Assembly: GCA_949358305.1 (NCBI GenBank)
Contig: OX442318.1
Coordinates: forward strand, 3,954,501-4,018,500
DNA length: 64,000 nucleotides
Source of the DNA: Strigamia acuminata
Lineage: Eukaryota; Arthropoda; Chilopoda; Geophilomorpha; Linotaeniidae
Direction of reading: 5' to 3'
The notes beneath the pieces are model-generated. The model did no database searches and was not told where the DNA came from. It was given only the letters and a program-made list of their open reading frames with translations. Made by a program: the position numbers and the translations under genes. Positions 1 through 64,000 of this stretch are shown in pieces. Positions within the stretch are counted from its first letter, which is position 1, and every line of letters starts with the position of its first letter.

Positions 1-1115
1 CAAACGTCCCCGACGCCTTGAATCTGAATTAAAGTCTTCTTATCCGCTTGACTTATTGTCCCTGTGGTTTCCTTGAAGTTGAAGAATTGATTCCTGTCTT
101 TGCAGAAATGTCCAGTGGCCCCGGTGTCGTAGATCCAACAGTTGTTGGCTGCGCTGCACTGTAACATCTCCTCTTCGCTCAACTCGGTGAGAAAACCGAC
201 ATCGAACATGTTTGTGTCCAATTCTTCCGCTGTATTTGTGTTCTGGCTGTTATTCGACGGTAATTGTGCTGTGCAATCCCTTGCCCAGTGCCCTGGTTGA
301 TTGCACCGGAAACACGGCCCCCGTGGTGATGATCCGGTCGCATTTCCTCGGAAATTCCGCGAATTTTTGCCGCCTCGATAATTCGATTTGCCGCCCCTTT
401 GTCCGCCTCGGTTGTTTTGGCTGCTATTCCCTTGCTGTTGTTGGGATTTAGACGAATTATCATTGCTCTTTGTGCTTGTTCCCATGTTGAAAGCGTCCGT
501 AATTGGCGCTTGGCCCGAATCTCTGCGTTGTTGCGCGAGTCTGCCCTCCTCGGCGACCAATTCCGCTTCAACCTTTTCCAGTGTGAAATCCTTATCGTCC
601 CATCGGTAAATACTCTGCACAATTGACTGGTATTCTTGTGGCAGGTATCGGATGAGCTGGAATGCCTGATACAAATTGTCCAAGTCGTGTTTGACGTCGG
701 CTAATCGCTTTGCTGCATTGCGTATCTTCGCCGCGAATACCCCGATCGTCTCCGTCGCTGGATCGTATTTTAAATTGAAGAATTCGTCCAACAGACGTAT
801 AATTCTCGCCCTCGAGACCGGTTCGAAGTTAGTTTTCAGCGTATCCCACGCTGTTTTCGCGTCCTCGGTCCCGCTGAGCAATTCGTGGTATTGCTCCTCG
901 ATGGCGTAGTAAATTAGGCTGAAAGCTCGCCCCTTTCGCAGTTGAAAGTCCGAGCGATCTCGCCAAGACGCTCCCGGTGCCAGGGCTTCTTGTGTTCCAT
1001 CGGTGAAGGCCCAACATCCGTGGTGCATCAACAGCACTTTGATTTGCTGCTTCCACGTATCGTAGTTCGTCCTATTCAAAAGTGTAATCTTCCGGTCGAG
1101 TTTTTCCGTGTCCAT
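1..1115 (-). CDS. Ty1/copia polyprotein, gag and start of protease (copy 1, cut by window edge)
   Basis: This is the N-terminal part of a copia-type Gag-Pol polyprotein read on the minus strand, starting at the ATG whose complement is 1113-1115 and running open to the left edge. It is nearly identical to the complete copia element whose CDS starts at 49580. Position 1 corresponds to roughly 50,700 of that copy, just after the protease motif. The fragment covers the gag domain, the CCHC zinc knuckle (CFRCNQPGHWARDC) and the Asp-Thr-Gly protease site. A few substitutions and a small length difference just upstream of the start codon separate the copies. Gag packages the element RNA in cytoplasmic particles and protease matures the polyprotein. 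Whether the rest of pol is intact lies outside the window. Confidence 0.9.
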   Translation of the reverse strand, partial: MDTEKLDRKITLLNRTNYDTWKQQIKVLLMHHGCWAFTDGTQEALAPGASWRDRSDFQLRKGRAFSLIYYAIEEQYHELLSGTEDAKTAWDTLKTNFEPVSRARIIRLLDEFFNLKYDPATETIGVFAAKIRNAAKRLADVKHDLDNLYQAFQLIRYLPQEYQSIVQSIYRWDDKDFTLEKVEAELVAEEGRLAQQRRDSGQAPITDAFNMGTSTKSNDNSSKSQQQQGNSSQNNRGGQRGGKSNYRGGKNSRNFRGNATGSSPRGPCFRCNQPGHWARDCTAQLPSNNSQNTNTAEELDTNMFDVGFLTELSEEEMLQCSAANNCWIYDTGATGHFCKDRNQFFNFKETTGTISQADKKTLIQIQGVGDV

Positions 1116-1909
1116 TGTGAATTTAGTGTCCAACGCTCCAGAAACACAGCAAAAACACACACAAGATTGCTCAAAAACACTTTGAAATACTGGTAATCGC
1201 AACTGGGTGCAGTGTTGCGATGTTAGTTCGCTCTTAATACTATGTTAGTGTATCCTAGTAACAACACTAAGCTAATAATGGTATTCAACAATATATTCGA
1301 AAATAAAACGAAATAAACGAAATAAAGAGTTCATATATGTTGGCTTCCTGCTGCAGACTATCCACTTGTTTCGTACTGACAGCTTTGAGTCACACTTCAC
1401 GTGTGGTTGAGAAAAAAACGTCGTATTGTTGATTTTCCCTCGTTTTTCCGTCTTTTTCGCCTCGAAAAATTCAGTTCCTTCGAGAATTTTCTCGTTTTTG
1501 GCAATTCCCGTTCGTTTATTGCTCGTTCACACTTCCCGTGTGGTTGTCGAGCGTCGTCGTCCTTGCGTATTTGTCGTCGAGTTGTTTTCTCGGCGAAAAT
1601 TAACGCCACGTCGACGTTACGTATCGCGCCTCGCGATATTCGGAAAATCGTCCGAAAATGGCCAAAATAAACGTATTAAATAAATGTTCTATAATGTTCG
1701 AACCCAATTAATGATCCTGTGTCGCTTGATGACCAATAATCGCTTGTAGAACCGTGGATCCTTGGCATAAGCACAGGTTGATTCCATTCCTCATGGACGC
1801 CGCCATCTTGGATTTTGAGGAGAAACGCCCACTTTTTCACCTGTGGTTGCTTTGAAATGTTTTCAAACACTCTAGCTGTTTTTCCCACGTTGTTTGTGGC
1901 CCATAACCT
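1116..1909 (-). other. copia copy 1 leader with half-tRNA-iMet primer site
   Basis: This untranslated leader of about 0.8 kb lies between the copia 5' LTR and the gag ATG on the minus strand. Immediately after the LTR, 1898-1908 reads GGTTATGGGCC on the minus strand, complementary to the anticodon arm of initiator methionine tRNA. Drosophila copia primes from the same internal tRNA site. The leader holds two copies of a motif like ACACGNGAAGTGTGA, near 1396-1416 and 1529-1549, and is otherwise non-coding. Confidence 0.75.
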
Positions 1910-2228
1910 TGTTGAATAGTGTTGCAAACTTCTGCAAATAGTGACAAATGTAGTGGATTGGAAAAACACATCAGGTGAAAGAAAGAGACATCATGTTAAC
2001 AGGTGAGAACCAAAACATCAAGTGATCTTTATTGATTGGTCACATGACCTCAATGCAATCAGCGCCACCTGTAGGCAGCATACAGACACTGTATGTAAAC
2101 AAACATTGCGATCACTCGCGTTGGCCAAACACATACACTAACACTTAGCTACATGATAATACGCAAAGATATATATATACACATGTTGTAAAAAGTGATT
2201 GCCTAACAATATACATTATATCTTAACA
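1910..2228 (-). repeat. copia copy 1 5' LTR
   Basis: This is a 319-bp LTR on the minus strand with TGTTAAGATATA at its start and TATTCAACA at its end. It has the same length as, and by eye reads identical to, the LTRs at 48479-48797 and 54079-54397. It contains an AATAAA signal. The base after it (2229) is the interrupted third ORF of a gypsy element, so copia inserted there. The other target-site copy is outside the window. Confidence 0.92.
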
Positions 2229-3342
2229 CACGGGACCCAATCCGATGTTGCCAGCCCCAGCAGTCATCCAAGCCTCGACTCCAATCAACCCTTCGGAGGT
2301 AACGTTGCAACAGTTTCTGGAGGTAACGACCGTGGAGCAAGCTAGAGCGCTTTTGTGCGAGATGGACTCCTACCAACAAAACGTGATCCAAAACGTCATC
2401 ACGAACCTTCAGCGGATCTCAATTGAATATACGCAGAACAAAAATCGGGATCATCCAAATTGGAATACGAGGATCGTGGTTGCCATTACCGACTTGATGT
2501 CGATTTTGCTGGCCGCCGCCACCTTCCGAAACGCACGTGTTGCTGTAGCAGCCTGGATCGTGGTGGCCCACGAGGGTTTCCAAGTTCCGCCGGCTCTCGT
2601 AGACAGCTGGACACGTCTGGTGCCCTCTGCGGCAGTAATTCGAGCCCAAATGGTGGCCCAGGACCCGGATCCAGAGGCCTCCTACCAGAACGTTCGAGCG
2701 ATAATTCAACGCTCGCTCCCGTCACCTTCGGCGGCCACGCCAACCGCAGAGGCTCCGGTTCCCAGGGATCCGACGCCTCCTCCTCCGCCTCCGCCGAGGG
2801 AGAAGGGACCCTCCGAGCCACTGGCCGAACCAGTCCCGCTCAAGAAGAAGGAACCCAAGAAAAAGATGCTCCTCCCAAAGTCGAGCAAGAAGGTTCCAAA
2901 GACGACAGAGCCTCAAATCGCCGCCAGACTCAGGATGTACTTCCCAGGGTTGTCCTTTACGAAGGACACGGAGGCAAAACTACTCCAGTCTCCAGATCGT
3001 GGCTATTCTCTTTACGTCTGGATGAAGGACGCTATCGAAGCCGGAGCCGGAGGCGAGCGCTTCATCCAACATCAACGACTACTCCGAGCCCATCGCGCAC
3101 CAACCAGCATCGCCGAGGCCCAAAGAATCCACCACACCAATCAAGGTATGTCGGCCTTCCTGCCACCAATTTGGGCCCACGAACGAACGGGAAATCCGCT
3201 GGAAGCGCCGGGACACCTACGTTTCTACTTGAATGAGAGCGAAGACCCCTCGGACTACTCTTCAAGACTGACCACATCTCCCAACCTGGACGAACCAAGT
3301 TCGGAAGATAAGCCGAGTTATGCCGATAACTTGAAGAAATAA
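2229..3342 (+). pseudogene. gypsy-family ORF3, 3' part (element 2), interrupted by copia copy 1
   Basis: The frame is open from the edge of the copia LTR through 3342, about 370 codons, so the ORF once extended further 5'. The product is not a known retroviral enzyme and has no signal peptide or membrane segment. It has an N-terminal helical part, a run of prolines (about residues 173-187), a lysine-rich basic stretch (about 195-220) and a conserved C-terminal part. The C-terminal part aligns with the end of the ORF3 at 57728-60550 (shared pattern: RLLRAHR, WAHER or WVHER, PGHLRFYLNE or PGHAQFFINE). The middle also aligns (AAWIVVAHEG against AAWTIIDREG). The stop lies 200 bp before a gypsy polypurine tract and LTR, the same layout as in the larger element. 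Function is unknown. Confidence 0.7.
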
Positions 3343-3530
3343 GTAATTAGAAATCGTGACGAGAAGACTGTCTTCTCCAAACTAGGAAATTATTATTATT
3401 TGTTTGCGTATCAATTATTTAAGAATGTAAAATATTTTATGCACCATTCATCATCATTTAAATAAAAAGATTATTTTATGATTAGATATTGTTCCTCCTT
3501 TTATTTAAGGGACCCCGATGATTTATTCTC

Positions 3531-3539
3531 GGGGAGGGA
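3531..3539 (+). other. gypsy element 2 polypurine tract
   Basis: GGGGAGGGA sits two bases before the 3' LTR. The gypsy element at 60575-60584 has the same arrangement (GGGGGAGGGACG then TGTGGTGA). This marks plus-strand DNA priming and fixes the LTR start. Confidence 0.75.
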
Positions 3540-3541
3540 CG

Positions 3542-4172
3542 TGTGGTGATTCGGCATCACCTGAAGAAGTAATTAGCGGTGATTATTGTGTTACTAATAC
3601 TCGCCACTAGAGCGCGCTAGAAATACCGACTAGACTGACTAGTCTCGTGTTTCTGCGAACCTGCATAATCGGAAGGATTTGCATATGACGTCATTTCCGG
3701 TTAGTATATAACGCCGATACTTGACCGGAAACGACACTACAGTTACCACATTTCAGCAAGAGCACCATTTACCTCACCTTTCAGGCCGTTTCACGGATTG
3801 ATCGAGGACCGGTGCCCGCTGACCATCTCAACTGTACAACAGCCACATTTATTTAGCGTAGCCAATCTACGCTAGAATAAATATTCGAACGATATTCGTT
3901 TAATTCGCACGAGAAAGCGAATTCTCGCGTGTTCATAATAACACGTGGAAATACCCTAGACAACAAACATAGACCACGCGTAGGACTAAACAATTGGATC
4001 CGCCATTGTTTAGCGGCAACTCGTATTCGCAGCCGAATCCGAGGACCAACACAGGAAACATCTTGACTTATATTTGTATTAGTAAGCGTGTTTTAATAAA
4101 GCAGTATTTGAAATATATTGTATTCCCGAGTGTATTATTTATTATCTTTAACCACAAAGTCGAATCACGACA
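3542..4172 (+). repeat. gypsy element 2 3' LTR
   Basis: This is a 631-bp LTR starting TGTGGTGATTCGG and ending CGAATCACGACA. It contains a TATA-like AGTATATAACG near 3702 and several AATAAA-like signals. The start motif, preceding polypurine tract and end resemble the 817-bp LTRs of the large gypsy element at 42618 and 60587, but the body has diverged, so it is a separate subfamily. The 5' LTR of this copy is not in the window. Confidence 0.75.
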
Positions 4173-5700
4173 CATTTTTCGACCATGCTGACCATGCTGT
4201 CCACCACGCTGTCCACCATGCTGTCGACCATGCTGTCCACTCCAATGCAGGCCAAATTTCGATTCTACACAACCCTGAGGATGGCGAGGAAGGATTCCAA
4301 TGATTCCCACTACCATGCTGATAAGTTGTGTAAACTTTTTATTGTGATTTTCTTATTTGTGATGCGGTTTTCACCGATTACGGACATTGTTGCCACGTGC
4401 TGCATACGTTGGGCCTACTTGTTTGTTGCCGTCGAGTTCACCGTTTTCATCGCATTTTTCACCGTTTTCAATCGTCATGGCCACGTTAAAAGGGACCACC
4501 ACAGAAATTCGATTCAATCACAGACTTTGAACCGCTTTTTCGTGTGCAGATGACGTACGCCGACCGCCGTTCATACGATGGAATTTCGACCCCGCACTCT
4601 TCAATTGTACTAGCTGTTTCCAGCCATTTTGGGGGGGGAGGGAGAGTTGTGCCAACTTTTGTGTTTCAATTCGTGTTTCAATGTTAAATATTGCGTTACA
4701 AATTTCGTGCAACTCTTTGCACTATGCTGATACAAATTCTTGCAACTATTTGCACTACAATTCCTGTGTTCAAATGTTCAATTTTACTATACAATTTTCA
4801 GTGTTATTCAAATGTTCAATTCAATTACAATGTTCCAATTTACTATGTTTTCAATTTTCAATTTCTGAGTTCTGTGTACAATTCCATTTCAATGCTAATT
4901 TCTATCCAAGTGCTTTCAGTTAAAATTACAATTCAATGTGTTCAATTTCTGTTTTTAATCCCAATGTTTTTTATTCAATGTTTACTGTTTAATTGCTCTC
5001 CTTAATTGCACTGTTTCGCAATTGAGGGGATACTGGAGTGTTTTCCACTCCATCTTAATTCTTTGCTATTTTGTGACGCACGTCAAGCACGTCGTGTTCC
5101 CGCGACGTGCGAGAGCGCATGTTGCGCCACCTATGATTTTTATGTTAATAAACACATTCATGCAAATTTCCCTACAACTACCGCCTCGTGTCCGACTCCA
5201 ATCCAAGTGCATCCAACAATCCGATACAATTCAAAGCACAGAACACACCAATTTCCAAACATTTCCAAGTTAAAAATTTATATGGAAAAGTTGAATTTAC
5301 TATGACGTGGAAATTTGTTAGAAATGTGTTGGAAATATTTATATATTTCCAAACTTCTGAAAATGTGTAGTAAATCCTAAAGATGAAAACTCATATTTTC
5401 AATTAGTTGTAAATTTTTTGTTTGAAATGTTATGTTTCCAATCAATTTTCTTTTAGATGGAAATGTGTTGTAAACTTCATTGGACAATGATTGTAAACAT
5501 AATGTAAAAGCAAGAGAATACTTGAAATTTAAATGTAACATTTAAATATCTGAAATGTAACAAGACCAAGGTAAAATACTGTCAGGAACAATAAAATTGT
5601 ATCAAATTTGAACTCAGAAGAGAAAATAATGTATAAAACGGTCCAATTTCGAACCGACATGGACAATATGAAATCGGGCCAATCAGGGCGCAGGGACGGA
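4173..5700. other. No gene seen: A+T-rich sequence with short internal repeats
   Basis: The stretch starts with a few imperfect copies of a 12-15 bp CCATGCTGTCCA unit (4183-4245). It then has a long run rich in TTCAATT words (4680-5000) and TGGAAAT words (5280-5480). The open frames here are short, overlap on both strands and resemble no protein family I know. I find no splice-supported exon. Confidence 0.6.
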
Positions 5701-5710
5701 AAAATACATG

Positions 5711-5768
5711 TCGATGAAACGTACCGTTGATGAAACGTACCGTTGATGAAACGTACCGTCGATGAAAC
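5711..5768. repeat. Short tandem repeat, 17-bp unit
   Basis: About three and a half copies of CGATGAAACGTACCGTT lie head to tail with only C/T differences. Confidence 0.85.
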
Positions 5769-5837
5769 AATCCGACTCCTCCACAAAGACGTTACTATAC
5801 AGTATATAGGAAGTTATGCATAAACTATTACAAGTCA

Positions 5838-5912
5838 TACTAGCCTAGTGGACAGAGCAGTGGTCTTTGGAACAAAGGGTCCCAGGTTCAATTCTGGCAG
5901 AGGTCATGGTAA
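5838..5912 (+). repeat. tRNA-like segment (degenerate tRNA or SINE head)
   Basis: TAGCCTAGTGG matches a Pol III A box and GGTTCAATTCT, 45-50 bases downstream, matches a B box. The arms do not pair well: the T arm has at least two mismatches and the anticodon arm cannot form a normal 7-base loop. I therefore read it as a tRNA pseudogene or the head of a tRNA-derived SINE. An A-rich tail region follows (AAGAAAAAAGAAAAC). Confidence 0.45.
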
Positions 5913-6610
5913 GAAAAAAGAAAACTTTAAGATTTAAATAAATTTGAATAAAACTGTCAATAAAACATCTAAATAGTGATGAAATTAATGAAAACTAATT
6001 GTTGAATGGTAATTGAAAAAAAATCAAACAGCTTAACTAAAAAAAGAAAATTGAGTCAGTGTATTTAAATTTTTCAAAATGGAGGGTAGTAAATTTTTTA
6101 TATTGGAAATATGTTGAAAATACATTGGAAATACATTGGAAATACATTGGAAATATATTATGAAATTTCATAATTACACAATTGAAAATGTTTGTAAAGT
6201 TATTGTAAAAAAAGTCACAGAAATGGTCTCTTTCCAGATTGTAAATATGTTTGGAAAAGACTTATTTTCAATTGTTTGTAAATCTAATTTACAAACTTGT
6301 AAAATCCATCTAACTTACCTATTTATTTACAATTCTTTACAAGTGAGTAAATCTGATTTTTTTTCCAGTGCTTAATCCGAAATATGTCCTGACTATCCAG
6401 TTCCTAGGAAGGACCTAGTAGAAGACTATGTCTTGGGTATCCACTTCCTACAATCTAGGATTGGATGGATTTAGGTGCCCACTGATCCCATTGGATCACT
6501 GGACAGCCCATTCTTCACCCCGAGTATGTATTCCGTGTAAACCGGATATAACACGCTCTTGTTCTTGTTTCTGTTTCTGATTATTTACTTGAGCACTTAT
6601 ATACTTCACT
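5913..6610. other. No gene seen: A+T-rich sequence with TGGAAATACAT repeats
   Basis: The words TTGGAAATACA and TTTACAA recur between 6060 and 6350. No frame shows a recognisable protein and no RNA gene is visible. Confidence 0.55.
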
Positions 6611-6614
6611 TCGT

Positions 6615-6905
6615 TCCGACAATCCGTTGTAGAAATACTTGATATTTAGTGTAAGCATCTAGAGTGGATAGAAGACTCACAGACACACTGCCCGCCTCTT
6701 CATGCCAACATTCCGTTGTAGAAATAGTAAGTTTACTTGCATTTAAGTGCAGCATCTAGATTGGGGTACAACCCACAGACACACTCCCTCCAGCTTCATG
6801 CCAACATACCGTTGTAGAATGTAGAATCTAGAGTGGAGTAATTCACAGACGCATTGGTAATGTAGTATCTAGAGTGGAATAAATTCACAGACACATTATC
6901 GGGGT
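6615..6905. repeat. Degenerate tandem repeat, unit about 60-110 bp
   Basis: The motifs CCGTTGTAGAA, then AGCATCTAGA.TGG, then CACAGACACA recur in the same order three to four times, with shortening units towards the right end. It is non-coding and ends just before a GGTAACCGAGCGGAGTAATT direct repeat at 6904-6970. Confidence 0.65.
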
Positions 6906-7239
6906 AACCGAGCGGAGTAATTTCCCGGTTACTCTTCCGCCAGCCAGAACTGAGCGGAGTAATTTCCCGAAAATGGATAACCTTTCCTGCGAGAAACTTC
7001 TGTATTCAATTTGTTGTTGGATGATGGAACATCTTAATTATTATTTTGATGTTGATTGCACTCGGGGCAAAAATAGCTCGGCGCTATTTTAATTTATCTT
7101 TTATTTTTACAGTTATTTATTCAGCTTCGTGAATATAATATCATGTTGAATTCTATTGAATTTACATGAATATTTATTCAAATTGTGTCGTCATATTTTA
7201 ACCGCGCTTTGTAATTATTATTTGTATAATAATTACAAG

Positions 7240-7641
7240 TGTGATGATTGCGGAAAAGTCAACCGCACCTCTCGGGTATAACCCACCCAAGCCTAACCAT
7301 TACACACCCTTTTTAGAACCCAAACCCAAACCAGGCAGATGTCGAAAACGTTCGAATCCATTTTAAGACGACATCTTTTACGTCACTGTAGTAAGAACAT
7401 TAACTATTCTTATTACGCGACTGAAGCCATCAAGTGATATTATTTTAGGGCTTTTGCCAACTAATTGTATATTTTAACATGAAGTTATCTTAAGCCATTT
7501 GTAGGCATAGTTTTATATAAGTTCCAATTCGTAATAAATTGTTATATGATTTGAGAAACCCACAAGCCTCCGTACTTTATACTTTCACACAAGTTCACAG
7601 TTTATTTGTTAAGCAATTGTATCTCGTTAAGTCAATCGTCA
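7240..7641. repeat. Putative solo LTR, 402 bp
   Basis: The segment starts TGTGATGATTG and ends CAATCGTCA. Its ends are imperfect inverted repeats and it is flanked on both sides by the 4-bp sequence CAAG (7236-7239 and 7642-7645), as expected for a gypsy-type target duplication. An AATAAA signal lies near 7533. There is no coding capacity and no primer site follows. Confidence 0.5.
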
Positions 7642-7944
7642 CAAGGCAAACGCGTTTTGCGCGGTTAGGCAATTGTGTTTTCAGCGGTTAGGCAACTGTG
7701 TTTTAAGCGGTGCTGCAAATGCTTTACCCGTCTATTCAAACTTACTTAGCTTTTTGCGCGGCTTTGCAGCTTTGCGGATTGCGCCTGCACGGTTATTAAA
7801 GCAGAGATTATTTCAATGTAGAGCTTGGTTTAGCCAGCTATTTTCCTTTTTTACGCGCTTCATTATTCAGCGTTTATTACCAATTCCAAGAAATAATTAT
7901 ACGCCCGAAATTTTATTCGTGCAGAAGAGAAGTGTAACATAAAG

Positions 7945-8558
7945 AGAACTAAAGTTAGTAAAAAATAGAAAATATAAAAAATGAGAATTTCATGCCCACG
8001 ACAAACACTTTTGTGAATTAGAAATGACCCTAGGTTGGTGCCGGTAGGATTAATATGACATAATTTTTAATTTTCTTAAAATATTTGAAATGTCTATTTT
8101 GTGATTAGCTTTTTGTACTTACAGTTTCGTAGTTGCATTCGTGGAACTGCGGCACTCGATCTGTTCGTATTGCTACTGCAATGCAGTATATTGATGATGT
8201 GTCTGTTGGAAGAGTTTTAAAAGAATCAATGACAACTTAAATAAATTATCATAAAGACATGAGTCAAAATCATTGAATGTCAGAAAAGCAACTATTAAAA
8301 TATTTTGAAAGACATTCGCCAGAAGGAATAATTATGTTTAATAACTATGTTTGTGGTTCTTCTCCAAACGTGCGGTTGAAAGTTTTGATTGACATTTGTA
8401 GAAGTCAACATATTCTAAGACACAGTGGTATTTTTATCTGTCGCCAAAAGGTACAATTATGTTTAATGACTATGTTCGTGGTTCTTTTCCAAACGTGCGG
8501 TTGAAAGTTTTGATTGACATTTGTAGATGTCAACATATTCTAAAACGCAGTGGTATTT
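7945..8558. repeat. Dispersed repeat R1, copy 1
   Basis: This is homologous to 20265-20960 and 39895-40308. Shared blocks include GAGAACTAAAGTTAGTAAAA, CTTTTTGTACTTACAGTTTC and GTCAGAAAAGCAACTATTAA. This copy carries an internal duplication of about 115 bp (8310-8440 against 8445-8560). Its open frames are short and not conserved between copies. Confidence 0.7.
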
Positions 8559-8606
8559 TTGTCTCTTTCTAGTCGTTTTAGAATATCTTTCTTAGTTTGT
8601 CTCAGC
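8559..8606 (-). pseudogene. Exon-1 scrap of the DEG/ENaC gene family
   Basis: On the minus strand this short piece reads as a line ending KKDILKRLERDKN. It matches the cytoplasmic N-terminus of the channel gene at 15.3-19.1 kb (VKDIFRRLEREKN), including the DNA motif TCTCTTTCTAGTCGT. It abuts the R1 repeat directly and has no start codon or membrane segment, so it is a rearrangement remnant. Confidence 0.4.
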
Positions 8607-9192
8607 TTCAAGCACAACTTTTGCTTGATTTTTGTTATGTTCTAGATTAGAAAAAGTGGGAATTAATTTGTCACTAATTTGAGTTTGAGACAGAGTATTT
8701 TTATTTTCTTACTATTAAAAAATTTTCTTTTCAAAAATTGCACTGGGTTCTTTAAAATGGACGAATATCCGTAGTTGTCTACTGCACAGAAATGTGTGTA
8801 CAGTTTTACAGCAATGCAGATATATTTTCTAGATCCAATTTTCTTGATTAATTATATAGATGTAAAGTGGAAAACAAAAAATTAATTAATCCGGAGAATT
8901 AATTTTAGAATTAATTAACTATCTATAGACCTCTTTATTTTACAACACTACAACAAGAGAGACATTTTTCTAATTACTTTAATTTATTTTTTAAATTGTA
9001 AGTAAAGCTGCACAAATATACAAGAAATGTAATGGGATTGAGATTATTGGCTTATCCATTCAGTCTAAAAATATATTTTAAAACACTTTTTACAAGGTAA
9101 CGCAAGCCGTTTAATTTTTTTTCTGACCTGCCTCCTTCGGCAATTATTTGGACCTCATTAACCCACAAAAATCACAAAATTAAACAAACCTC
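8607..9192. other. No gene seen: A+T-rich spacer
   Basis: About 0.6 kb of A+T-rich sequence with an ATTAATTAAT cluster at 8880-8930. No frame or RNA structure is supported. Confidence 0.5.
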
Positions 9193-10850
9193 TGTGACGG
9201 TGACGACCACAACTCCCATTTAACAATGGTACCGGGAAGAGATTGCAATAAATAAACAGTGAATAAAATACAAGATAAATACAGGGCCGTTTTGACCTAT
9301 GAGGCGAAGAGGTCGAAACGGCCCTGGATAAATACAAGACAGTTTATTGTTGACAAACAATAGAATCGAGGCTAAATTATACATAGGACTAATGCTGACA
9401 TTTGGCAAGTTAACTGACTTATTTAAACTATACAATAAATTGGCCAATTGGCCCTGAAACAATATCATTACGTGTCGAAGATGCGGGAGCGGTTTCCCCA
9501 TCGCTCGACCTGTTTTACCGATGTCATCTAAGCCGGATGGCTGTCTCCTGGCGTCCGATACGGCTTCACAGGTTCCTTGGTTCGCTTGTGTAATTTATCG
9601 CACGTCGATAAATCGAATGATCTGAGTCATGCAGTTGAGTCATGCAGTTGACTTTGTCTGCACCGCCACAACTGAGGTTGGATATTGGTGTAAGTAAATG
9701 TGTTCATTTACTCATCAATATTCCGATTTATGAATTATATTTAATTCATAAGTGTTGTGAGTTTTTCTACTGGATATTTCGTCGATAAGTTGTCGTCAAC
9801 TTATTTGTCATATTTGAGTTCAATGTATTCGTGTTTTAAGTCTTCTGACTTTGATTAATTAACTTGTTGCCAAGTTAATATTGTTCTGTCGTAAATGTAA
9901 AGGATAAATGTTAATCTTCCCGTCGCAACACACAATTGCCGTCGATAGCTTTGGCACCGAATACCATGAGAATCAGCTTGCCAAACACTTGGTGCTACTC
10001 GTGGTTACTGTGAAACAGACTGCTTTTGCACCAACAGGTGAAGGAACCAACTCTCAACAGTTCCGGTGCTTACTCGCGGTTACGAGATGCGTTCATACCG
10101 AAAATGACCACTCAGTCCTGCCCGGAGGATACTGAATTGCACAGAAGGCAGGTTCTCCTCGGCGAGACCGTAAATTGAAACATGTATGCAACATAACAAT
10201 CCAATACGTCGGCTTCAATTGCCGGTGGTTGCATGATTCGGTAGAATCATGCCGCGGTTCTTTGTGAATAAATCAGCAAAGAACCAAAAGGTTTTTAATG
10301 GACAACGAATCATATTTCATAAGTAATAATACCAAACAGAAATAATCAAACAGAGCCACGGGATGGCCGGTTGTTTGGGTTTATATAACCTGACTGGATT
10401 AGGGATTAATCCAATCAACCAATTGGAACATGGGTTCCACGAATCCCTCCAATCCCGTATCACCGGAAGTGGATACGGAGGAGCAATATGCTAATTCTCA
10501 CCACAACCGGAACTGGATACCCAGGACCGGAAATGGATCCACCAATCACATCGGTCGGTTGATCGATTGATCGCCAAATCTCCTTTTCTGCTGAACTAGA
10601 GATTCAATTCACTTATTGTGAATAATAACCATTAATATATATTTATATTAATACGAAAATAAGCTTTGTTTATTCTAATAAATATATTCTTCTATTTATT
10701 TTACCAGTTTTTAACTCGTAATTTGAATTTACCGCTGAAACGTAATCGCGCCATCTAGTGGCGACTTGAAGCATTGACAAATGCGGGTTTTGCCGAAAAC
10801 TACTAAAATTCAGCCGTGTTATTAATAAATACCACCTACAAACCGTCATA
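9193..10850 (-). repeat. Putative solo LTR, 1.66 kb, minus orientation
   Basis: The plus-strand ends are TGTGACGG and CCGTCATA, imperfect inverted repeats. Both sides carry the 4-bp sequence CCTC (9189-9192 and 10851-10854), a target-site duplication. A TATATAA motif lies near 10381. Read on the minus strand, its start and the following CACTAGATGGCGC block resemble the start of the putative LTR at 35872-37844. I see no conserved coding frame inside. Confidence 0.5.
9282..9326. other. Long hairpin inside the putative LTR
   Basis: CAGGGCCGTTTTGACCT (9282-9298) pairs with AGGTCGAAACGGCCCTG (9310-9326) with a single mismatch and an 11-base loop. Confidence 0.75.
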
Positions 10851-10854
10851 CCTC

Positions 10855-11579
10855 TTCAAATGGCTTTGGCCAAAGTAGCATTTTTTCATGACATTAAAAT
10901 TACTTTTGTATCTAGTTTTACAAACTCATAATAGGAGTGTGTGATGTGGGTAATAGCAACAGGCTTGTTCTCAGATTTAGGCCAATTTAGACTTTGAACC
11001 AGCATTGTATAATTTTGAAGAGAATAACCTGAACCTCAGTGTCATTTTGATATTCGAACTGATTTATTAGAAAGCAATAGATGGTTGCTAAGCATCCGTA
11101 GCTGCATTCAAAAACTAAAATATTTTGTGTTTTATTTCAATTTTAGAACAAAAATGACATCATTTCTTGTTTAAACCCATGTTAAAAGTTAAAATACACT
11201 TAAACTAAAAAGATTTCTAGTGATGCTGTATGTTACATTTACACAACCCATGTCCAGCACACAGGACTAACTATTATATTTGGAGTTACAAAGGGAACTC
11301 AGGCCTGAGGTGTGGGAAAATATGGTTTGTGTAAGTAAAAACATTGGTTGCCAAGCATAATGCTCGGCAACACGATGCATTATTGTGAGATTTACAATGG
11401 ATGTATTTATTCGTATCAGTTGTTATGCAAATAACACTAACCAATCTCCACTTACAGTGTGGTAGGAATACGCGAGAAACTATTCTGCTGTGCTTATCTT
11501 GGCACATACTGTATGTCCGCTTATGGAGATTGCCGTTTGGAACCAACAAGACTAATGGTGAACAGGGTGAAAGCGGGAT
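10855..11579. other. No gene seen
   Basis: This is spacer sequence between the putative LTR and the duplicated 3' flank of the channel genes. Open frames on the two strands around 11286-11600 overlap each other and match nothing I recognise. Confidence 0.5.
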
Positions 11580-11926
11580 TAGTGTAAAGCATGACTGCTA
11601 ATATATTTTTGAGTTGTCAACTGCATATTTTATTTCTATAATAACGTTACATGTTTAGTTTTTACTTTAAATACACTGTACAGAATTACACAAGAAATGT
11701 ACAGATGTAGGAGTAAAGAAAAAAATGCTGAGAGTGAGGCTAAAAGTGTTTTTTATGTCAGAAAATATAATATAATATAATATTTCTATGAGGTGGGATT
11801 AGAAATAGTTTAATTCATTTTATAAAGAATTAGCAGAAAATTTCACATTTAGTAAAAGTATTTGTAAATTTGTGCTGGATATTGTTAGTGATTAGTCTAT
11901 CTTGCAAATTGAATTAAATATTCATC
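11580..11926. repeat. Duplicated 3' flank of channel genes (first copy)
   Basis: This block is closely similar to 14945-15280. Both contain CATGACTGCTAATATATTTT and AATAACGTTACATGTT, and both end at the stop codon of a channel-gene last exon. They show that the fragment at 11.9-12.2 kb and the gene at 15.3 kb are tandem duplicates. Confidence 0.8.
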
Positions 11927-12205
11927 TTAGTTTTTGACACTCTTTTTGTTTCTTTTGTGGACGAATGAGAGTGTATTAGAAAATACAAAATGGATTGCAG
12001 TTAAAACAGAAAGGCCAAGAGTGAGACCAAAGGTGTTGGCAATGTCAGAAACTAAAGCCACAAAAGAATATTTAAATTCTTTTGCAATAGTTTCGATTTT
12101 ATTGGTGGGGAAAACAACAGCAGATGTTGTGTAATATAATCGAAAAGTAGGGAAACTGTGGTCATTGATTTTGTAGAATGGTTGTTTACAAGGTGGTACA
12201 CACAA
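11927..12205 (-). pseudogene. DEG/ENaC channel last-exon fragment (copy A)
   Basis: The minus strand encodes the end of a DEG/ENaC (pickpocket-like) channel: a Cys-rich CVPPC...FYKIN motif, the pre-TM2 stretch, the pore/TM2 segment with the G-L-S selectivity-filter triplet (LTLGLSVLT), and a basic tail to the stop. It closely matches the last exon of the gene at 15281-19092. Homology stops abruptly at about 12205, in the middle of the ECLCVPPC motif. No upstream exons are found before the mariner element and the intergenic block. I therefore call it a truncated pseudogene. The family makes amiloride-type sodium channels in the plasma membrane; this fragment alone cannot form one. Confidence 0.8.
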
Positions 12206-12509
12206 AACAATTACGAAAGAGCGAAAACAAAAGGAACCGAATGAGTAAAAAGGAATGAATACTCATGACAATGCTTCATCAAAGCTTGGAAGTAGGGAAA
12301 GGTGAAATAATAAACATAATGAGAGAAAAACAGGAGAAAGGGGTCGAAATTAAAACATATTGGGGAAACTAATATAAAATCAACACAAGGTTAGGAATTG
12401 AGGTTTAATAACGAAACAAAACACAATTAAGTTAGAACTTACAACATACAGGGAAAAGCGCGTATATTTGGTCTAAATATAACGCGTGAAAACCTGGACC
12501 GTGATGGTA

Positions 12510-13780
12510 CTCCCTCTGTCCCAAATTATGGTATACATTTGGGGTGTTTTTTCTGTCCCAAATTATGGTATACATTTCTGGTTTTATTTGATTTTTATCA
12601 TTAAAAATACAAAATAAATATAAAATTAATTTAATTAAGTTAAATTATTAATAAATTGAGTCAACAATAAACAATGTGGAGTAAACAATAATAATAAATA
12701 ATACTCCCTAACAATAATAACAATAGTGATTAACAATGACAATTTTGTCGTGCAGTTTCAAGTGCATCCTGACTGCATTCGGCAAACGCCCCTGACGACG
12801 GAGTTGTTCTTTATTCATGTGTTGAATTTTGTAATTGTTGTTACCCTTTGCTGTCATCACTGACTCCATAAAGCATTGTAGTGTTAAAAATACGTTGTCA
12901 AGTTTGTCTTTGTTTAATTCATTGAATGCGTTTTGTACACATTCAATTAATTCGTCAATTGTTTTTGGTGAAGCTTTGTGTTGTAGTGATTAGATTGAAT
13001 TGAAAAATCCAAGATCTAAAACATTTAGGTCTGGACTATTTGGTAGCTGCGATTTAAATTGAATACACCATCCATCTTTTGATCCTTGGGCCAACAAAAC
13101 AGCATCATTGTCACTAGAATGGGGTTTGGCGTTATCTTGCTGCACAAGATGGGCTTGCGTTTATTTGCAACTGGGAATTTATTTCTAATAGCTGAAAAAA
13201 CATTTTCTAATTTTCGAATTGTACCTCGTCGGTTAAGAGGGATGTCTCTAATTTTATTAAGATTTTCAGAATAATTCTTGCGTTTTCGGCCACATTTATT
13301 CTTTTTTGATGACACATCAGCAGGAATATGTCCTTCATTATATTGTCTTTTCACTTCTTGCCAAATTCGTGAAATAGTTAGTCTAGTAACTCCAAGTTTT
13401 CCTGCAATTTCATTAATGGCGCCACGACTCAACTTATTTCTTACATTGCTTCGTTTCAGCAAGAGTTGGAGTATATAATTTCGCTGATTTTCAGTTAATT
13501 GCTTCTTTTTGGTCACTTTTCTTTGCAAACAGCCATTTTCTGAATTCATTTTTATTTTATTTGAAGCACAACAGGTGCCATTTAAATTTGAGTCCATTTT
13601 GAGAAAATTCAACTCAGCAATAATGGAACTATAAATTAATTACCCATAATGCCACCTAGTGATCAGAAAGTGCACTTAATTTGAAAGGTTATTCAGTTAA
13701 AATATCTTAAAATTATGCAAAACTAACGATAATCAAGAATTTTTTAGAGAAATGTATACCATAATTTGGGACAGAGGGAG
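12510..13780 (-). mobile_element. Internally deleted Tc1/mariner element with Stowaway-like ends
   Basis: The ends are inverted repeats of about 30 bp beginning CTCCCTCTGTCCCAAATTAT and flanked by TA on both sides (12508-12509 and 13781-13782). The left end is partly duplicated at 12554-12580. The first 13 bases match the plant Stowaway/mariner consensus CTCCCTCYGTCCC. A broken transposase lies inside on the minus strand. The length is 1271 bp, and the loss of the middle of the transposase makes it non-autonomous. Confidence 0.88.
12738..13612 (-). pseudogene. Mariner transposase, DD39D type, internally deleted and frameshifted
   Basis: The open N-terminal part starts at 13612 and carries the helix-turn-helix region typical of plant mariner transposases: LTENQRNYILQLLL, LGVTRLTISRIWQEVK and the GRKRKN basic motif. 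After residue about 150 the frame slips by one base near 13150. In the new frame VQQDNAKPH (second catalytic Asp) is followed by LPNSPDLNVLDLGFF, with exactly 39 residues from the Asp of QDN to the Asp of NVLD. Then come a stop codon and the C-terminal part to about 12738. The region holding the first catalytic Asp is deleted. The enzyme would cut and paste the element at TA sites, but this copy cannot be active. Confidence 0.85.
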
Positions 13781-13782
13781 TA

Positions 13783-14944
13783 TAATTTAATTCAATTACG
13801 TTTATCAAAATTATTTTTTTTCAAATTGTAAATTCTTCAATTTAGAAAATTAAATTATCGATTTTAAACAAGCAATTTAAATAATTAAAACTAAATATAC
13901 ACACGATTTATTAAATTTTTTTTTTTGAAAGTTGAAGCTTTTAGTTGTAATTAGTATTTTGCAATGACAACAATGATCTAATGCAGTGAAATTTCAGAGG
14001 GTGTTTTATGTTAAATTTATGAAAAATAATTACCCTACATCATTACTACCTTGTATATGAACATATTGCTGGTTCTAAGTGTGATGAAATATAAAAACAT
14101 CTCAATGCGCACTTTCTAACAGGCCAATCTGCTGTCAAAGGTTCTGTGTGATATGTCACTTCAGTCAATCTAACAAGGAGACTGCACGAGTGTGTAATCC
14201 ACAATTGTTTAATTTTTTTTTAAATAAAGTATTGTTATTATCTAAATAGTCAATACTTTCTTTTCTTAAATGCACCTCTCTCTCACTTTGTTACTAACAG
14301 TTACAACACAGAATGCTTTACTGTGTGTTGTAACAGTACTTTTTTATTTTTTGAGTAAAAAGGTCAATTGTATTATTACACGTGGTGAATAGGCTGCTGG
14401 ACGTGTGACATGTGACATCATTAATAGTTAATTATTAATTATGTATTACGAGTAGTTATGATCTCACATGTCCATTAGCCTATTCACTGAGTGTAATTTC
14501 TTTCTAAACCAATATTGATTTTTTTGTGTTTACATTTTGTGGTTGGTGGCCTGACAGCTCTAATATCAATAATGAAACCTCCATTTAATGGTTTCTGTCA
14601 GAAAAAAAAGATTTAAAAAAAGAACATGACTGTATTTTTAATTTTCAAAGAAGATGAATTTCAATGAAGAGCTGCTGGTGAAAAAACCTTAGTTTCCAGC
14701 TAGAAGAAAACAAAACCATTTATTAAAGAATAACAAATGCAAATATTAAAGTGTGGAGATTTCAGAATGGGTGGGAGTATAACATCATTTATTTGTTATT
14801 CTTATAACTAGTATTTTGATTCATTACTTTGCAAAATTTACAATTGTGTGATGTTATTTATGCCATTTTTTTGTCACTCAACGCCGTGTTGGTGAATTCA
14901 TTTGAAATTATATCAAATCGGTTTGTTACAAAAGTTTAGGATTA
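13783..14944. repeat. Duplicated intergenic block of the channel-gene array
   Basis: The parts 13790-14230 and 14480-14650 align with 61849-62400, and more weakly with 28640-28800. Shared strings include CAATGCGCACTTTCT and AATGAAACCTCCATTTAATG. In each place it lies between the 3' end of one channel-gene copy and the 5' end of the next, so it is probably the upstream region of the array unit. No frame is conserved. Confidence 0.65.
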
Positions 14945-15280
14945 GGGCAGAACATGACTGCTAATATATTTTTGAGTTGTCAACTGTATATTTTATTTCT
15001 TAATAACGTTACATGTTGAGTTTTTAATTTAAATACACTATACAGAATTACACAAGAAATGTACAGATGTAAGAGTAAACAAAAAAAGGCTGAGAGTGAG
15101 GCTAAAAGTGTTTTTGATGTCAGAAAATAATGCAATACAAAATTTCAATGAGGTTGGATTATAAATAGTTTGATTCATTTCATAAAGAATTAACAGTAAA
15201 TTTCACATTTTCCAAAAGTTTTTGAAAATTTGTGCTGGATATTGTTAGCATGATCTTAGAAATTAAATTAAATATCCATT
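14945..15280. repeat. Duplicated 3' flank of channel genes (second copy)
   Basis: This is closely similar to 11580-11926 and ends at the stop codon of the gene at 15281. It probably contains the 3' untranslated region. Confidence 0.75.
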
Positions 15281-18200
15281 TTAGTTTTTGACACTCTTAT
15301 TCTTTTTTTTGTGGACAAATGGAAGTGTATTAGAAAATACGAAATGGATTGCAGTTAAAACAGAAAGGCCAAGAGTGAGACTAAAGGTGTTGGCAATGTC
15401 AGAAACTAGGGCCACAAAAGAATATTTAAATTCTTCGGCAATAGTTTCGATTTTATTGGTGGGGAAAGCAGCAACAATTGTTGTGTAATCTGATAAATAA
15501 GCAGGGAAACTGAATTCATTGATTTTGTAAAATGGTTGTTCACAAGGTGGTACGCACAAACATTCCTTTTCAACATCAGTTGTGGTGTGCATTTCATAAT
15601 ACAATGTTTGCACTGCTTTGGCTGTTGTTGAAGAGTTGCAGAAGGCGACGTTTTCCTTGATTGCATATGGCATACTATTAAATAAAGAAAATGAATAATT
15701 TAAAAAGTCTACTGCCATCCTTCTTTGTGTTTTCGAATTTACCTGCACAATTGTTTGCTGTTAACTTTATTTTCTAGGCATTGGCCTTTACACTTGTAAT
15801 ATTCCGTTAAATTTCCATTGCACGGTTTGGTGTTGGTGTTTAGTCGATTTATCTAAAAGTTGATTTTAAGAAAAAAATATTAAACATAGTTTCTAGTTCA
15901 CGTAAAGTTATAATTATTTTGGAAAAATGCGAGGCAAGAATTCAAAATAAACACATTTAGTCTACTAAGCGAAGCAATTGTAGTCATATTAGATGGTACA
16001 ACATAATTTAAATGATAAGACAAATTAGGGTCTTCTGTAGGAGTGATGTAAACCTGAAATTAAAATGATTACAATATACAAGTAGCCGAAATCATTCACT
16101 CGAGGTACAGACATGTAAGAAATCTGGGTTGCAAGGATTTGGCTTAACTTTAACACCATCAATATAACTTGTGTACATTTGATATTTTATTGGACCTGTA
16201 GTGATAAATAGTTGGAGTTTTTTATTTGTTTCTGGCTGCTGAGTTATTAATTACCAAAAGCATGTTTCACACAAGTTCCTTGTGGATTAGAGAGGCTAGT
16301 ATATGTCCGAACATCAAATAGTGTAGTAGGAAATGGAGTCTGAAAAATATGAAATGCAAAAATATGAAATTCAGAAATTTTTCAGAAAAAATTTAAGCAA
16401 AGATTTATATTTGCTTCGATAATCTCTGATAATTACGTATGTGTCAGAGGTAAACATTAATATAAGAATGTACTTACAAATAACTTGAATATTTGTGGAG
16501 GTAGTGGTTCTACATAAGCTATTTTCCACAGTTTTTCCACAGTAAAATTTTTCCAATTGACAAGCTCCAATAAGTCTACATGGCATTTTGTATTGTTTTG
16601 CTTCTGCTCTTTGAAATACTTTAACTTATAAAATAGAAGTTTTGGATTAAATGCCCCTGTGCAAGTGATAATATTAGGGAAAGTCACATTAACTGGATCT
16701 TCTATTGAAACAGTCATTTGAATAACTTTATTCATATATAGTGATATTTTTTTCTGAACCAAAAATACACTAAACCCAAACAAGCAAACATATGTCAGGA
16801 AATATAACATTTGCTTCCAAGGTAGGTTTTTAGGCATTTGACTTGAATCTGAGGTTCGACAGGCTTTTAAGCAAGCTTCAATTCTTCTGGTAAAGTTATC
16901 TTTCTTCGGTAATTTTACTTTATTCCAACTTGCAACAGTCAAAACCAAATTAACGATAGAAAGTAAAGAGAGTCCCAACCAAAGTCCGAGATTTCCACCA
17001 AAGTCGGACAGCAGACTGATCAAATCATAAATCAAGCGTTCTTTCAGAACTGTTATATGATTGTTAACGTAAAGGGTGACTTCAGATAAGTTGTCATTGT
17101 GTTTTTCCAATTCGAATTTAGGATTAATATCTATAGTTTCACAACTTCTTGTACAACCACAGTCGACTTGTGGAGTTGGCCCAATAATACTGTAAATGTT
17201 TTCTCTGTACATTGCTAAAGTTTCTTTTGAATTGTTGCAGAGCTGAAGGAGCTTTCCATAGGAATGTTTTGGCCTGTAGGGTGGCCTGTTAATTATTAAT
17301 ACGAAACAAATAACACAATCATATAATTTTATAAAATCATGTTCCTCCTCCATCTTTCATTATTCACTTACCAACATGGGTTTTTGTCTAAAATTGTTTC
17401 CATGCATTTTTTACCGCAATCAATGTAATCTTTCATTTCTACGCAAGGAACGTTTCTTGTGTTAATAAACTGATGCTGAAAGAAAACTTACTTCAGTTCA
17501 AATATACAAAATTTTAAATATTACAGAAGAGTTGGTATTTGGCTGCCAAATTCCATTTTATTATTGTTTTTACTTGTTGAGTTTATTTGTGTGCACAGAG
17601 TAATTTCTCAGTTAGATTTTGACATCTGGATACCAATTAGAGACTATAAAAACTTTTTTTACCATTCTAAAACGCAGTCCAAGTTTTACGTTGGTAGATG
17701 ATGGTGTGATAATTGCGAATTGAAAATCTAATGGCAATGACCATGCTACCTACAATTAAATTGATGAGGACATGAGTTTGCCAAAGGATACTAGTGGGTT
17801 ATAAAAGTTAAAGTAATTGAATTATAACCTTATTTTATGAAATAAAATTCACTGCAAGTGTGGTTTCTTATAATTTTGCTAACATGGTGCGTGACCTATT
17901 TTTTCATTCTGAGTTTAATATAATTCACATCGTATTAATCTCAGAATTAAGTTAAGCTCTTTACTGTTATTGTCCCTTGTGAATGTAGGTTTAGCTCATT
18001 GTGTATTCACTTCTTTCGAATTAAAAGTATTTTAGCTTACAAGGGTTTGAGATCTTCCTGGAAACAATTCCGGTATTTGCAAGAGTGCAGTAATTTTTGT
18101 ATTTAATTTTGATCCACTCATTGCACTGACAACTGAAATTGAAAGGTAAATTTTTATTTTAAGTCATATGCAAAAGAAAAATTTAGTTTTAGCTCACCTT

Positions 18201-19092
18201 CTATTTTTGTACAAGTTCCCATAGAAAAAAGTTGCTGATTGGTTCGTATGTCCATAGGAATGTGTACCTAAATGACAACTGAGGATATAAATTGTTGAAA
18301 ATCGTTGGAGGAAAAACACAGATTGTTTAAGATTCAAAACGTTTATTCCATTTGCACTCGTATCGCACAACCTGCACGTGTTGCTGGTGGAACCGGAAGT
18401 CACCAAGCCTCGTTCTGGGTCGTGAGATTACAGAACATCTCTTTCTGGCGGGAGAAATCCTCGCCTGGGATTTGCACATTAGATCAAGGTGATACCAAAT
18501 AAAACAACATCAGTTATTCGTTGTTGCTACAGTATCGGTTGGCTACTACTATTTAAATCCATTAAAAACTTAATTTTGTATGTCGTCTCGTATCATATGC
18601 ATATAGGTTTTGAACAACATGAAGACTGTAGTTTACATTCCAAACTTTAGTAAGATCTGCATCAGTGGCAGTTATAAGTCGGTCCAATGGGAGCATAGAA
18701 GCAGATAAATCTACACTTTCAGCGTGTGATTTATAGTAATCCAACACATATTCATTTAGTGGAACACATATGTGTACACTGGGTAACTTGTACATTTTAA
18801 GCTTTTCCTCATACACATCAACGGCTTTTGGGTTTTCCAGATAATAAGCTATACGATCATAGGTTTGATAAGTGTAGACGAGAATGCAGACAATGACAAG
18901 AAGAGTCCAAAAGAAACGAAATGCAAACGAATTATTTTTATCAATCATTGGCTGGAACTCTTGAGGGATATTTTTTTCTCTTTCTATCATTGGCTGGAAC
19001 TCTTGAGGGATATTTTTTTCTCTTTCTAGTCGTCTGAAAATATCTTTTACTGCTCGTGTAAGTCTCACACGGGACCTTTGGTTAATTCTCAT
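15281..19092 (-). CDS. Double-domain DEG/ENaC channel, copy B (11 exons, one damaged donor)
   Basis: Minus-strand exons traced by eye: 18574-19092, 18198-18267, 18041-18132, 17663-17749, 17372-17475, 16478-17285, 16255-16339, 16113-16195, 15955-16053, 15743-15852 and 15281-15674. Joined they give 2451 bp, 816 codons plus stop. Domain 1 has TM1 (FFWTLLVIVCILVYTY), the CVEMKDYIDCGKKC and CGCTRSC cysteine motifs, and TM2 with FGGNLGLWLGLSLLS. A short basic linker follows, then a second TM1 (MLYFLTYVCLFGFSVFLV), VTFPNIITC, CLCVPPC, and a second TM2 (SLTLGLSVLT). Two full ASC domains therefore sit in one chain. The expected role is a cation channel subunit in the plasma membrane. The donor of exon 1 reads TT where the intact copy has GT, and exon 1 carries an in-frame 45-bp duplication, so this copy may be dying. 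Confidence 0.72.
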
Positions 19093-19194
19093 CCTCTACA
19101 TAAAGAAAAGGGAAAATGAGTTTGCCATATTTTGATAGTCTTTTGGATTGCTTACCATTTTACAGTTTACTTTTTCAAGAATTGTGATAGATAC

Positions 19195-19735
19195 CTCAAA
19201 CTGCAGTCTGTAGTTGTCCCTAGTGGCCTACGTCACTCCACACACCGCCTGTTGGCCCCAGCCGTCCCTCTCATGGAGAAGTGGACCTGTCTAGCAGGGG
19301 AGGAGTGAGCTGAGTGGTGTGCTGAGAGAGAGACGTTGCTGAGACAGCCGAGGGAGAAGACGTGCCAGGTGCAGCTGCCACGGTCCGATCATCAGCAGAG
19401 ACAACTGCTGACTCTGCTGCTCTCACCATTCACCACTGTGACGCTCAGTAGCAGGAAGATGTGCCTGCTGCAGCTTCCATGAGCGGCTACATGGGTCGTA
19501 CAGGTGAGTACAACAGAATGTTCGTCCAAGGCGACCGACCACATCACCCATGGGGCTCGCATTCTGTGTGTGACGGGTCGGACGCCACTGTAGTGTGCCT
19601 ACTGGCACTACCGCACAGTAAGATAGGTGACCCAACCCCTAGACAACGATTAAAGGCCAAAACCCAACAATCTAAGTTCCTGTCTTGTTATTATGTGAGG
19701 TGTGCGTCCCTCCCACTGTAGTAAATCCCCATACT
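19195..19735 (+). repeat. Dispersed repeat R2, copy 1
   Basis: This G+C-richer block shares motifs with the reverse complement of 38531-39118: CCTAGACAAC, the GACGGGTCGG/CCGACCCGTC motif, CTCATGGAG and ACACACCGCC. Both copies lie just upstream of exon 1 of a channel gene, in opposite orientations. It could be a solo LTR or SINE-like unit, but I could not fix its ends. Open frames in it are not conserved. Confidence 0.5.
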
Positions 19736-19999
19736 ATTACGGGTAAGACCGTACCCAGTCACAACTTTTTAGCCACGACTGTGACTTCCTCCTCAGTCTA
19801 GACACATTGAATTAATTTGCCATCTCAATTGTGCATTTATTTCAATTTCAACGGTTTGAAGACGCGGTTTGCGGTTTGGTTTTGTTTTTCCCAAAGAGCA
19901 GAGTGGTATTACGACTGTAATACGAATACCAAAGTTTGCCATTTTGCGCGACGCCCGGGCTGATATCCTGCACCCATAAAAATACAGATTTCACAAACA
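19736..19999. other. No gene seen
   Basis: This is a short spacer between the R2 and R1 repeats without recognisable content. Confidence 0.4.
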
Positions 20000-20477
20000 G
20001 ACGCTGTCTTTACGAAGCTATCCCCATGGTGAAGTATTAAGAGTTGCGGCGCCTGTGGACCCACAATATTCTAGCTATTACAATCCCTGGAAACCCAAAC
20101 TTTCTGAAACCATTGTTTAAAGTCGAATACGACATGGCAAGGTTAACTCTAATTTTATAACTATAACCTAAAACTTCAACTGCAAACCACTTTTACCTTA
20201 CACTAAATATAGTGTAAAAAATGTCATAATTGTAAGGGAAAAGTACCTGCCGCAAACTGTGTATTGAGAACTAAAGTTAGTAAAAATAGAAAATAGAAAA
20301 AAAAAAAATTTCATGCCCATAGCAAACACTTTGGTGAATTAGAAATGACCTTAAGTTGGCGCAGGTAGGGTTAATATGACATAATTTTTAATTTTCTTAA
20401 AATATTTAAAATTTCTATTTTTTGATTGGTTTTTTGTACTTACAGTTTCAAAGTTGCATGTCGTGGAACTGCGGCAC

Positions 20478-20668
20478 TGGATCTGCTCGTATTGCCACTG
20501 GATCTGCTCGTATTGCCACTGGATCTGCTCGTATTGCCACTGGATCTGCTCGTATTGCCACTGGATCTGCTCGTATTGCCACTGGATCTGCTCGTATTGC
20601 CACTGGATCTGCTCGTATTGCCACTGGATCTGCTCGTATTGCCACTGGATCTGCTCGTATTGCCACTG
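20478..20668. repeat. Minisatellite, 21-bp unit, about 9 copies
   Basis: The unit GGATCTGCTCGTATTGCCAC plus T repeats almost without variation. The homologous R1 copies at 8170 and 40115 contain only one unit, so this is a recent local expansion. All reading frames stay open, giving false ORFs. Confidence 0.95.
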
Positions 20669-20842
20669 CAATGCGGTATATTGATGTTGTGTCTGTTGGA
20701 AGAGTTTTTTAAAAATCAATGACAATTTAAATAAATTATCACAAACACATGAGTCAAAATCATTAAATGTCAGAAAAGCAACTATTAAAATTTTTTGAAA
20801 GACATTTGCCAGAAAGTATAATTATGTTTAATGACTATGTTC

Positions 20843-20937
20843 GTGGTTGGAGAAGTCCAAACGCGTGGTTGGAGAAGTCCAAACGCGTGGTTGGAGAAGT
20901 CCAAACGCGTGGTTGGAGAAGTCCAAACGTGTGGTTG
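20843..20937. repeat. Short tandem repeat, 22-bp unit, 4 copies
   Basis: The unit GGTTGGAGAAGTCCAAACGC plus GT repeats four times. R1 copy 1 has a single related unit. Confidence 0.9.
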
Positions 20938-21182
20938 AAAGTTTCCATTGACATTTTTAGATGTAAACAAAATCTAAGACACAGTATGCGAATTGGCCGA
21001 TGCTGGGTTTAAATAGTCCACAGGCCTCTAATTGTGCATGCGGCAATCTTTTTCAAATAGCGCGCAGGTGCATTATTTGAAGATATTAATTTTTAATTAA
21101 TTAATTAATTATTTTTGAAGGTATGATTTTGACCATTTATTTCTGTGTTTTGTGGCCAAATACACTTACAATACATGGATCT

Positions 21183-21522
21183 TGTAAAAACTGGGAGTTT
21201 TAGAAGTCTCGAGGTCGCACAGAATCGAAGGAAATGGAGGATGCGTCGTGCAGTGAAGTCGACATCGAGGAGGTGTTTTACGGTTGAGAAGCGATGACGC
21301 GGATTCGTGGAACCGGAAATACGTCGTAGTGTCATAATTTGTCATAATCCTTTTTTTTGTCCTTGTTTTGTATTTTGTGAACCCCGAATAAATCAGTGTA
21401 ATTTCCAATTTACCACGTGCAGCATGTCTTGATTTTTTGGTCAATTTCAATCCAGTTCGATCGTAAGTTTTTGATGCAGTTTTGTCAAATATCAGCGTGC
21501 AGATCTCTTTTGAACTTTCAAA
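21183..21522 (+). repeat. BEL/Pao 5' LTR
   Basis: 340 bp, starting TGTAAAAACTGGGAG and ending GAACTTTCAAA. The end was fixed by the match with the right LTR and by the target duplication. It contains an AATAAA signal near 21388. Confidence 0.92.
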
Positions 21523-21540
21523 TGGTGCCGAAACCCGGGA
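21523..21540 (+). other. Primer binding site, tRNA-Phe
   Basis: TGGTGCCGAAACCCGGGA is the exact complement of the 3' end of eukaryotic cytosolic tRNA-Phe (TCCCGGGTTTCGGCA plus CCA). It lies directly after the LTR. Confidence 0.85.
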
Positions 21541-21665
21541 ATTAGTTTGAATCCGGATAGAAAAAGCAGCGAGATCTGTCTTGCGAAGCCGACCGCGTTG
21601 AGCCTTTTCTCGACAAAACGGACTTGCGAAGCCGACCACGTTGAGCCTTTCTCGACAAAGGCAAT

Positions 21666-24600
21666 ATGGACGCCCTCGATCGATTGCGTGCACAACAAAC
21701 CACGTCCAGGGAAGGAGTCAAGCGATTATGTAACTCGGTACTCGTCGAATTAGCCAACGTTGCACCAGAAATCCTCGCGTTGAAACGATTGAAAAACCAG
21801 TTGTTGGCAAAGGGCGAACAATTGACAGCGCTCGACGATAAGATATCGCCGATGATTGTTATGCGTGTGGGTTTGGAGAAAGAAGAAAGCGACAACGAAG
21901 ATTTCCGTGAATTGATAATCGACTCCTTGACCGATATAGACAGCAAACTGGACGAGTTGTTGCGACCAGCTGCACCAATCGTGAACCCGGTCGATCCGAG
22001 TAACCACAGCACCGCAAACAGCTCCGGCGACGTGACGATTAAACTGCCGAAGCTCGTAATGCGGAATTTTAGCGGGAATCCAGTTGAATGGTCGAAGTTT
22101 TGGTCAAATTTTGAGCTGAGCGTTCACAACAATAATTCACTTTCCACAAAAGCCAAGTTTGTGTATTTGAATTCAGTGCTCGAAGGCACTGCAGCGACTG
22201 TTGTACACGGACTCAAAATCAGCGACGAAAACTACGAAGCGGCGGTAACTTTGCTCCAGAACAGATTTGGAAAGAAAGAAGTTATCGTCAATGCCCATAT
22301 CCAGACGCTAATGAAGCTAGAACCAGTAAAACGAGTTAGCGACCTCGTTAAGTTGCGGAAGCTCCACGACACATGCGAATTACATGTCCAATGCCTCAAG
22401 AACGAAGAAATCGATATAAGTACGTTCGGGATAGTCCTGTGTCCGTTATTGCGAGCTGCCGTACCAGAAGTTATTGCGTTAGATTTCTCGCGCAAAAACC
22501 CAGACAACACTCATGATATGAAGTTGTTTATGGATTTCCTCAGAACTGAGCTGGAGTTACGAGAACAACACACCAGCACGTCAATGAGTGATCCAGTAGA
22601 GAAACCAGCATCCAAGCCGTTTATCGATTACAAGAAATCGACTCAAAACGAAAAGCTAACCTCATCAAGCGCGTTGACGACCAACGTCGCTTCATCCAGC
22701 TGCATCTTCTGCGACGATACGAGTCACAAAATGGGAGAATGCCCGTTGACTGTGGCTGATCGACTGAAGAAGTGTATGAAAGATCGCAGATGTTTTCGTT
22801 GCCTGGGTACCAAGCACATGGCGCGCAATTGTTCACAAAAAGTAAAGTGTGTCAATTGTGAACGGTTCCACCACATATTGTTGTGTGAAGAGCCGAGCAA
22901 TAAGCCAGAAGTTACCCTCACATCGACTGTAACAGCCGCAACGATCACAGCAGACAACACAGACTTGTTTTTACCAGTGTTGATGACGAATGTAGAATCG
23001 GATTGTAAAACTAAGCAAGTGCAATGCCTTTTTGACGGTGGGAGTCACCGCTCATTCATCAGCCAGAAGCTAGTAAAAGAACTAGATGCCCAAGTCGTGG
23101 GTGAACAGAATATGCAAATCTCATGCTTTGGCGATTCCATAGCTGAGACAGTGCGTCGTCGTCGAGTGAGGGTTACTTTACGAAATGTTAGCGATTCTAA
23201 CAAGTTCTTCGATATAGAACTGATCGAAGTACCACAGATAACCAGCTCGGTTGCGAAACAGTCCGGTCAGAACGTGCGCGAGATGTTGAAAAGGCACAAG
23301 ATTGTGCTGAATATCGACCAGATGTCGAACCAACAAAGTGAAGTCTCCGTTTTGATTGGTGCAGATCAGTTTTGGCGAATTGTCACCGGCGAATCCAAGC
23401 GGTTGGATGACGGATTGATGTGTCTACACACGTCCCTCGGATGGACAATCCACGGAGCAATTAGAAGTCAAAACAAGTTGGACAGACAGCCAGTAATCCA
23501 GACAAACCTCGTACAGTATGAGGACAGACTCGATCATCTCTTGTGTCGGTTTTGGGAGTTAGAGGCTGTGGGCATTTCCCATGAGTCTCTTACGAATGCG
23601 CAGGACGAAGATGATCAAGCGGTAACGAAATTCAAAGAATCTATCAATTGGACGGGAGAGCGATATGAAGTCGGATTGCCCTGGTTGATGGAAAAGTCAG
23701 AATTGGATAGTAATTACCAAGTAGCACTTAAACGACTGTGGAATTTGGTCCGCAAGTTTAAGCAGGATCCAGATTTGTACCATCGATACAAGAAAGTTCT
23801 GGACGACCAGAAATTAGCTGGGATCATCGAACCGGCCCCAGAAGTACCAGATCAGAGTGGTTGCTATTACCTCCCGCACCGTCCAGTGATTCGAGAGCGT
23901 CGTAGCACCACAAAGCTGCGCATCGTTTATGACGCTTCATCACATGCGCAAAAGAGTCGGTCTTTAAACGACTGTCTGTTCACCGGGCCTAATCTCCTGC
24001 CACAGTTAATCGATGCCATCTTATTTTTCCGACAATATATTGTGGCTTTGATTGGAGATATCAAACAGGCGTTTCACCAAATTTTGTTAAAATTGGCCGA
24101 TCGAGATGCTGTGAGATTCCTGTGGATTGCAGATGGATGGGATGTAGTGGGACCGATAACATTAGAGATTCTCCGACAAACCAGAGTCTTGTTTGGAGCG
24201 TCACCAAGTCCGTATTTGTTGAATGCTACGATACAGCATCACCTCGAACGCTACGAAAAGATTTATCCTGAACTAGCCAAGATATTAAAAGAGAGATTTT
24301 ACGTAGACGATTTTTTACACAGTGTGAAAACTGTAGCAGACGCCATCGAAGCCTACAAGAAGGTGTCGACCATTATGATGGAAGCCAACATGGAGTTAGT
24401 AAAATGGTACAGCAACTCCCGAAATTTGCGAGAGCAATTTGCTTTGGACCATCTAAATGCAGAGTTTGAAAGCGAACAAAAAGTGTTGGGCCTAAAATGG
24501 AATGGCGATAGGGATGATTTGTCGTTAGAGCTTGAAGATGTGAAGATAACGTTAGAACGTGAATCTAATACAAAACGACAGGTTATCCAACTTGTGGCGC

Positions 24601-26870
24601 AAATCTTTGATCCGCTAGGATTTGCGTCGCCTTTCACAGTCTCCGGAAAACTGTTTTATCAACAGCTGTGGAAACAACGAATAGAGTGGGATAGCCACTT
24701 GTCAGTCGAATTCCTCAATCAGTGGAAAAAATGGAAAGTCCAATTACCATTATTGGAGCAGATTAGAGTGCCAAGACATTTTGGCGTAGACGCGAACTTG
24801 GACAATCAGGAGATCCATCTTTTCTGTGATGCTAGTCCACTGGCATATGGGGTGGTGGCGTACAATCGCGTGCGCTACCCAGACGGAAATTGTAAAGTTT
24901 ACTTTATTCTTTCTAAATGCAGAATAGCCCCCATTAAAACGATAACGCTGCCCAGACTCGAATTGATGGGAGCTTTGCTTTTGGCTAGAGTCGCTAAAAG
25001 GTTGAGCCAATTCTCGACCGCGAAAGTCACAGCTTGGACAGACTCAACTATCGTTTTATGTTGGCTAAGAGAGAAGAAAAAGGCAATTCCATTCGTAGCT
25101 CGAAGAGTGGAAGAGATCCAATCGCAAGGGCCATTCTCAAATTGGCGTCATTGTCCGGGAGTTCAGAATCCCTCGGACCTTCTAACTAGAGGTATAGATG
25201 CAGAGACGTTAATTCAAGCAAGAGAGTGGTGGAATGGACCCGAGTGGCTCGTGGAAAACGAGAATGCGTGGCCAACTAGTTCGTCAGATGCAGTCGATGA
25301 AGAAATCGAAACAGAAGAGTTTTCCGGAGTTACAGTTACAGTTGCGGAATTGCATTTGATGGAAGAGCCATCAAGATTTGGCAGTTGGAAACGATTAATT
25401 CGAATCACCGGGTGGATGAAAAGATTCATCAACAATAGCAGAGGGAAAATTCGCAATGGTGATCCTCTAACAGTAGACGAGCTACTGGAGGCTGAGCTTT
25501 ATTGGATTCGTGTGATTCAACAAGAGAATTATGCGACAGAATTGACAGCAGTAAATCGTCAGCAAGAGTTTAATCACGATTCCATTTTAAGAAATGTGTC
25601 ATGTTATTTGGATGAAAGTAGTTTGATACGATTAAACACGAGACTTAGATGGGCTAAGGTCAATAAGAATTTGATAAACCCATATGTTTTGTCCGCGAAC
25701 CATGCGTTGACCAGTCTTGTGGTCTGGGAAGCGCATCAGAGAGTTTTCCACGGAGGACTCGGTGAGACTTTGGCTGAAATCCGACAACGATTTTGGATGC
25801 CAAAGTTGAGAAAAACAGTAAAGAACATTTTAAGTCGATGTTTCGTGTGTAAGCGAGTACAGGGACGATTCATATAACAGACTGAGTCGTCCTTGCCCCC
25901 AGATAGAGTTACTCAGACCGAACCTTTCCAAATAGTTGGAATCGACTTCGCAGGTCCGCTGTATCAGCGCAGCGGAGAGAAATGTTACATAGCTGTATTC
26001 ACGTGCGCAGTAGTCAGAGCTGTGCATTTAGAATTAGTATCGAGTATGAATACAGAGAAATTCATTCAGGCTTTGAAGAGGTTTTTTGCGAGACGAGGTG
26101 TCCCGAGTACAATTTACTCCGACAACGCATTAACTTTTAAGCGTACAGAAAAGGAACTCAGCCTTTTATTGAAAGCAGTGAAAGGTGAAGAAATGCAAGG
26201 CTTTCTCACTGAACGAAAAATCAGATGGCGTTACATAGTCGAACGTGCGCCATGGTGGGGTGGTTTTTGGGAGCGGATGGTGAAGTCAACTAAGTCTAGT
26301 TTGAAGAAAGTTTTAGGGAAATCGTCTCTTGACTTTGAAGAGTTGACAACGATTCTCGCAGAAGTGGAATCGTGCATTAATTCACGTCCGCTCTCATATG
26401 TCTACACCGAAGATGAAGACAGTCACCCGTTGACGCCTGGGCATTTCCTAGTCGGTGGGCGGAGCTGCAATTTGCCGGATCCTGGCCAGCGAACGATCCA
26501 GCCATTGTCATCAAATTCCGTTGCTATTCTAAAGAGATGGAAGTTACGGCAGTTAAAGTTAGGACATTGGTGGTCGCAATGGCAGAGAGAGTATCTCACT
26601 GAGTTGCGAGTCCATAGGAAGAACGATAAGAGTTCTCGTGAAGTGCAGTCCGGTGATGTGGTTTTAATAGAAGAGTTAAACCAACCCCGAATGATCTGGA
26701 AGGTTGGCAGAGTCGTAGAAGTATTTCACGGGCGCGACGGGCGAGTACGAGCTTGTGAATTAAAGTTAGCAACTGGAAAGAATTTACGACGACCAGTTCA
26801 GAGGTTGTGCGTTTTGGAAGCGCACGATGTAGAAGAAGCGAGTGGCGATACCACTCCGGCCCCAGTGTAA
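21666..26870 (+). pseudogene. BEL/Pao Gag-Pol polyprotein with one in-frame stop
   Basis: The start ATG is at 21666. Domains in order: gag region related to DUF1759 (about residues 120-290); zinc-knuckle cysteines (about 350-415); a retropepsin with the D-G-G-S-H site (about 455-470); reverse transcriptase with DIKQAFHQ and YVDD (YVDD near residue 878); RNase H with FCDASPLAYG (about 1055); the integrase zinc finger (about 1355-1400). A TAA at 25875-25877 then interrupts the chain. The same frame continues through the integrase core (GIDFAGP, YSDNALTF, WERMVKS) and a DUF5641-like tail to the stop at 26868-26870, which lies inside the right LTR. Apart from this nonsense codon the frame is open over about 1730 codons. 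In this copy integrase is cut off from the rest unless the stop is read through. Confidence 0.9.
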
Positions 26871-27205
26871 AAACTGGGAGTTTTAGAAGTCTCGAGGTCG
26901 CACAGAATCGAAGGAAATGAAGGATGCGTCGTGCAGTGAAGTCGACATCGAGGAGGTGTTTTACGGTTGAGAAGCGATGACGCGGATTCGTGGAACCGGA
27001 AATACGTCGTAGTGTCATAATTTGTCATAATCCTTTTTTTTGTCCTTGTTTTGTATTTTGTGAACCCCGAATAAATCAGTGTAATTTCCAATTTACCACG
27101 TGCAGCATGTCTTGATTTTTTGGTCAATTTCAATCCAGTTCGATCGTAAGTTTTTGATGCAGTTTTGTCAAATATCAGCGTGCAGATCTCTTTTGAACTT
27201 TCAAA
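26866..27205 (+). repeat. BEL/Pao 3' LTR
   Basis: 340 bp, differing from the left LTR by one base in the GAAATGGAGG/GAAATGAAGG stretch. It is followed by the GATCT target duplication. Confidence 0.92.
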
Positions 27206-27229
27206 GATCTGGGCTAGTATAACAATTTT

Positions 27230-27440
27230 TTTAAAAATTGAAACATGCATTGATTTTGAAACGTGAATTTGCAGCTAATAGTTTCTTGTATTTTTATTGC
27301 TAATTTAATCATAACACGCGCATTTTTGAACAATTTCGGATTGTTTCCTGCCAAAAGAAGCCATCTAGCGACGAATTCTGACACTACTACGTATATCCTA
27401 AGCACAGCAACATGGCGGCCGTGATGTGTTACGAGTGAAG
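27230..27440. repeat. Dispersed repeat R3 (pair with 30735-30910)
   Basis: GAAACGTGAA, TTGCAGCTAATAGTTTCT and GCCAAAAGAAGCCATCTAGC are shared with 30750-30870, and a shorter piece recurs near 39445. It sits beside channel-gene fragments, so it may be part of the array unit. No coding frame is conserved between copies. Confidence 0.55.
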
Positions 27441-27616
27441 GACTGAAAACGATGGAACATGGAACTTCAAACGATTCACGAGATTACACCGATTTCTGAT
27501 GATTGATACGATCGACGCACGATCATCGTGTAAACTTCAGCGCCTATTCAATCAGGTATTCATTATTTATTGACTTACTTTGGTTTTAATTTGGGAAAAT
27601 AGTGTTATGGCGATGC

Positions 27617-28325
27617 GGCTCTGTACAAAACGCAGGGTACACCCAATTTGGGTACCCAAGTAACACAAAATTTATTTATTTTTTAGTAAAAAGTTTCACA
27701 TTTCTATAAAATTTGTTATTATTGGACATTATTTAACACATGTATATACTTGATAACATTGATTGTGAATCATTTTTTCCACAAATATAATTTCTTCGTT
27801 TTTTTTTTAGATAAGTCATTTCTTCTTTTTGGTTTTACAAAACCAGGAAGAGGTAAACAATCGGAAAAAAGGAATGTGCTTGTGTTTGAGAAACACAACA
27901 GTTGAATTTTAATCGATTATTACTGAGTTTTATTGCATTTAAATCGATTATTAGTGATTTCTAATGAATTTAAATCGATTTTTAACGAATTTAAATCGAT
28001 TTTTAACAAATTTAAGTTGATTTTTAACGATTGAAGCTGATTTTTAACGACTTAAGTTGATTTTGATAAGTTATAGTGAATTTAAATCGATTTTGATAAT
28101 TTTTTAAACTGATTTTGATGATTTTTTAAAATAATTTTGGTGATTTTTTAAAATGATTTTGACAATTTTATGTTTAATTTTGTTTAATTTTTAATATTTG
28201 TGTCATAATAAAAATTATATTAATTTCTGAAAATTTGTAAAAAATTTAATTAATTACTCCAGGAAATCTTGGGTACCCAAATTGGGTACCCCATTTTGGG
28301 TGTACCCAGCGTTTTGTTCAGAGCC
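27617..28325. mobile_element. Non-autonomous DNA transposon with 9-bp target duplication (Mutator-like)
   Basis: The ends GGCTCTGTACAAAACGC and GCGTTTTGTTCAGAGCC are inverted. The inverted homology continues into GGGTACACCCAA and AATTTGGGTACCC over about 50 bp. Flanks are TGGCGATGC (27608-27616) and TGGCAATGC (28326-28334), a 9-bp duplication with one mismatch, which fits Mutator-like elements. The interior (27905-28190) is made of variants of ATTTAAATCGATTTTTAACG and has no coding capacity. Confidence 0.75.
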
Positions 28326-28334
28326 TGGCAATGC

Positions 28335-29450
28335 GGTACTGCGCACTTTTGATTTCTTTGTTTCTAAAAGCTGATTGATGTATTACTTTCCGTTCTATTT
28401 TATGTATTACGCATAAAAGTGAACCAAACTTACATTTTCGTTTGTTGGTTAAGCTGCAAATGCGAGTACGAACATCTTACCAACGTCGAAACGTGACCGA
28501 TTTCATCACTACGAATCAGTCACGTCGTAAAAAACTGCACCGGAAATCCGGTATGGAGACACAGACATGTAAGGATCACCCTGTTTTTAGCGATGCTGAT
28601 TTGGGAAAAAAGTGCGCTTTAGAATCGAAGAAATACGGTACTTTCAAATATAATTGCTTCAATTTTTGAAATTAAATTATCTGCTTGGAGCAAGCAATTT
28701 TGAAAATTAAAATAGAAATTGCAGACGATTATTGACTCTTATAAATTTTTTTTTTTTTTTTAAAAGTTGAAGCCTTACCTTTAATTTTTTTGTCCTGAGG
28801 TTGTCTTGTGATGTAAATTTCAATAGCTAAATTTCCTGATTGCTTGATTTGTGTAAAATATTACAATTTGTCATTTGGGAATTTTCTTCTGATCGTTCAC
28901 ATTTGTTCTAATCATTTCGTCTCGTTTATTCGGATAAATTGAGTCACTTCTCTTGAACCAAACACAAACACACACGTTATGTTGGTTGGAGACTTTATTA
29001 ATTCTGTCAAAGCTGACCCATGGGTCTTTAAATACACATATTCACCCAATTAAATAGCTCTGATTACAGAGCCAATCAAATATTTCGAGTTTAAAAATAC
29101 CAATCAATTAAATGTAAATAAAACAAAACTTCTCAAGTTTTCACAATTTGTTTTCCTTTAACGATAAGTTGCATTTTACTAAGTCGATGGTTCTCTGCAA
29201 CTTCGTAGTTGGAAATTTTGCTGTATCTTCAACGGTTTATAAAGTTCAAAATGGATAACTTTGAAAATTACTTTACAAATTCAAATTTCAGATTATTATC
29301 GGGTAGCCCACAATTATTATTATTATTATTTGTTCCGAGTCTGTTACGCCCAGACTCGGTGAATTATTTTTATGCATTATACCACAATAGTTGATTTTTA
29401 TTTTTCAGCCGTCTAGGCTAGGTGACCCTTGACGCTGTGTTTGTTTGTGT
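28335..29450. other. No gene seen; contains a remnant of the intergenic block
   Basis: 28640-28800 resembles the duplicated block at 13790-13960 (CAAGCAATTT..., T-run, AAAGTTGAAGC). An open frame at 28442-28669 has no recognisable homologue. The rest is A+T-rich with no supported feature. Confidence 0.5.
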
Positions 29451-29452
29451 GT

Positions 29453-30373
29453 GTTGGTCTTCTTCCGCTATTAAATGTTTTACTATTGTGCGAATTCTTT
29501 TTCGGATTTGATGATTAGCCATGACACTGTAAAACATTATTATTATTAATACATATATAACGAATCGGGATATAATGAATTATCGATATAACGAATACCT
29601 AATAATGGCCGGTTTGGTTGGCTGGTCATTGAACACCATGTTAAAAAATTTCGATATAACGAATTCTCGTTATAATGAATCGAATTTTTGGGTTCCTTGC
29701 GATTCGTTATAAATAGTTTCGACTCTATACTTCGTTCCGGTATAACGTTGTCCTATTTCCGAGCCGGAATTGCGCCTAGCTTTCGACTGTGCTCTACTAA
29801 GCGGAAAAGTAGTTTCGTGTCAAAGTATCACTTTTGTGTTGGTAATCGATCACAATGTCTGGAGTCTGATAACAATTCTGGTAACAATTCTGGTGTTTTG
29901 AACTAATTTTTTGTGCCACTACACCAGTGATAAGGCTGGAATTAGGACAATGTTATATCGGAACGAAGTATACCGTAGTTGCTGAGCTAGACTTAAAGTT
30001 TTGGATTTCTGCTGACATAAATACGCTTGATACGAAGCATGGCAAATATAATGTTGCAATGACACGAAAGTTTATTAAAAATATTTAAAAAAAAATTATG
30101 GTATAAATTATAATTTTTCATTTAAGTTGTCGGTGGTGCAGTTTTCATGGAATTTGAAATAGTACGTCGTAGCTACTGCAGCAGTAAAATTATTGTTAAT
30201 TATACACTACAATAACTAAATAATAAATTCATTTTTTTTAAGCTAAACAGAAATTTTTTGTTCTTAAAGTAAAAAGTTTTATCTGAACACAATTAAGCTT
30301 ACCTCTTCTCCAACTGCTGTGGATTATCTTGTGTTAATGCTGAACTGCTCTGTCCACAATCAGTCGCCATCAT
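29453..30373 (-). pseudogene. 5' fragment of a double DEG/ENaC channel gene (copy F)
   Basis: A candidate first exon at 30303-30373 reads from two ATGs through 23 codons to a GTAAGC donor. After an intron of about 0.8 kb, the exon-1 start (29453-29526) follows an acceptor TTTTACAG and encodes MANHQIRKRIRTIVKHLIAEE. That is almost the same as the start of copy C (MANHRIRKRIRTIVKHLIAEE). The two exons join in phase (2 bases plus 1). Homology breaks near 29453, before TM1, so no channel can be made. Copy C has the same 71-bp upstream exon at 39188-39258, so this fragment and its intron are a duplication of the 5' end of C or its ancestor. Confidence 0.6.
29726..29971. mobile_element. Short inverted-repeat element (MITE), 246 bp
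   Basis: TATACTTCGTTCCGGTATAA at the left is matched by the complement of TTATATCGGAACGAAGTATA at the right. The inverted homology runs about 32 bp to GTCCTA. The ends begin with TA. The TATAACGA-type words resemble ends of pogo/Tigger-like elements. It lies in the intron of channel fragment F, and there is no coding capacity. Confidence 0.7.
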
Positions 30374-31360
30374 TGATAGTGTGTTGACCACACTATGTAG
30401 AAGAAAGTATTTGTGTGAGCAATAATGTGAGAATAAAACAGATGTTTATTGGCCATGTAGAAGTACAATTTTCTAATTATAATTATAAGTAAGTCATAAA
30501 CAGAACTTCTAAATGGACTTTTTTTAATACATGAATGTTAAAGATGTATGAAATGAAAACAACAACTGCAATTTGGGTTATTATTTGCGAACTATAAAAT
30601 GCTTTCATTTCTTTTTTATTGCCAATTACCGGTAATTTATAGTTCACTCTGAAATTAGTCGCAATCCTCCAAATTACATTTTCGTGTATTGATAAAATAT
30701 AAAACGTAACAAGTTTTTTTGGTTTTTCATTAAATGGTGAAATGACTTTGAAACGTGAACTTGCAGCTAATAGTTTCTGCTATTTTTCTTGCAAGTTTAT
30801 TGATATTACACGCGTATTATCGCATTAAGAATTTTTCCCGCCAAAAGAAGCCATCTAGCGGCGAATGCAATTACCACTATGTATATCTTGAATCCAGCAA
30901 CAGCCATTCCGAGGATTTCCACGAACCTAGACTCACTCGCAAACACTACTATGGTGATCGCCAGGTGGCGGCGCACATGCTGCAAGGTCATATGTACAGG
31001 ACTACGTCAGGTGCGACCTTGCAGCAGCTGATCACTTATTTAACGTGCTTGGTGACGCTAACATCTGTGTCCTCCTTTCAATAGCACGACAACAACTTTG
31101 CACGTAATTTTGTTAATTAAATCCACTACCAACCGGATTGAACGTGACATACTCATGTATTACTCGTACTTGCTGTGTTTGTACTTGTGCATGAATTGCT
31201 GTCTCACTAATTTAAACAAGCATTAAATTATTCGTGATTTTGTAATAATTGCGTTAAATCTTTTTAGGGACCTGTGGAAAATTTTTGAAACATTAAGTGC
31301 GCCGCGAAAAGAAAAAGGTTGGGAACCACTGGTTTAGCTGATTATGAAAATAAAGAATTG
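30374..31360. repeat. Intergenic sequence with R3 copy (30735-30910)
   Basis: 30374-30460 continues the duplication with 39260-39330 (GTGTGTTGACCACACTA). The R3 block at 30735-30910 matches 27230-27400. An open frame at 30755-31084 lies on R3 and is not conserved, so I do not call it a gene. Confidence 0.5.
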
Positions 31361-34300
31361 TTACAATTTTGTTTGTGGGTTTAGGTGATTGACAAGAATT
31401 GTTGCAGATTTGTAAAAAAAATGTATTCCAGTTAAGACGGACAAACCGAGAGTGAGACTGAGTGTGTTGCCGATGTCAGAAACTAAGGCAACAAAAGAAT
31501 ATTTAAATTCTTCAACAATTGTTTCTATCTTGTTTGACGGGAAAACAAAATTAACGAATGTCGAATCAAATATCATTGGTGGTGCACTGAATTCATTGAT
31601 CTTGTAGAACGCTTGTTTACAAGGACGATGGCACAAACATTCCTTCTGAACATTGGTGTTGGTGCGTATTTCGTAGTACAATGTTCGCACGGCTTTGGCT
31701 GTTGACGAAGAATTGCAGAAAGTGAGGTCTTTCTTGAATGCAAATGGCATGCTATTGGATGAATAAAATGAGAAATTAAAATTAGGGTGAAGTTGTTACA
31801 TACTTGTGTGGGTTATTGTTTTACCTGCACAGTTGTTTACTCTTCATTTTGTTTTCCAAACAGTGGCTTTTACAGATGTAATAGTCTGTTGTGTTTTGAT
31901 TGCAGCGTTTGGGTTTTGTGTTGAGATAATGCATCTGAAGTTTAAATATATTTTAAGAGTTTCCAAGAACAAATTCTTGTTGTTGAAATTTATCTTTATA
32001 CATTTTGTTTGGTAAGCAAAGATGAGGTTAGCATTGAAGAAGAGAGCACTGAATTGAAATCGTATGAAAAATTGGGATCTTCAACTGGTGTGATATAAGC
32101 CTATTGAAAAAATGTGCAAGTTTAGATTGTGTGGATTATTTTGAACTTACGTATATAAAATCCGGTTTGCATGAGGGGTCTTTCATTTCTGGTGTATAAT
32201 CCACAAACATTGTGAAAAATCGATATTTTACAGGACCTAATTTCAAATATACACTTTAAAATTTTGTTTTTATCTCTTTAGAAGAATAAAAAATTACCGA
32301 AGGAATGTTTAACACAAGTGCCGTGTGGATTTGGGAGTCGAGTGTAGGTTCGCACATCAAATATGTCTCCGGAAAATGGATTCTGCAAATTTTAAAGCCA
32401 AGAAATAGAAATGCCAGCTAAAAAAAAATCGAGTTTCAATTGGTAAATTTACTTACAACTGTTTGGAGTATGCTAGATTCTAAAGGTTGAACATAAGCCA
32501 TTTTCCACAGTTTAGGTACTGTTAATCCGTTCCAGTTGACGAGATCCAATAAGTCTACATTGCATTTTGTGTTATTTTGATTCTGCTGTTTGAAATATTT
32601 GGTTTTCTGCTTTATTAGTTTTCCATTATGCGGTCCTGCACAGATGATGATGTTTGGAAAAGTTATGTTAGCTGAATCCTCAATTGCTACAATTGTTTGA
32701 ATGGGTTCATTCAAATACAGTTGAATTCTTTGTTGGATTATAAATCCGCTGAATACAAACAAACAAAGATAAACCAGTGGCTGCAGACGAGCCATGTTAG
32801 ATGTGTGACTTTTTGGTGTTTTAATAGTTTGTATGTTAGCTTCAATTCTTCTGGTTATGTCGCCTTTGGGAGTTATACGCTTCGCCATGTACCACTGAGC
32901 AATAACCAAAATTAGGTCGATTAAGGAGAGAAGTGAGAGTCCTAACCAAAGTCCAAGATTGCCGCCAAAATCTGAGACCAGGCTGATGAAATCGTAGATT
33001 AAGCATTCTTTCAAAGTTGTCACGTGGTTGTCAAGCAGGTATATACTATTTGAAGATATGTCACTTTCGCTACGTTCCATCCGAAATGTGGGATGAACAT
33101 GTGTAATTTCACAGCTCCTGATACAACCACAGTCAGGTTCAGGTGTTGGTGATACCACATCATTCAAGTTTTGTTCAACCATTTTTAAAGTTTCTGCAGA
33201 ATTATTACAGAGCTCAAGGTGATGTCCTCTGGAAAATCTTGGCATGTAGGGTAACCTGTCAAATATATTAAGATACCACTCGAAGATTTTTAAGGAAAAT
33301 TAAGACAGTGTGCAACATCACAGTCATCTTGATCATACTCTATGGAGGAACGGAATACCATGTTCACACCAACGGATCAAGTTTGGCTGGATCTGATTCG
33401 CCCGATCAGATCCAACTGAACAGAGTTCCCAGTATTCACTTTGTGATATTGTAATATACAGATTGGCCGCCTGATGGCGTAAATGAGAGTGTGAGATTAC
33501 TTGGATTGTAACCTGTGTCCGAGAGGGCATTCTGGTATTGTAAGCGAACGAATAAACAACATGTCTTTCCCCGAGCTCGCGAGTTATTGCGTTTATTGCG
33601 AACATTACACACTTGGATTGGAGTTGTGTTCACACTAAAATGTGATTGAAACAAACCAGTTGTAGTAGCAACAATGGCTGCCATTTCATATCGAATAAAA
33701 ATGCACAACAATGGGATGCTACAAAGTGCTGACATTGTTTTTTGAATTCCAATTCGTAAATCGAGTTGTGGGAACTCGATTGACGAACGAAGTTGTTGGG
33801 CACAAGGATCTAGATCCCTGAACAGAGTTCAGTGTTCACACCAATCTTGCATCTAGATCCGCAGCTTCGGATGAGATCCAAAAGCGTAGTATGAACATGG
33901 TATTAGGCCTACCGTAGTTTGTCGGTTTGAGGAACAATTGTGGTAAATGCTACAAATTGGAACAATTGTGTTAAATGCTACAAATTGGAACAATTGTGTT
34001 AAATGCTACAAATTGGAACAATTGTGTTAAATGCTACAAATTGTATTGTTTTTTCTTGGCAGTGCGAATTGTTGGAAACTTATAAAACAAGCTCTTTTGA
34101 AAGTGCATTTGGTCTTTTATTGTTTACAATAAATGTATTTCGTAATTCACTTGCCAACAATGATTTTTGCCCATTAATGTTTCAGTGCATCTTTTCCCAC
34201 ATTCTATGTATTCCTCGAGTGGTACACAGGGCTGACTTGTGGTGTCTATTAAATGATGCTGAAACATAAATATTTAGTAAGTCAATAACAGAATCCACCT

Positions 34301-37300
34301 GAACAAATTTAATAGCCACCTCTTTTAAACGTAATCCAACTTTGGTATTCGTTGTTGCTGATGTTATCGCATATCCATATTGGAAATCCAATGGGTATGT
34401 CACTCCTATCTGAAATTAAGCATGTTGAAGTCATCAGTTGTGAATTCAATAAAATTATTCACTTATTGTCATTGGCTGGTTGTTTTGCCAGGCCCGTTTC
34501 TGGCGTATTGTGCGATTTTTTGTTTTTGTTTTTGCAGCAGGGAATTTGGAGGGAGTTTTTCTCTTTCTGAGTTTTAGAAATTTGTGATTTTGGATTCATG
34601 GTTTTGGATTGGTGTTGAGGGTTTGGGGCAGGGGGCGGATTAAACTTTTAGAGGGCCCCAGAAAAATCTTTTTCTAGGTCTCTAACATTGGATTTCCCAG
34701 CGTAACAATGGATTTCCCAGCGTAACATTGGTTTTTCTGGCTTAATATTTGTATTTCTCTGGCCTAAAATAAGATTTTCTGGCCTGAAATTGGATTTTCG
34801 GGCCTGAAATTGGACTTTCGGGCCTGAAATTGGATTTTCGGGCCTGAAATTGGATTTTCGGGCCCGAAATTGGATTTTCGGGCCTGAAATTGAATTTTCG
34901 AGCCCGAAATTGGATTTTCGGGCTTGAAATTGAATTTTCGGGTTTGAAATTGGATTTTCCGGCCTGAATTTGGATTTTCCGGCCTGAAATGGGATTTTCC
35001 GGCCTGAAATGGGATTTTCCGGCCTGAAATGGGATTTTCCGGCCTGAAATGGGATTTTCCGGCCTGAAATGGGATTTTCCGGCCTGAAATGGGATTTTCG
35101 GGCCTTAAATGGGATTTTCCGGCCTGAAATGGGATTTTCGGGCCTGAAATGGGATTTTCCAGCCTGAAATTGGATTTTCCGGCCTGAAATTGGATTTTCC
35201 GGCCTGAAATGGGATTTTCCGGCCTGAAATGGGATTTTCCGGCCTGAAATTGGATTTTCCGGCCTGAAATTGGATTTTTCGGCCTGAAATTGGATTTTCC
35301 GGCCTGAAATTGGATTTTCCGGCCTGAAATTGGATTTTCCGGCCTGAAATTGGATTTTCCGGCCTGAAATTGGATTTTCTGGCCTGAAATTGGATTTTCT
35401 GGCCTGAAATTGGATTTTCTGGCTTAAAATTGGATTTTTTTGCTTTAATTTTTTTTTGGTTCAATATCTAACTGAAACAAAGCAGTTATAAATATTTACA
35501 AAAAGGAGAGACCAATGCTGGAACTCGGAAGGAAAGAGTATTTACTAGGGTTAGGGATTGTCCTGGTATCAATTCTGGTATTTTAAAATCGTGTTGAAAT
35601 CTTGTACTCATTTCAGAACCATGCAGTATATTTCTCACTGTAATTGAAAGCTGAACGTAACTTATTTAAAAATATCTACAATTAATTCTGGCAACTGACC
35701 TTTCAATTTGGTACAAGTACCTCTTGGCATTAATTCCAATGTCAGAGTGTAGTTCAGAGGAAAGGGTGTCTGAAATTACAATAGAAGAGGTTTACATTAA
35801 ATATTAACGAATAGTCACAAACTGAGAAAAATTTATTGGCAGATTTGTGCCAAATGGATGATCCATAAACATGTGACGGTTATAAACCCGTATGTAACAA
35901 TGTTCACACTAGATGGCGCTGTTTAAATAACGCGCGCAGTTTAAACTCAAGAAAGTTGAAAGTTATGATAAATCATTACTTAGAGAAGATGAATAAAATA
36001 TAAATATTTTATTAAAACATAATTAAATATTACTTACTTAAAGATATTGATTCTAATGAATCAATATCAAGTTTACTTACCTTTCGAGGGGAACCAATCG
36101 GGCCCTTCTTGACCCAATTCCATATGAGGTCCGAACCCAGTCTTATATTAGGTCCGGACTAGTAATCCACGAATCCGTCGATTCATGCACCCGATTGGCT
36201 GTCGCCAATCTGATTGTTCTCAAGAACTATATAAGCTCTGGTTTTCCAACCAGTTCCCCCCTTGGCTTGATAACTGAATATGTCTATATCGTCTGTAGTT
36301 AAAATTGTTGTTATCGTTTGATCTCACTTTCTCTATCGACACATCAGGCCTCTTCAGCTCTCCACAATTACCGTCTTCCCCCGAATACAACACCATGGTG
36401 TTGTATTCGTCAAATTCCATGCAAGTTTGGAAAAAAAGAAAATTGTTAATTTTTTCTTGAAAACTGTGATTAAAAAACCAACAATATCTTGTATGTTTTT
36501 TTTTTTGTGTGTTTTATTTAAAGTAACAAAAACAACAATAAAAATAAACTAAATGAAAACGAACGTGTGCTGTTTCGGTAGCGTTTTGGAAGCGTACACT
36601 GTACGTCTTTCACAGTTTTCTACAAATTCGAATATAACACCATGGTGTTGTAGCTGAAGTGGTGTTATATTCGAATTTTTGCTCAATGTTTGCAAACTTG
36701 CGATTTTGAACAAAACTCGAATACAACACCATGGTGTTATATTCGGGGGAAGACGGTAATATTAATACTATATTGTTATTGTTGTTGTAGGGCTATTTCG
36801 GGAAGGCTAACTCCGGTAATAGACATGTTAAATACATGAAATGGCCCCATAACGTTAGCTTGCTGTTCTAAGGGACAGTTAGAGTTTGTACGGTAGCATA
36901 GTGTGTCATCCATGCACGGGATGATTAACCTGTTAAACAAATACCCATCTCATGATCGGTGATAGTCGCATCTATCTGAGCGATTCCTCGGACATAGGTC
37001 AGATGCTCTGCCAGAGCACGTGCGCGGGAGGTCCCACCCGAGCACGAAACAAACATGGACAACTGTCTTCTCAGGGCGAATTGCTTAACATAGGTCCTTC
37101 CGTGCTCTAGTGGTCGGTAAAGAGCGTATTTACAGGTAGATACGCCGGGATAGTAGCCTGTGAGCGGTATACAAGAAATACTGTGCTAAACAACTACTCG
37201 GGTATTGGTAATCCTGTCTTGCTAACCCCATAATAATATTTACCCGGTGGTTGGTACCACCGATAGCGACTTGTCGTTAACAAACAAATACTCGGCGCCT

Positions 37301-38340
37301 GATCACGAGATCTTGTCGTCGTAAGGCATGCTGGCGGATGGAGCCTCAACAACTCCCGCGATGGTCCTCTCGCCCGTCGTGACTGTCCCCGCCCAAATAA
37401 TAATAATATAACAATAAATTGTTATATCCCACTAATAATCTTTTATTCATTGATCCGGGAATATTCTAAAGAATACTCCTAACAAATGCGAAGGACTCTT
37501 CGCATTATTAGATATTCGTGCTGCGGACCAAATACGTTTCCGTAGCGTTATTTGTGACGATGCCGCAAGTCAGCCGTATCCCTCTGGCTTCACCCGGACC
37601 CTCAACCAGTTGATGCCATGCGTTTACACGCGCTCAGAACCCTTATCCAAATTGTTATTATGATTAATAAACATATTATGTCACACAAAACCGTAAGTTG
37701 TTTCTATTCGATCACATATTCACGATACACAGAATTCCGTAGCTTATCTCAGTTAGGTTGTTGTTAGCTTTAACAACGTTTTGTTCAAACCGATTTATCT
37801 CTCTTAAATAGTTAATAAATTAGCTAAAAAGTAGAATCGTCACAAACATCCAATTATAAACTTACTTTGCGATGTGTTTCTGCATATGCAAGTACACGCT
37901 GAGTTATATGGAAACTGTAGTTGAAATTCCATAATTGAGTGAGATCAACATCTGGTCGTGTTATTAATTTATCCAAAGGATTCAGAGCATCTGTCTGAAG
38001 TATTTCTTCTCCGAGCACCTTGTAGAAATCCACAACATACTTATTTAGTGGTATACATGTGTGTGAATCAGGAACTGGCAACTCTTCAATTTCTCTTTCG
38101 TAGACGTCGAGTCCTTTTGGACTGGTCAGATAATAAGAAATGCGGTCATACATTTGGTACGAATAGATGAGAATGCAGATGACGACAAGAAGAGCCCACA
38201 AAACACGAAATACAATATTTCGTTTTTTATCGATCATTGGGTGAAATTCTTGAGGGAATGCGCTTCTTTGGTCTTCTTCAGCTATTAAATGTTTTACTAT
38301 TGTGCGAATTCTTTTTCGGATTCGATGATTAGCCATGACA
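31361..38340 (-). CDS. Double-domain DEG/ENaC (pickpocket-like) channel, copy C, complete
   Basis: Minus-strand exons: 37866-38340 (ATG at 38336), 35700-35769, 35546-35637, 34299-34409, 34155-34258, 32457-33255, 32298-32382, 32151-32236, 32002-32100, 31825-31934 and 31361-31751. The coding total is 2418 bp (805 aa) with no stop. Domain 1: TM1 (VLWALLVVICILIYSYQMY, about 48-66), CVPLEEYIECGKRC, CGCIRSC, TM2 with FGGNLGLWLGLSLLS (about 379-393). Linker of about 45 residues. Domain 2: TM3 (PLVYLCLFVFSGFIIQQ, about 441-458), ITFPNIIICAG (about 480-490), CLCHRPC, TM4 with LSLTLGLSVLT (about 774-784). The family forms trimeric sodium channels from two-TM subunits, whereas this chain has four TMs and both ends inside. 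The donor after exon 5 is GC instead of GT. Introns hold a minisatellite, a MITE and a putative LTR. Confidence 0.82.
33353..33907. mobile_element. Putative inverted-repeat DNA element in an intron of copy C
   Basis: GAATACCATGTTCACACCA at the left pairs with the complement of TATGAACATGGTATTA at the right (about 17 bp, two mismatches). Both subterminal regions hold GGATC-rich words (GGATCTGATTCGCCCGATCA; GGATCTAGATCC). No clear target duplication and no transposase are visible. Confidence 0.5.
33936..34043. repeat. Tandem repeat, 28-bp unit, 4 copies
   Basis: GAACAATTGTGTTAAATGCT plus ACAAATTG repeats four times with one base change. It lies in the intron between exons 5 and 6 of copy C. 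Confidence 0.92.
34770..35440. repeat. Minisatellite, 20-bp unit, about 33 copies
   Basis: The unit GGCCTGAAATTGGATTTTCC repeats with single-base variants (AAATT/AAATG, TTTCC/TTTCG) that cluster in blocks. It lies in the intron between exons 3 and 4 of copy C. The long minus-strand open frame over it is a by-product of the repeat, not a gene. Confidence 0.97.
35872..37844 (+). repeat. Putative solo LTR (about 1.6 kb plus an inserted MITE)
   Basis: Ends TGTGACGGTT and AATCGTCACA are imperfect inverted repeats. The flanks are AACA on both sides (35868-35871 and 37845-37848), a 4-bp duplication. A TATA box (CTATATAAGCTC) lies near 36222. It sits in intron 1 of channel copy C, in the opposite orientation to that gene. 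Its left part resembles the minus-strand LTR at 9193-10850. No coding frame is visible. Confidence 0.5.
36371..36756. mobile_element. MITE with palindromic terminal repeats, 386 bp
   Basis: CCGTCTTCCCCCGAATACAA at the left and its complement at the right form inverted ends of about 40 bp with one mismatch, flanked by TA on each side. Each end itself contains a near-perfect palindrome centred on ACACCATGGTGT, and a third palindrome of the same type sits at 36633-36680. No coding capacity. It is nested in the putative LTR at 35872-37844. Confidence 0.85.
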
Positions 38341-38389
38341 CTGTAAAACATTATTATTATTAATATATCGAAACTCTTTGTAACGAATA

Positions 38390-38505
38390 GCAATATAACG
38401 AATAGTGATATAACGAATAGTGATATAACGAATAGCGATATAACGAATAGCGATATAACGAATAGCGATATAACGAATAGCGATATAACGAATTATCGAT
38501 ATAAC
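38390..38505. repeat. Minisatellite, 15-bp unit, about 8 copies
   Basis: GATATAACGAATAGC repeats next to the 5' end of channel copy C exon 1. The related segment near fragment F (29560-29600) has only one or two units, so this is a local expansion. Confidence 0.92.
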
Positions 38506-38530
38506 GAATACCTAATGGCCGGTTTTGTTC

Positions 38531-39118
38531 GCTAGTTCAACCAGGAGACTGAAGTCACTAGTTTGGGACGCATACTCACGTAAATAACAGAAACTCCCCT
38601 AATATTGATTGGTTGGACTTTATTAAAGTTGTCTAGGGGTATGGGGAATTCCGTTACCCGTTGCAGGGGTGCCACGAAGGCACGGCGCACCGGCAACCGA
38701 CCCGTCACACACTGGGTGTGAGCCCAATAGGTGACGTGGTCGTTTCGACTAAACATTCGTGTCGTACTCACCTACGACCTGCGTATCCGCTCATGGAGGC
38801 TGCGCTATGGAATCCGCCCATGGAGGCTGCGCTATGGAATCCGCTATAGTACTGAGTATCAACGTGATGAATGGTGAGGAGTACAGAGTCCAACCCCGGA
38901 CACGTCCTGTCCTTTTGATGAATACCTTCTCCTCCTGAGCAACTGCACACACGTACTTCTCAGTTCGTGTCCAGTGCTACTCTCTCCACTCCTTTTCTCA
39001 CCACACCACTCCACTTCCTTCTCCCCCAGGCTGGGTCAATCACCCACAGAGGGGATGACCTTTGGGGCCGTATGGCGGTGTGTGGCAGTGCCGCAGGTCA
39101 TCCAGGTGGCCAAGCGGT
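38531..39118 (-). repeat. Dispersed repeat R2, copy 2 (inverted)
   Basis: Its reverse complement shares motifs with 19195-19735. It contains a 27-bp direct duplication (CCCATGGAGGCTGCGCTATG and following) at 38789-38845. It interrupts the segment that is continuous at fragment F: TTCGATATAACGAA-type sequence resumes at 39119. It is therefore an insertion. Confidence 0.55.
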
Positions 39119-39187
39119 CACATAATGAATCGATTTTTTGGGTTCTTTGCGATTTGTTATTAAGAGTTACGACACAATTAAGCTTAC

Positions 39188-39258
39188 TTCATTTCCAACT
39201 ACTGTGTACAATTTTGTGTTAATGCTGAACTGCTCTATCCACAATCAGTCGCCCTCAT
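39188..39258 (-). pseudogene. Degenerate upstream exon of channel copy C
   Basis: This is the counterpart of the 71-bp exon at 30303-30373, with the same length, ATG position and GTAAG donor. Here two in-frame TAG codons interrupt it. It may act as a 5' untranslated exon, with translation then starting at the ATG of 38336, or it may be dead. Confidence 0.5.
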
Positions 39259-39570
39259 TGATCGTGTGTTGACCACACTACGTGGATGAAAGTACTTGTG
39301 TGAGTAATAATATGAGAATAAAACATTCGCTATGTAGAAGTTCAAATAAACTGGACCCTCACTCTATGCTGGCAAATTTGCGTAAACAAGATCTCAATTA
39401 AATTTGTGTAAACAAGTTTTTAGGTTTTTAATTAAAAGGTGAAATGACTTTGAAACGTGGTCCAACAAAGTGTGTAAGTTACTGTAATTGTTAATCATAA
39501 ACATGAAAAATCCTATTTAATTTCATGCAATCTAAATGCATAAAAATTGCTTTTGTTTTAAATAAATATT

Positions 39571-39661
39571 ACCTAATTTTATCCCTCCTAACTTTTCCTA
39601 ATTTTATCCCTCCTACCTTTTCTTAATTTTATCCCTCCTAACTTTTCCTAATTTTATCCCC
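39571..39661. repeat. Tandem repeat, about 24-bp unit, 4 copies
   Basis: Copies of TAATTTTATCCCTCCTAACT plus TTCC lie head to tail. The last runs into the left end of R1 copy 3. Confidence 0.88.
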
Positions 39662-40308
39662 ATGGTGAAGTATTAAGAGTTGCGGCGCCTGTGGACCCAC
39701 AATTTTCTAGTTATTACAATCCCTGGAAACCCAAACTTTCCGAAACCATTGTTTAATGTCGAATACGACGTGACAAGGTTAACTCTAATTTTATAACTAT
39801 AACCTAAAACTTCAACTGCAACCCACTTTTACCTTACACTAAATATAGTGTAAAAAATGTCATAATTGTAAGGGAAAAGCACCTGTCGCAAACTGTGTAT
39901 TGAGAACTAAAGTTAGTAAAAATAGAAAATAGAAAAAATGAGAATTTTATGCCCATAGCAAAGACTTTGGTGAATTAGAAATGATCTTAAGTTGGCGGAG
40001 GTAGGGTTAATATGACATAATTTTTAATTTTCTTAAAATATTTGAAATGTCTATTTTTTTATTGGCTTTTTGTACTTACAGTTTCAAAGTTGCATGTCAT
40101 GGAACTGCAGCACTGGATCTGCTCGTATTGCGACTGCAATGCGGTATATTGATTTTGTTTCTGTTGGAAGGGTTTTTTAAAAATCAATGACAATTTAAAT
40201 AAATTATCACAAACACATGAGTCAAAATCATTAAATGTCAGAAAAGCAACTATTAAAATTTTTTGAAAGACATTTGCCAGAAAGTATGATTATGTTTAAT
40301 GACTACGT
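39655..40308. repeat. Dispersed repeat R1, copy 3
   Basis: This is closely similar to 20021-20850 but without the two minisatellite expansions. It is cut at about 40308 by the copia gag fragment. Confidence 0.75.
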
Positions 40309-40639
40309 TCGTCATGCCCGCGTGTCGCTTCTTCAGTATTTCCCAAACCGCTATGGCATGCTTCTCTCCCAGGCAGCAAACTGCTTGCTGTTCGGTAATA
40401 GTAAGAACAATTATACCTAGTGCCTCGCTGTTTTGCTTGGACCACTTCTCGTATGCCTTTTCCTTGGCATCAAAGTTCGCAGCACCTTGAACAGGTTTTT
40501 CCGGTTCAACTTCAGTAAGTGCGCCAATCAGTCCTTTTGCAGATAAAAGCGCTTCGAGCTTATACAGGCAGACGAAATAATTGTCCACATTCAGCTGGTC
40601 AATTCTATTGAGCGACCCACCAGCAATCGTGTCTGCCAT
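40309..40639 (-). pseudogene. copia-type gag N-terminal fragment
   Basis: On the minus strand an ATG at 40639 starts a gag domain of the UBN2 type: LNVDNYFVCLYKLEALL, WSKQNSEALGIIVLTI and AVWEILKKRHA. After about 110 residues it runs into R1 sequence, so only the 5' end of a copia element remains. It differs from the complete copia at 49580 and represents another family. Confidence 0.72.
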
Positions 40640-40922
40640 AATGCACTACATTATTTGTTTGAGCATGCGCAATTTACCCCAACATACAGAATCAGTTCTT
40701 GCCGTCCGTCTGCGCATTGTTACGAAGCGACCAGGTGAACCGGGCTGTGAGACATATTGAGTTAAGAAATCAATATGGCACACCACAATTATAATATGTT
40801 ATTATGAACTTGATGTAAAAAGAATGCGTTTTGAATTTTGCTGCAGTTATAAATGTATCAAGCAGCTGGTTCAAAGTACCTGCCCATTATGAATTAAGAC
40901 CGTAGGTTGGTGGCTTAACTCC

Positions 40923-40959
40923 GTCTAAGCCTCATACGGGACCTTTGGTTAATTTTCAT
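40923..40959 (-). pseudogene. Start-codon scrap of the channel gene family
   Basis: The minus strand reads MKINQRSRMRLRR then a stop, matching the start of copy B (MRINQRSRVRLTR). The DNA match includes GGGACCTTTGGTTAATT. Nothing of exon 1 beyond this survives. Confidence 0.5.
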
Positions 40960-41359
40960 TATCCGCTATATAAATAAATGAAGTTATGTTAATACGAAGG
41001 AGAGTGTACGACAATGTTAAGTGAGGTTAGGTAATTGAAATTGAATCTGTGCAATCTTGAATGTGGGTATAAAAAGAAATTGGAAAATAAAGTTGTACTT
41101 ACTGTTTTTGACATCTTAGTCTAAAGAAAATATTTGGTGCAATGCGGCATTATTGATGTTTTTGTTTGCTGCAATTTTTTGAGAAATTAAATATTAATTG
41201 ACTATTAATATGTATAATAGTATTAATACATACGAGGTTCTAATGTGAAGGTAAATGGAGTACAGTACATGGGCGGATTCAAGAAACATGGATGGGTGTG
41301 TGCCCATTTTTAATTAATTTTTCACAAACAAAATTGGATGTTCTTGGTTAAATTGGATC

Positions 41360-41532
41360 AAGAAAGAATTTTTTGTGGAAAAAAGAGAATTTTTGGTGGA
41401 AATAAAAGAATTTTTGGTGGAAAAAAAAGAATTTTTGGTGGAAATAAAAGAATCTTTGGTGGAAAAAAAGAATTTTTGGTGGAAAAAAGAATTTTTGGTG
41501 GAAAAAAAGAATTTTCGGTGCAAAAAATGGGT
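41360..41532. repeat. Minisatellite, 18-21 bp unit, about 8 copies
   Basis: Variants of GAATTTTTGGTGGAAAAAAA repeat with A-run length changes. Open frames on both strands over it are by-products. Confidence 0.93.
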
Positions 41533-41559
41533 TTTTTCAACTAAATTTTTCAATGGAAA

Positions 41560-42329
41560 GTGGGAAAAATCAATTCGAGGCTACAATTGGCCTGAGAAAT
41601 CTATATTTGAGTTCATATTGTGTAAAAAAAATTTAATATCTTTTTTAATCCAGGCGTTCTCCGGACCACACGACATTTTAAGGCTTGTCTTATGTCTGCA
41701 CTACAGCTCGAAAGAAGAGCCGTGCTTGCCGAACGAAGTGTTTGTATCTTGTGGTAGACAATGCATTGCACAAACTTCACGATAAGCCATACTTATATTT
41801 CTGCTGTTTGTTAAACTGTTGTTTTGATCTGTTATGATATTAGAAAGGTTTTGTCTTCAATACTATCCTTTCGAGTGTGTTGTTGTTGAAAAGTGAATGT
41901 TGCGGACACCATTGGACAGTTGAATTACCTCTATTCATACAATGATTAATACTTATAAACTCTTGCATATTTATCTAAAACTTTTTATGTGTAGTAAAAT
42001 GACATATTAGTAAAGGAATCAATATGGCACACCATAATTATACACTTTGGTCCAAAAATGTTTTCTGATTTAATCAAGTTTAAAGCAACAATTTAATGCA
42101 CAAATATTAAATCTCTGATAACTTTTATATTTACCAAAAACCATACCATATTTATTTCTGAAGCAATGTGACAATCTGTGCCATAATTCTAGTTCAAAGA
42201 CAAGTAACAAGTGCATAAAATGTGCTCAGAATCTGTTAATATTGCTTAATGCACTTAAATCTTGTAGAAAATTAATGTCAACAACTGCAAATTATTAAAA
42301 ACAAAAAATTAATTTTCTGACTTTGAAAT
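41560..42329. repeat. Spacer ending in a duplicated channel-gene 3' flank
   Basis: 42190-42329 aligns with 63141-63263, which directly precedes the stop codon of copy D (shared AGAATCTGTTAATATTGCTT and GACTTTGAAATT). A channel-gene 3' end therefore once stood here. An open frame at 41375-41785 is seeded by the minisatellite. Confidence 0.6.
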
Positions 42330-42617
42330 TGTGAAAACTGGCGTTATTAGAAAGAGCAAGGTCGCACGAACTCGAGGGGAAAAGCACGACGCAGCACAGA
42401 GAAGCCAACCTGCAGGAGGTGTTTTTGAGTGATGTTGGATGACGCGTGACCGGAAGTGCCGTAAAAGTGTCATAAATTGTTTTGTTTCACCTTTTGTTCC
42501 CCTGATTTTGTATTTGCGACCCCCAGAATTTACAATAAATCCTGTTCTTACTTCAAAAAGACATGCTTTTATTCTCTCATCATCAAAACCTAGAAAATCA
42601 GTAATTACAGTTAGTTT
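42330..42617 (+). repeat. BEL-like solo LTR, split by the gypsy element
   Basis: It starts TGTGAAAACTGG and keeps the layout of the BEL LTR at 21183: GTCGCAC, GGAGGTGTTTT, a GACGCG...CCGGAA block, AGTGTCATAA, TTTTGTATTT and AATAAATC. It has diverged strongly. The end is missing here, and bases resembling it (TTTTCATTCAAAA) occur at 61406 after the gypsy element. Gypsy therefore inserted near the 3' end of an older solo LTR. Confidence 0.65.
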
Positions 42618-43434
42618 TGTGGTGACCCCGCGGGTGGTCGTCCCTCCAGTGGACGCCATCCGCATGAGTCACTAGGAAAGGTCAGTTCCCTCGCGTTGGC
42701 TCCGCCTTCCCCCCCTGGGAAGCGCGTGCCCCGAGGGGGTGAGGTGATGCGTGGACGGCCCCCATTGGCCGAGCCAGGCCCCTCACCCTGGCCTATATCA
42801 GGTAGAGTTTCGCGCCCTAAAAACAGAACTTACACAAACGACACCAAGAACACAGCAACTACCTCACCGTCAGGCCAACTCCACCAAAAGTTAGGATTGA
42901 TCGAGGACCGCTGATTCCAGTGCAACTGTAACTCTCACGAATTTACACTGTGTGTTATTTCCCCGCGAAAGCAGGAAAATAACCCTTGTGGATTCACACG
43001 AAATAATCGACCCACGATTATTTCCATTGCGAAGTGTCCGAGTGCCCTGTAAGAAACTCCCCGTTTCTGGACGGAGCCTTGCGACGCTAAAAACCAACCC
43101 TAGACAACAGGCACGGATAGAAGACTCGAAAGAGCATTCCACCGCGTCCGTGAACGACGAATCCGTGACAAATTAACGACAACTCGAGACGCCGCCTTTG
43201 TTCCGCCGACCACGCGGAACCGACGACGCCATCTTGGGAAATCCTTTGTTCGACTCTGACCAAGTCACTCTAGTTTTATACTGAGTGTATTTCAAGGCTT
43301 ACGCCTATTGAATAAACCTATTTGTTCATTTCAATATACTTAGTATTCATTTGGGTAATTTACATATTTAGTAGAATCACAGGTAAAGTAATACACGTTA
43401 GCTCATTAAACCTATCACCAGGTAGGACGCGACA
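42618..43434 (+). repeat. gypsy element 1 5' LTR
   Basis: 817 bp from TGTGGTGACCCCGCGG to GGACGCGACA. A TATA-like CCTATATCAGG lies near 42792 and an AATAAA near 43310. It is matched by 60587-61404. Confidence 0.93.
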
Positions 43435-43436
43435 CG

Positions 43437-43454
43437 TGGGGGCCCGTCCGGGAT
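43437..43454 (+). other. Primer binding site, tRNA-Pro
   Basis: TGGGGGCCCGTCCGGGAT, two bases after the LTR, differs by one base from the tRNA-Pro primer site TGGGGGCTCGTCCGGGAT known from gammaretroviruses. Confidence 0.85.
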
Positions 43455-43529
43455 TTAGAAATAAATCTCAACTGAACTTGTGATCTCTCATTTAATATAA
43501 TAACCCAAATTGAAGAATTACTCAAAGAA

Positions 43530-46500
43530 ATGTCAGACCAAGATGAACAATCCGCGTCTGATAACGAGCGACCTACGCTCGAAAAGGGAAAACGGACCTC
43601 CGACTATAACTTAAGGTCGGGCGGCCCGGTTCCCGAACAATCCGCGAAGGCGAAAGCCTGAGCAAATCGGAGGAAAGCAAAGGCGCAGAAAGAGGAAGCA
43701 GCTGCTTCGCTTGAGGCCCTAACCGAGCCCGAGCGAGAGCCGCTCTCCTCAAATATGCCCTTTGTCGAAGATACCGATACGGAAGTCCTAGAAAATCAAG
43801 AAGAAATTCGCGATACAACAACAGGACGAGTGCCGATACTGGTAGCCGAGGAGAAGACGGAAACTCCGAGGCGAACAACCACAGTCGACAGCAACCCATC
43901 ACCAGCACAAAGCCACCATTCGGCCCCCTTAAATGAAACTCCGGCGAGAAACACGAGCGGGACCCCGATGGCCTCCCGTGCCTCGGCGAGACCTGCCCCT
44001 GTTTTCCCCGAGGTAGCCCATTTAATTCACCTATCACAACAAGCGGCCCGACTGAAAGCAGTAACCGATATTCCGCCGGGAACGTCAGTTTGGGACTCGA
44101 TTACTATACTCACTAAAGCGATTTGCGCAGCACAGGCCCCGACGCCGGTCGCAAGACCAGCGGCGGAGACGCCTGTAGCACAAGAAACGCCGAGTGACGT
44201 AGGCAACTTCGTGCCCGATCCTCACAAAGCCCTTCACGAATCTCGGGAGAAAGCCCGAGAAGAATCGAGGCAGGAAACGATAAATCGTCAGCGTAGAGTG
44301 AGCGCTGAGAGGAGAGAACTTTGGAACGAGGAAGAGGAACGACTACAGCGGGAAAAAAGGACCACGGAGAGAACGGAAGAAATGGTGCAAGAAATAAGGG
44401 AAGAGCAGGAAGCAAAAATACGAAGAGAATGGAATAATACAGTAGAAGGAAGGCACAGAGAAGCCCAAGACTACGAAGACCAATTCCGAGCCCTCCTGGC
44501 CCAACGAAAAGCCGAGAAATTGCAGAAACTGAGAGAAGAAGCTCAGCGGCAACACCAGAAGTGGGAAGAACAGTACCACGAAAGGATGAAAGCCGCAAGA
44601 GCAAGGAGAGAAAAGGAGCAATTTCGTGAAGAACAAGAAGAATGGGAGCGGTACAGATGGACTGACGAGTACCAAGCTAAGAAAAAAGAAATAATTGACG
44701 AGCAAAAACGATGGGAAGCCGAAAATTGGGAAAAGGAAACAGAGAAATTCCAAAGAGAGTACGGACAGGACGTTTCGGAGAGAAAGAAAAAAGAGGATCC
44801 GAAAGCGGACAAAGAGCCCACCAGCGGTTCAAACGCCGAAACAAAAAAGAGGAAGTCACAGGAAGACGACCAACCGGATAGAAAATCCAGAAACCGTAAC
44901 CCCTCGAAACGATCCGAAAGAAGCGCCGCAATCGACGCGTTACTTAACAAGAAGAACGCGAATAAGGACCGCGAGCGCCCAGAAAGCGAAGAGAATAAAT
45001 GGCATTCTTTTTACGGGAGCAGCGACGAAAAGGAGCCGCCGCCCTCCGGAGGCTCGAAGAAATCACGGGATGGCGAAGAAGTCCCCCCGAAGGGGCCAAG
45101 AGACCACCCACAAGGCAACCCTTCCGACCCCTCTGATTCATCGGACGACGACGACCAAAGTCGACCGTCATCCGGATCGCACCGAGAGAGCCGCGGCAGC
45201 AACCAGCACCATTCGGACCGACCGAATGCCTCCAACCGATCTTCGCACAGCTCTCGCCCTTCCATACCGGAGGGGAATTTCCAGGACTCTGCCGGCCGAC
45301 AGTATACCATGGCTGAGCTGGGACGTGCCTTACTGAACTCTTTCCGAAAGGAAGGGATCGACTTAGGCCACCCAGGCGACGAACATAATCGCGCCGGTGA
45401 AAGGGTCAAACGCAAATATGGCGTACGTAACGAACCCGCTGCCGAAGCCACGGGTAATATCCGATGGCAACACTACGTGCAGACGCGATTCGACGGTTCG
45501 TGGAAAGCGGGAGACCGCTTCCTCGACGAAGTAATGAGAATTAAGAAAGCTACAAAGGCGACCGTCGCCGATATGCTTACACACGGTCTAGTGGAACTAA
45601 CCACTGGATCAGCCCGCGAGTGGTACCAAGGGCTGAAAAATCCGACCTGGGACGACTTTCTCGTCCGTTTCGACCTTCGATACGGCGAGACACCCGACGA
45701 GATCAGCAACAAATTGCGTGGCCTCCGTCAAGCCCCAGGTGAAACACTCGCCGACTACGACGCTCGAGCAAAATTACTCTTCGCCCGAGCACCGTACGAA
45801 ATTAACCCTGCCGGGTTTATGATGATTTTCTATGGGGGATTGTCAGCACATTCACAACGAATATTGCTGGACATGCGTGCTCCCCGCACTGGCAACTATC
45901 GGGATGTCAGTAATTATCTCCTAACCAATACGCTGGAGATAGAACAAAGATACTACGCCTCACTGCCACCCGAAGAGGCGGAAGCCCACGAAAAGCGACT
46001 GATAACCAGCGCCGAACGCCACAAAGCTTCCGAGAAACTAATGAGACCGAGCGAATACCTCAGCGGCATAATGAGCCTCACTGAGGCGTCTTCGGGACGG
46101 ACGTTGACACCAAAAACCGGTATAACGCTCCCAAGCAACCCGATTGCTGCCCCAAAGAAAGCTCCGACGACTACGGCGATGCAGGTGACCTCGACTGACT
46201 TAGCCACCTCGGCAAAAGCAGAAGAAGCGTCACCTCCCGCGGCGGTCGCCGAGCCGACAGAGGAATCAAGCGATGAAGACGACCTGCACGAACACCTCGA
46301 AAACTTATCGACGGGGTGCGACGACCAAGGCCCGTATCTTCATCACGCGCACCGAGCGCTAGCCATCACCCAATTCAGAGCACACGCCCGAGCCACCAAG
46401 GAAAAAGGGGCGCCGGGCCTAAAAAGACGGTTCCCAACAGCATTCGTCCCGAAAAAACCGGGTTTCACACCCACGGGCGACAAAAGCAACATCAAATGCT

Positions 46501-46649
46501 ACAGCTGTGGGGAATACGGCCATTATTCCGACAAATGCGAAAAAACGGCCAAAATCACTAGTGAAACGCAGACTATGATGAAGATGATGGCCGAGTTAAA
46601 TATCGCCCTGGCAAAAAACTGCCAAGCGCAGGCGTCGTCGAAGAAATAG
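43530..46649 (+). pseudogene. gypsy element 1 Gag, with an early stop codon
   Basis: The first ATG of the frame is at 43530. A TGA at 43659-43661 stops it after 43 codons, and the same frame is then open from 43662 to 46649, including an ATG at 43755 that could give 964 aa. The protein has a charged, Glu/Arg-rich probable coiled coil (about residues 130-330 of the 43755 frame) and a low-complexity basic/acidic region. A retrotransposon gag domain follows (WQHYVQTRFDGSW to YYASLPPEE, about 560-730), and near the C-terminus a CCHC knuckle, CYSCGEYGHYSDKC. Gag forms the particle and binds RNA. It is unusually long for gypsy Gag. The early stop is probably a recent mutation because the reading before it is gag-like. 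Confidence 0.85.
46613..46619 (+). promoter_or_regulatory. -1 ribosomal frameshift heptamer A AAA AAC
   Basis: AAAAAAC lies in the correct phase of the gag frame (A at 46613, AAA 46614-46616, AAC 46617-46619), 28 bases before the gag stop TAG (46647-46649). After a -1 slip the ribosome enters the pol frame, which is open through 47803. This is the classic X XXY YYZ retroviral signal. Confidence 0.8.
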
Positions 46650-48478
46650 AATCGACTTCGTCTGCGAAAGCCGAGGAAATAACAAAGAAGAAGAAATTCC
46701 ATACTGGACCTGCCGGTCACGCCATACTTGATGCCCAAATCAAGGACCGAGCCCAGCCCGCACCAGAGAAGGAAGAAAAAGTGACGCTGAGAGGCATGCA
46801 AGTGAGGACGGAGAGCAAGACAGACGGCAATTGGGCCGAACTCCCGTTTGACCTAGACGTCGTACCGCAAAAATTGCGAGTATTTCACTGCAATGTCTCG
46901 AAGTCACATTGCGAGACGCTCTGCATGTTGCCAGTGACGATTGAAAACCAAAAGTTACTGGGACTATTAGATTCCGGAGCGGATCGTTTCTTCATATCCG
47001 AAGATCTAGTCGAGAGCCTAGACATCGAAGATAAAATGATGAAAGTGAACGAGAATGTGGAATTACTCACGGCTAATGGCTATGTAAAGCCAAGAGGCGT
47101 AATAAAAATCACCATCGATTGGAGGGGAGGGAACCTATCCCACCCCTTCCTGGTGCTGCCATCCCACGACAAAGTGTTCCTCCTCGGAATAGACATCATG
47201 GCTAAACTAAAAATACAGCCAAATCCGATAACAAGATCGTGGAATTGGATAAGCCCCGAAGGTGAAAGGCCCGTTCCAGTAGTACCCCAAAAATTACTGG
47301 ACGAGGCCCAAGATAAGGAGGACTACGAGAGAGGACTGCGAAAATTCGTACAGGACTACGATTTCGTAGCCTTCGCCCTGGAATTGCAAAGAAGCAACAT
47401 GGTGGACACATTGGTAGAGGAAGCCGCTCTACAAGTCAACGAAGCATCGTTATTACGACGAGTACTCCGCAAACACGAGAGAATCCTCACCAAAACGCCC
47501 GGAAGGACGACCGAAGCCGTACACGAGATCGTACTGACGACGGACAAACCGATTCGCGTGCCATACAAGGGGATGAATCCCCAAAAACGGGACATAGTGA
47601 CCCAGATGTGTCAAGACATGCTCGATAAGGGCATCGTCACAGAAGCATTGGGCGAATACCGCGATGAGGATCGTCCTGGTAATGCGACCCGGCTCCGAGC
47701 CTCGCTTGTGTATCGACTACCGCCCGCTCAATGCGATAACGGTGATAGACCCGATACAGATGCCCTCCATCGAAGCAATTCTCCGAGAGCTGGCTCCATT
47801 TAATTGGGTGACCACCATGGACTTGTCAAAAGGGTACTGGCAGGTCGAACTCCGACCCGAAGATAAACTAAAGACCGCGTTTTACTCGCCTATAGGGCGA
47901 CTGATGTTCAACGTGATGCCATTCGGACTAGTGAACGCACCAAGCACGTTCCAAAAGTTAATCGAGAGCGTCCTCGGGGATATGCTACACGACTTCGTGT
48001 GGGCGTACCTCGACGACATCATTATCGCGTCAGATACTTTCGAGGAGCACGTGGGACACATCGACAGAGTGGTCTCCCGTTTAGCCAAAGCTGGACTCCA
48101 TGTCCACCCCGGAAAGAGCAAGTTCTGTAGAAAAGAACTTGCCTTCTTAGGCTATCGAATCGGAGTTGAAGGGATCGCCATTGATCCCGAAAAAGTACGA
48201 GCAATAAACGGATTCCCGGCACCCGAAGATATAAAGGGAGTCCAGAGATTCATGGGGATGATTAATTTTTTCGGCAGACTGCTCCCCAATTTGGCAGAAG
48301 TAGCTGCGCCCGTAACGGACCTCCTGCGAACCGACCGCGAGTTCGCATGGACGGCCGAATGCGAGGCCGCCTTCAGCGCCATAAAACAAATGCTGGCCGA
48401 CGTCGACAAAATGCCGTTACCCGATCTAAACCGACCGTTCGTACTGCATACCGACGCCAGCCGAGTTGGCTTGGGAGC
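46620..48478 (+). pseudogene. gypsy element 1 Pol, 5' part (protease, RT), frameshifted and interrupted
   Basis: The frame starts by overlap with gag. The protease carries LLDSGADRFF (near 46970) and is followed by the RT. Between about 47655 and 47664 the frame changes by one base. The RT continues in the frame of the ATG at 47664 (CIDYRPLNAIT, TMDLSKGYWQ, YLDDIIIAS near 48006, FLGYRIG) up to the start of RNase H (HTDASRVGLGA). There the copia LTR begins at 48479. The frameshift would destroy Pol in this copy even without the insertion. Confidence 0.88.
48474..48478. other. Target-site duplication of the inserted copia, left
   Basis: GGAGC here and at 54398-54402, on either side of the copia LTRs. 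The gypsy frame continues across when one copy is counted. Confidence 0.95.
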
Positions 48479-48797
48479 TGTTAAGATATAATGTATATTG
48501 TTAGGCAATCACTTTTTACAACATGTGTATATATATATCTTTGCGTATTATCATGTAGCTAAGTGTTAGTGTATGTGTTTGGCCAACGCGAGTGATCGCA
48601 ATGTTTGTTTACATACAGTGTCTGTATGCTGCCTACAGGTGGCGCTGATTGCATTGAGGTCATGTGACCAATCAATAAAGATCACTTGATGTTTTGGTTC
48701 TCACCTGTTAACATGATGTCTCTTTCTTTCACCTGATGTGTTTTTCCAATCCACTACATTTGTCACTATTTGCAGAAGTTTGCAACACTATTCAACA
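48479..48797 (+). repeat. copia copy 2 5' LTR
   Basis: 319 bp, TGTTAAGATATA to TATTCAACA, with a TATATATATATC stretch and an AATAAAG near 48676. Confidence 0.95.
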
Positions 48798-48798
48798 A

Positions 48799-48809
48799 GG
48801 TTATGGGCC
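48799..48809 (+). other. copia copy 2 primer site (initiator tRNA-Met, internal)
   Basis: GGTTATGGGCC is complementary to the anticodon arm of initiator tRNA-Met, as in Drosophila copia, where a cleaved half-tRNA is the primer. Confidence 0.75.
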
Positions 48810-49579
48810 ACAAACAACGTGGGAAAAACAGCTAGAGTGTTTGAAAACATTTCAAAGCAACCACAGGTGAAAAAGTGGGCGTTTTCCTCAAAATCCAAGA
48901 TGGCGGCGCCCATGAGGAAAGTCAGCAACCTGTGTTCCAGCCAAGAATCTACGGTTTCACAAGCGATTATTGGTCATCAAGCGACACAGGATCATTAATT
49001 GGGTTCGAACATTATAGAACATTTATTTAATACGTTTATTTTGGCCATTTTCGGACGATTTTCCGAATATCGCGAGGCGCGATACGTAACGTCGACGTGG
49101 CGTTAATTTTCGCCGAGAAAACAACTCGACGACAAATACGCAAGGACGACGACGCTCGACAACCACACGGGAAGTGTGAACGAGCAATAAACGAACGGGA
49201 ATTGCCAAAAACGAGAAAATTCTCGAAGGAACTGAATTTTTCGAGGCGAAAAAGACGGAAAAACGAGGGAAAATCAACAATACGACGTTTTTTTCTCAAC
49301 CACACGTGAAGTGTGACTCAAAGCTGTCAGTACGAAACAAGTGGATAGTCTGCAGCAGGAAGCCAACATATATGAACTCTTTATTTCGTTTATTTCGTTT
49401 TATTTTCGAATATATTGTTGAATACCATTATTAGCTTAGTGTTGTTACTAGGATACACTAACATAGTATTAAGAGCGAACTAACATCGCAACACTGCACC
49501 CAGTTGCGATTACCAGTATTTCAAAGTGTTTTTGAGCAATCTTGTGTGTGTTTTTGGTGTGTTGGACACTAAATTCACA
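48810..49579 (+). promoter_or_regulatory. copia copy 2 leader with repeated motif
   Basis: This untranslated leader contains two copies of AACCACACGNGAAGTGTGA (49161-49179 and 49299-49317), about 140 bp apart. In Drosophila copia the leader carries short enhancer repeats. These could be the equivalent, but that is inference. Confidence 0.55.
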
Positions 49580-52500
49580 ATGGACACGGAAAAACTCGAC
49601 CGGAAGATTACACTTTTGAATAGGACGAACTACGATACGTGGAAACAGCAAATCAAAGTGCTGTTGATGCACCACGGATGTTGGGCCTTCACCGATGGAA
49701 CACAAGAAGCCCTGGCACCGGGAGCGTCTTGGCGAGATCGCTCGGACTTTCAACTGCGAAAGGGGCGAGCTTTCAGCCTAATTTACTACGCCATTGAGGA
49801 GCAATACCACGAATTGCTCAGCGGGACCGAGGACGCGAAAACAGCGTGGGACACGCTTAAGACAAACTTCGAACCGGTCTCGAGGGCGAGGATAATACGT
49901 CTGTTGGACGAATTCTTCAATCTGAAGTATGACCCAGCGACGGAGACGATCGGCGTATTCGCGGCGAAGATACGCAATGCGGCGAAGCGATTAGCCGACG
50001 TCAAACACGACTTGGACAATTTGTATCAGGCTTTCCAGCTCATCCGATACCTGCCACAAGAATACCAGTCAATTGTGCAGAGTATTTATCGATGGGACGA
50101 TAAGGATTTCACACTGGAAAAGGTTGAAGCGGAATTGGTCGCTGAGGAGGGCAGACTCGCGCAACAACGCAGAGATTCGGGCCAAGCGCCAATTACGGAC
50201 GCTTTCAACATGGGAACAAGCGCAAAGAGCAATGATAATTCGTCTAAATCCCAACAACAGCAAGGGAATAGCAGCCAAAACAACCGAGGCGGACAAAGGG
50301 GCGGCAAATCGAATTATCGAGGCGGCAAAAATTCGCGGAATTTCAGAGGAAATGCGACCGGATCATCACCACGGGGGCCGTGTTTTCGGTGCAATCAACC
50401 AGGGCACTGGGCAAGGGATTGCACAGCACAATTACCGTCGAATAACAGCCAGAACACAAATACAGCGGAAGAATTGGACACAAACATGTTCGATGTCGGT
50501 TTTCTCACCGAGTTGAGCGAGGAAGAGATGTTACAGTGCAGCGCAGCCAACAACTGTTGGATCTACGACACTGGGGCCACTGGACATTTTTGTAAAGATA
50601 GGAACCAGTTCTTCAACTTCAAGGAAACCACAGGGACAATAAGTCAAGCGGATAAGAAGACTTTAATTCAGATTCAAGGCGTCGGGGACGTTTGCGTGAT
50701 GTGTTTGGTTGGAAGTGAGACAATTCCAATCACATTGAAGAAAGTTTATTATGCGCCGGACATGCGACGAAATTTGTTGTCGGGACCGTGCATCGACGAA
50801 GCACGATGCAAAGTCGCCGTTGGCTCGGGCTTGGTGAAGATATACGATCCTCAGTGGAAGAGACAGCTGATGGAAGGCGTGAAGAAGGATCGTTTGTACT
50901 ACATCAAGCTAAGCGACCAGAAGCCGGACTTTGAGAAATTACGACAAAAAGCGAATAGCAAAGCGAACGTTGGCGAACAGAAGAAACAAGAGCCAACTAT
51001 TTCAACACAAAGTACAACGAAGAGTGCATCTAATCCTGAGGAAGCAAGACTTTGGCATGAGCGGCTCGGCCATATCTATTTTCCAAGCGTCCAAGCAATG
51101 AGCAAAGGAGGTGCAGTAATTGGGTTGCCAGTTCTGGACGTGCCAATTACACAATGCGACGTTTGCACATTAGCCAAGAAGAAGGCGATTCCTCATAAGT
51201 CGTTGCCAGGGATTAGATCGACAGAGCCACTCCAATTGCTACACATGGATGTATGTGGAGCATTTAGTACACCAACACTCTCGGGAAACATATACTTCTT
51301 AACTATCACGGATGACTTCTCTCGTTATTCGACAGTGTACTTAATGAAGAAGAAGGACGAAGTATTTGACATTTTCCAAAAACACGTGAAACGAATAGAA
51401 CGATTGCTTGGGAAATCGGTTCTCGCAATTCGTACGGATAACGGTATGGAGTTCTGCTCAAACAAGTTTGGAGAGTACCTCCAAGGACTAGGAATCGCTC
51501 ACGAGAGGACTAACGCGTACACTCCAGTCCAAAATGGCGTTTCCGAGAGACTTAACCAGACATTAGCAAATGGAATGCGAGCGCTTGTGTACGATGCCGG
51601 CTTGGAACATCGATTCTGGGGAGAAGCCATCCTGACCTTCAACTATCTCAGGAACAGGATCGCAAAGCTGAATTCGGACAAGACGCCGATGGAATTGTAC
51701 TACGGACGCAAACCATCACTCAGACATTTGAGAAAATTCGGGAGTTTATGCTTTGTGCAGAAAAGAATTCGAGATGGCAAAATCGACAACAAGAGTCTGC
51801 ATGGCATTATGCTCGGGTATTCAAGAATCACGAAAGGATATCGAGTATGGCTGCCGGAGTTTTCCAAAGTAATTGAAACCAACGACGTGAAGTTCGTGGA
51901 GAGCAGGCGCGGTGTTGAAGGCGTGCTGGGCCTACCAGAAAAGTACACGACCTACATCGATAATTTGGACGATAATATGGACAATGACAGTGATCGCCAA
52001 TATTATTCGGATGAAGATGTCAGGCCGCCACTACCCCCGCCAGTTCCAGTTAAGAAGAAGGAAGATCCACAACTGGAATTGCCTCCAGTTAAATTGAAAT
52101 TTAGACTGCCAGATGACAAGTTGCATCATAATTTGCCAGAAGTGAAGTTGCAGGGCACTTTGCCACAACCCGGACAAGGACTTTTGAATCCAGTTCCAAC
52201 CATTCCAGCATTAGTTTGGAAGAAAACAGAGAAAGTCAGACCAACTGGACAGAGAGATATCGAGTACACGATCGAGGGCTACGACAAGCCCAAGTTACGC
52301 TCGATACCCGACGTGAAGCGTTACTGTACTGATCACAATCTTCGCGTACCAGAGCATCTGTTTGAGGACAAAAGAAAGAAAAAGCCCTCAGAATCAAACA
52401 CGACGACAGATAGTCTTGACGTGGACTTTGACGATATCAATATCAACTTCGAAGCCAATCATCTAGAGGTCCACGTACCCGTACGTTATGAGGAGATTGC

Positions 52501-54052
52501 GACTTTACCCGAGAAGGATGAATGGCGCCAAGCGATGAACGATGAGATTGACACCATGCATGAGCGCGAGGTTTGGGAACTTGTTCCACCGCCGCCCAAC
52601 ACTAAGATAGTGGGTTGCAGATGGATATATACGACCAAACAGAACGAAGAGGGAGAAATTGCACGTTATAAGGCGAGACTTGTCGCGCAAGGGTTTTCCC
52701 AAGTCTACGGCGAATCCTATGAGGAGACATTCTCACCCGTGGTAGACTTTTCAATCGTGCGCTTTATGTTCACGCTACTCGTCTGTATGCTCAAATGGTC
52801 ATACATTCAGGCAGACGTCAAGTGTGCATACCTTTATGCAAAATTGCATAAAACAGTCTACATGCGCCAGCCAAAAGGCTTCATCATTGAAGGCAAGGAG
52901 AACTATGTCTGCAGGCTCCTCCGAGCCATCTATGGCTTGCACCAGTCTGGAAGAGAATGGGGAATAGAACTGGAGGAGACTTTATTGAAATTAGGACTAG
53001 AACACGTCAATTGGTGCAATTGCGTTTATAAATACGGAGACATTGCGTATCTAATCGTCTACGTGGACGATATCGTTGTCTTCGGAAAGCAGTACGAAGA
53101 TGCGATGAAAATACTCAACATGATTGGAACGCAATTCGATTTAGTGATTCTCGGACAAACGAAGAAGTTGCTAGGAGTCGAATTTCACTCGCACAAACAA
53201 CAATTGGTTCTACATCAAAGATCGTACGTGAACAAAGTGTTGTTGAAATTCAAAAATCACTTGGAACATGTGAAGATTCGATCTCAACCGATGACGAAAG
53301 CAACTGTTCTCACGAAACGAGATTGTCCGGACACAATTGATGAATTCAAAGTCATGGAAGGAATTCCATATAGAAGCTTACTCGGATGTTTAGCATTCAT
53401 CGCGTCGAGAACAAGGCCCGACATGACTTATGCAGTGAACATCCTGAGCCAATTTCAATCGAATCCAGGGTGGGACCACTGGATTGCGCTACTGGACTTA
53501 CTCAGTTATCTGAGAACAACAAGAAACCACGGATTAATGTTGTTCCCGAATGATCGGATCGAGGTAATCGGATACAGCGACTCCGATTATGCGAACAACA
53601 GAGACGACCGAATTTCCGTTGGAGGAACACTAGTGACTTTGGGTAGCACACCCATCTACTGGCGGACCTTCAAACAACGGAACGTGACACTGTCAACAAT
53701 GGAGGCGGAGTACGTAGCCCTTACAGAAACTGTTAAGGACTATATTTGGATTGTTCGTGTTCTGCACGAAATATCCCCAGAATTGGCTGGAAGATTCTCT
53801 CATTATGTCATGTGCGACAACATATCAGCAGTGGATTTCACAAAATCTTGTGTCGAGAACAGAAAAACAAAGCACATTGACATCCGTTACCATTTTATAA
53901 GAGAGCTTGTTAAAAGAGATAATCTTCTAATCGTTCACGTAGGCACAAAGTCCAATCATGCCGACATTTTTACAAAGTCAGTTGACAAAGCTGACCTGGT
54001 GAAGTTTTGCGATCGCTTCTTAGTTGATTTAAGCATTTTGCGGGCTCAATAA
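49580..54052 (+). CDS. copia Gag-Pol polyprotein, intact (1490 aa)
   Basis: The start is the ATG at 49580; the frame is open further 5' but has no other ATG there. Domains in order: gag (about 1-220); CCHC knuckle CFRCNQPGHWARDC (about 268); protease WIYDTGATGHF (about 329); integrase zinc finger HERLGH...CDVC (about 492-535) and catalytic DVCGAF, RTDNGMEF and NGVSERLNQ; RT with ADVKCAYL and YVDDIVVFG (about 1160); RNase H with SDSDYANN, STMEAEYVALTE and HIDIRYHFIRE. Integrase before RT is the copia order. No stop or frameshift is visible in 4.47 kb. The protein would make particles, copy the RNA and integrate the DNA. The usual W-x-SKKQ box of RNase H is replaced by WRTFKQ. Confidence 0.95.
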   Translation: MDTEKLDRKITLLNRTNYDTWKQQIKVLLMHHGCWAFTDGTQEALAPGASWRDRSDFQLRKGRAFSLIYYAIEEQYHELLSGTEDAKTAWDTLKTNFEPVSRARIIRLLDEFFNLKYDPATETIGVFAAKIRNAAKRLADVKHDLDNLYQAFQLIRYLPQEYQSIVQSIYRWDDKDFTLEKVEAELVAEEGRLAQQRRDSGQAPITDAFNMGTSAKSNDNSSKSQQQQGNSSQNNRGGQRGGKSNYRGGKNSRNFRGNATGSSPRGPCFRCNQPGHWARDCTAQLPSNNSQNTNTAEELDTNMFDVGFLTELSEEEMLQCSAANNCWIYDTGATGHFCKDRNQFFNFKETTGTISQADKKTLIQIQGVGDVCVMCLVGSETIPITLKKVYYAPDMRRNLLSGPCIDEARCKVAVGSGLVKIYDPQWKRQLMEGVKKDRLYYIKLSDQKPDFEKLRQKANSKANVGEQKKQEPTISTQSTTKSASNPEEARLWHERLGHIYFPSVQAMSKGGAVIGLPVLDVPITQCDVCTLAKKKAIPHKSLPGIRSTEPLQLLHMDVCGAFSTPTLSGNIYFLTITDDFSRYSTVYLMKKKDEVFDIFQKHVKRIERLLGKSVLAIRTDNGMEFCSNKFGEYLQGLGIAHERTNAYTPVQNGVSERLNQTLANGMRALVYDAGLEHRFWGEAILTFNYLRNRIAKLNSDKTPMELYYGRKPSLRHLRKFGSLCFVQKRIRDGKIDNKSLHGIMLGYSRITKGYRVWLPEFSKVIETNDVKFVESRRGVEGVLGLPEKYTTYIDNLDDNMDNDSDRQYYSDEDVRPPLPPPVPVKKKEDPQLELPPVKLKFRLPDDKLHHNLPEVKLQGTLPQPGQGLLNPVPTIPALVWKKTEKVRPTGQRDIEYTIEGYDKPKLRSIPDVKRYCTDHNLRVPEHLFEDKRKKKPSESNTTTDSLDVDFDDININFEANHLEVHVPVRYEEIATLPEKDEWRQAMNDEIDTMHEREVWELVPPPPNTKIVGCRWIYTTKQNEEGEIARYKARLVAQGFSQVYGESYEETFSPVVDFSIVRFMFTLLVCMLKWSYIQADVKCAYLYAKLHKTVYMRQPKGFIIEGKENYVCRLLRAIYGLHQSGREWGIELEETLLKLGLEHVNWCNCVYKYGDIAYLIVYVDDIVVFGKQYEDAMKILNMIGTQFDLVILGQTKKLLGVEFHSHKQQLVLHQRSYVNKVLLKFKNHLEHVKIRSQPMTKATVLTKRDCPDTIDEFKVMEGIPYRSLLGCLAFIASRTRPDMTYAVNILSQFQSNPGWDHWIALLDLLSYLRTTRNHGLMLFPNDRIEVIGYSDSDYANNRDDRISVGGTLVTLGSTPIYWRTFKQRNVTLSTMEAEYVALTETVKDYIWIVRVLHEISPELAGRFSHYVMCDNISAVDFTKSCVENRKTKHIDIRYHFIRELVKRDNLLIVHVGTKSNHADIFTKSVDKADLVKFCDRFLVDLSILRAQ

Positions 54053-54065
54053 GGAATGAGATAAT

Positions 54066-54078
54066 ACGGGGGGCCGAA
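54066..54078 (+). other. copia copy 2 polypurine tract
   Basis: ACGGGGGGCCGAA directly precedes the 3' LTR. Confidence 0.75.
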
Positions 54079-54397
54079 TGTTAAGATATAATGTATATTG
54101 TTAGGCAATCACTTTTTACAACATGTGTATATATATATCTTTGCGTATTATCATGTAGCTAAGTGTTAGTGTATGTGTTTGGCCAACGCGAGTGATCGCA
54201 ATGTTTGTTTACATACAGTGTCTGTATGCTGCCTACAGGTGGCGCTGATTGCATTGAGGTCATGTGACCAATCAATAAAGATCACTTGATGTTTTGGTTC
54301 TCACCTGTTAACATGATGTCTCTTTCTTTCACCTGATGTGTTTTTCCAATCCACTACATTTGTCACTATTTGCAGAAGTTTGCAACACTATTCAACA
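54079..54397 (+). repeat. copia copy 2 3' LTR
   Basis: 319 bp, read as identical to the 5' LTR, followed by the GGAGC target duplication. Confidence 0.95.
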
Positions 54398-56680
54398 GGA
54401 GCAGCCCTCTTGCAAAAACACACGTACAACGGAGTGGAGCAAGAAGTACCCTGTATGTTCATAAGTCGAAAAATACAGGGAGCCGAGAAAAACTACACGG
54501 CTACAGAACTGGAGTGTTTAGCCGTAATATGGGCTGTTCGGAAATTTCGTGACTACCTAGAGTATACGAATTTCGAGGTGCAAACCGATCATCAGGCATT
54601 AAGTTGGTTGATGAAGTTAAAGGAACCTTCCGGCAGACTCGCCAGATGGCAACTCGAACTCATGGCGTGCGACATAACAATAACATATCGCCCCGGAAAA
54701 TTCAATCAGGTAGCCGACGCTTTATCGCGAGCCCCGGCGTCCGACCCCCATGGTCCGGACGACGACGGCGAGGACGATTCGCGTCTACTCTATTGTCCGA
54801 CACCCAGACGAATTTGGCGCCTACGTAAAGCGAACGAATTGCCTGTGATGGAGCCCGCTGACAAAACATTTTGTGGGTTCTGGACTCGGACGTACCAGCC
54901 AGCTGGAACAACCGACACAACCACGGAGACAAAACCTCCGGTCACCCCAGAGGCCCCAAAAACTCTGCTGCGAGCCTTCACAGCCACAATAGAAAAGAAA
55001 ACGCAATACGCGCCGCCAACAAGACTCGAGTTCATCGAACATCAGGCGACCGACGCCAAATGTCAGATAATGACTCGATTCCTAGAAAAGGGGGAATATC
55101 CGGTCGATGTGACAAATCCTCATCGCAGAAAGCAATTTGCTAAGGAAGCCACCAGCTACCTGATAGACGACGGGTTGTTACTGAAATACCACCCGACGTT
55201 TCAGGATGACCTTAGCGGAGCGGGAAACGCGATAAAAGTGGTGGTGCCTGTCTCGCTACACACCCGATTGCTGTGGCTGATGCACGGGCACCCACTCGCT
55301 AGCCACGCCGGCATAGCAAGAACATTGTACCGCGTGAAGCAGATATTTTTCTGGCCCGGAGCCCGCCAGAAAATAACGAAATTTATTCGTCACTGCTCCC
55401 GGTGCCAAGCATGTCGACCTCGCGACAAAGTGGCCAGAAACGCAATGTCTCTCGGCCCCTATGCTCCCTTTGATTGTTGGAGTGTTGACTTGATGGGCCC
55501 CAAGCCCACAACAAGCAACCGCAACATGTATATACTTGTAATTATGGACGTAGCGACCCGTTGGCCCGAGTTGTACGCCCTCGCGAAGCCCTCGGCGGAA
55601 AATATCGCCGAGTGTCTTTACGACGTGGCGTTGCGATTTGGGTTTCCCCGGAAGCTCATTTCCGACAACGGCCCCCAATTCAGGTCCAAAATATACAAGG
55701 AGTTCTGCAAGAAATTTAAGATGGAGATTTCAAACACCTCCACTTATAATCCTCAAACGAACCCCGTAGAAAGGCTAAACAAAGACGTGAAATACGCTTT
55801 GACGGTGTTCACCGACGTACACAATCGGTGGGATGAGTATCTACGTGAGATAGCGTTCAGCATTCGCTCCACCGTATCACGAACACGCGACTTCTCACCG
55901 GCGTTTCTTAATTTCGCCCGCGAACTAAGAATGCCGTGGGACCCACGAGTTGCGGAGGCAGTGAATGTACTGGACCCCGCTAACCCACACGAGTACGTAT
56001 GTCGTTTGGAACAGACAATTTCCGACACATATCAGCACCTAATGACTCACATCTTTGACCTACGGGAAAGAGTTGCGAAAAAAGAAGGAGAATTAGATTT
56101 CACGAATTTCAAGGTCAACGACCTAGTGTGGAAGGAAACACACATATTATCGAATGCTGCGAGGGGCATCGCCGCGGGTCTGGCCGACAAAAGGGACGGA
56201 CCCTATGTAATTGTGGCAGAACACGGCGGCAACGCCTACCAATTGCGCAGATTAACAGATAATAAAAATTTCCAGTCGATCAACGGCCGGGAATTAAAAC
56301 CATATCTACCAGAATTTCGCCAAGAAATATGGCTGGAAGGTCAGACACACAGCGGCCAAGGTGGCACAGTGGTCGACACATTCCAAAATAACAACGAAAT
56401 TGGCGAAGCAGCAGACGAAGATGACGAATTTTTCGACGCCGAGTCCCCACCCGCCGGAGCTCCCGATCAGACGGAGCAAACAATCTCGGAGAGGGAGGAA
56501 GCAGAAGAAAATACTTCTGAAAAAGAAAAAACAAAATTAGAAGAAGTAAACAATACCGCAACATCGGAGATGAGCGACCAAGTGGGAGCCGATACCACTC
56601 GCGAGCAAAAACGCAACCTTCGACCGCGAAAATCGAAGAATCCGTTCATACAAGACGGAAAAATCACCGGGAGAAACTAG
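54398..56680 (+). pseudogene. gypsy element 1 Pol, 3' part (RNase H, integrase)
   Basis: Pol resumes directly after the copia LTR in the frame left at 48478. It holds the rest of RNase H (TATELECLAVIWAVRKFRDYL, TDHQALSWL), the tether with VADALSRAP, and the integrase HHCC finger (HPLASHAG...CSRCQAC). The DDE core follows (WSVDLMGP, ISDNGPQF, NPVERLNKD), then a C-terminal GPY/F motif (KRDGPYVI) and an acidic tail ending NLRPRKSKNPF. This part has no stop or frameshift. The ORF also runs upstream into the copia LTR, but that is fortuitous. Confidence 0.9.
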
Positions 56681-57727
56681 AAAGAAATAAAAAGGTCAAG
56701 ATATGTGATTGCGGCGTCGTAAAATTGAAGAAATTCACTTACGAGAGCTGCAACGCATGTCGAGACATAAAATTCGGCTAAGTCCGAACTTCGTCGTCAG
56801 TTATCACCGTCAATATCGAAAAGCGAGATTGCATGACGTATCGGTCGAAACCCCGTAGCGCAACATGCGCACGGCTCGATCGCATACGTCGGCCCCGTAG
56901 CTCCACGCTCACACGGACAAGTCTCGTACCGTACGAGATGCGTCCGTGACCCAGAATCCTCTGCGCCGGTCGGTTTCCGTTTCCGATTGTTCGCTGAGAC
57001 GAAAGCACGCGTTTTGTAACCTTTCTCCCTGAAAGTGACCCAAAACCTCTTTTTCTCACGAATAATCCTTAGTTTTCTTGAATGGCCGATCGACGCAACC
57101 CGAGAATTGACCCCGACGCCTCGTCCTCCAGAGACGAGAGCGAAGGATTGGTCATCGAGGCGGAGGAAGAAAATTGGGATGAGCCGGAGCAACAACCACA
57201 GGTAACATAAGATCTTCCCGTAAGATCGAAAATGTAATCCGCCGACATCCGACACCATGTCGGATTGTGGCGCGTGATAACTTGACTGATGAATTCTTTT
57301 TGTATTTATTTTGTTGATTTTCGGTAGAATCGGAGCTCGGGCGCGGAAACCTTTTTCGTGCTCGAAGATCTCCGATCTCCAAACCCAGACAAAGGAATTG
57401 TTTGCCAAGATGGCGTCGCTAAAAAAAATTAGAAAAAATTAAAAACTGAAAGTAACGTTGAAACTTCGTAATAAATTAAAATACGAGTAGAAAAGCTTAA
57501 GTAAAAACAACCGATTCTTTTATATTACGCGACGTTGTTTTGAGCGGACCTCCTGAATCTAAAAAAGGTAGCAAGAGAAAGACTGAGCTACACCAGCGGC
57601 CAACCACCGCGGACCTGCGAATAATCAGGACAGAGAGGAGCGGCCACAACCGAAAGAAATTTTGGTGCCACCGCCGATCTCACAATTTTTTATTCCAAAT
57701 ATTTATAAAAAGGGTATCGAAATTAAA
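56681..57727 (+). other. gypsy element 1 pol-ORF3 spacer with a candidate spliced small ORF
   Basis: Between pol and ORF3 lies a kilobase without a long frame. An ATG at 57082 opens 40 codons (MADRRNPRIDPDASSS...EPEQQPQ) ending exactly at CAG/GTAACA (57201/57202). An acceptor TTTTCGGTAG before 57328 opens 34 in-phase codons to a TAG at 57430. Splicing would give a 74-aa acidic protein. The ORF3 frame is also open from 57587, upstream of its first ATG. Both suggest that ORF3 and this small frame are expressed from spliced RNA, but no transcript is available. Confidence 0.35.
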
Positions 57728-60550
57728 ATGTATTTAACGCTTCAGATCGACCCGCTACAATCATGGGACGCCCTGCCGTCTACAGTGCCCACCAAGGGCA
57801 ACATCTTCCGGCTAGCGATGCCAGAATTTATCCGGCTAGCCTATCCAGAGGAAGACACCGATGTCTGGGCCCTGAGATTACGCTACTCCCGAGCGATCGA
57901 AGAATTCTTTGACCGACCCAGGACGCTGATCGAATGTTTGCCCAGGCAAATACGAGAAAGGGTGGGGCCACGGATCGATCCCGATTTCGATCCGTCGAGC
58001 CCTATTTTTTCAGAGCTACTTCGAGCTCGGTACGGCGGTACCGAGGCAGACGAATACACCGGCCTTCGGTGGCGCAACGCCGCAACGCCAGAAGAGCGGA
58101 AACGAATCGTCCGCGAGGAAATCGCTCACCTAGAGCGAACGGCAACCAGTGCCGCGACACGAACCTTGGAACGGAATGGTTTCTCGACAGGAGAAATTAG
58201 AGAATGGTTGCGTGAAGCCCGCGAAGACCGCCAAGCAACACCGTGGGTGCCGCCCGTTGGCTTCGTCGCCACTCAAGCCGAAATGTGGCAGCTGCATCGA
58301 GTCGGTATCCTCCAGAGCGGCACACGAGTCAGGAGGCTGAAGAGGCAGGCCTCAAGCTCAAACAGCGGCCCCGCACCAAGTGGGCAGGCCCTTTCCACCG
58401 AGGAGAGCGGCCCGTCGACGAGCGGGACGCAACCCAGCCATTCGAACAATTCCGACTTAAGAATTCAAACGGCCACCCAGTCGGGAGGCCTGCGCTCCGT
58501 TGTAATAGTACCCGCCTCATCCCGCGAATTACGAATAAATCCAGAGGCCGGACCTTCCAACTCGTGGAGCGACCAGGTCGACGAACAGGAGAGACAAGCG
58601 GCGACCACAGCCGCGCCCTCTCTCTTCCTAGTACGTACCGTCCGGCCGTCGGACGAAGAGTCGACCATGTTCGACCAAGCGGAACCCCCGTACAAAATCC
58701 GAAGAAACTCGGTAACCCCTTCGTACGTCGAAACCGCCAACACTAGGCGCAACCGGAAGAGCAGAGCTCGCCGCAGGCAAAGGATGCAAACCCTGCTAGC
58801 GAAACTCGCCGCCGCCGAGAAGAGGCCGACCGCCGCCGGTAGTTCGGACTCGCCAAGAGCCGGACCCGCAGCCGTGTCGTCCTCCGATCGGAAGAAGGGA
58901 CCCGAAGGATGGTACGAAACCATTGAAGAAAAAATGGATTTGGACGAAGGGCCAAAAACAGAACAGCCCATGTCACGAAGAGAACTGGCCGAAGTGCTCA
59001 CCAACGCCTTTCGTGGATTCTCCGCGAACCGGCCAACGCCCTCTACGGACCAAACCGCGCTCGCGCCATCCGCACCGACCTTCCATCCGGTCCAACCCAG
59101 CTGGCCGCCTCTCCTCGAGGCCCCACCACCAGCCATAACTAGATGGACGCCCCCTGGAAACATGCGACCAGGCGAGGCGTTCCTAGAATACGTCCCGCAT
59201 CGACCACCAGGACTGGCTCCCCCGCCAGTGCCTCCGCCGACTCAGGCACCGAGGCCGGCTCGTGACGCCATGTGGTACGAAGAGAAAGAGCGGGATGCCC
59301 GAAATCGACGAGAGGCAGCGAATCCCACCTTGGGAGAACTACAGGCCCACCAGGCTGAATGTGAGCACCCCGCTACCGCCGAACGGGCCTTGACGCAGGC
59401 TGACGCCGCTCAGACGGAGCACATCAATTGGGCGATAGCCCAAATGCGCAAATTATCCGCCACTTTTTCAGCAGATCCAAACCGCGCCCTGCCAATCAGC
59501 CGGAGCAGCTTAAATGCCGAGGTAACACGCGTGATGTCCGAAATCCTGTCTCCCGCCCTCTTCCTGGACGGCCGACAGTCGATGGCCGCCTGGACCATAA
59601 TCGACAGAGAGGGCGTCTTTCTAAACAGGGCCCTCTACCAACTTTGGGCCGAGTTTACGCCAGCCGCGGCCGACCTCCGATTCGAGTTGGCCCGCTCTAT
59701 GGAAAACCCGAATTTCCAGTTCGCGAAGATGCGTTCGATGGCATTCCGCTACAAAAGCCCAGGGGTCCACCCGACGATGCTACGAAAAGTCGCCGAAGAG
59801 GCGCCCGCTAAAGAGGAGGCCGTCCGCCCCATCGTGGTGGCCGAGACGGTTCCTCCCGAGCCTGCCGCCCGGAGTTATATCCCGACTCCAAAGCCGGTAT
59901 TCCCGAAGGAACGGAGGACGAGTAAGCGACCGAAGCTGGTCCCGAAGCGATCGCGCAGGGGGCCTCGAACTCCACCGCTGCCATCGCCCTCGCCGCCTTC
60001 TACGAGCATGGACGCCCTGTCCATAGAGGAGAACACTCCACCACTGGAGATTCCACTACCGCCGTCTCCCCCGCCACTGCCTACACCGGCACCTGCGCCG
60101 ACCCAGCTCTATCTACGACTAGAAGTAGAATATCCGAATTTACAAATGTCGGAGACAACGCGCCGAGCGTTATTGGCCACTCACCGCCAAGGTGAATCGT
60201 TCCTGCAATGGATGGCGAAGGAAATCAGGTTGACCAACGACCCGATCCTCCATCAACGACTCCAGCGGGCTCACCGAGAGCCCCTCACACCGCCGGAATC
60301 GCATCGAATGCGTCGATGTCCCGACCGCTTCCCCGCTTCGACCCAAATCTGGGTACATGAAAGAAGAAGCAGCACAGACGGACCTCCCGGCCACGCTCAA
60401 TTCTTCATTAACGAAGCGGAGAATCCGACGAATCTGACCACGTCGCTGCCCGATGGCCTTCCTCCGCCACCGCCAGCCGTTAATCTCCCAATCCTACGTC
60501 CCCGCGGAGGGAAGTTGCCCGCTATTGCGCTGAGGGACCAGATAGGGTAA
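57728..60550 (+). CDS. gypsy ORF3, large protein of unknown function in the envelope position (about 940 aa)
   Basis: The first ATG is at 57728 and the frame runs without interruption to 60550, ten codons' length short of the polypurine tract. The protein starts MYLTLQIDPLQSWDAL. It has a globular-looking N-terminal region (about 1-200) and a Ser/Pro/Gln-rich middle with an RR-rich basic patch (about 350-375). A second globular region follows (about 580-700), then a proline-rich segment (about 760-810) and a conserved C-terminal domain (about 810-920). I see no signal peptide, furin site or membrane anchor, so it is not an envelope protein. The C-terminal third matches the frame at 2229-3342 in a diverged relative. 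Coding is supported by that conservation and by the lack of stops. I do not recognise the family. Confidence 0.8.
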   Translation: MYLTLQIDPLQSWDALPSTVPTKGNIFRLAMPEFIRLAYPEEDTDVWALRLRYSRAIEEFFDRPRTLIECLPRQIRERVGPRIDPDFDPSSPIFSELLRARYGGTEADEYTGLRWRNAATPEERKRIVREEIAHLERTATSAATRTLERNGFSTGEIREWLREAREDRQATPWVPPVGFVATQAEMWQLHRVGILQSGTRVRRLKRQASSSNSGPAPSGQALSTEESGPSTSGTQPSHSNNSDLRIQTATQSGGLRSVVIVPASSRELRINPEAGPSNSWSDQVDEQERQAATTAAPSLFLVRTVRPSDEESTMFDQAEPPYKIRRNSVTPSYVETANTRRNRKSRARRRQRMQTLLAKLAAAEKRPTAAGSSDSPRAGPAAVSSSDRKKGPEGWYETIEEKMDLDEGPKTEQPMSRRELAEVLTNAFRGFSANRPTPSTDQTALAPSAPTFHPVQPSWPPLLEAPPPAITRWTPPGNMRPGEAFLEYVPHRPPGLAPPPVPPPTQAPRPARDAMWYEEKERDARNRREAANPTLGELQAHQAECEHPATAERALTQADAAQTEHINWAIAQMRKLSATFSADPNRALPISRSSLNAEVTRVMSEILSPALFLDGRQSMAAWTIIDREGVFLNRALYQLWAEFTPAAADLRFELARSMENPNFQFAKMRSMAFRYKSPGVHPTMLRKVAEEAPAKEEAVRPIVVAETVPPEPAARSYIPTPKPVFPKERRTSKRPKLVPKRSRRGPRTPPLPSPSPPSTSMDALSIEENTPPLEIPLPPSPPPLPTPAPAPTQLYLRLEVEYPNLQMSETTRRALLATHRQGESFLQWMAKEIRLTNDPILHQRLQRAHREPLTPPESHRMRRCPDRFPASTQIWVHERRSSTDGPPGHAQFFINEAENPTNLTTSLPDGLPPPPPAVNLPILRPRGGKLPAIALRDQIG

Positions 60551-60574
60551 TCGCCCCGATCGATGATCGAAGCT

Positions 60575-60584
60575 GGGGGAGGGA
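60575..60584 (+). other. gypsy element 1 polypurine tract
   Basis: GGGGGAGGGA, two bases before the 3' LTR, shared with element 2 at 3531-3539. Confidence 0.8.
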
Positions 60585-60586
60585 CG

Positions 60587-61404
60587 TGTGGTGACCCCGC
60601 GGGTGGTCGTCCCTCCAGTGGACGCCATCCGCATGAGTCACTAGGAAAGGTCAGTTCCCTCGCGTTGGCTCCGCCTTCCCCCCCTGGGAAGCGCGTGCCC
60701 CGAGGGGGTGAGGTGATGCATGGACGGCCCCCATTGGCCGAGCCAGGCCCCTCACCCTGGCCTATATCAGGTAGAGTTTCGCGCCCTAAAAACAGAACTT
60801 ACACAAACGACACCAAGAACACAGCAACTACCTCACCGTCAGGCCAACTCCACCAAAAGTTAGGATTGATCGAGGACCGCTGATTCCAGTGCAACTGTAA
60901 CTCTCACGAATTTACACTGTGTGTTATTTCCCCGCGAAAGCAGGAAAATAACCCTTGTGGATTCACACGAAATAATCGACCCACGATTATTTCCATTGCG
61001 AAGTGTCCGAGTGCCCTGTAAGAAACTCCCCGTTTCTGGACGGAGCCTTGCGACGCTAAAAACCAACCCTAGACAACAGGCACGGATAGAAGACTCGAAA
61101 AAGCATTCCACCGCGTCCGTGAACGACGAATCCGTGACAAATTAACGACAACTCGAGACGCCGCCTTTGTTCCGCCGACCACGCGGAACCGACGACGCCA
61201 TCTTGGGAAATCCTTTGTTCGACTCTGACCAAGTCGACTCTAGTTTTATACTGAGTGTATTTCAAGGCTTACGCCTATTGAATAAACCTATTTGTTCATT
61301 TCAATATACTTAGTATTCATTTGGGTAATTTACATATTTAGTAGAATCACAGGTAAAGTAATACACGTTAGCTCATTAAACCTATCACCAGGTAGGACGC
61401 GACA
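60587..61404 (+). repeat. gypsy element 1 3' LTR
   Basis: 818 bp. Differences from the 5' LTR that I can see are ATGCG/ATGCA, AAAGAGC/AAAAAGC and one extra G in AAGTCGACTC. The GTTT target duplication follows. Confidence 0.93.
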
Positions 61405-61446
61405 GTTTTCATTCAAAATACATTTAAATCGACTTTGCGAATCCTC

Positions 61447-61736
61447 AAAACACACACGTGTATATCAGGAATCTTGAATTCTTCCATCTTCTTTTCCGTG
61501 ACATCGAGAGATTTCGGGCAGGAGAGATAGTAGGATATGCGGCCATACATTTGGTACGAATAGATGAGAATGCAGATGACGATAAGAAGAGCCCAAAAAA
61601 CACGAAATTGAACGGTTGTTTTTTTGTCGATCATTGGTTGAAATTCTTGAGGTAAAGCTTTTATTCGGCCTTCTGCTGCCATTAAATTTTTTATTGTTTG
61701 ACAAAGTTTTTCACGGAATTGATGATTAGTTTCCAT
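61447..61736 (-). pseudogene. Truncated exon 1 of a DEG/ENaC channel gene (copy E)
   Basis: The minus strand reads METNHQFREKLCQTIKNLM, the conserved LPQEFQPMIDKK, TM1 (VFWALLIVICILIYSYQMY) and IPDIHVCV. This corresponds to residues 1 to about 95 of copy C. At about 61447 homology stops and the frame ends a few codons later. The sequence beyond is the tail of the BEL-like LTR and the gypsy element. On the far side (42329) lies a channel-gene 3' flank, so exons 2-11 of this copy are deleted. Confidence 0.75.
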
Positions 61737-63264
61737 TATATTATGCCAGTATAAAAGTATTAATTACTGCAATCTATCTCATATTTTTGGGACCTGTACA
61801 ACATCAGTATGTGGTAATTAATATATTTGATACACAGCTCTGATGATATAATTTAGTAATAATTTGATTCAATTATGTCTATCAAAATTATTATTTTCAA
61901 ATTGTAATTTCTTCAATTTTGAAAATTAATTATCGATTTCAAACAAGCAATTTAAAAAATTAAAACTAAAAATACGGACAGCTTGTTGAATTTTTTTTTG
62001 AAAGATGAAGCTTTCAGCGGTAATTATTATTTTGCAATGACATAATGCAGTGAGGGTGTTTTATGTTAAATTTAAGAAAAATAATTACATCATTACTACC
62101 TTGTATATGAAAATTTTACTGGTTCCAAGTGTTATGGAATATAAAACATTTATCTCAATGCGCACTTTCTATCAAAGGTTGTGTGTGCTATGTCACTTCT
62201 GGTCAATCTAAGCTGTACGCATGCGCAATTTCTTTCTAAACCAATATTGAGATTTTTGTGTTTATACTTTGTAGTTTGTGGTCTGACAGCTGACAGCTCT
62301 AATATCAGTAATGAAACCTCCATTTAATGGGATCTGCCAAGAAAAAAAAAGATTAAAGAAAAGAACATTACTGAATTTTAATTTTCAAAGAAAATTGCAT
62401 TTGAAAGTGTTTTTATGTGTAATGAATGGCTGTGTTGTGTTCCCAAATGCCATAAACTGTAATCTGGCTAATCTTTACTTACATGACCACTTGCTACTCT
62501 CAACATCGATTTTTAGGCAGCGGTTCTTAATATTTTATTCATGTCTGAATAGTGCGAAAGGGAAACACATTTAACAAAATGATTCCAGTTGACACAATTT
62601 AATGGTTGTTAACGGGACATATTAAACTTTTACATTAGACGAATTAAACTTACATGAAGTTAAAGTTTCCAATTTTAGAAGTAACTTAGAAACAGTAACA
62701 TCGTCACACGAAGCAAGAAGTAGCAAATATATAAACAACATCAAAGCCGATACGTTACAACTGAGCAATTTTTGAATAAAAATGTGTTGTAACAATTTCA
62801 TCTCGAATGCACGAGACAGCAATATAAAGATCACCTTTAAACAATAATTCAACTTAATATATATCTTAATATTACACTTAATCTAAATTATAAAGATCAC
62901 TATATGGTGAATTAAGGGACAACAAAGTGTAGTAACGTGTCATATTTGCCAATCATTTATTTGCACACAACAAAGAAGAAAGAAAATATATTCTTTGAAT
63001 TTTTGATGTTTCCAAACTTATGCTTTCCACTAGTAGGTCCCACAGAGCTTTGATCTTTTTATCAATGATCTTACAACAACTGATAAAACTTATTTTAATG
63101 GTTTTTTTGTATTTATTAAATATATTTACATTCAAAATCTGAACAAGTGCAAAAAATGTGTAAAGAATCTGTTAATATTGCTTGCACATAAATTTTGTGG
63201 AAAATTAATGTCATCCACTGCAATTTAATTATTAGAAACAAAAATTAGTTTTTTGACTTTGAAA
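61737..63264. repeat. Intergenic block and 3' flank of copy D
   Basis: 61849-62400 aligns with 13790-14650. 63141-63264 aligns with 42190-42329. The part between (62400-63140) is A+T-rich, with no conserved frame or RNA gene visible. It lies between the 3' end of copy D and the 5' end of copy E, so it should hold the terminator of one and the promoter of the other. Confidence 0.6.
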
Positions 63265-64000
63265 TTACAAGTAAAGCTTATTGATAAATTTAGTAAGTAC
63301 AACTGCACAATTACATGAAAAATATATTGCCTCTAACACAGAGAGACCCAGTGTGAGGCCAAAAATGTTTGCAATATCAGAGACCAACGCAATAAACGAA
63401 TACTTAAATTCTTCAACAATAGTTTCTATCTTATTTGATGGAAAAACAAAATTGAAAGCTGATACATTGGGTGCCACTGGTGCAAAACTGAATTCATTGA
63501 TCTTGTAGATTGATTGTGTACAGGGCCGGTAGCACAAACATTCTTTTTCAACGTCGGTTCTTGTGCGTACATCATAGTACAATGTTCGCACGTCTTTGGC
63601 CGTTGCTGAAGAGTTGCAGAAAGTGACGTTTTTCTTAATTGCAAATGGCATGCTATTGGATGATTAAATAGAGAAATTAAAACAGTGGGAGTTGTTTATC
63701 CCATTGCATCACTACTGTTTTACCTGCACGATTGTTTGATCTTCATCTTATTGTCAAAACACTGACTTTTACAGTTGTGAAATTCTGTCGCATTTGGACT
63801 GCAATGTTTGCTTTTGGTGTTGAGGTAATGTATCTGGTTATCAATATCAAGTTTATAACAACAACGAATTGGTATTGGGTAATTGGTATTTACAGGGTAA
63901 TGATACACCTACGTTTTGTCTGGTCATCAGAACTGTAGTCGTCAATGAAGATGGTAAGGGAGCATGACAATCGGATGAGAAATTGGGATCTTCGATAGGA
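63265..64000 (-). CDS. DEG/ENaC channel, domain-2 exons (copy D, 5' part outside window)
   Basis: Exons on the minus strand: last exon 63265-63652, the exon before it 63724-63833 (110 bp as in copies B and C), and a partial exon from 63913 to the edge. They encode PIEDPNFS..., then CKSQCFDNKMKIKQSCR, then CNSSATAKDVRTLYYDVRT, CLCYRPC, FKYSFIALVSDI and the TM4 pore segment LTLGLSVLEAIYF. Lengths and phases match copies B and C exactly, and no stop or broken splice site is seen. By analogy this is the second channel domain of a double-domain protein. The first domain is outside the window. Confidence 0.75.

What the first reader, a model, noticed from the sequence alone, without database searches (positions are those of the whole stretch)
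31361..38340. A naturally concatenated DEG/ENaC channel: two complete channel domains in one reading frame
Seen: 11 exons join to 2418 bp without a stop. Exon 32457-33255 alone encodes, without interruption, the end of one channel (CGCIRSC, FGGNLGLWLGLSLLS pore/TM2) and the beginning of another (TM1, ITFPNIIICAG). Known: DEG/ENaC subunits have two membrane segments, with N- and C-termini inside, and assemble as trimers. Inference: a four-TM fused subunit would fix neighbour order and stoichiometry, since a trimer of single domains cannot be built from one double chain without a partner. I know of no described natural tandem subunit of this family.
Basis: partly seen in the sequence, partly recalled or inferred. 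Interest (0 to 1): 0.92.

Follow-up and report, generated by a model that had tools for sequence, protein, structure and literature searches.

The report
Double-subunit DEG/ENaC channels in a centipede-like genome
In this animal genome, probably a centipede's, two complete sodium-channel subunits are encoded head to tail in one gene, and the same fused design is found at more than two hundred places in the genome, although channels of this family are built from three separate subunits.

Summary
On the minus strand, 11 exons (38336-31361) join into a 798-aa protein with two DEG/ENaC (ASC) domains. One uninterrupted 799-nt exon carries the end of channel 1 and the start of channel 2. A second double gene lies at 19092-15281 with the same 11 exons and phases. 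In the 237.5-Mb genome I count at least 204 stop-free fused exons on nine contigs. The 45 closest all have a channel-1 first exon upstream and a channel-2 last exon downstream. In a tree of 76 segments, first and second domains each form one clade apart from single-type channels: one old fusion, then radiation. Second domains carry Asn/Ser where first domains and single-type channels have the lower-gate Gly (22/22, 33/33, 21/21). The centipede thermal receptor BRTNaC1 groups with two channels of this genome, so the host is probably a centipede. I propose that one chain supplies two neighbouring subunits of a trimer and another polypeptide the third. Expression, assembly and function are untested. 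Ten paper searches listed no natural tandem subunit of this family.

The parts
37866..38336 (-). Gene A exon 1: start, TM1 of channel domain 1, first part of its extracellular domain
   Evidence: homologous first exons genome-wide
35700..35769 (-). Gene A exon 2 (phase 0 to 1), GTC segment of domain 1
   Evidence: paralogue B
35546..35637 (-). Gene A exon 3 (phase 1 to 0)
   Evidence: boundary fixed by paralogue B exon 18132-18041
34320..34409 (-). Gene A exon 4 (phase 0 to 0)
34155..34258 (-). Gene A exon 5 (phase 0 to 2), non-canonical GC donor
   Evidence: GT donor at the same place in gene B
32457..33255 (-). Gene A exon 6, the fused exon: Cys-rich end and TM2/pore of domain 1, cytosolic linker, TM1 and start of domain 2
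32298..32382 (-). Gene A exon 7 (domain 2, phase 0 to 1)
32151..32236 (-). Gene A exon 8 (domain 2, phase 1 to 0)
32002..32100 (-). Gene A exon 9 (domain 2, phase 0 to 0)
31825..31934 (-). Gene A exon 10 (domain 2, phase 0 to 2)
31361..31751 (-). Gene A exon 11: end of domain 2 with TM2 (SDIGNTLSLTLGLS) and stop codon
39172..39345 (-). Upstream block, 84.6% like 30287-30468, ending in a GTAAGC donor: probable promoter/5' exon of gene A (inference)
15281..19092 (-). Gene B, second double gene (816 aa): exons 19092-18574, 18267-18198, 18132-18041, 17749-17663, 17475-17372, 17285-16478 (fused), 16339-16255, 16195-16113, 16053-15955, 15852-15743, 15674-15281. Exon 1 lacks a GT donor (TTAAGT)
63265..63999 (-). 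End of a third double gene D (domain 2, last three exons; the first of them cut by the window edge); its fused exon lies beyond the window at C6:4019164
11939..12205 (-). Partial copy of a domain-2 last exon; part of an 88% duplicate of 14939-15560
29448..29522 (-). Relict first-exon fragment of another copy; 30287-30468 is its upstream block
61449..61727 (-). Relict first-exon fragment of another copy, beside the Gypsy LTR

Best explanation
The gene encodes a natural double DEG/ENaC subunit: two channel domains (TM1, extracellular domain, TM2 each) joined by a cytosolic linker (37-52 residues in the 31 rows measured). It belongs to a family that arose once, when the last exon of one six-exon channel gene became fused to the first exon of a tandem neighbour, and that then radiated to at least 204 open fused exons. 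I propose that one chain places domains 1 and 2 side by side in a trimeric cation channel, and that the third position is filled by a domain of another polypeptide, most economically a single-domain subunit acting as common partner. Domain 1 would bring the canonical pore with a Gly lower gate, and domain 2 an altered gate (Asn/Ser) with an intact G-x-S filter, giving a built-in asymmetric pore. By kinship with the centipede thermal and acid receptors BRTNaC1 and PDPNaC1 and by its tandem radiation, the family is probably a sensory receptor repertoire. Shown: the fused DNA, its conservation, the single origin (on a short alignment), the domain asymmetry. Inferred: one protein from one mRNA (about 0.9), the 2+1 assembly (about 0.4), the sensory role (about 0.5).
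For: ASC hits above cut-off in both domains of A and of B, each domain alone. Five introns per domain with the same phases, at matching places. A second 11-exon copy in the window; A-B dN and dS 0.36 and 1.15 overall, 0.41 and 1.12 in D1, 0.29 and 1.17 in D2, 0.64 and 1.25 in the linker, NG86; all four indels in the fused exon are multiples of 3. Genome: 223 homologous places typed from three searches, 215 spanning TM2-linker-TM1, 204 of them stop-free. The 45 closest of the 144 matches all have an exon-1 match upstream and an exon-11 match downstream within 20 kb with none of the other 44 fused exons between (positions only, strands compared by eye). Three distant members at 27-40% identity show first exon, exon 5, fused exon and last exon in the same order within 5 kb. 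Pooled dN/dS over 100 close pairs: D1 0.48, linker 0.59, D2 0.37. D1-half and D2-half distances correlate at r 0.93, 0 of 2000 permutations as high, n 31. Tree of 76 rows: D1 one clade (98/67), D2 one clade (97/93), single-type channels apart, BRTNaC1 with L006/L023 (100/97). Gate residue: D1 33 of 33 Gly (31 distinct rows), single-type 21 of 21 Gly, D2 20 Asn + 2 Ser of 22; G-x-S filter in 33 of 33 D1 and 22 of 22 D2. PDPNaC1 is a homotrimer with gates at Asp372 and Gly375, analogous to Asp433/Gly436 of cASIC1a (PMC12714832: abstract start, passages, section 9).
Against: No transcript or protein evidence. Gene B has no GT donor after exon 1 (TTAAGT), and 11 of 215 spanning fused exons hold stops, so some copies are dead. 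Hydropathy of TM2 in domain 2 is low (1.38 in A, 1.59 in B, against 2.1-2.6 for TM1 and TM2 of domain 1 and 1.75-1.86 for TM1 of domain 2). The His-Gly motif before TM1 is missing in both domains of A and B. Hexamers like poly(A) signals lie in the linker of A (32825) and of B (16924), so shorter products are possible. The linker alone would stay stop-free by chance in 16% of neutral simulations. The tree rests on 107 columns with long branches, and the tool warns of few columns. The candidate single-domain partners were seen as last exons only, not read as whole genes. Nothing in sequence selects the 2+1 assembly over its rivals.
Confidence: 0.55

Rival explanations
1. Tethered twin channels: three double chains assemble, the three first domains forming one pore and the three second domains another, the linkers holding two trimers side by side.
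For: Uses every domain with no partner. Domains 1 and 2 each form a separate clade and differ at the gate residue, as expected if each met only its own kind. Domain 2 keeps the G-x-S filter in 22 of 22 rows read (the search pattern allowed S, C or A there).
Against: Not tested structurally; I did not look for a precedent of three Asn at the gate position.
Confidence: 0.2
2. Two double chains build one pore, with one of the four domains left out of a trimer, or as a tetramer of four domains.
For: PMC4529235 (passages read) reports functional trimeric and tetrameric ASIC1a concatemers and a predominant cross-linked tetramer, and itself offers the reading that only three of four linked subunits take part.
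Against: The two nearest solved relatives are trimers: PDPNaC1 has three subunits; the BRTNaC1 entries hold three chains each.
Confidence: 0.15
3. The domains work as separate subunits: alternative polyadenylation, an internal start (Met just before TM1 of domain 2) or cleavage of the linker releases single channels.
For: Poly(A)-like hexamers in the linker of A and B; a Met shortly before TM1 of domain 2 in A and B.
Against: No splice acceptor is conserved at 90% or more in the TM2-TM1 stretch of 31 rows. In A and B the frame is kept by whole-codon indels. 204 of 215 spanning exons are open, which a bicistronic use would not need. Such hexamers are near chance in AT-rich DNA (own estimate).
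Confidence: 0.1
4. Artefact or decay: assembly error, or a chance open frame between two neighbouring genes or pseudogenes.
For: Gene B's lost donor; 11 of 215 spanning exons hold stops.
Against: At least 204 open copies on nine contigs, purifying selection, no simulated fused exon stop-free at the A-B distance under neutrality.
Confidence: 0.02

Closest known systems
BRTNaC1 (broad-range thermal receptor 1, PDB 8YMR-8YMX), centipede DEG/ENaC
   Same: Nearest solved relative of both domains: D1 E 7.2e-19, D2 E 2.8e-11 aligned over 344 of its 389 residues. Its own relatives in this genome end soon after TM2 (L006, L023).
   Different: Single-domain subunit of 431 aa; the double family lies outside its clade.
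PDPNaC1 (PDB 9JF7), proton-gated centipede channel
   Same: Second nearest solved relative; sensory channel of antennal neurons, homotrimer, two TM helices per subunit (PMC12714832).
   Different: Single domain, 421 aa, nine exons; its Gly375 lower gate corresponds to Asn/Ser in domain 2.
ASIC/ENaC/pickpocket channels (Pfam PF00858)
   Same: Domain profile, Cys pattern and G-x-S filter.
   Different: Those have one domain per chain, as recalled; here there are two, and no His-Gly motif before TM1.
Engineered ASIC1a concatemers
   Same: Subunits joined in one chain; linked trimers and tetramers are functional (PMC4529235, passages).
   Different: Made in the laboratory from ASIC1a subunits; here natural, of two diverged domains, and at 204 or more places.
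Two-pore and four-domain channels (K2P, TPC, Nav/Cav; recalled, not searched as such)
   Same: Channel evolution by joining subunits in one chain.
   Different: Those repeat numbers divide evenly into a tetrameric pore; two domains do not divide a trimer.

Membership tests
DEG/ENaC (PF00858) | Pfam ASC profile above its gathering score, each domain alone | tested here: met
   A_D1 76.4, A_D2 69.5, B_D1 82.5, B_D2 49.1 bits; cut-off 23.6; best stretches cover part of the profile
DEG/ENaC (PF00858) | Two membrane helices flanking a large Cys-rich extracellular domain | tested here: inconclusive
   TM1 and TM2 of D1 and TM1 of D2 exceed hydropathy 1.6; TM2 of D2 peaks at 1.38 (A) and 1.59 (B). 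Spacing of the late Cys residues nearly the same in D1 and D2
DEG/ENaC (PF00858) | G/S-x-S selectivity filter in TM2 | tested here: met
   GLS in both domains of A and B; G-x-S in 33 of 33 D1 and 22 of 22 D2 rows, found with a pattern that fixed the G and allowed S, C or A
DEG/ENaC (PF00858) | His-Gly motif before TM1 (widespread rather than strictly defining; recalled) | tested here: not met
   No HG before TM1 in A_D1, A_D2, B_D1, B_D2
DEG/ENaC (PF00858) | Trimeric, amiloride-sensitive, Na+-permeable channel | not testable with these tools
   needs expression
Natural tandem (double) subunit | Two domains in one uninterrupted reading frame within one exon | tested here: met
   204 of 223 genome places span the junction stop-free
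Natural tandem (double) subunit | One mRNA and one protein | not testable with these tools
   no RNA or protein data at hand
BRTNaC1 subfamily | Falls within the BRTNaC1 clade | tested here: not met
   BRTNaC1 joins L006/L023 (100/97); D1 and D2 are separate clades

The most novel reading that the evidence does not exclude
A whole sensory receptor superfamily, with at least 204 open fused exons in one centipede-like genome, is built from natural double subunits of a trimeric channel. Each chain carries a canonical and a modified pore domain, so every receptor has a fixed, asymmetric pore, completed by a common single-domain partner (a co-receptor logic like Orco or IR25a) or working as tethered twin pores.
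Probability: 0.4. Interest if true: 0.95.

Novelty: new variant of a known kind. Interest (0 to 1): 0.9.

Why it matters
Channels of this family are trimers of one-domain subunits. A double subunit cannot tile a trimer by itself, so nature must have solved the mismatch with a partner, a spare domain or two linked pores; each answer would be new for this fold as far as I know. It offers a natural experiment on stoichiometry and asymmetric gating that until now needed engineered concatemers. And with more than 200 open copies of the fused exon it points to a large receptor repertoire, undescribed in the papers I could search, in an arthropod lineage where two characterised members of the fold sense heat and acid.

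Tried and rejected
Protein search of the spliced protein in the 5.8-billion set: no hit, apparently because animal channels are not held there. Structure prediction of the fused exon (two rows): mean pLDDT 34, unusable, not searched further. Rfam and tRNA scans of the window: nothing. Bacterial promoter and terminator scan of the linker: irrelevant. Triple fusions: none seen; the longest open frame around the 150 scored last-exon matches is 203 aa. An intron hidden in the fused exon: no AG conserved at 90%. Fusion of two unrelated genes: domains 1 and 2 share all five intron positions and phases. A first tally of the D1 gate residue (33 Gly, 2 Ser of 35) was wrong for two rows, L010 and L025, whose best match was the domain-2 exon; corrected. 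The same two rows were in the pooled dN/dS (their halves are the domain-2 exon; at most one close pair between them). The row L050 counted as D2 with Gly is a D1 exon cut by an in-frame stop and was moved before the D2 count and the tree. The D1 and D2 counts come from a motif pattern that leaves the gate position free; 9 of the 30 Pfam loci are not in the single-type count (7 gave no such row, L010 and L025 are double genes). A BRTNaC1 TM1 stretch found no first exon in loci L006 and L023, so their whole genes were not read. Ten paper searches listed no description of a natural tandem DEG/ENaC subunit; listings and abstract starts seen only, except PMC12714832 (passages and one section), PMC4529235 (passages) and PMC4244043 (passages). 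The library holds open-licence papers only.
Full report
The window. It is G000:C6:3954501-4018500 of a 237.5-Mb assembly in 157 contigs. The genome carries two single-type channels (L006, L023) that group with the centipede receptor BRTNaC1 at 100/97, and both domains of the gene here have BRTNaC1 and PDPNaC1, two channels of the centipede Scolopendra, as nearest solved relatives. C1 (67 Mb) is far longer than most other contigs listed. Strigamia maritima, a geophilomorph centipede, has an estimated genome of 290 Mb and one long and seven short chromosome pairs (passages read). I therefore think the host is a centipede, perhaps a geophilomorph; this is inference, no name was available.

Gene A. 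Eleven exons on the minus strand join to 2397 nt and 798 aa. Ten introns are needed: nine GT-AG and one GC-AG, at a place where the paralogue has GT-AG. The fused exon 33255-32457 holds the end of domain 1 and the start of domain 2 without interruption. The intron phases read 0,1,0,0,2 in domain 1 and again 0,1,0,0,2 in domain 2, and the two domains align so that all five introns fall together (read by eye from the alignment). They are 23% identical. So a six-exon channel gene was duplicated in tandem, and the last exon of one copy is now continuous with the first exon of the next.

Gene B and other copies in the window. Gene B (19092-15281) repeats all eleven exons and phases, 816 aa, 53% identical to A over aligned codons. 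The third exon of A, uncertain by itself, was settled by B. B lacks a GT after exon 1 (TTAAGT), so it may be damaged or use another donor. Between A and B the domains evolve under constraint (dN 0.41 and dS 1.12 in D1; 0.29 and 1.17 in D2), the linker less so (0.64 and 1.25 over 35 codons). The fused exon has four indels, all whole codons; neutral evolution left 0 of 4000 simulated exons open at that distance, though the linker alone would stay open in 16%. The D1 domains are 48% identical between A and B, the D2 domains of A, B and a third, partial copy 56-62%, while D1 against D2 gives 20-29%: the fusion is older than these duplications.

The family. With the fused exon as query, the genome gave 144 scored matches, 131 of them spanning TM2-linker-TM1 without a stop. 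Two further queries, from distant members, added new places. These searches scored only 144 to 146 of about 1500-1600 candidates each, so this is a lower bound; a few places are identical copies. For the 45 closest fused exons (48% identity or more; two of them with a stop), a first-exon match lies upstream and a last-exon match downstream within 20 kb with none of the other 44 between, in 45 of 45 (places; the script used positions, strands agree by eye). Three distant members were fetched and show first exon, exon 5, fused exon and last exon in the same order. Of 35 loci examined for a fused frame, 32 showed one under a pattern that asked for Gly-Gly; of the other three, L041 and L050 do have the exon (L050 with a stop) and L025 shows only the domain-2 exon.

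One origin, two kinds of domain. In a tree of 76 last-exon segments (107 columns, long branches, few columns for so many rows) all D1 rows form one side of a branch (98/67), all D2 rows another (97/93), and the single-type channels of the same genome stand apart. D1-half and D2-half distances of 31 fused exons correlate at 0.93, above all 2000 permutations. Domain 2 differs from domain 1 at one pore site in every row read: the second Gly of the D-x-G-G motif is Gly in 33 of 33 D1 rows (31 distinct) and 21 of 21 single-type rows, but Asn in 20 and Ser in 2 of 22 D2 rows. That Gly is the lower gate, Gly375, in PDPNaC1, analogous to Gly436 of cASIC1a (PMC12714832, section 9; the match of columns is by motif); the alignment of D2 to BRTNaC1 shows the same column.

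How it may work. Each chain should cross the membrane four times with both ends and the linker inside (inference from the family). A linker of 37-52 residues in the 31 rows measured is long enough to reach a neighbouring subunit (inference). Because three domains make a pore, one double chain needs a third domain. I think the most economical answer is a single-domain partner; of the 30 Pfam loci fetched, 21 are last exons whose frame stops 20 to 83 residues after the filter Ser and which fall outside the D1 and D2 clades, though I did not read those genes whole. Twin trimers from three chains, or two chains with a spare domain, are not excluded. Kinship with a thermal and an acid receptor, and the tandem radiation, suggest sensory receptors; that Strigamia's lineage-specific duplicates are enriched for sodium transport and taste terms (PMC4244043, passage) fits but does not name these genes.

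What stands against it. There is no RNA or protein evidence. Gene B's donor is broken and 11 of 215 spanning exons hold stops. TM2 of domain 2 is weakly hydrophobic (1.38, 1.59). The His-Gly motif is absent in A and B. Both A and B hold a poly(A)-like hexamer in the linker. The taxonomic breadth of the fusion is unknown, since no other myriapod genome could be searched here.

Verdict. The finding is confirmed and enlarged: a natural double DEG/ENaC subunit at the level of DNA, and a family of at least 204 such open fused exons that the tree derives from one fusion. The assembly and the function are open and directly testable. On checking this report against the calls I changed wording and counts, not odds.

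Noticed in passing
42618-61404: A large Gypsy-type LTR retrotransposon (LTRs 42618-43434 and 60587-61404, 99.6% alike) with GTTT on both sides, holding a nested Copia element (48479-54397, identical 319-bp LTRs).
   Followed up: partly
21183-27205: A BEL/Pao element with 99.7% identical LTRs and two long pol frames, between gene B and the relict at 29.5 kb.
   Followed up: partly
1-2228: Stretch 97.5% like 50694-48479 of the nested Copia element, in the opposite orientation.
   Followed up: no
34687-35438: 37.5 copies of a 20-bp unit inside an intron of gene A, open in several minus-strand frames.
   Followed up: no
38381-38510 and 29555-29626: 15-bp tandem units (TAACGAATAGCGATA) just upstream of first exons, in gene A and at the relict copy.
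   Followed up: no
30287-30468: Upstream block of the relict copy holds an ATG frame that could run into exon 1; in gene A the matching frame has stops, so A seems to have lost an N-terminal extension (read by eye).
   Followed up: partly
13028-13639: Minus-strand ORF with a DUF7769 hit (1.5e-11), possibly transposon-related.
   Followed up: no
32825 and 16924: Poly(A)-like hexamers in the linker of genes A and B; about chance expectation in AT-rich DNA by my estimate.
   Followed up: partly
L043, L044, L045: Three fused exons at C3:11014299, C6:2863754 and C6:2938079 encode identical proteins: very recent copies or assembly duplicates.
   Followed up: no
L006 and L023 (C6:3525127, 3527151): A pair of BRTNaC1-like single-type channel exons about 430 kb from the window on the same contig, 2 kb apart.
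   Followed up: partly
control genomes: PF00858 also rang in Thermotoga maritima among the 14 named control genomes; unexpected for an animal channel family.
   Followed up: no
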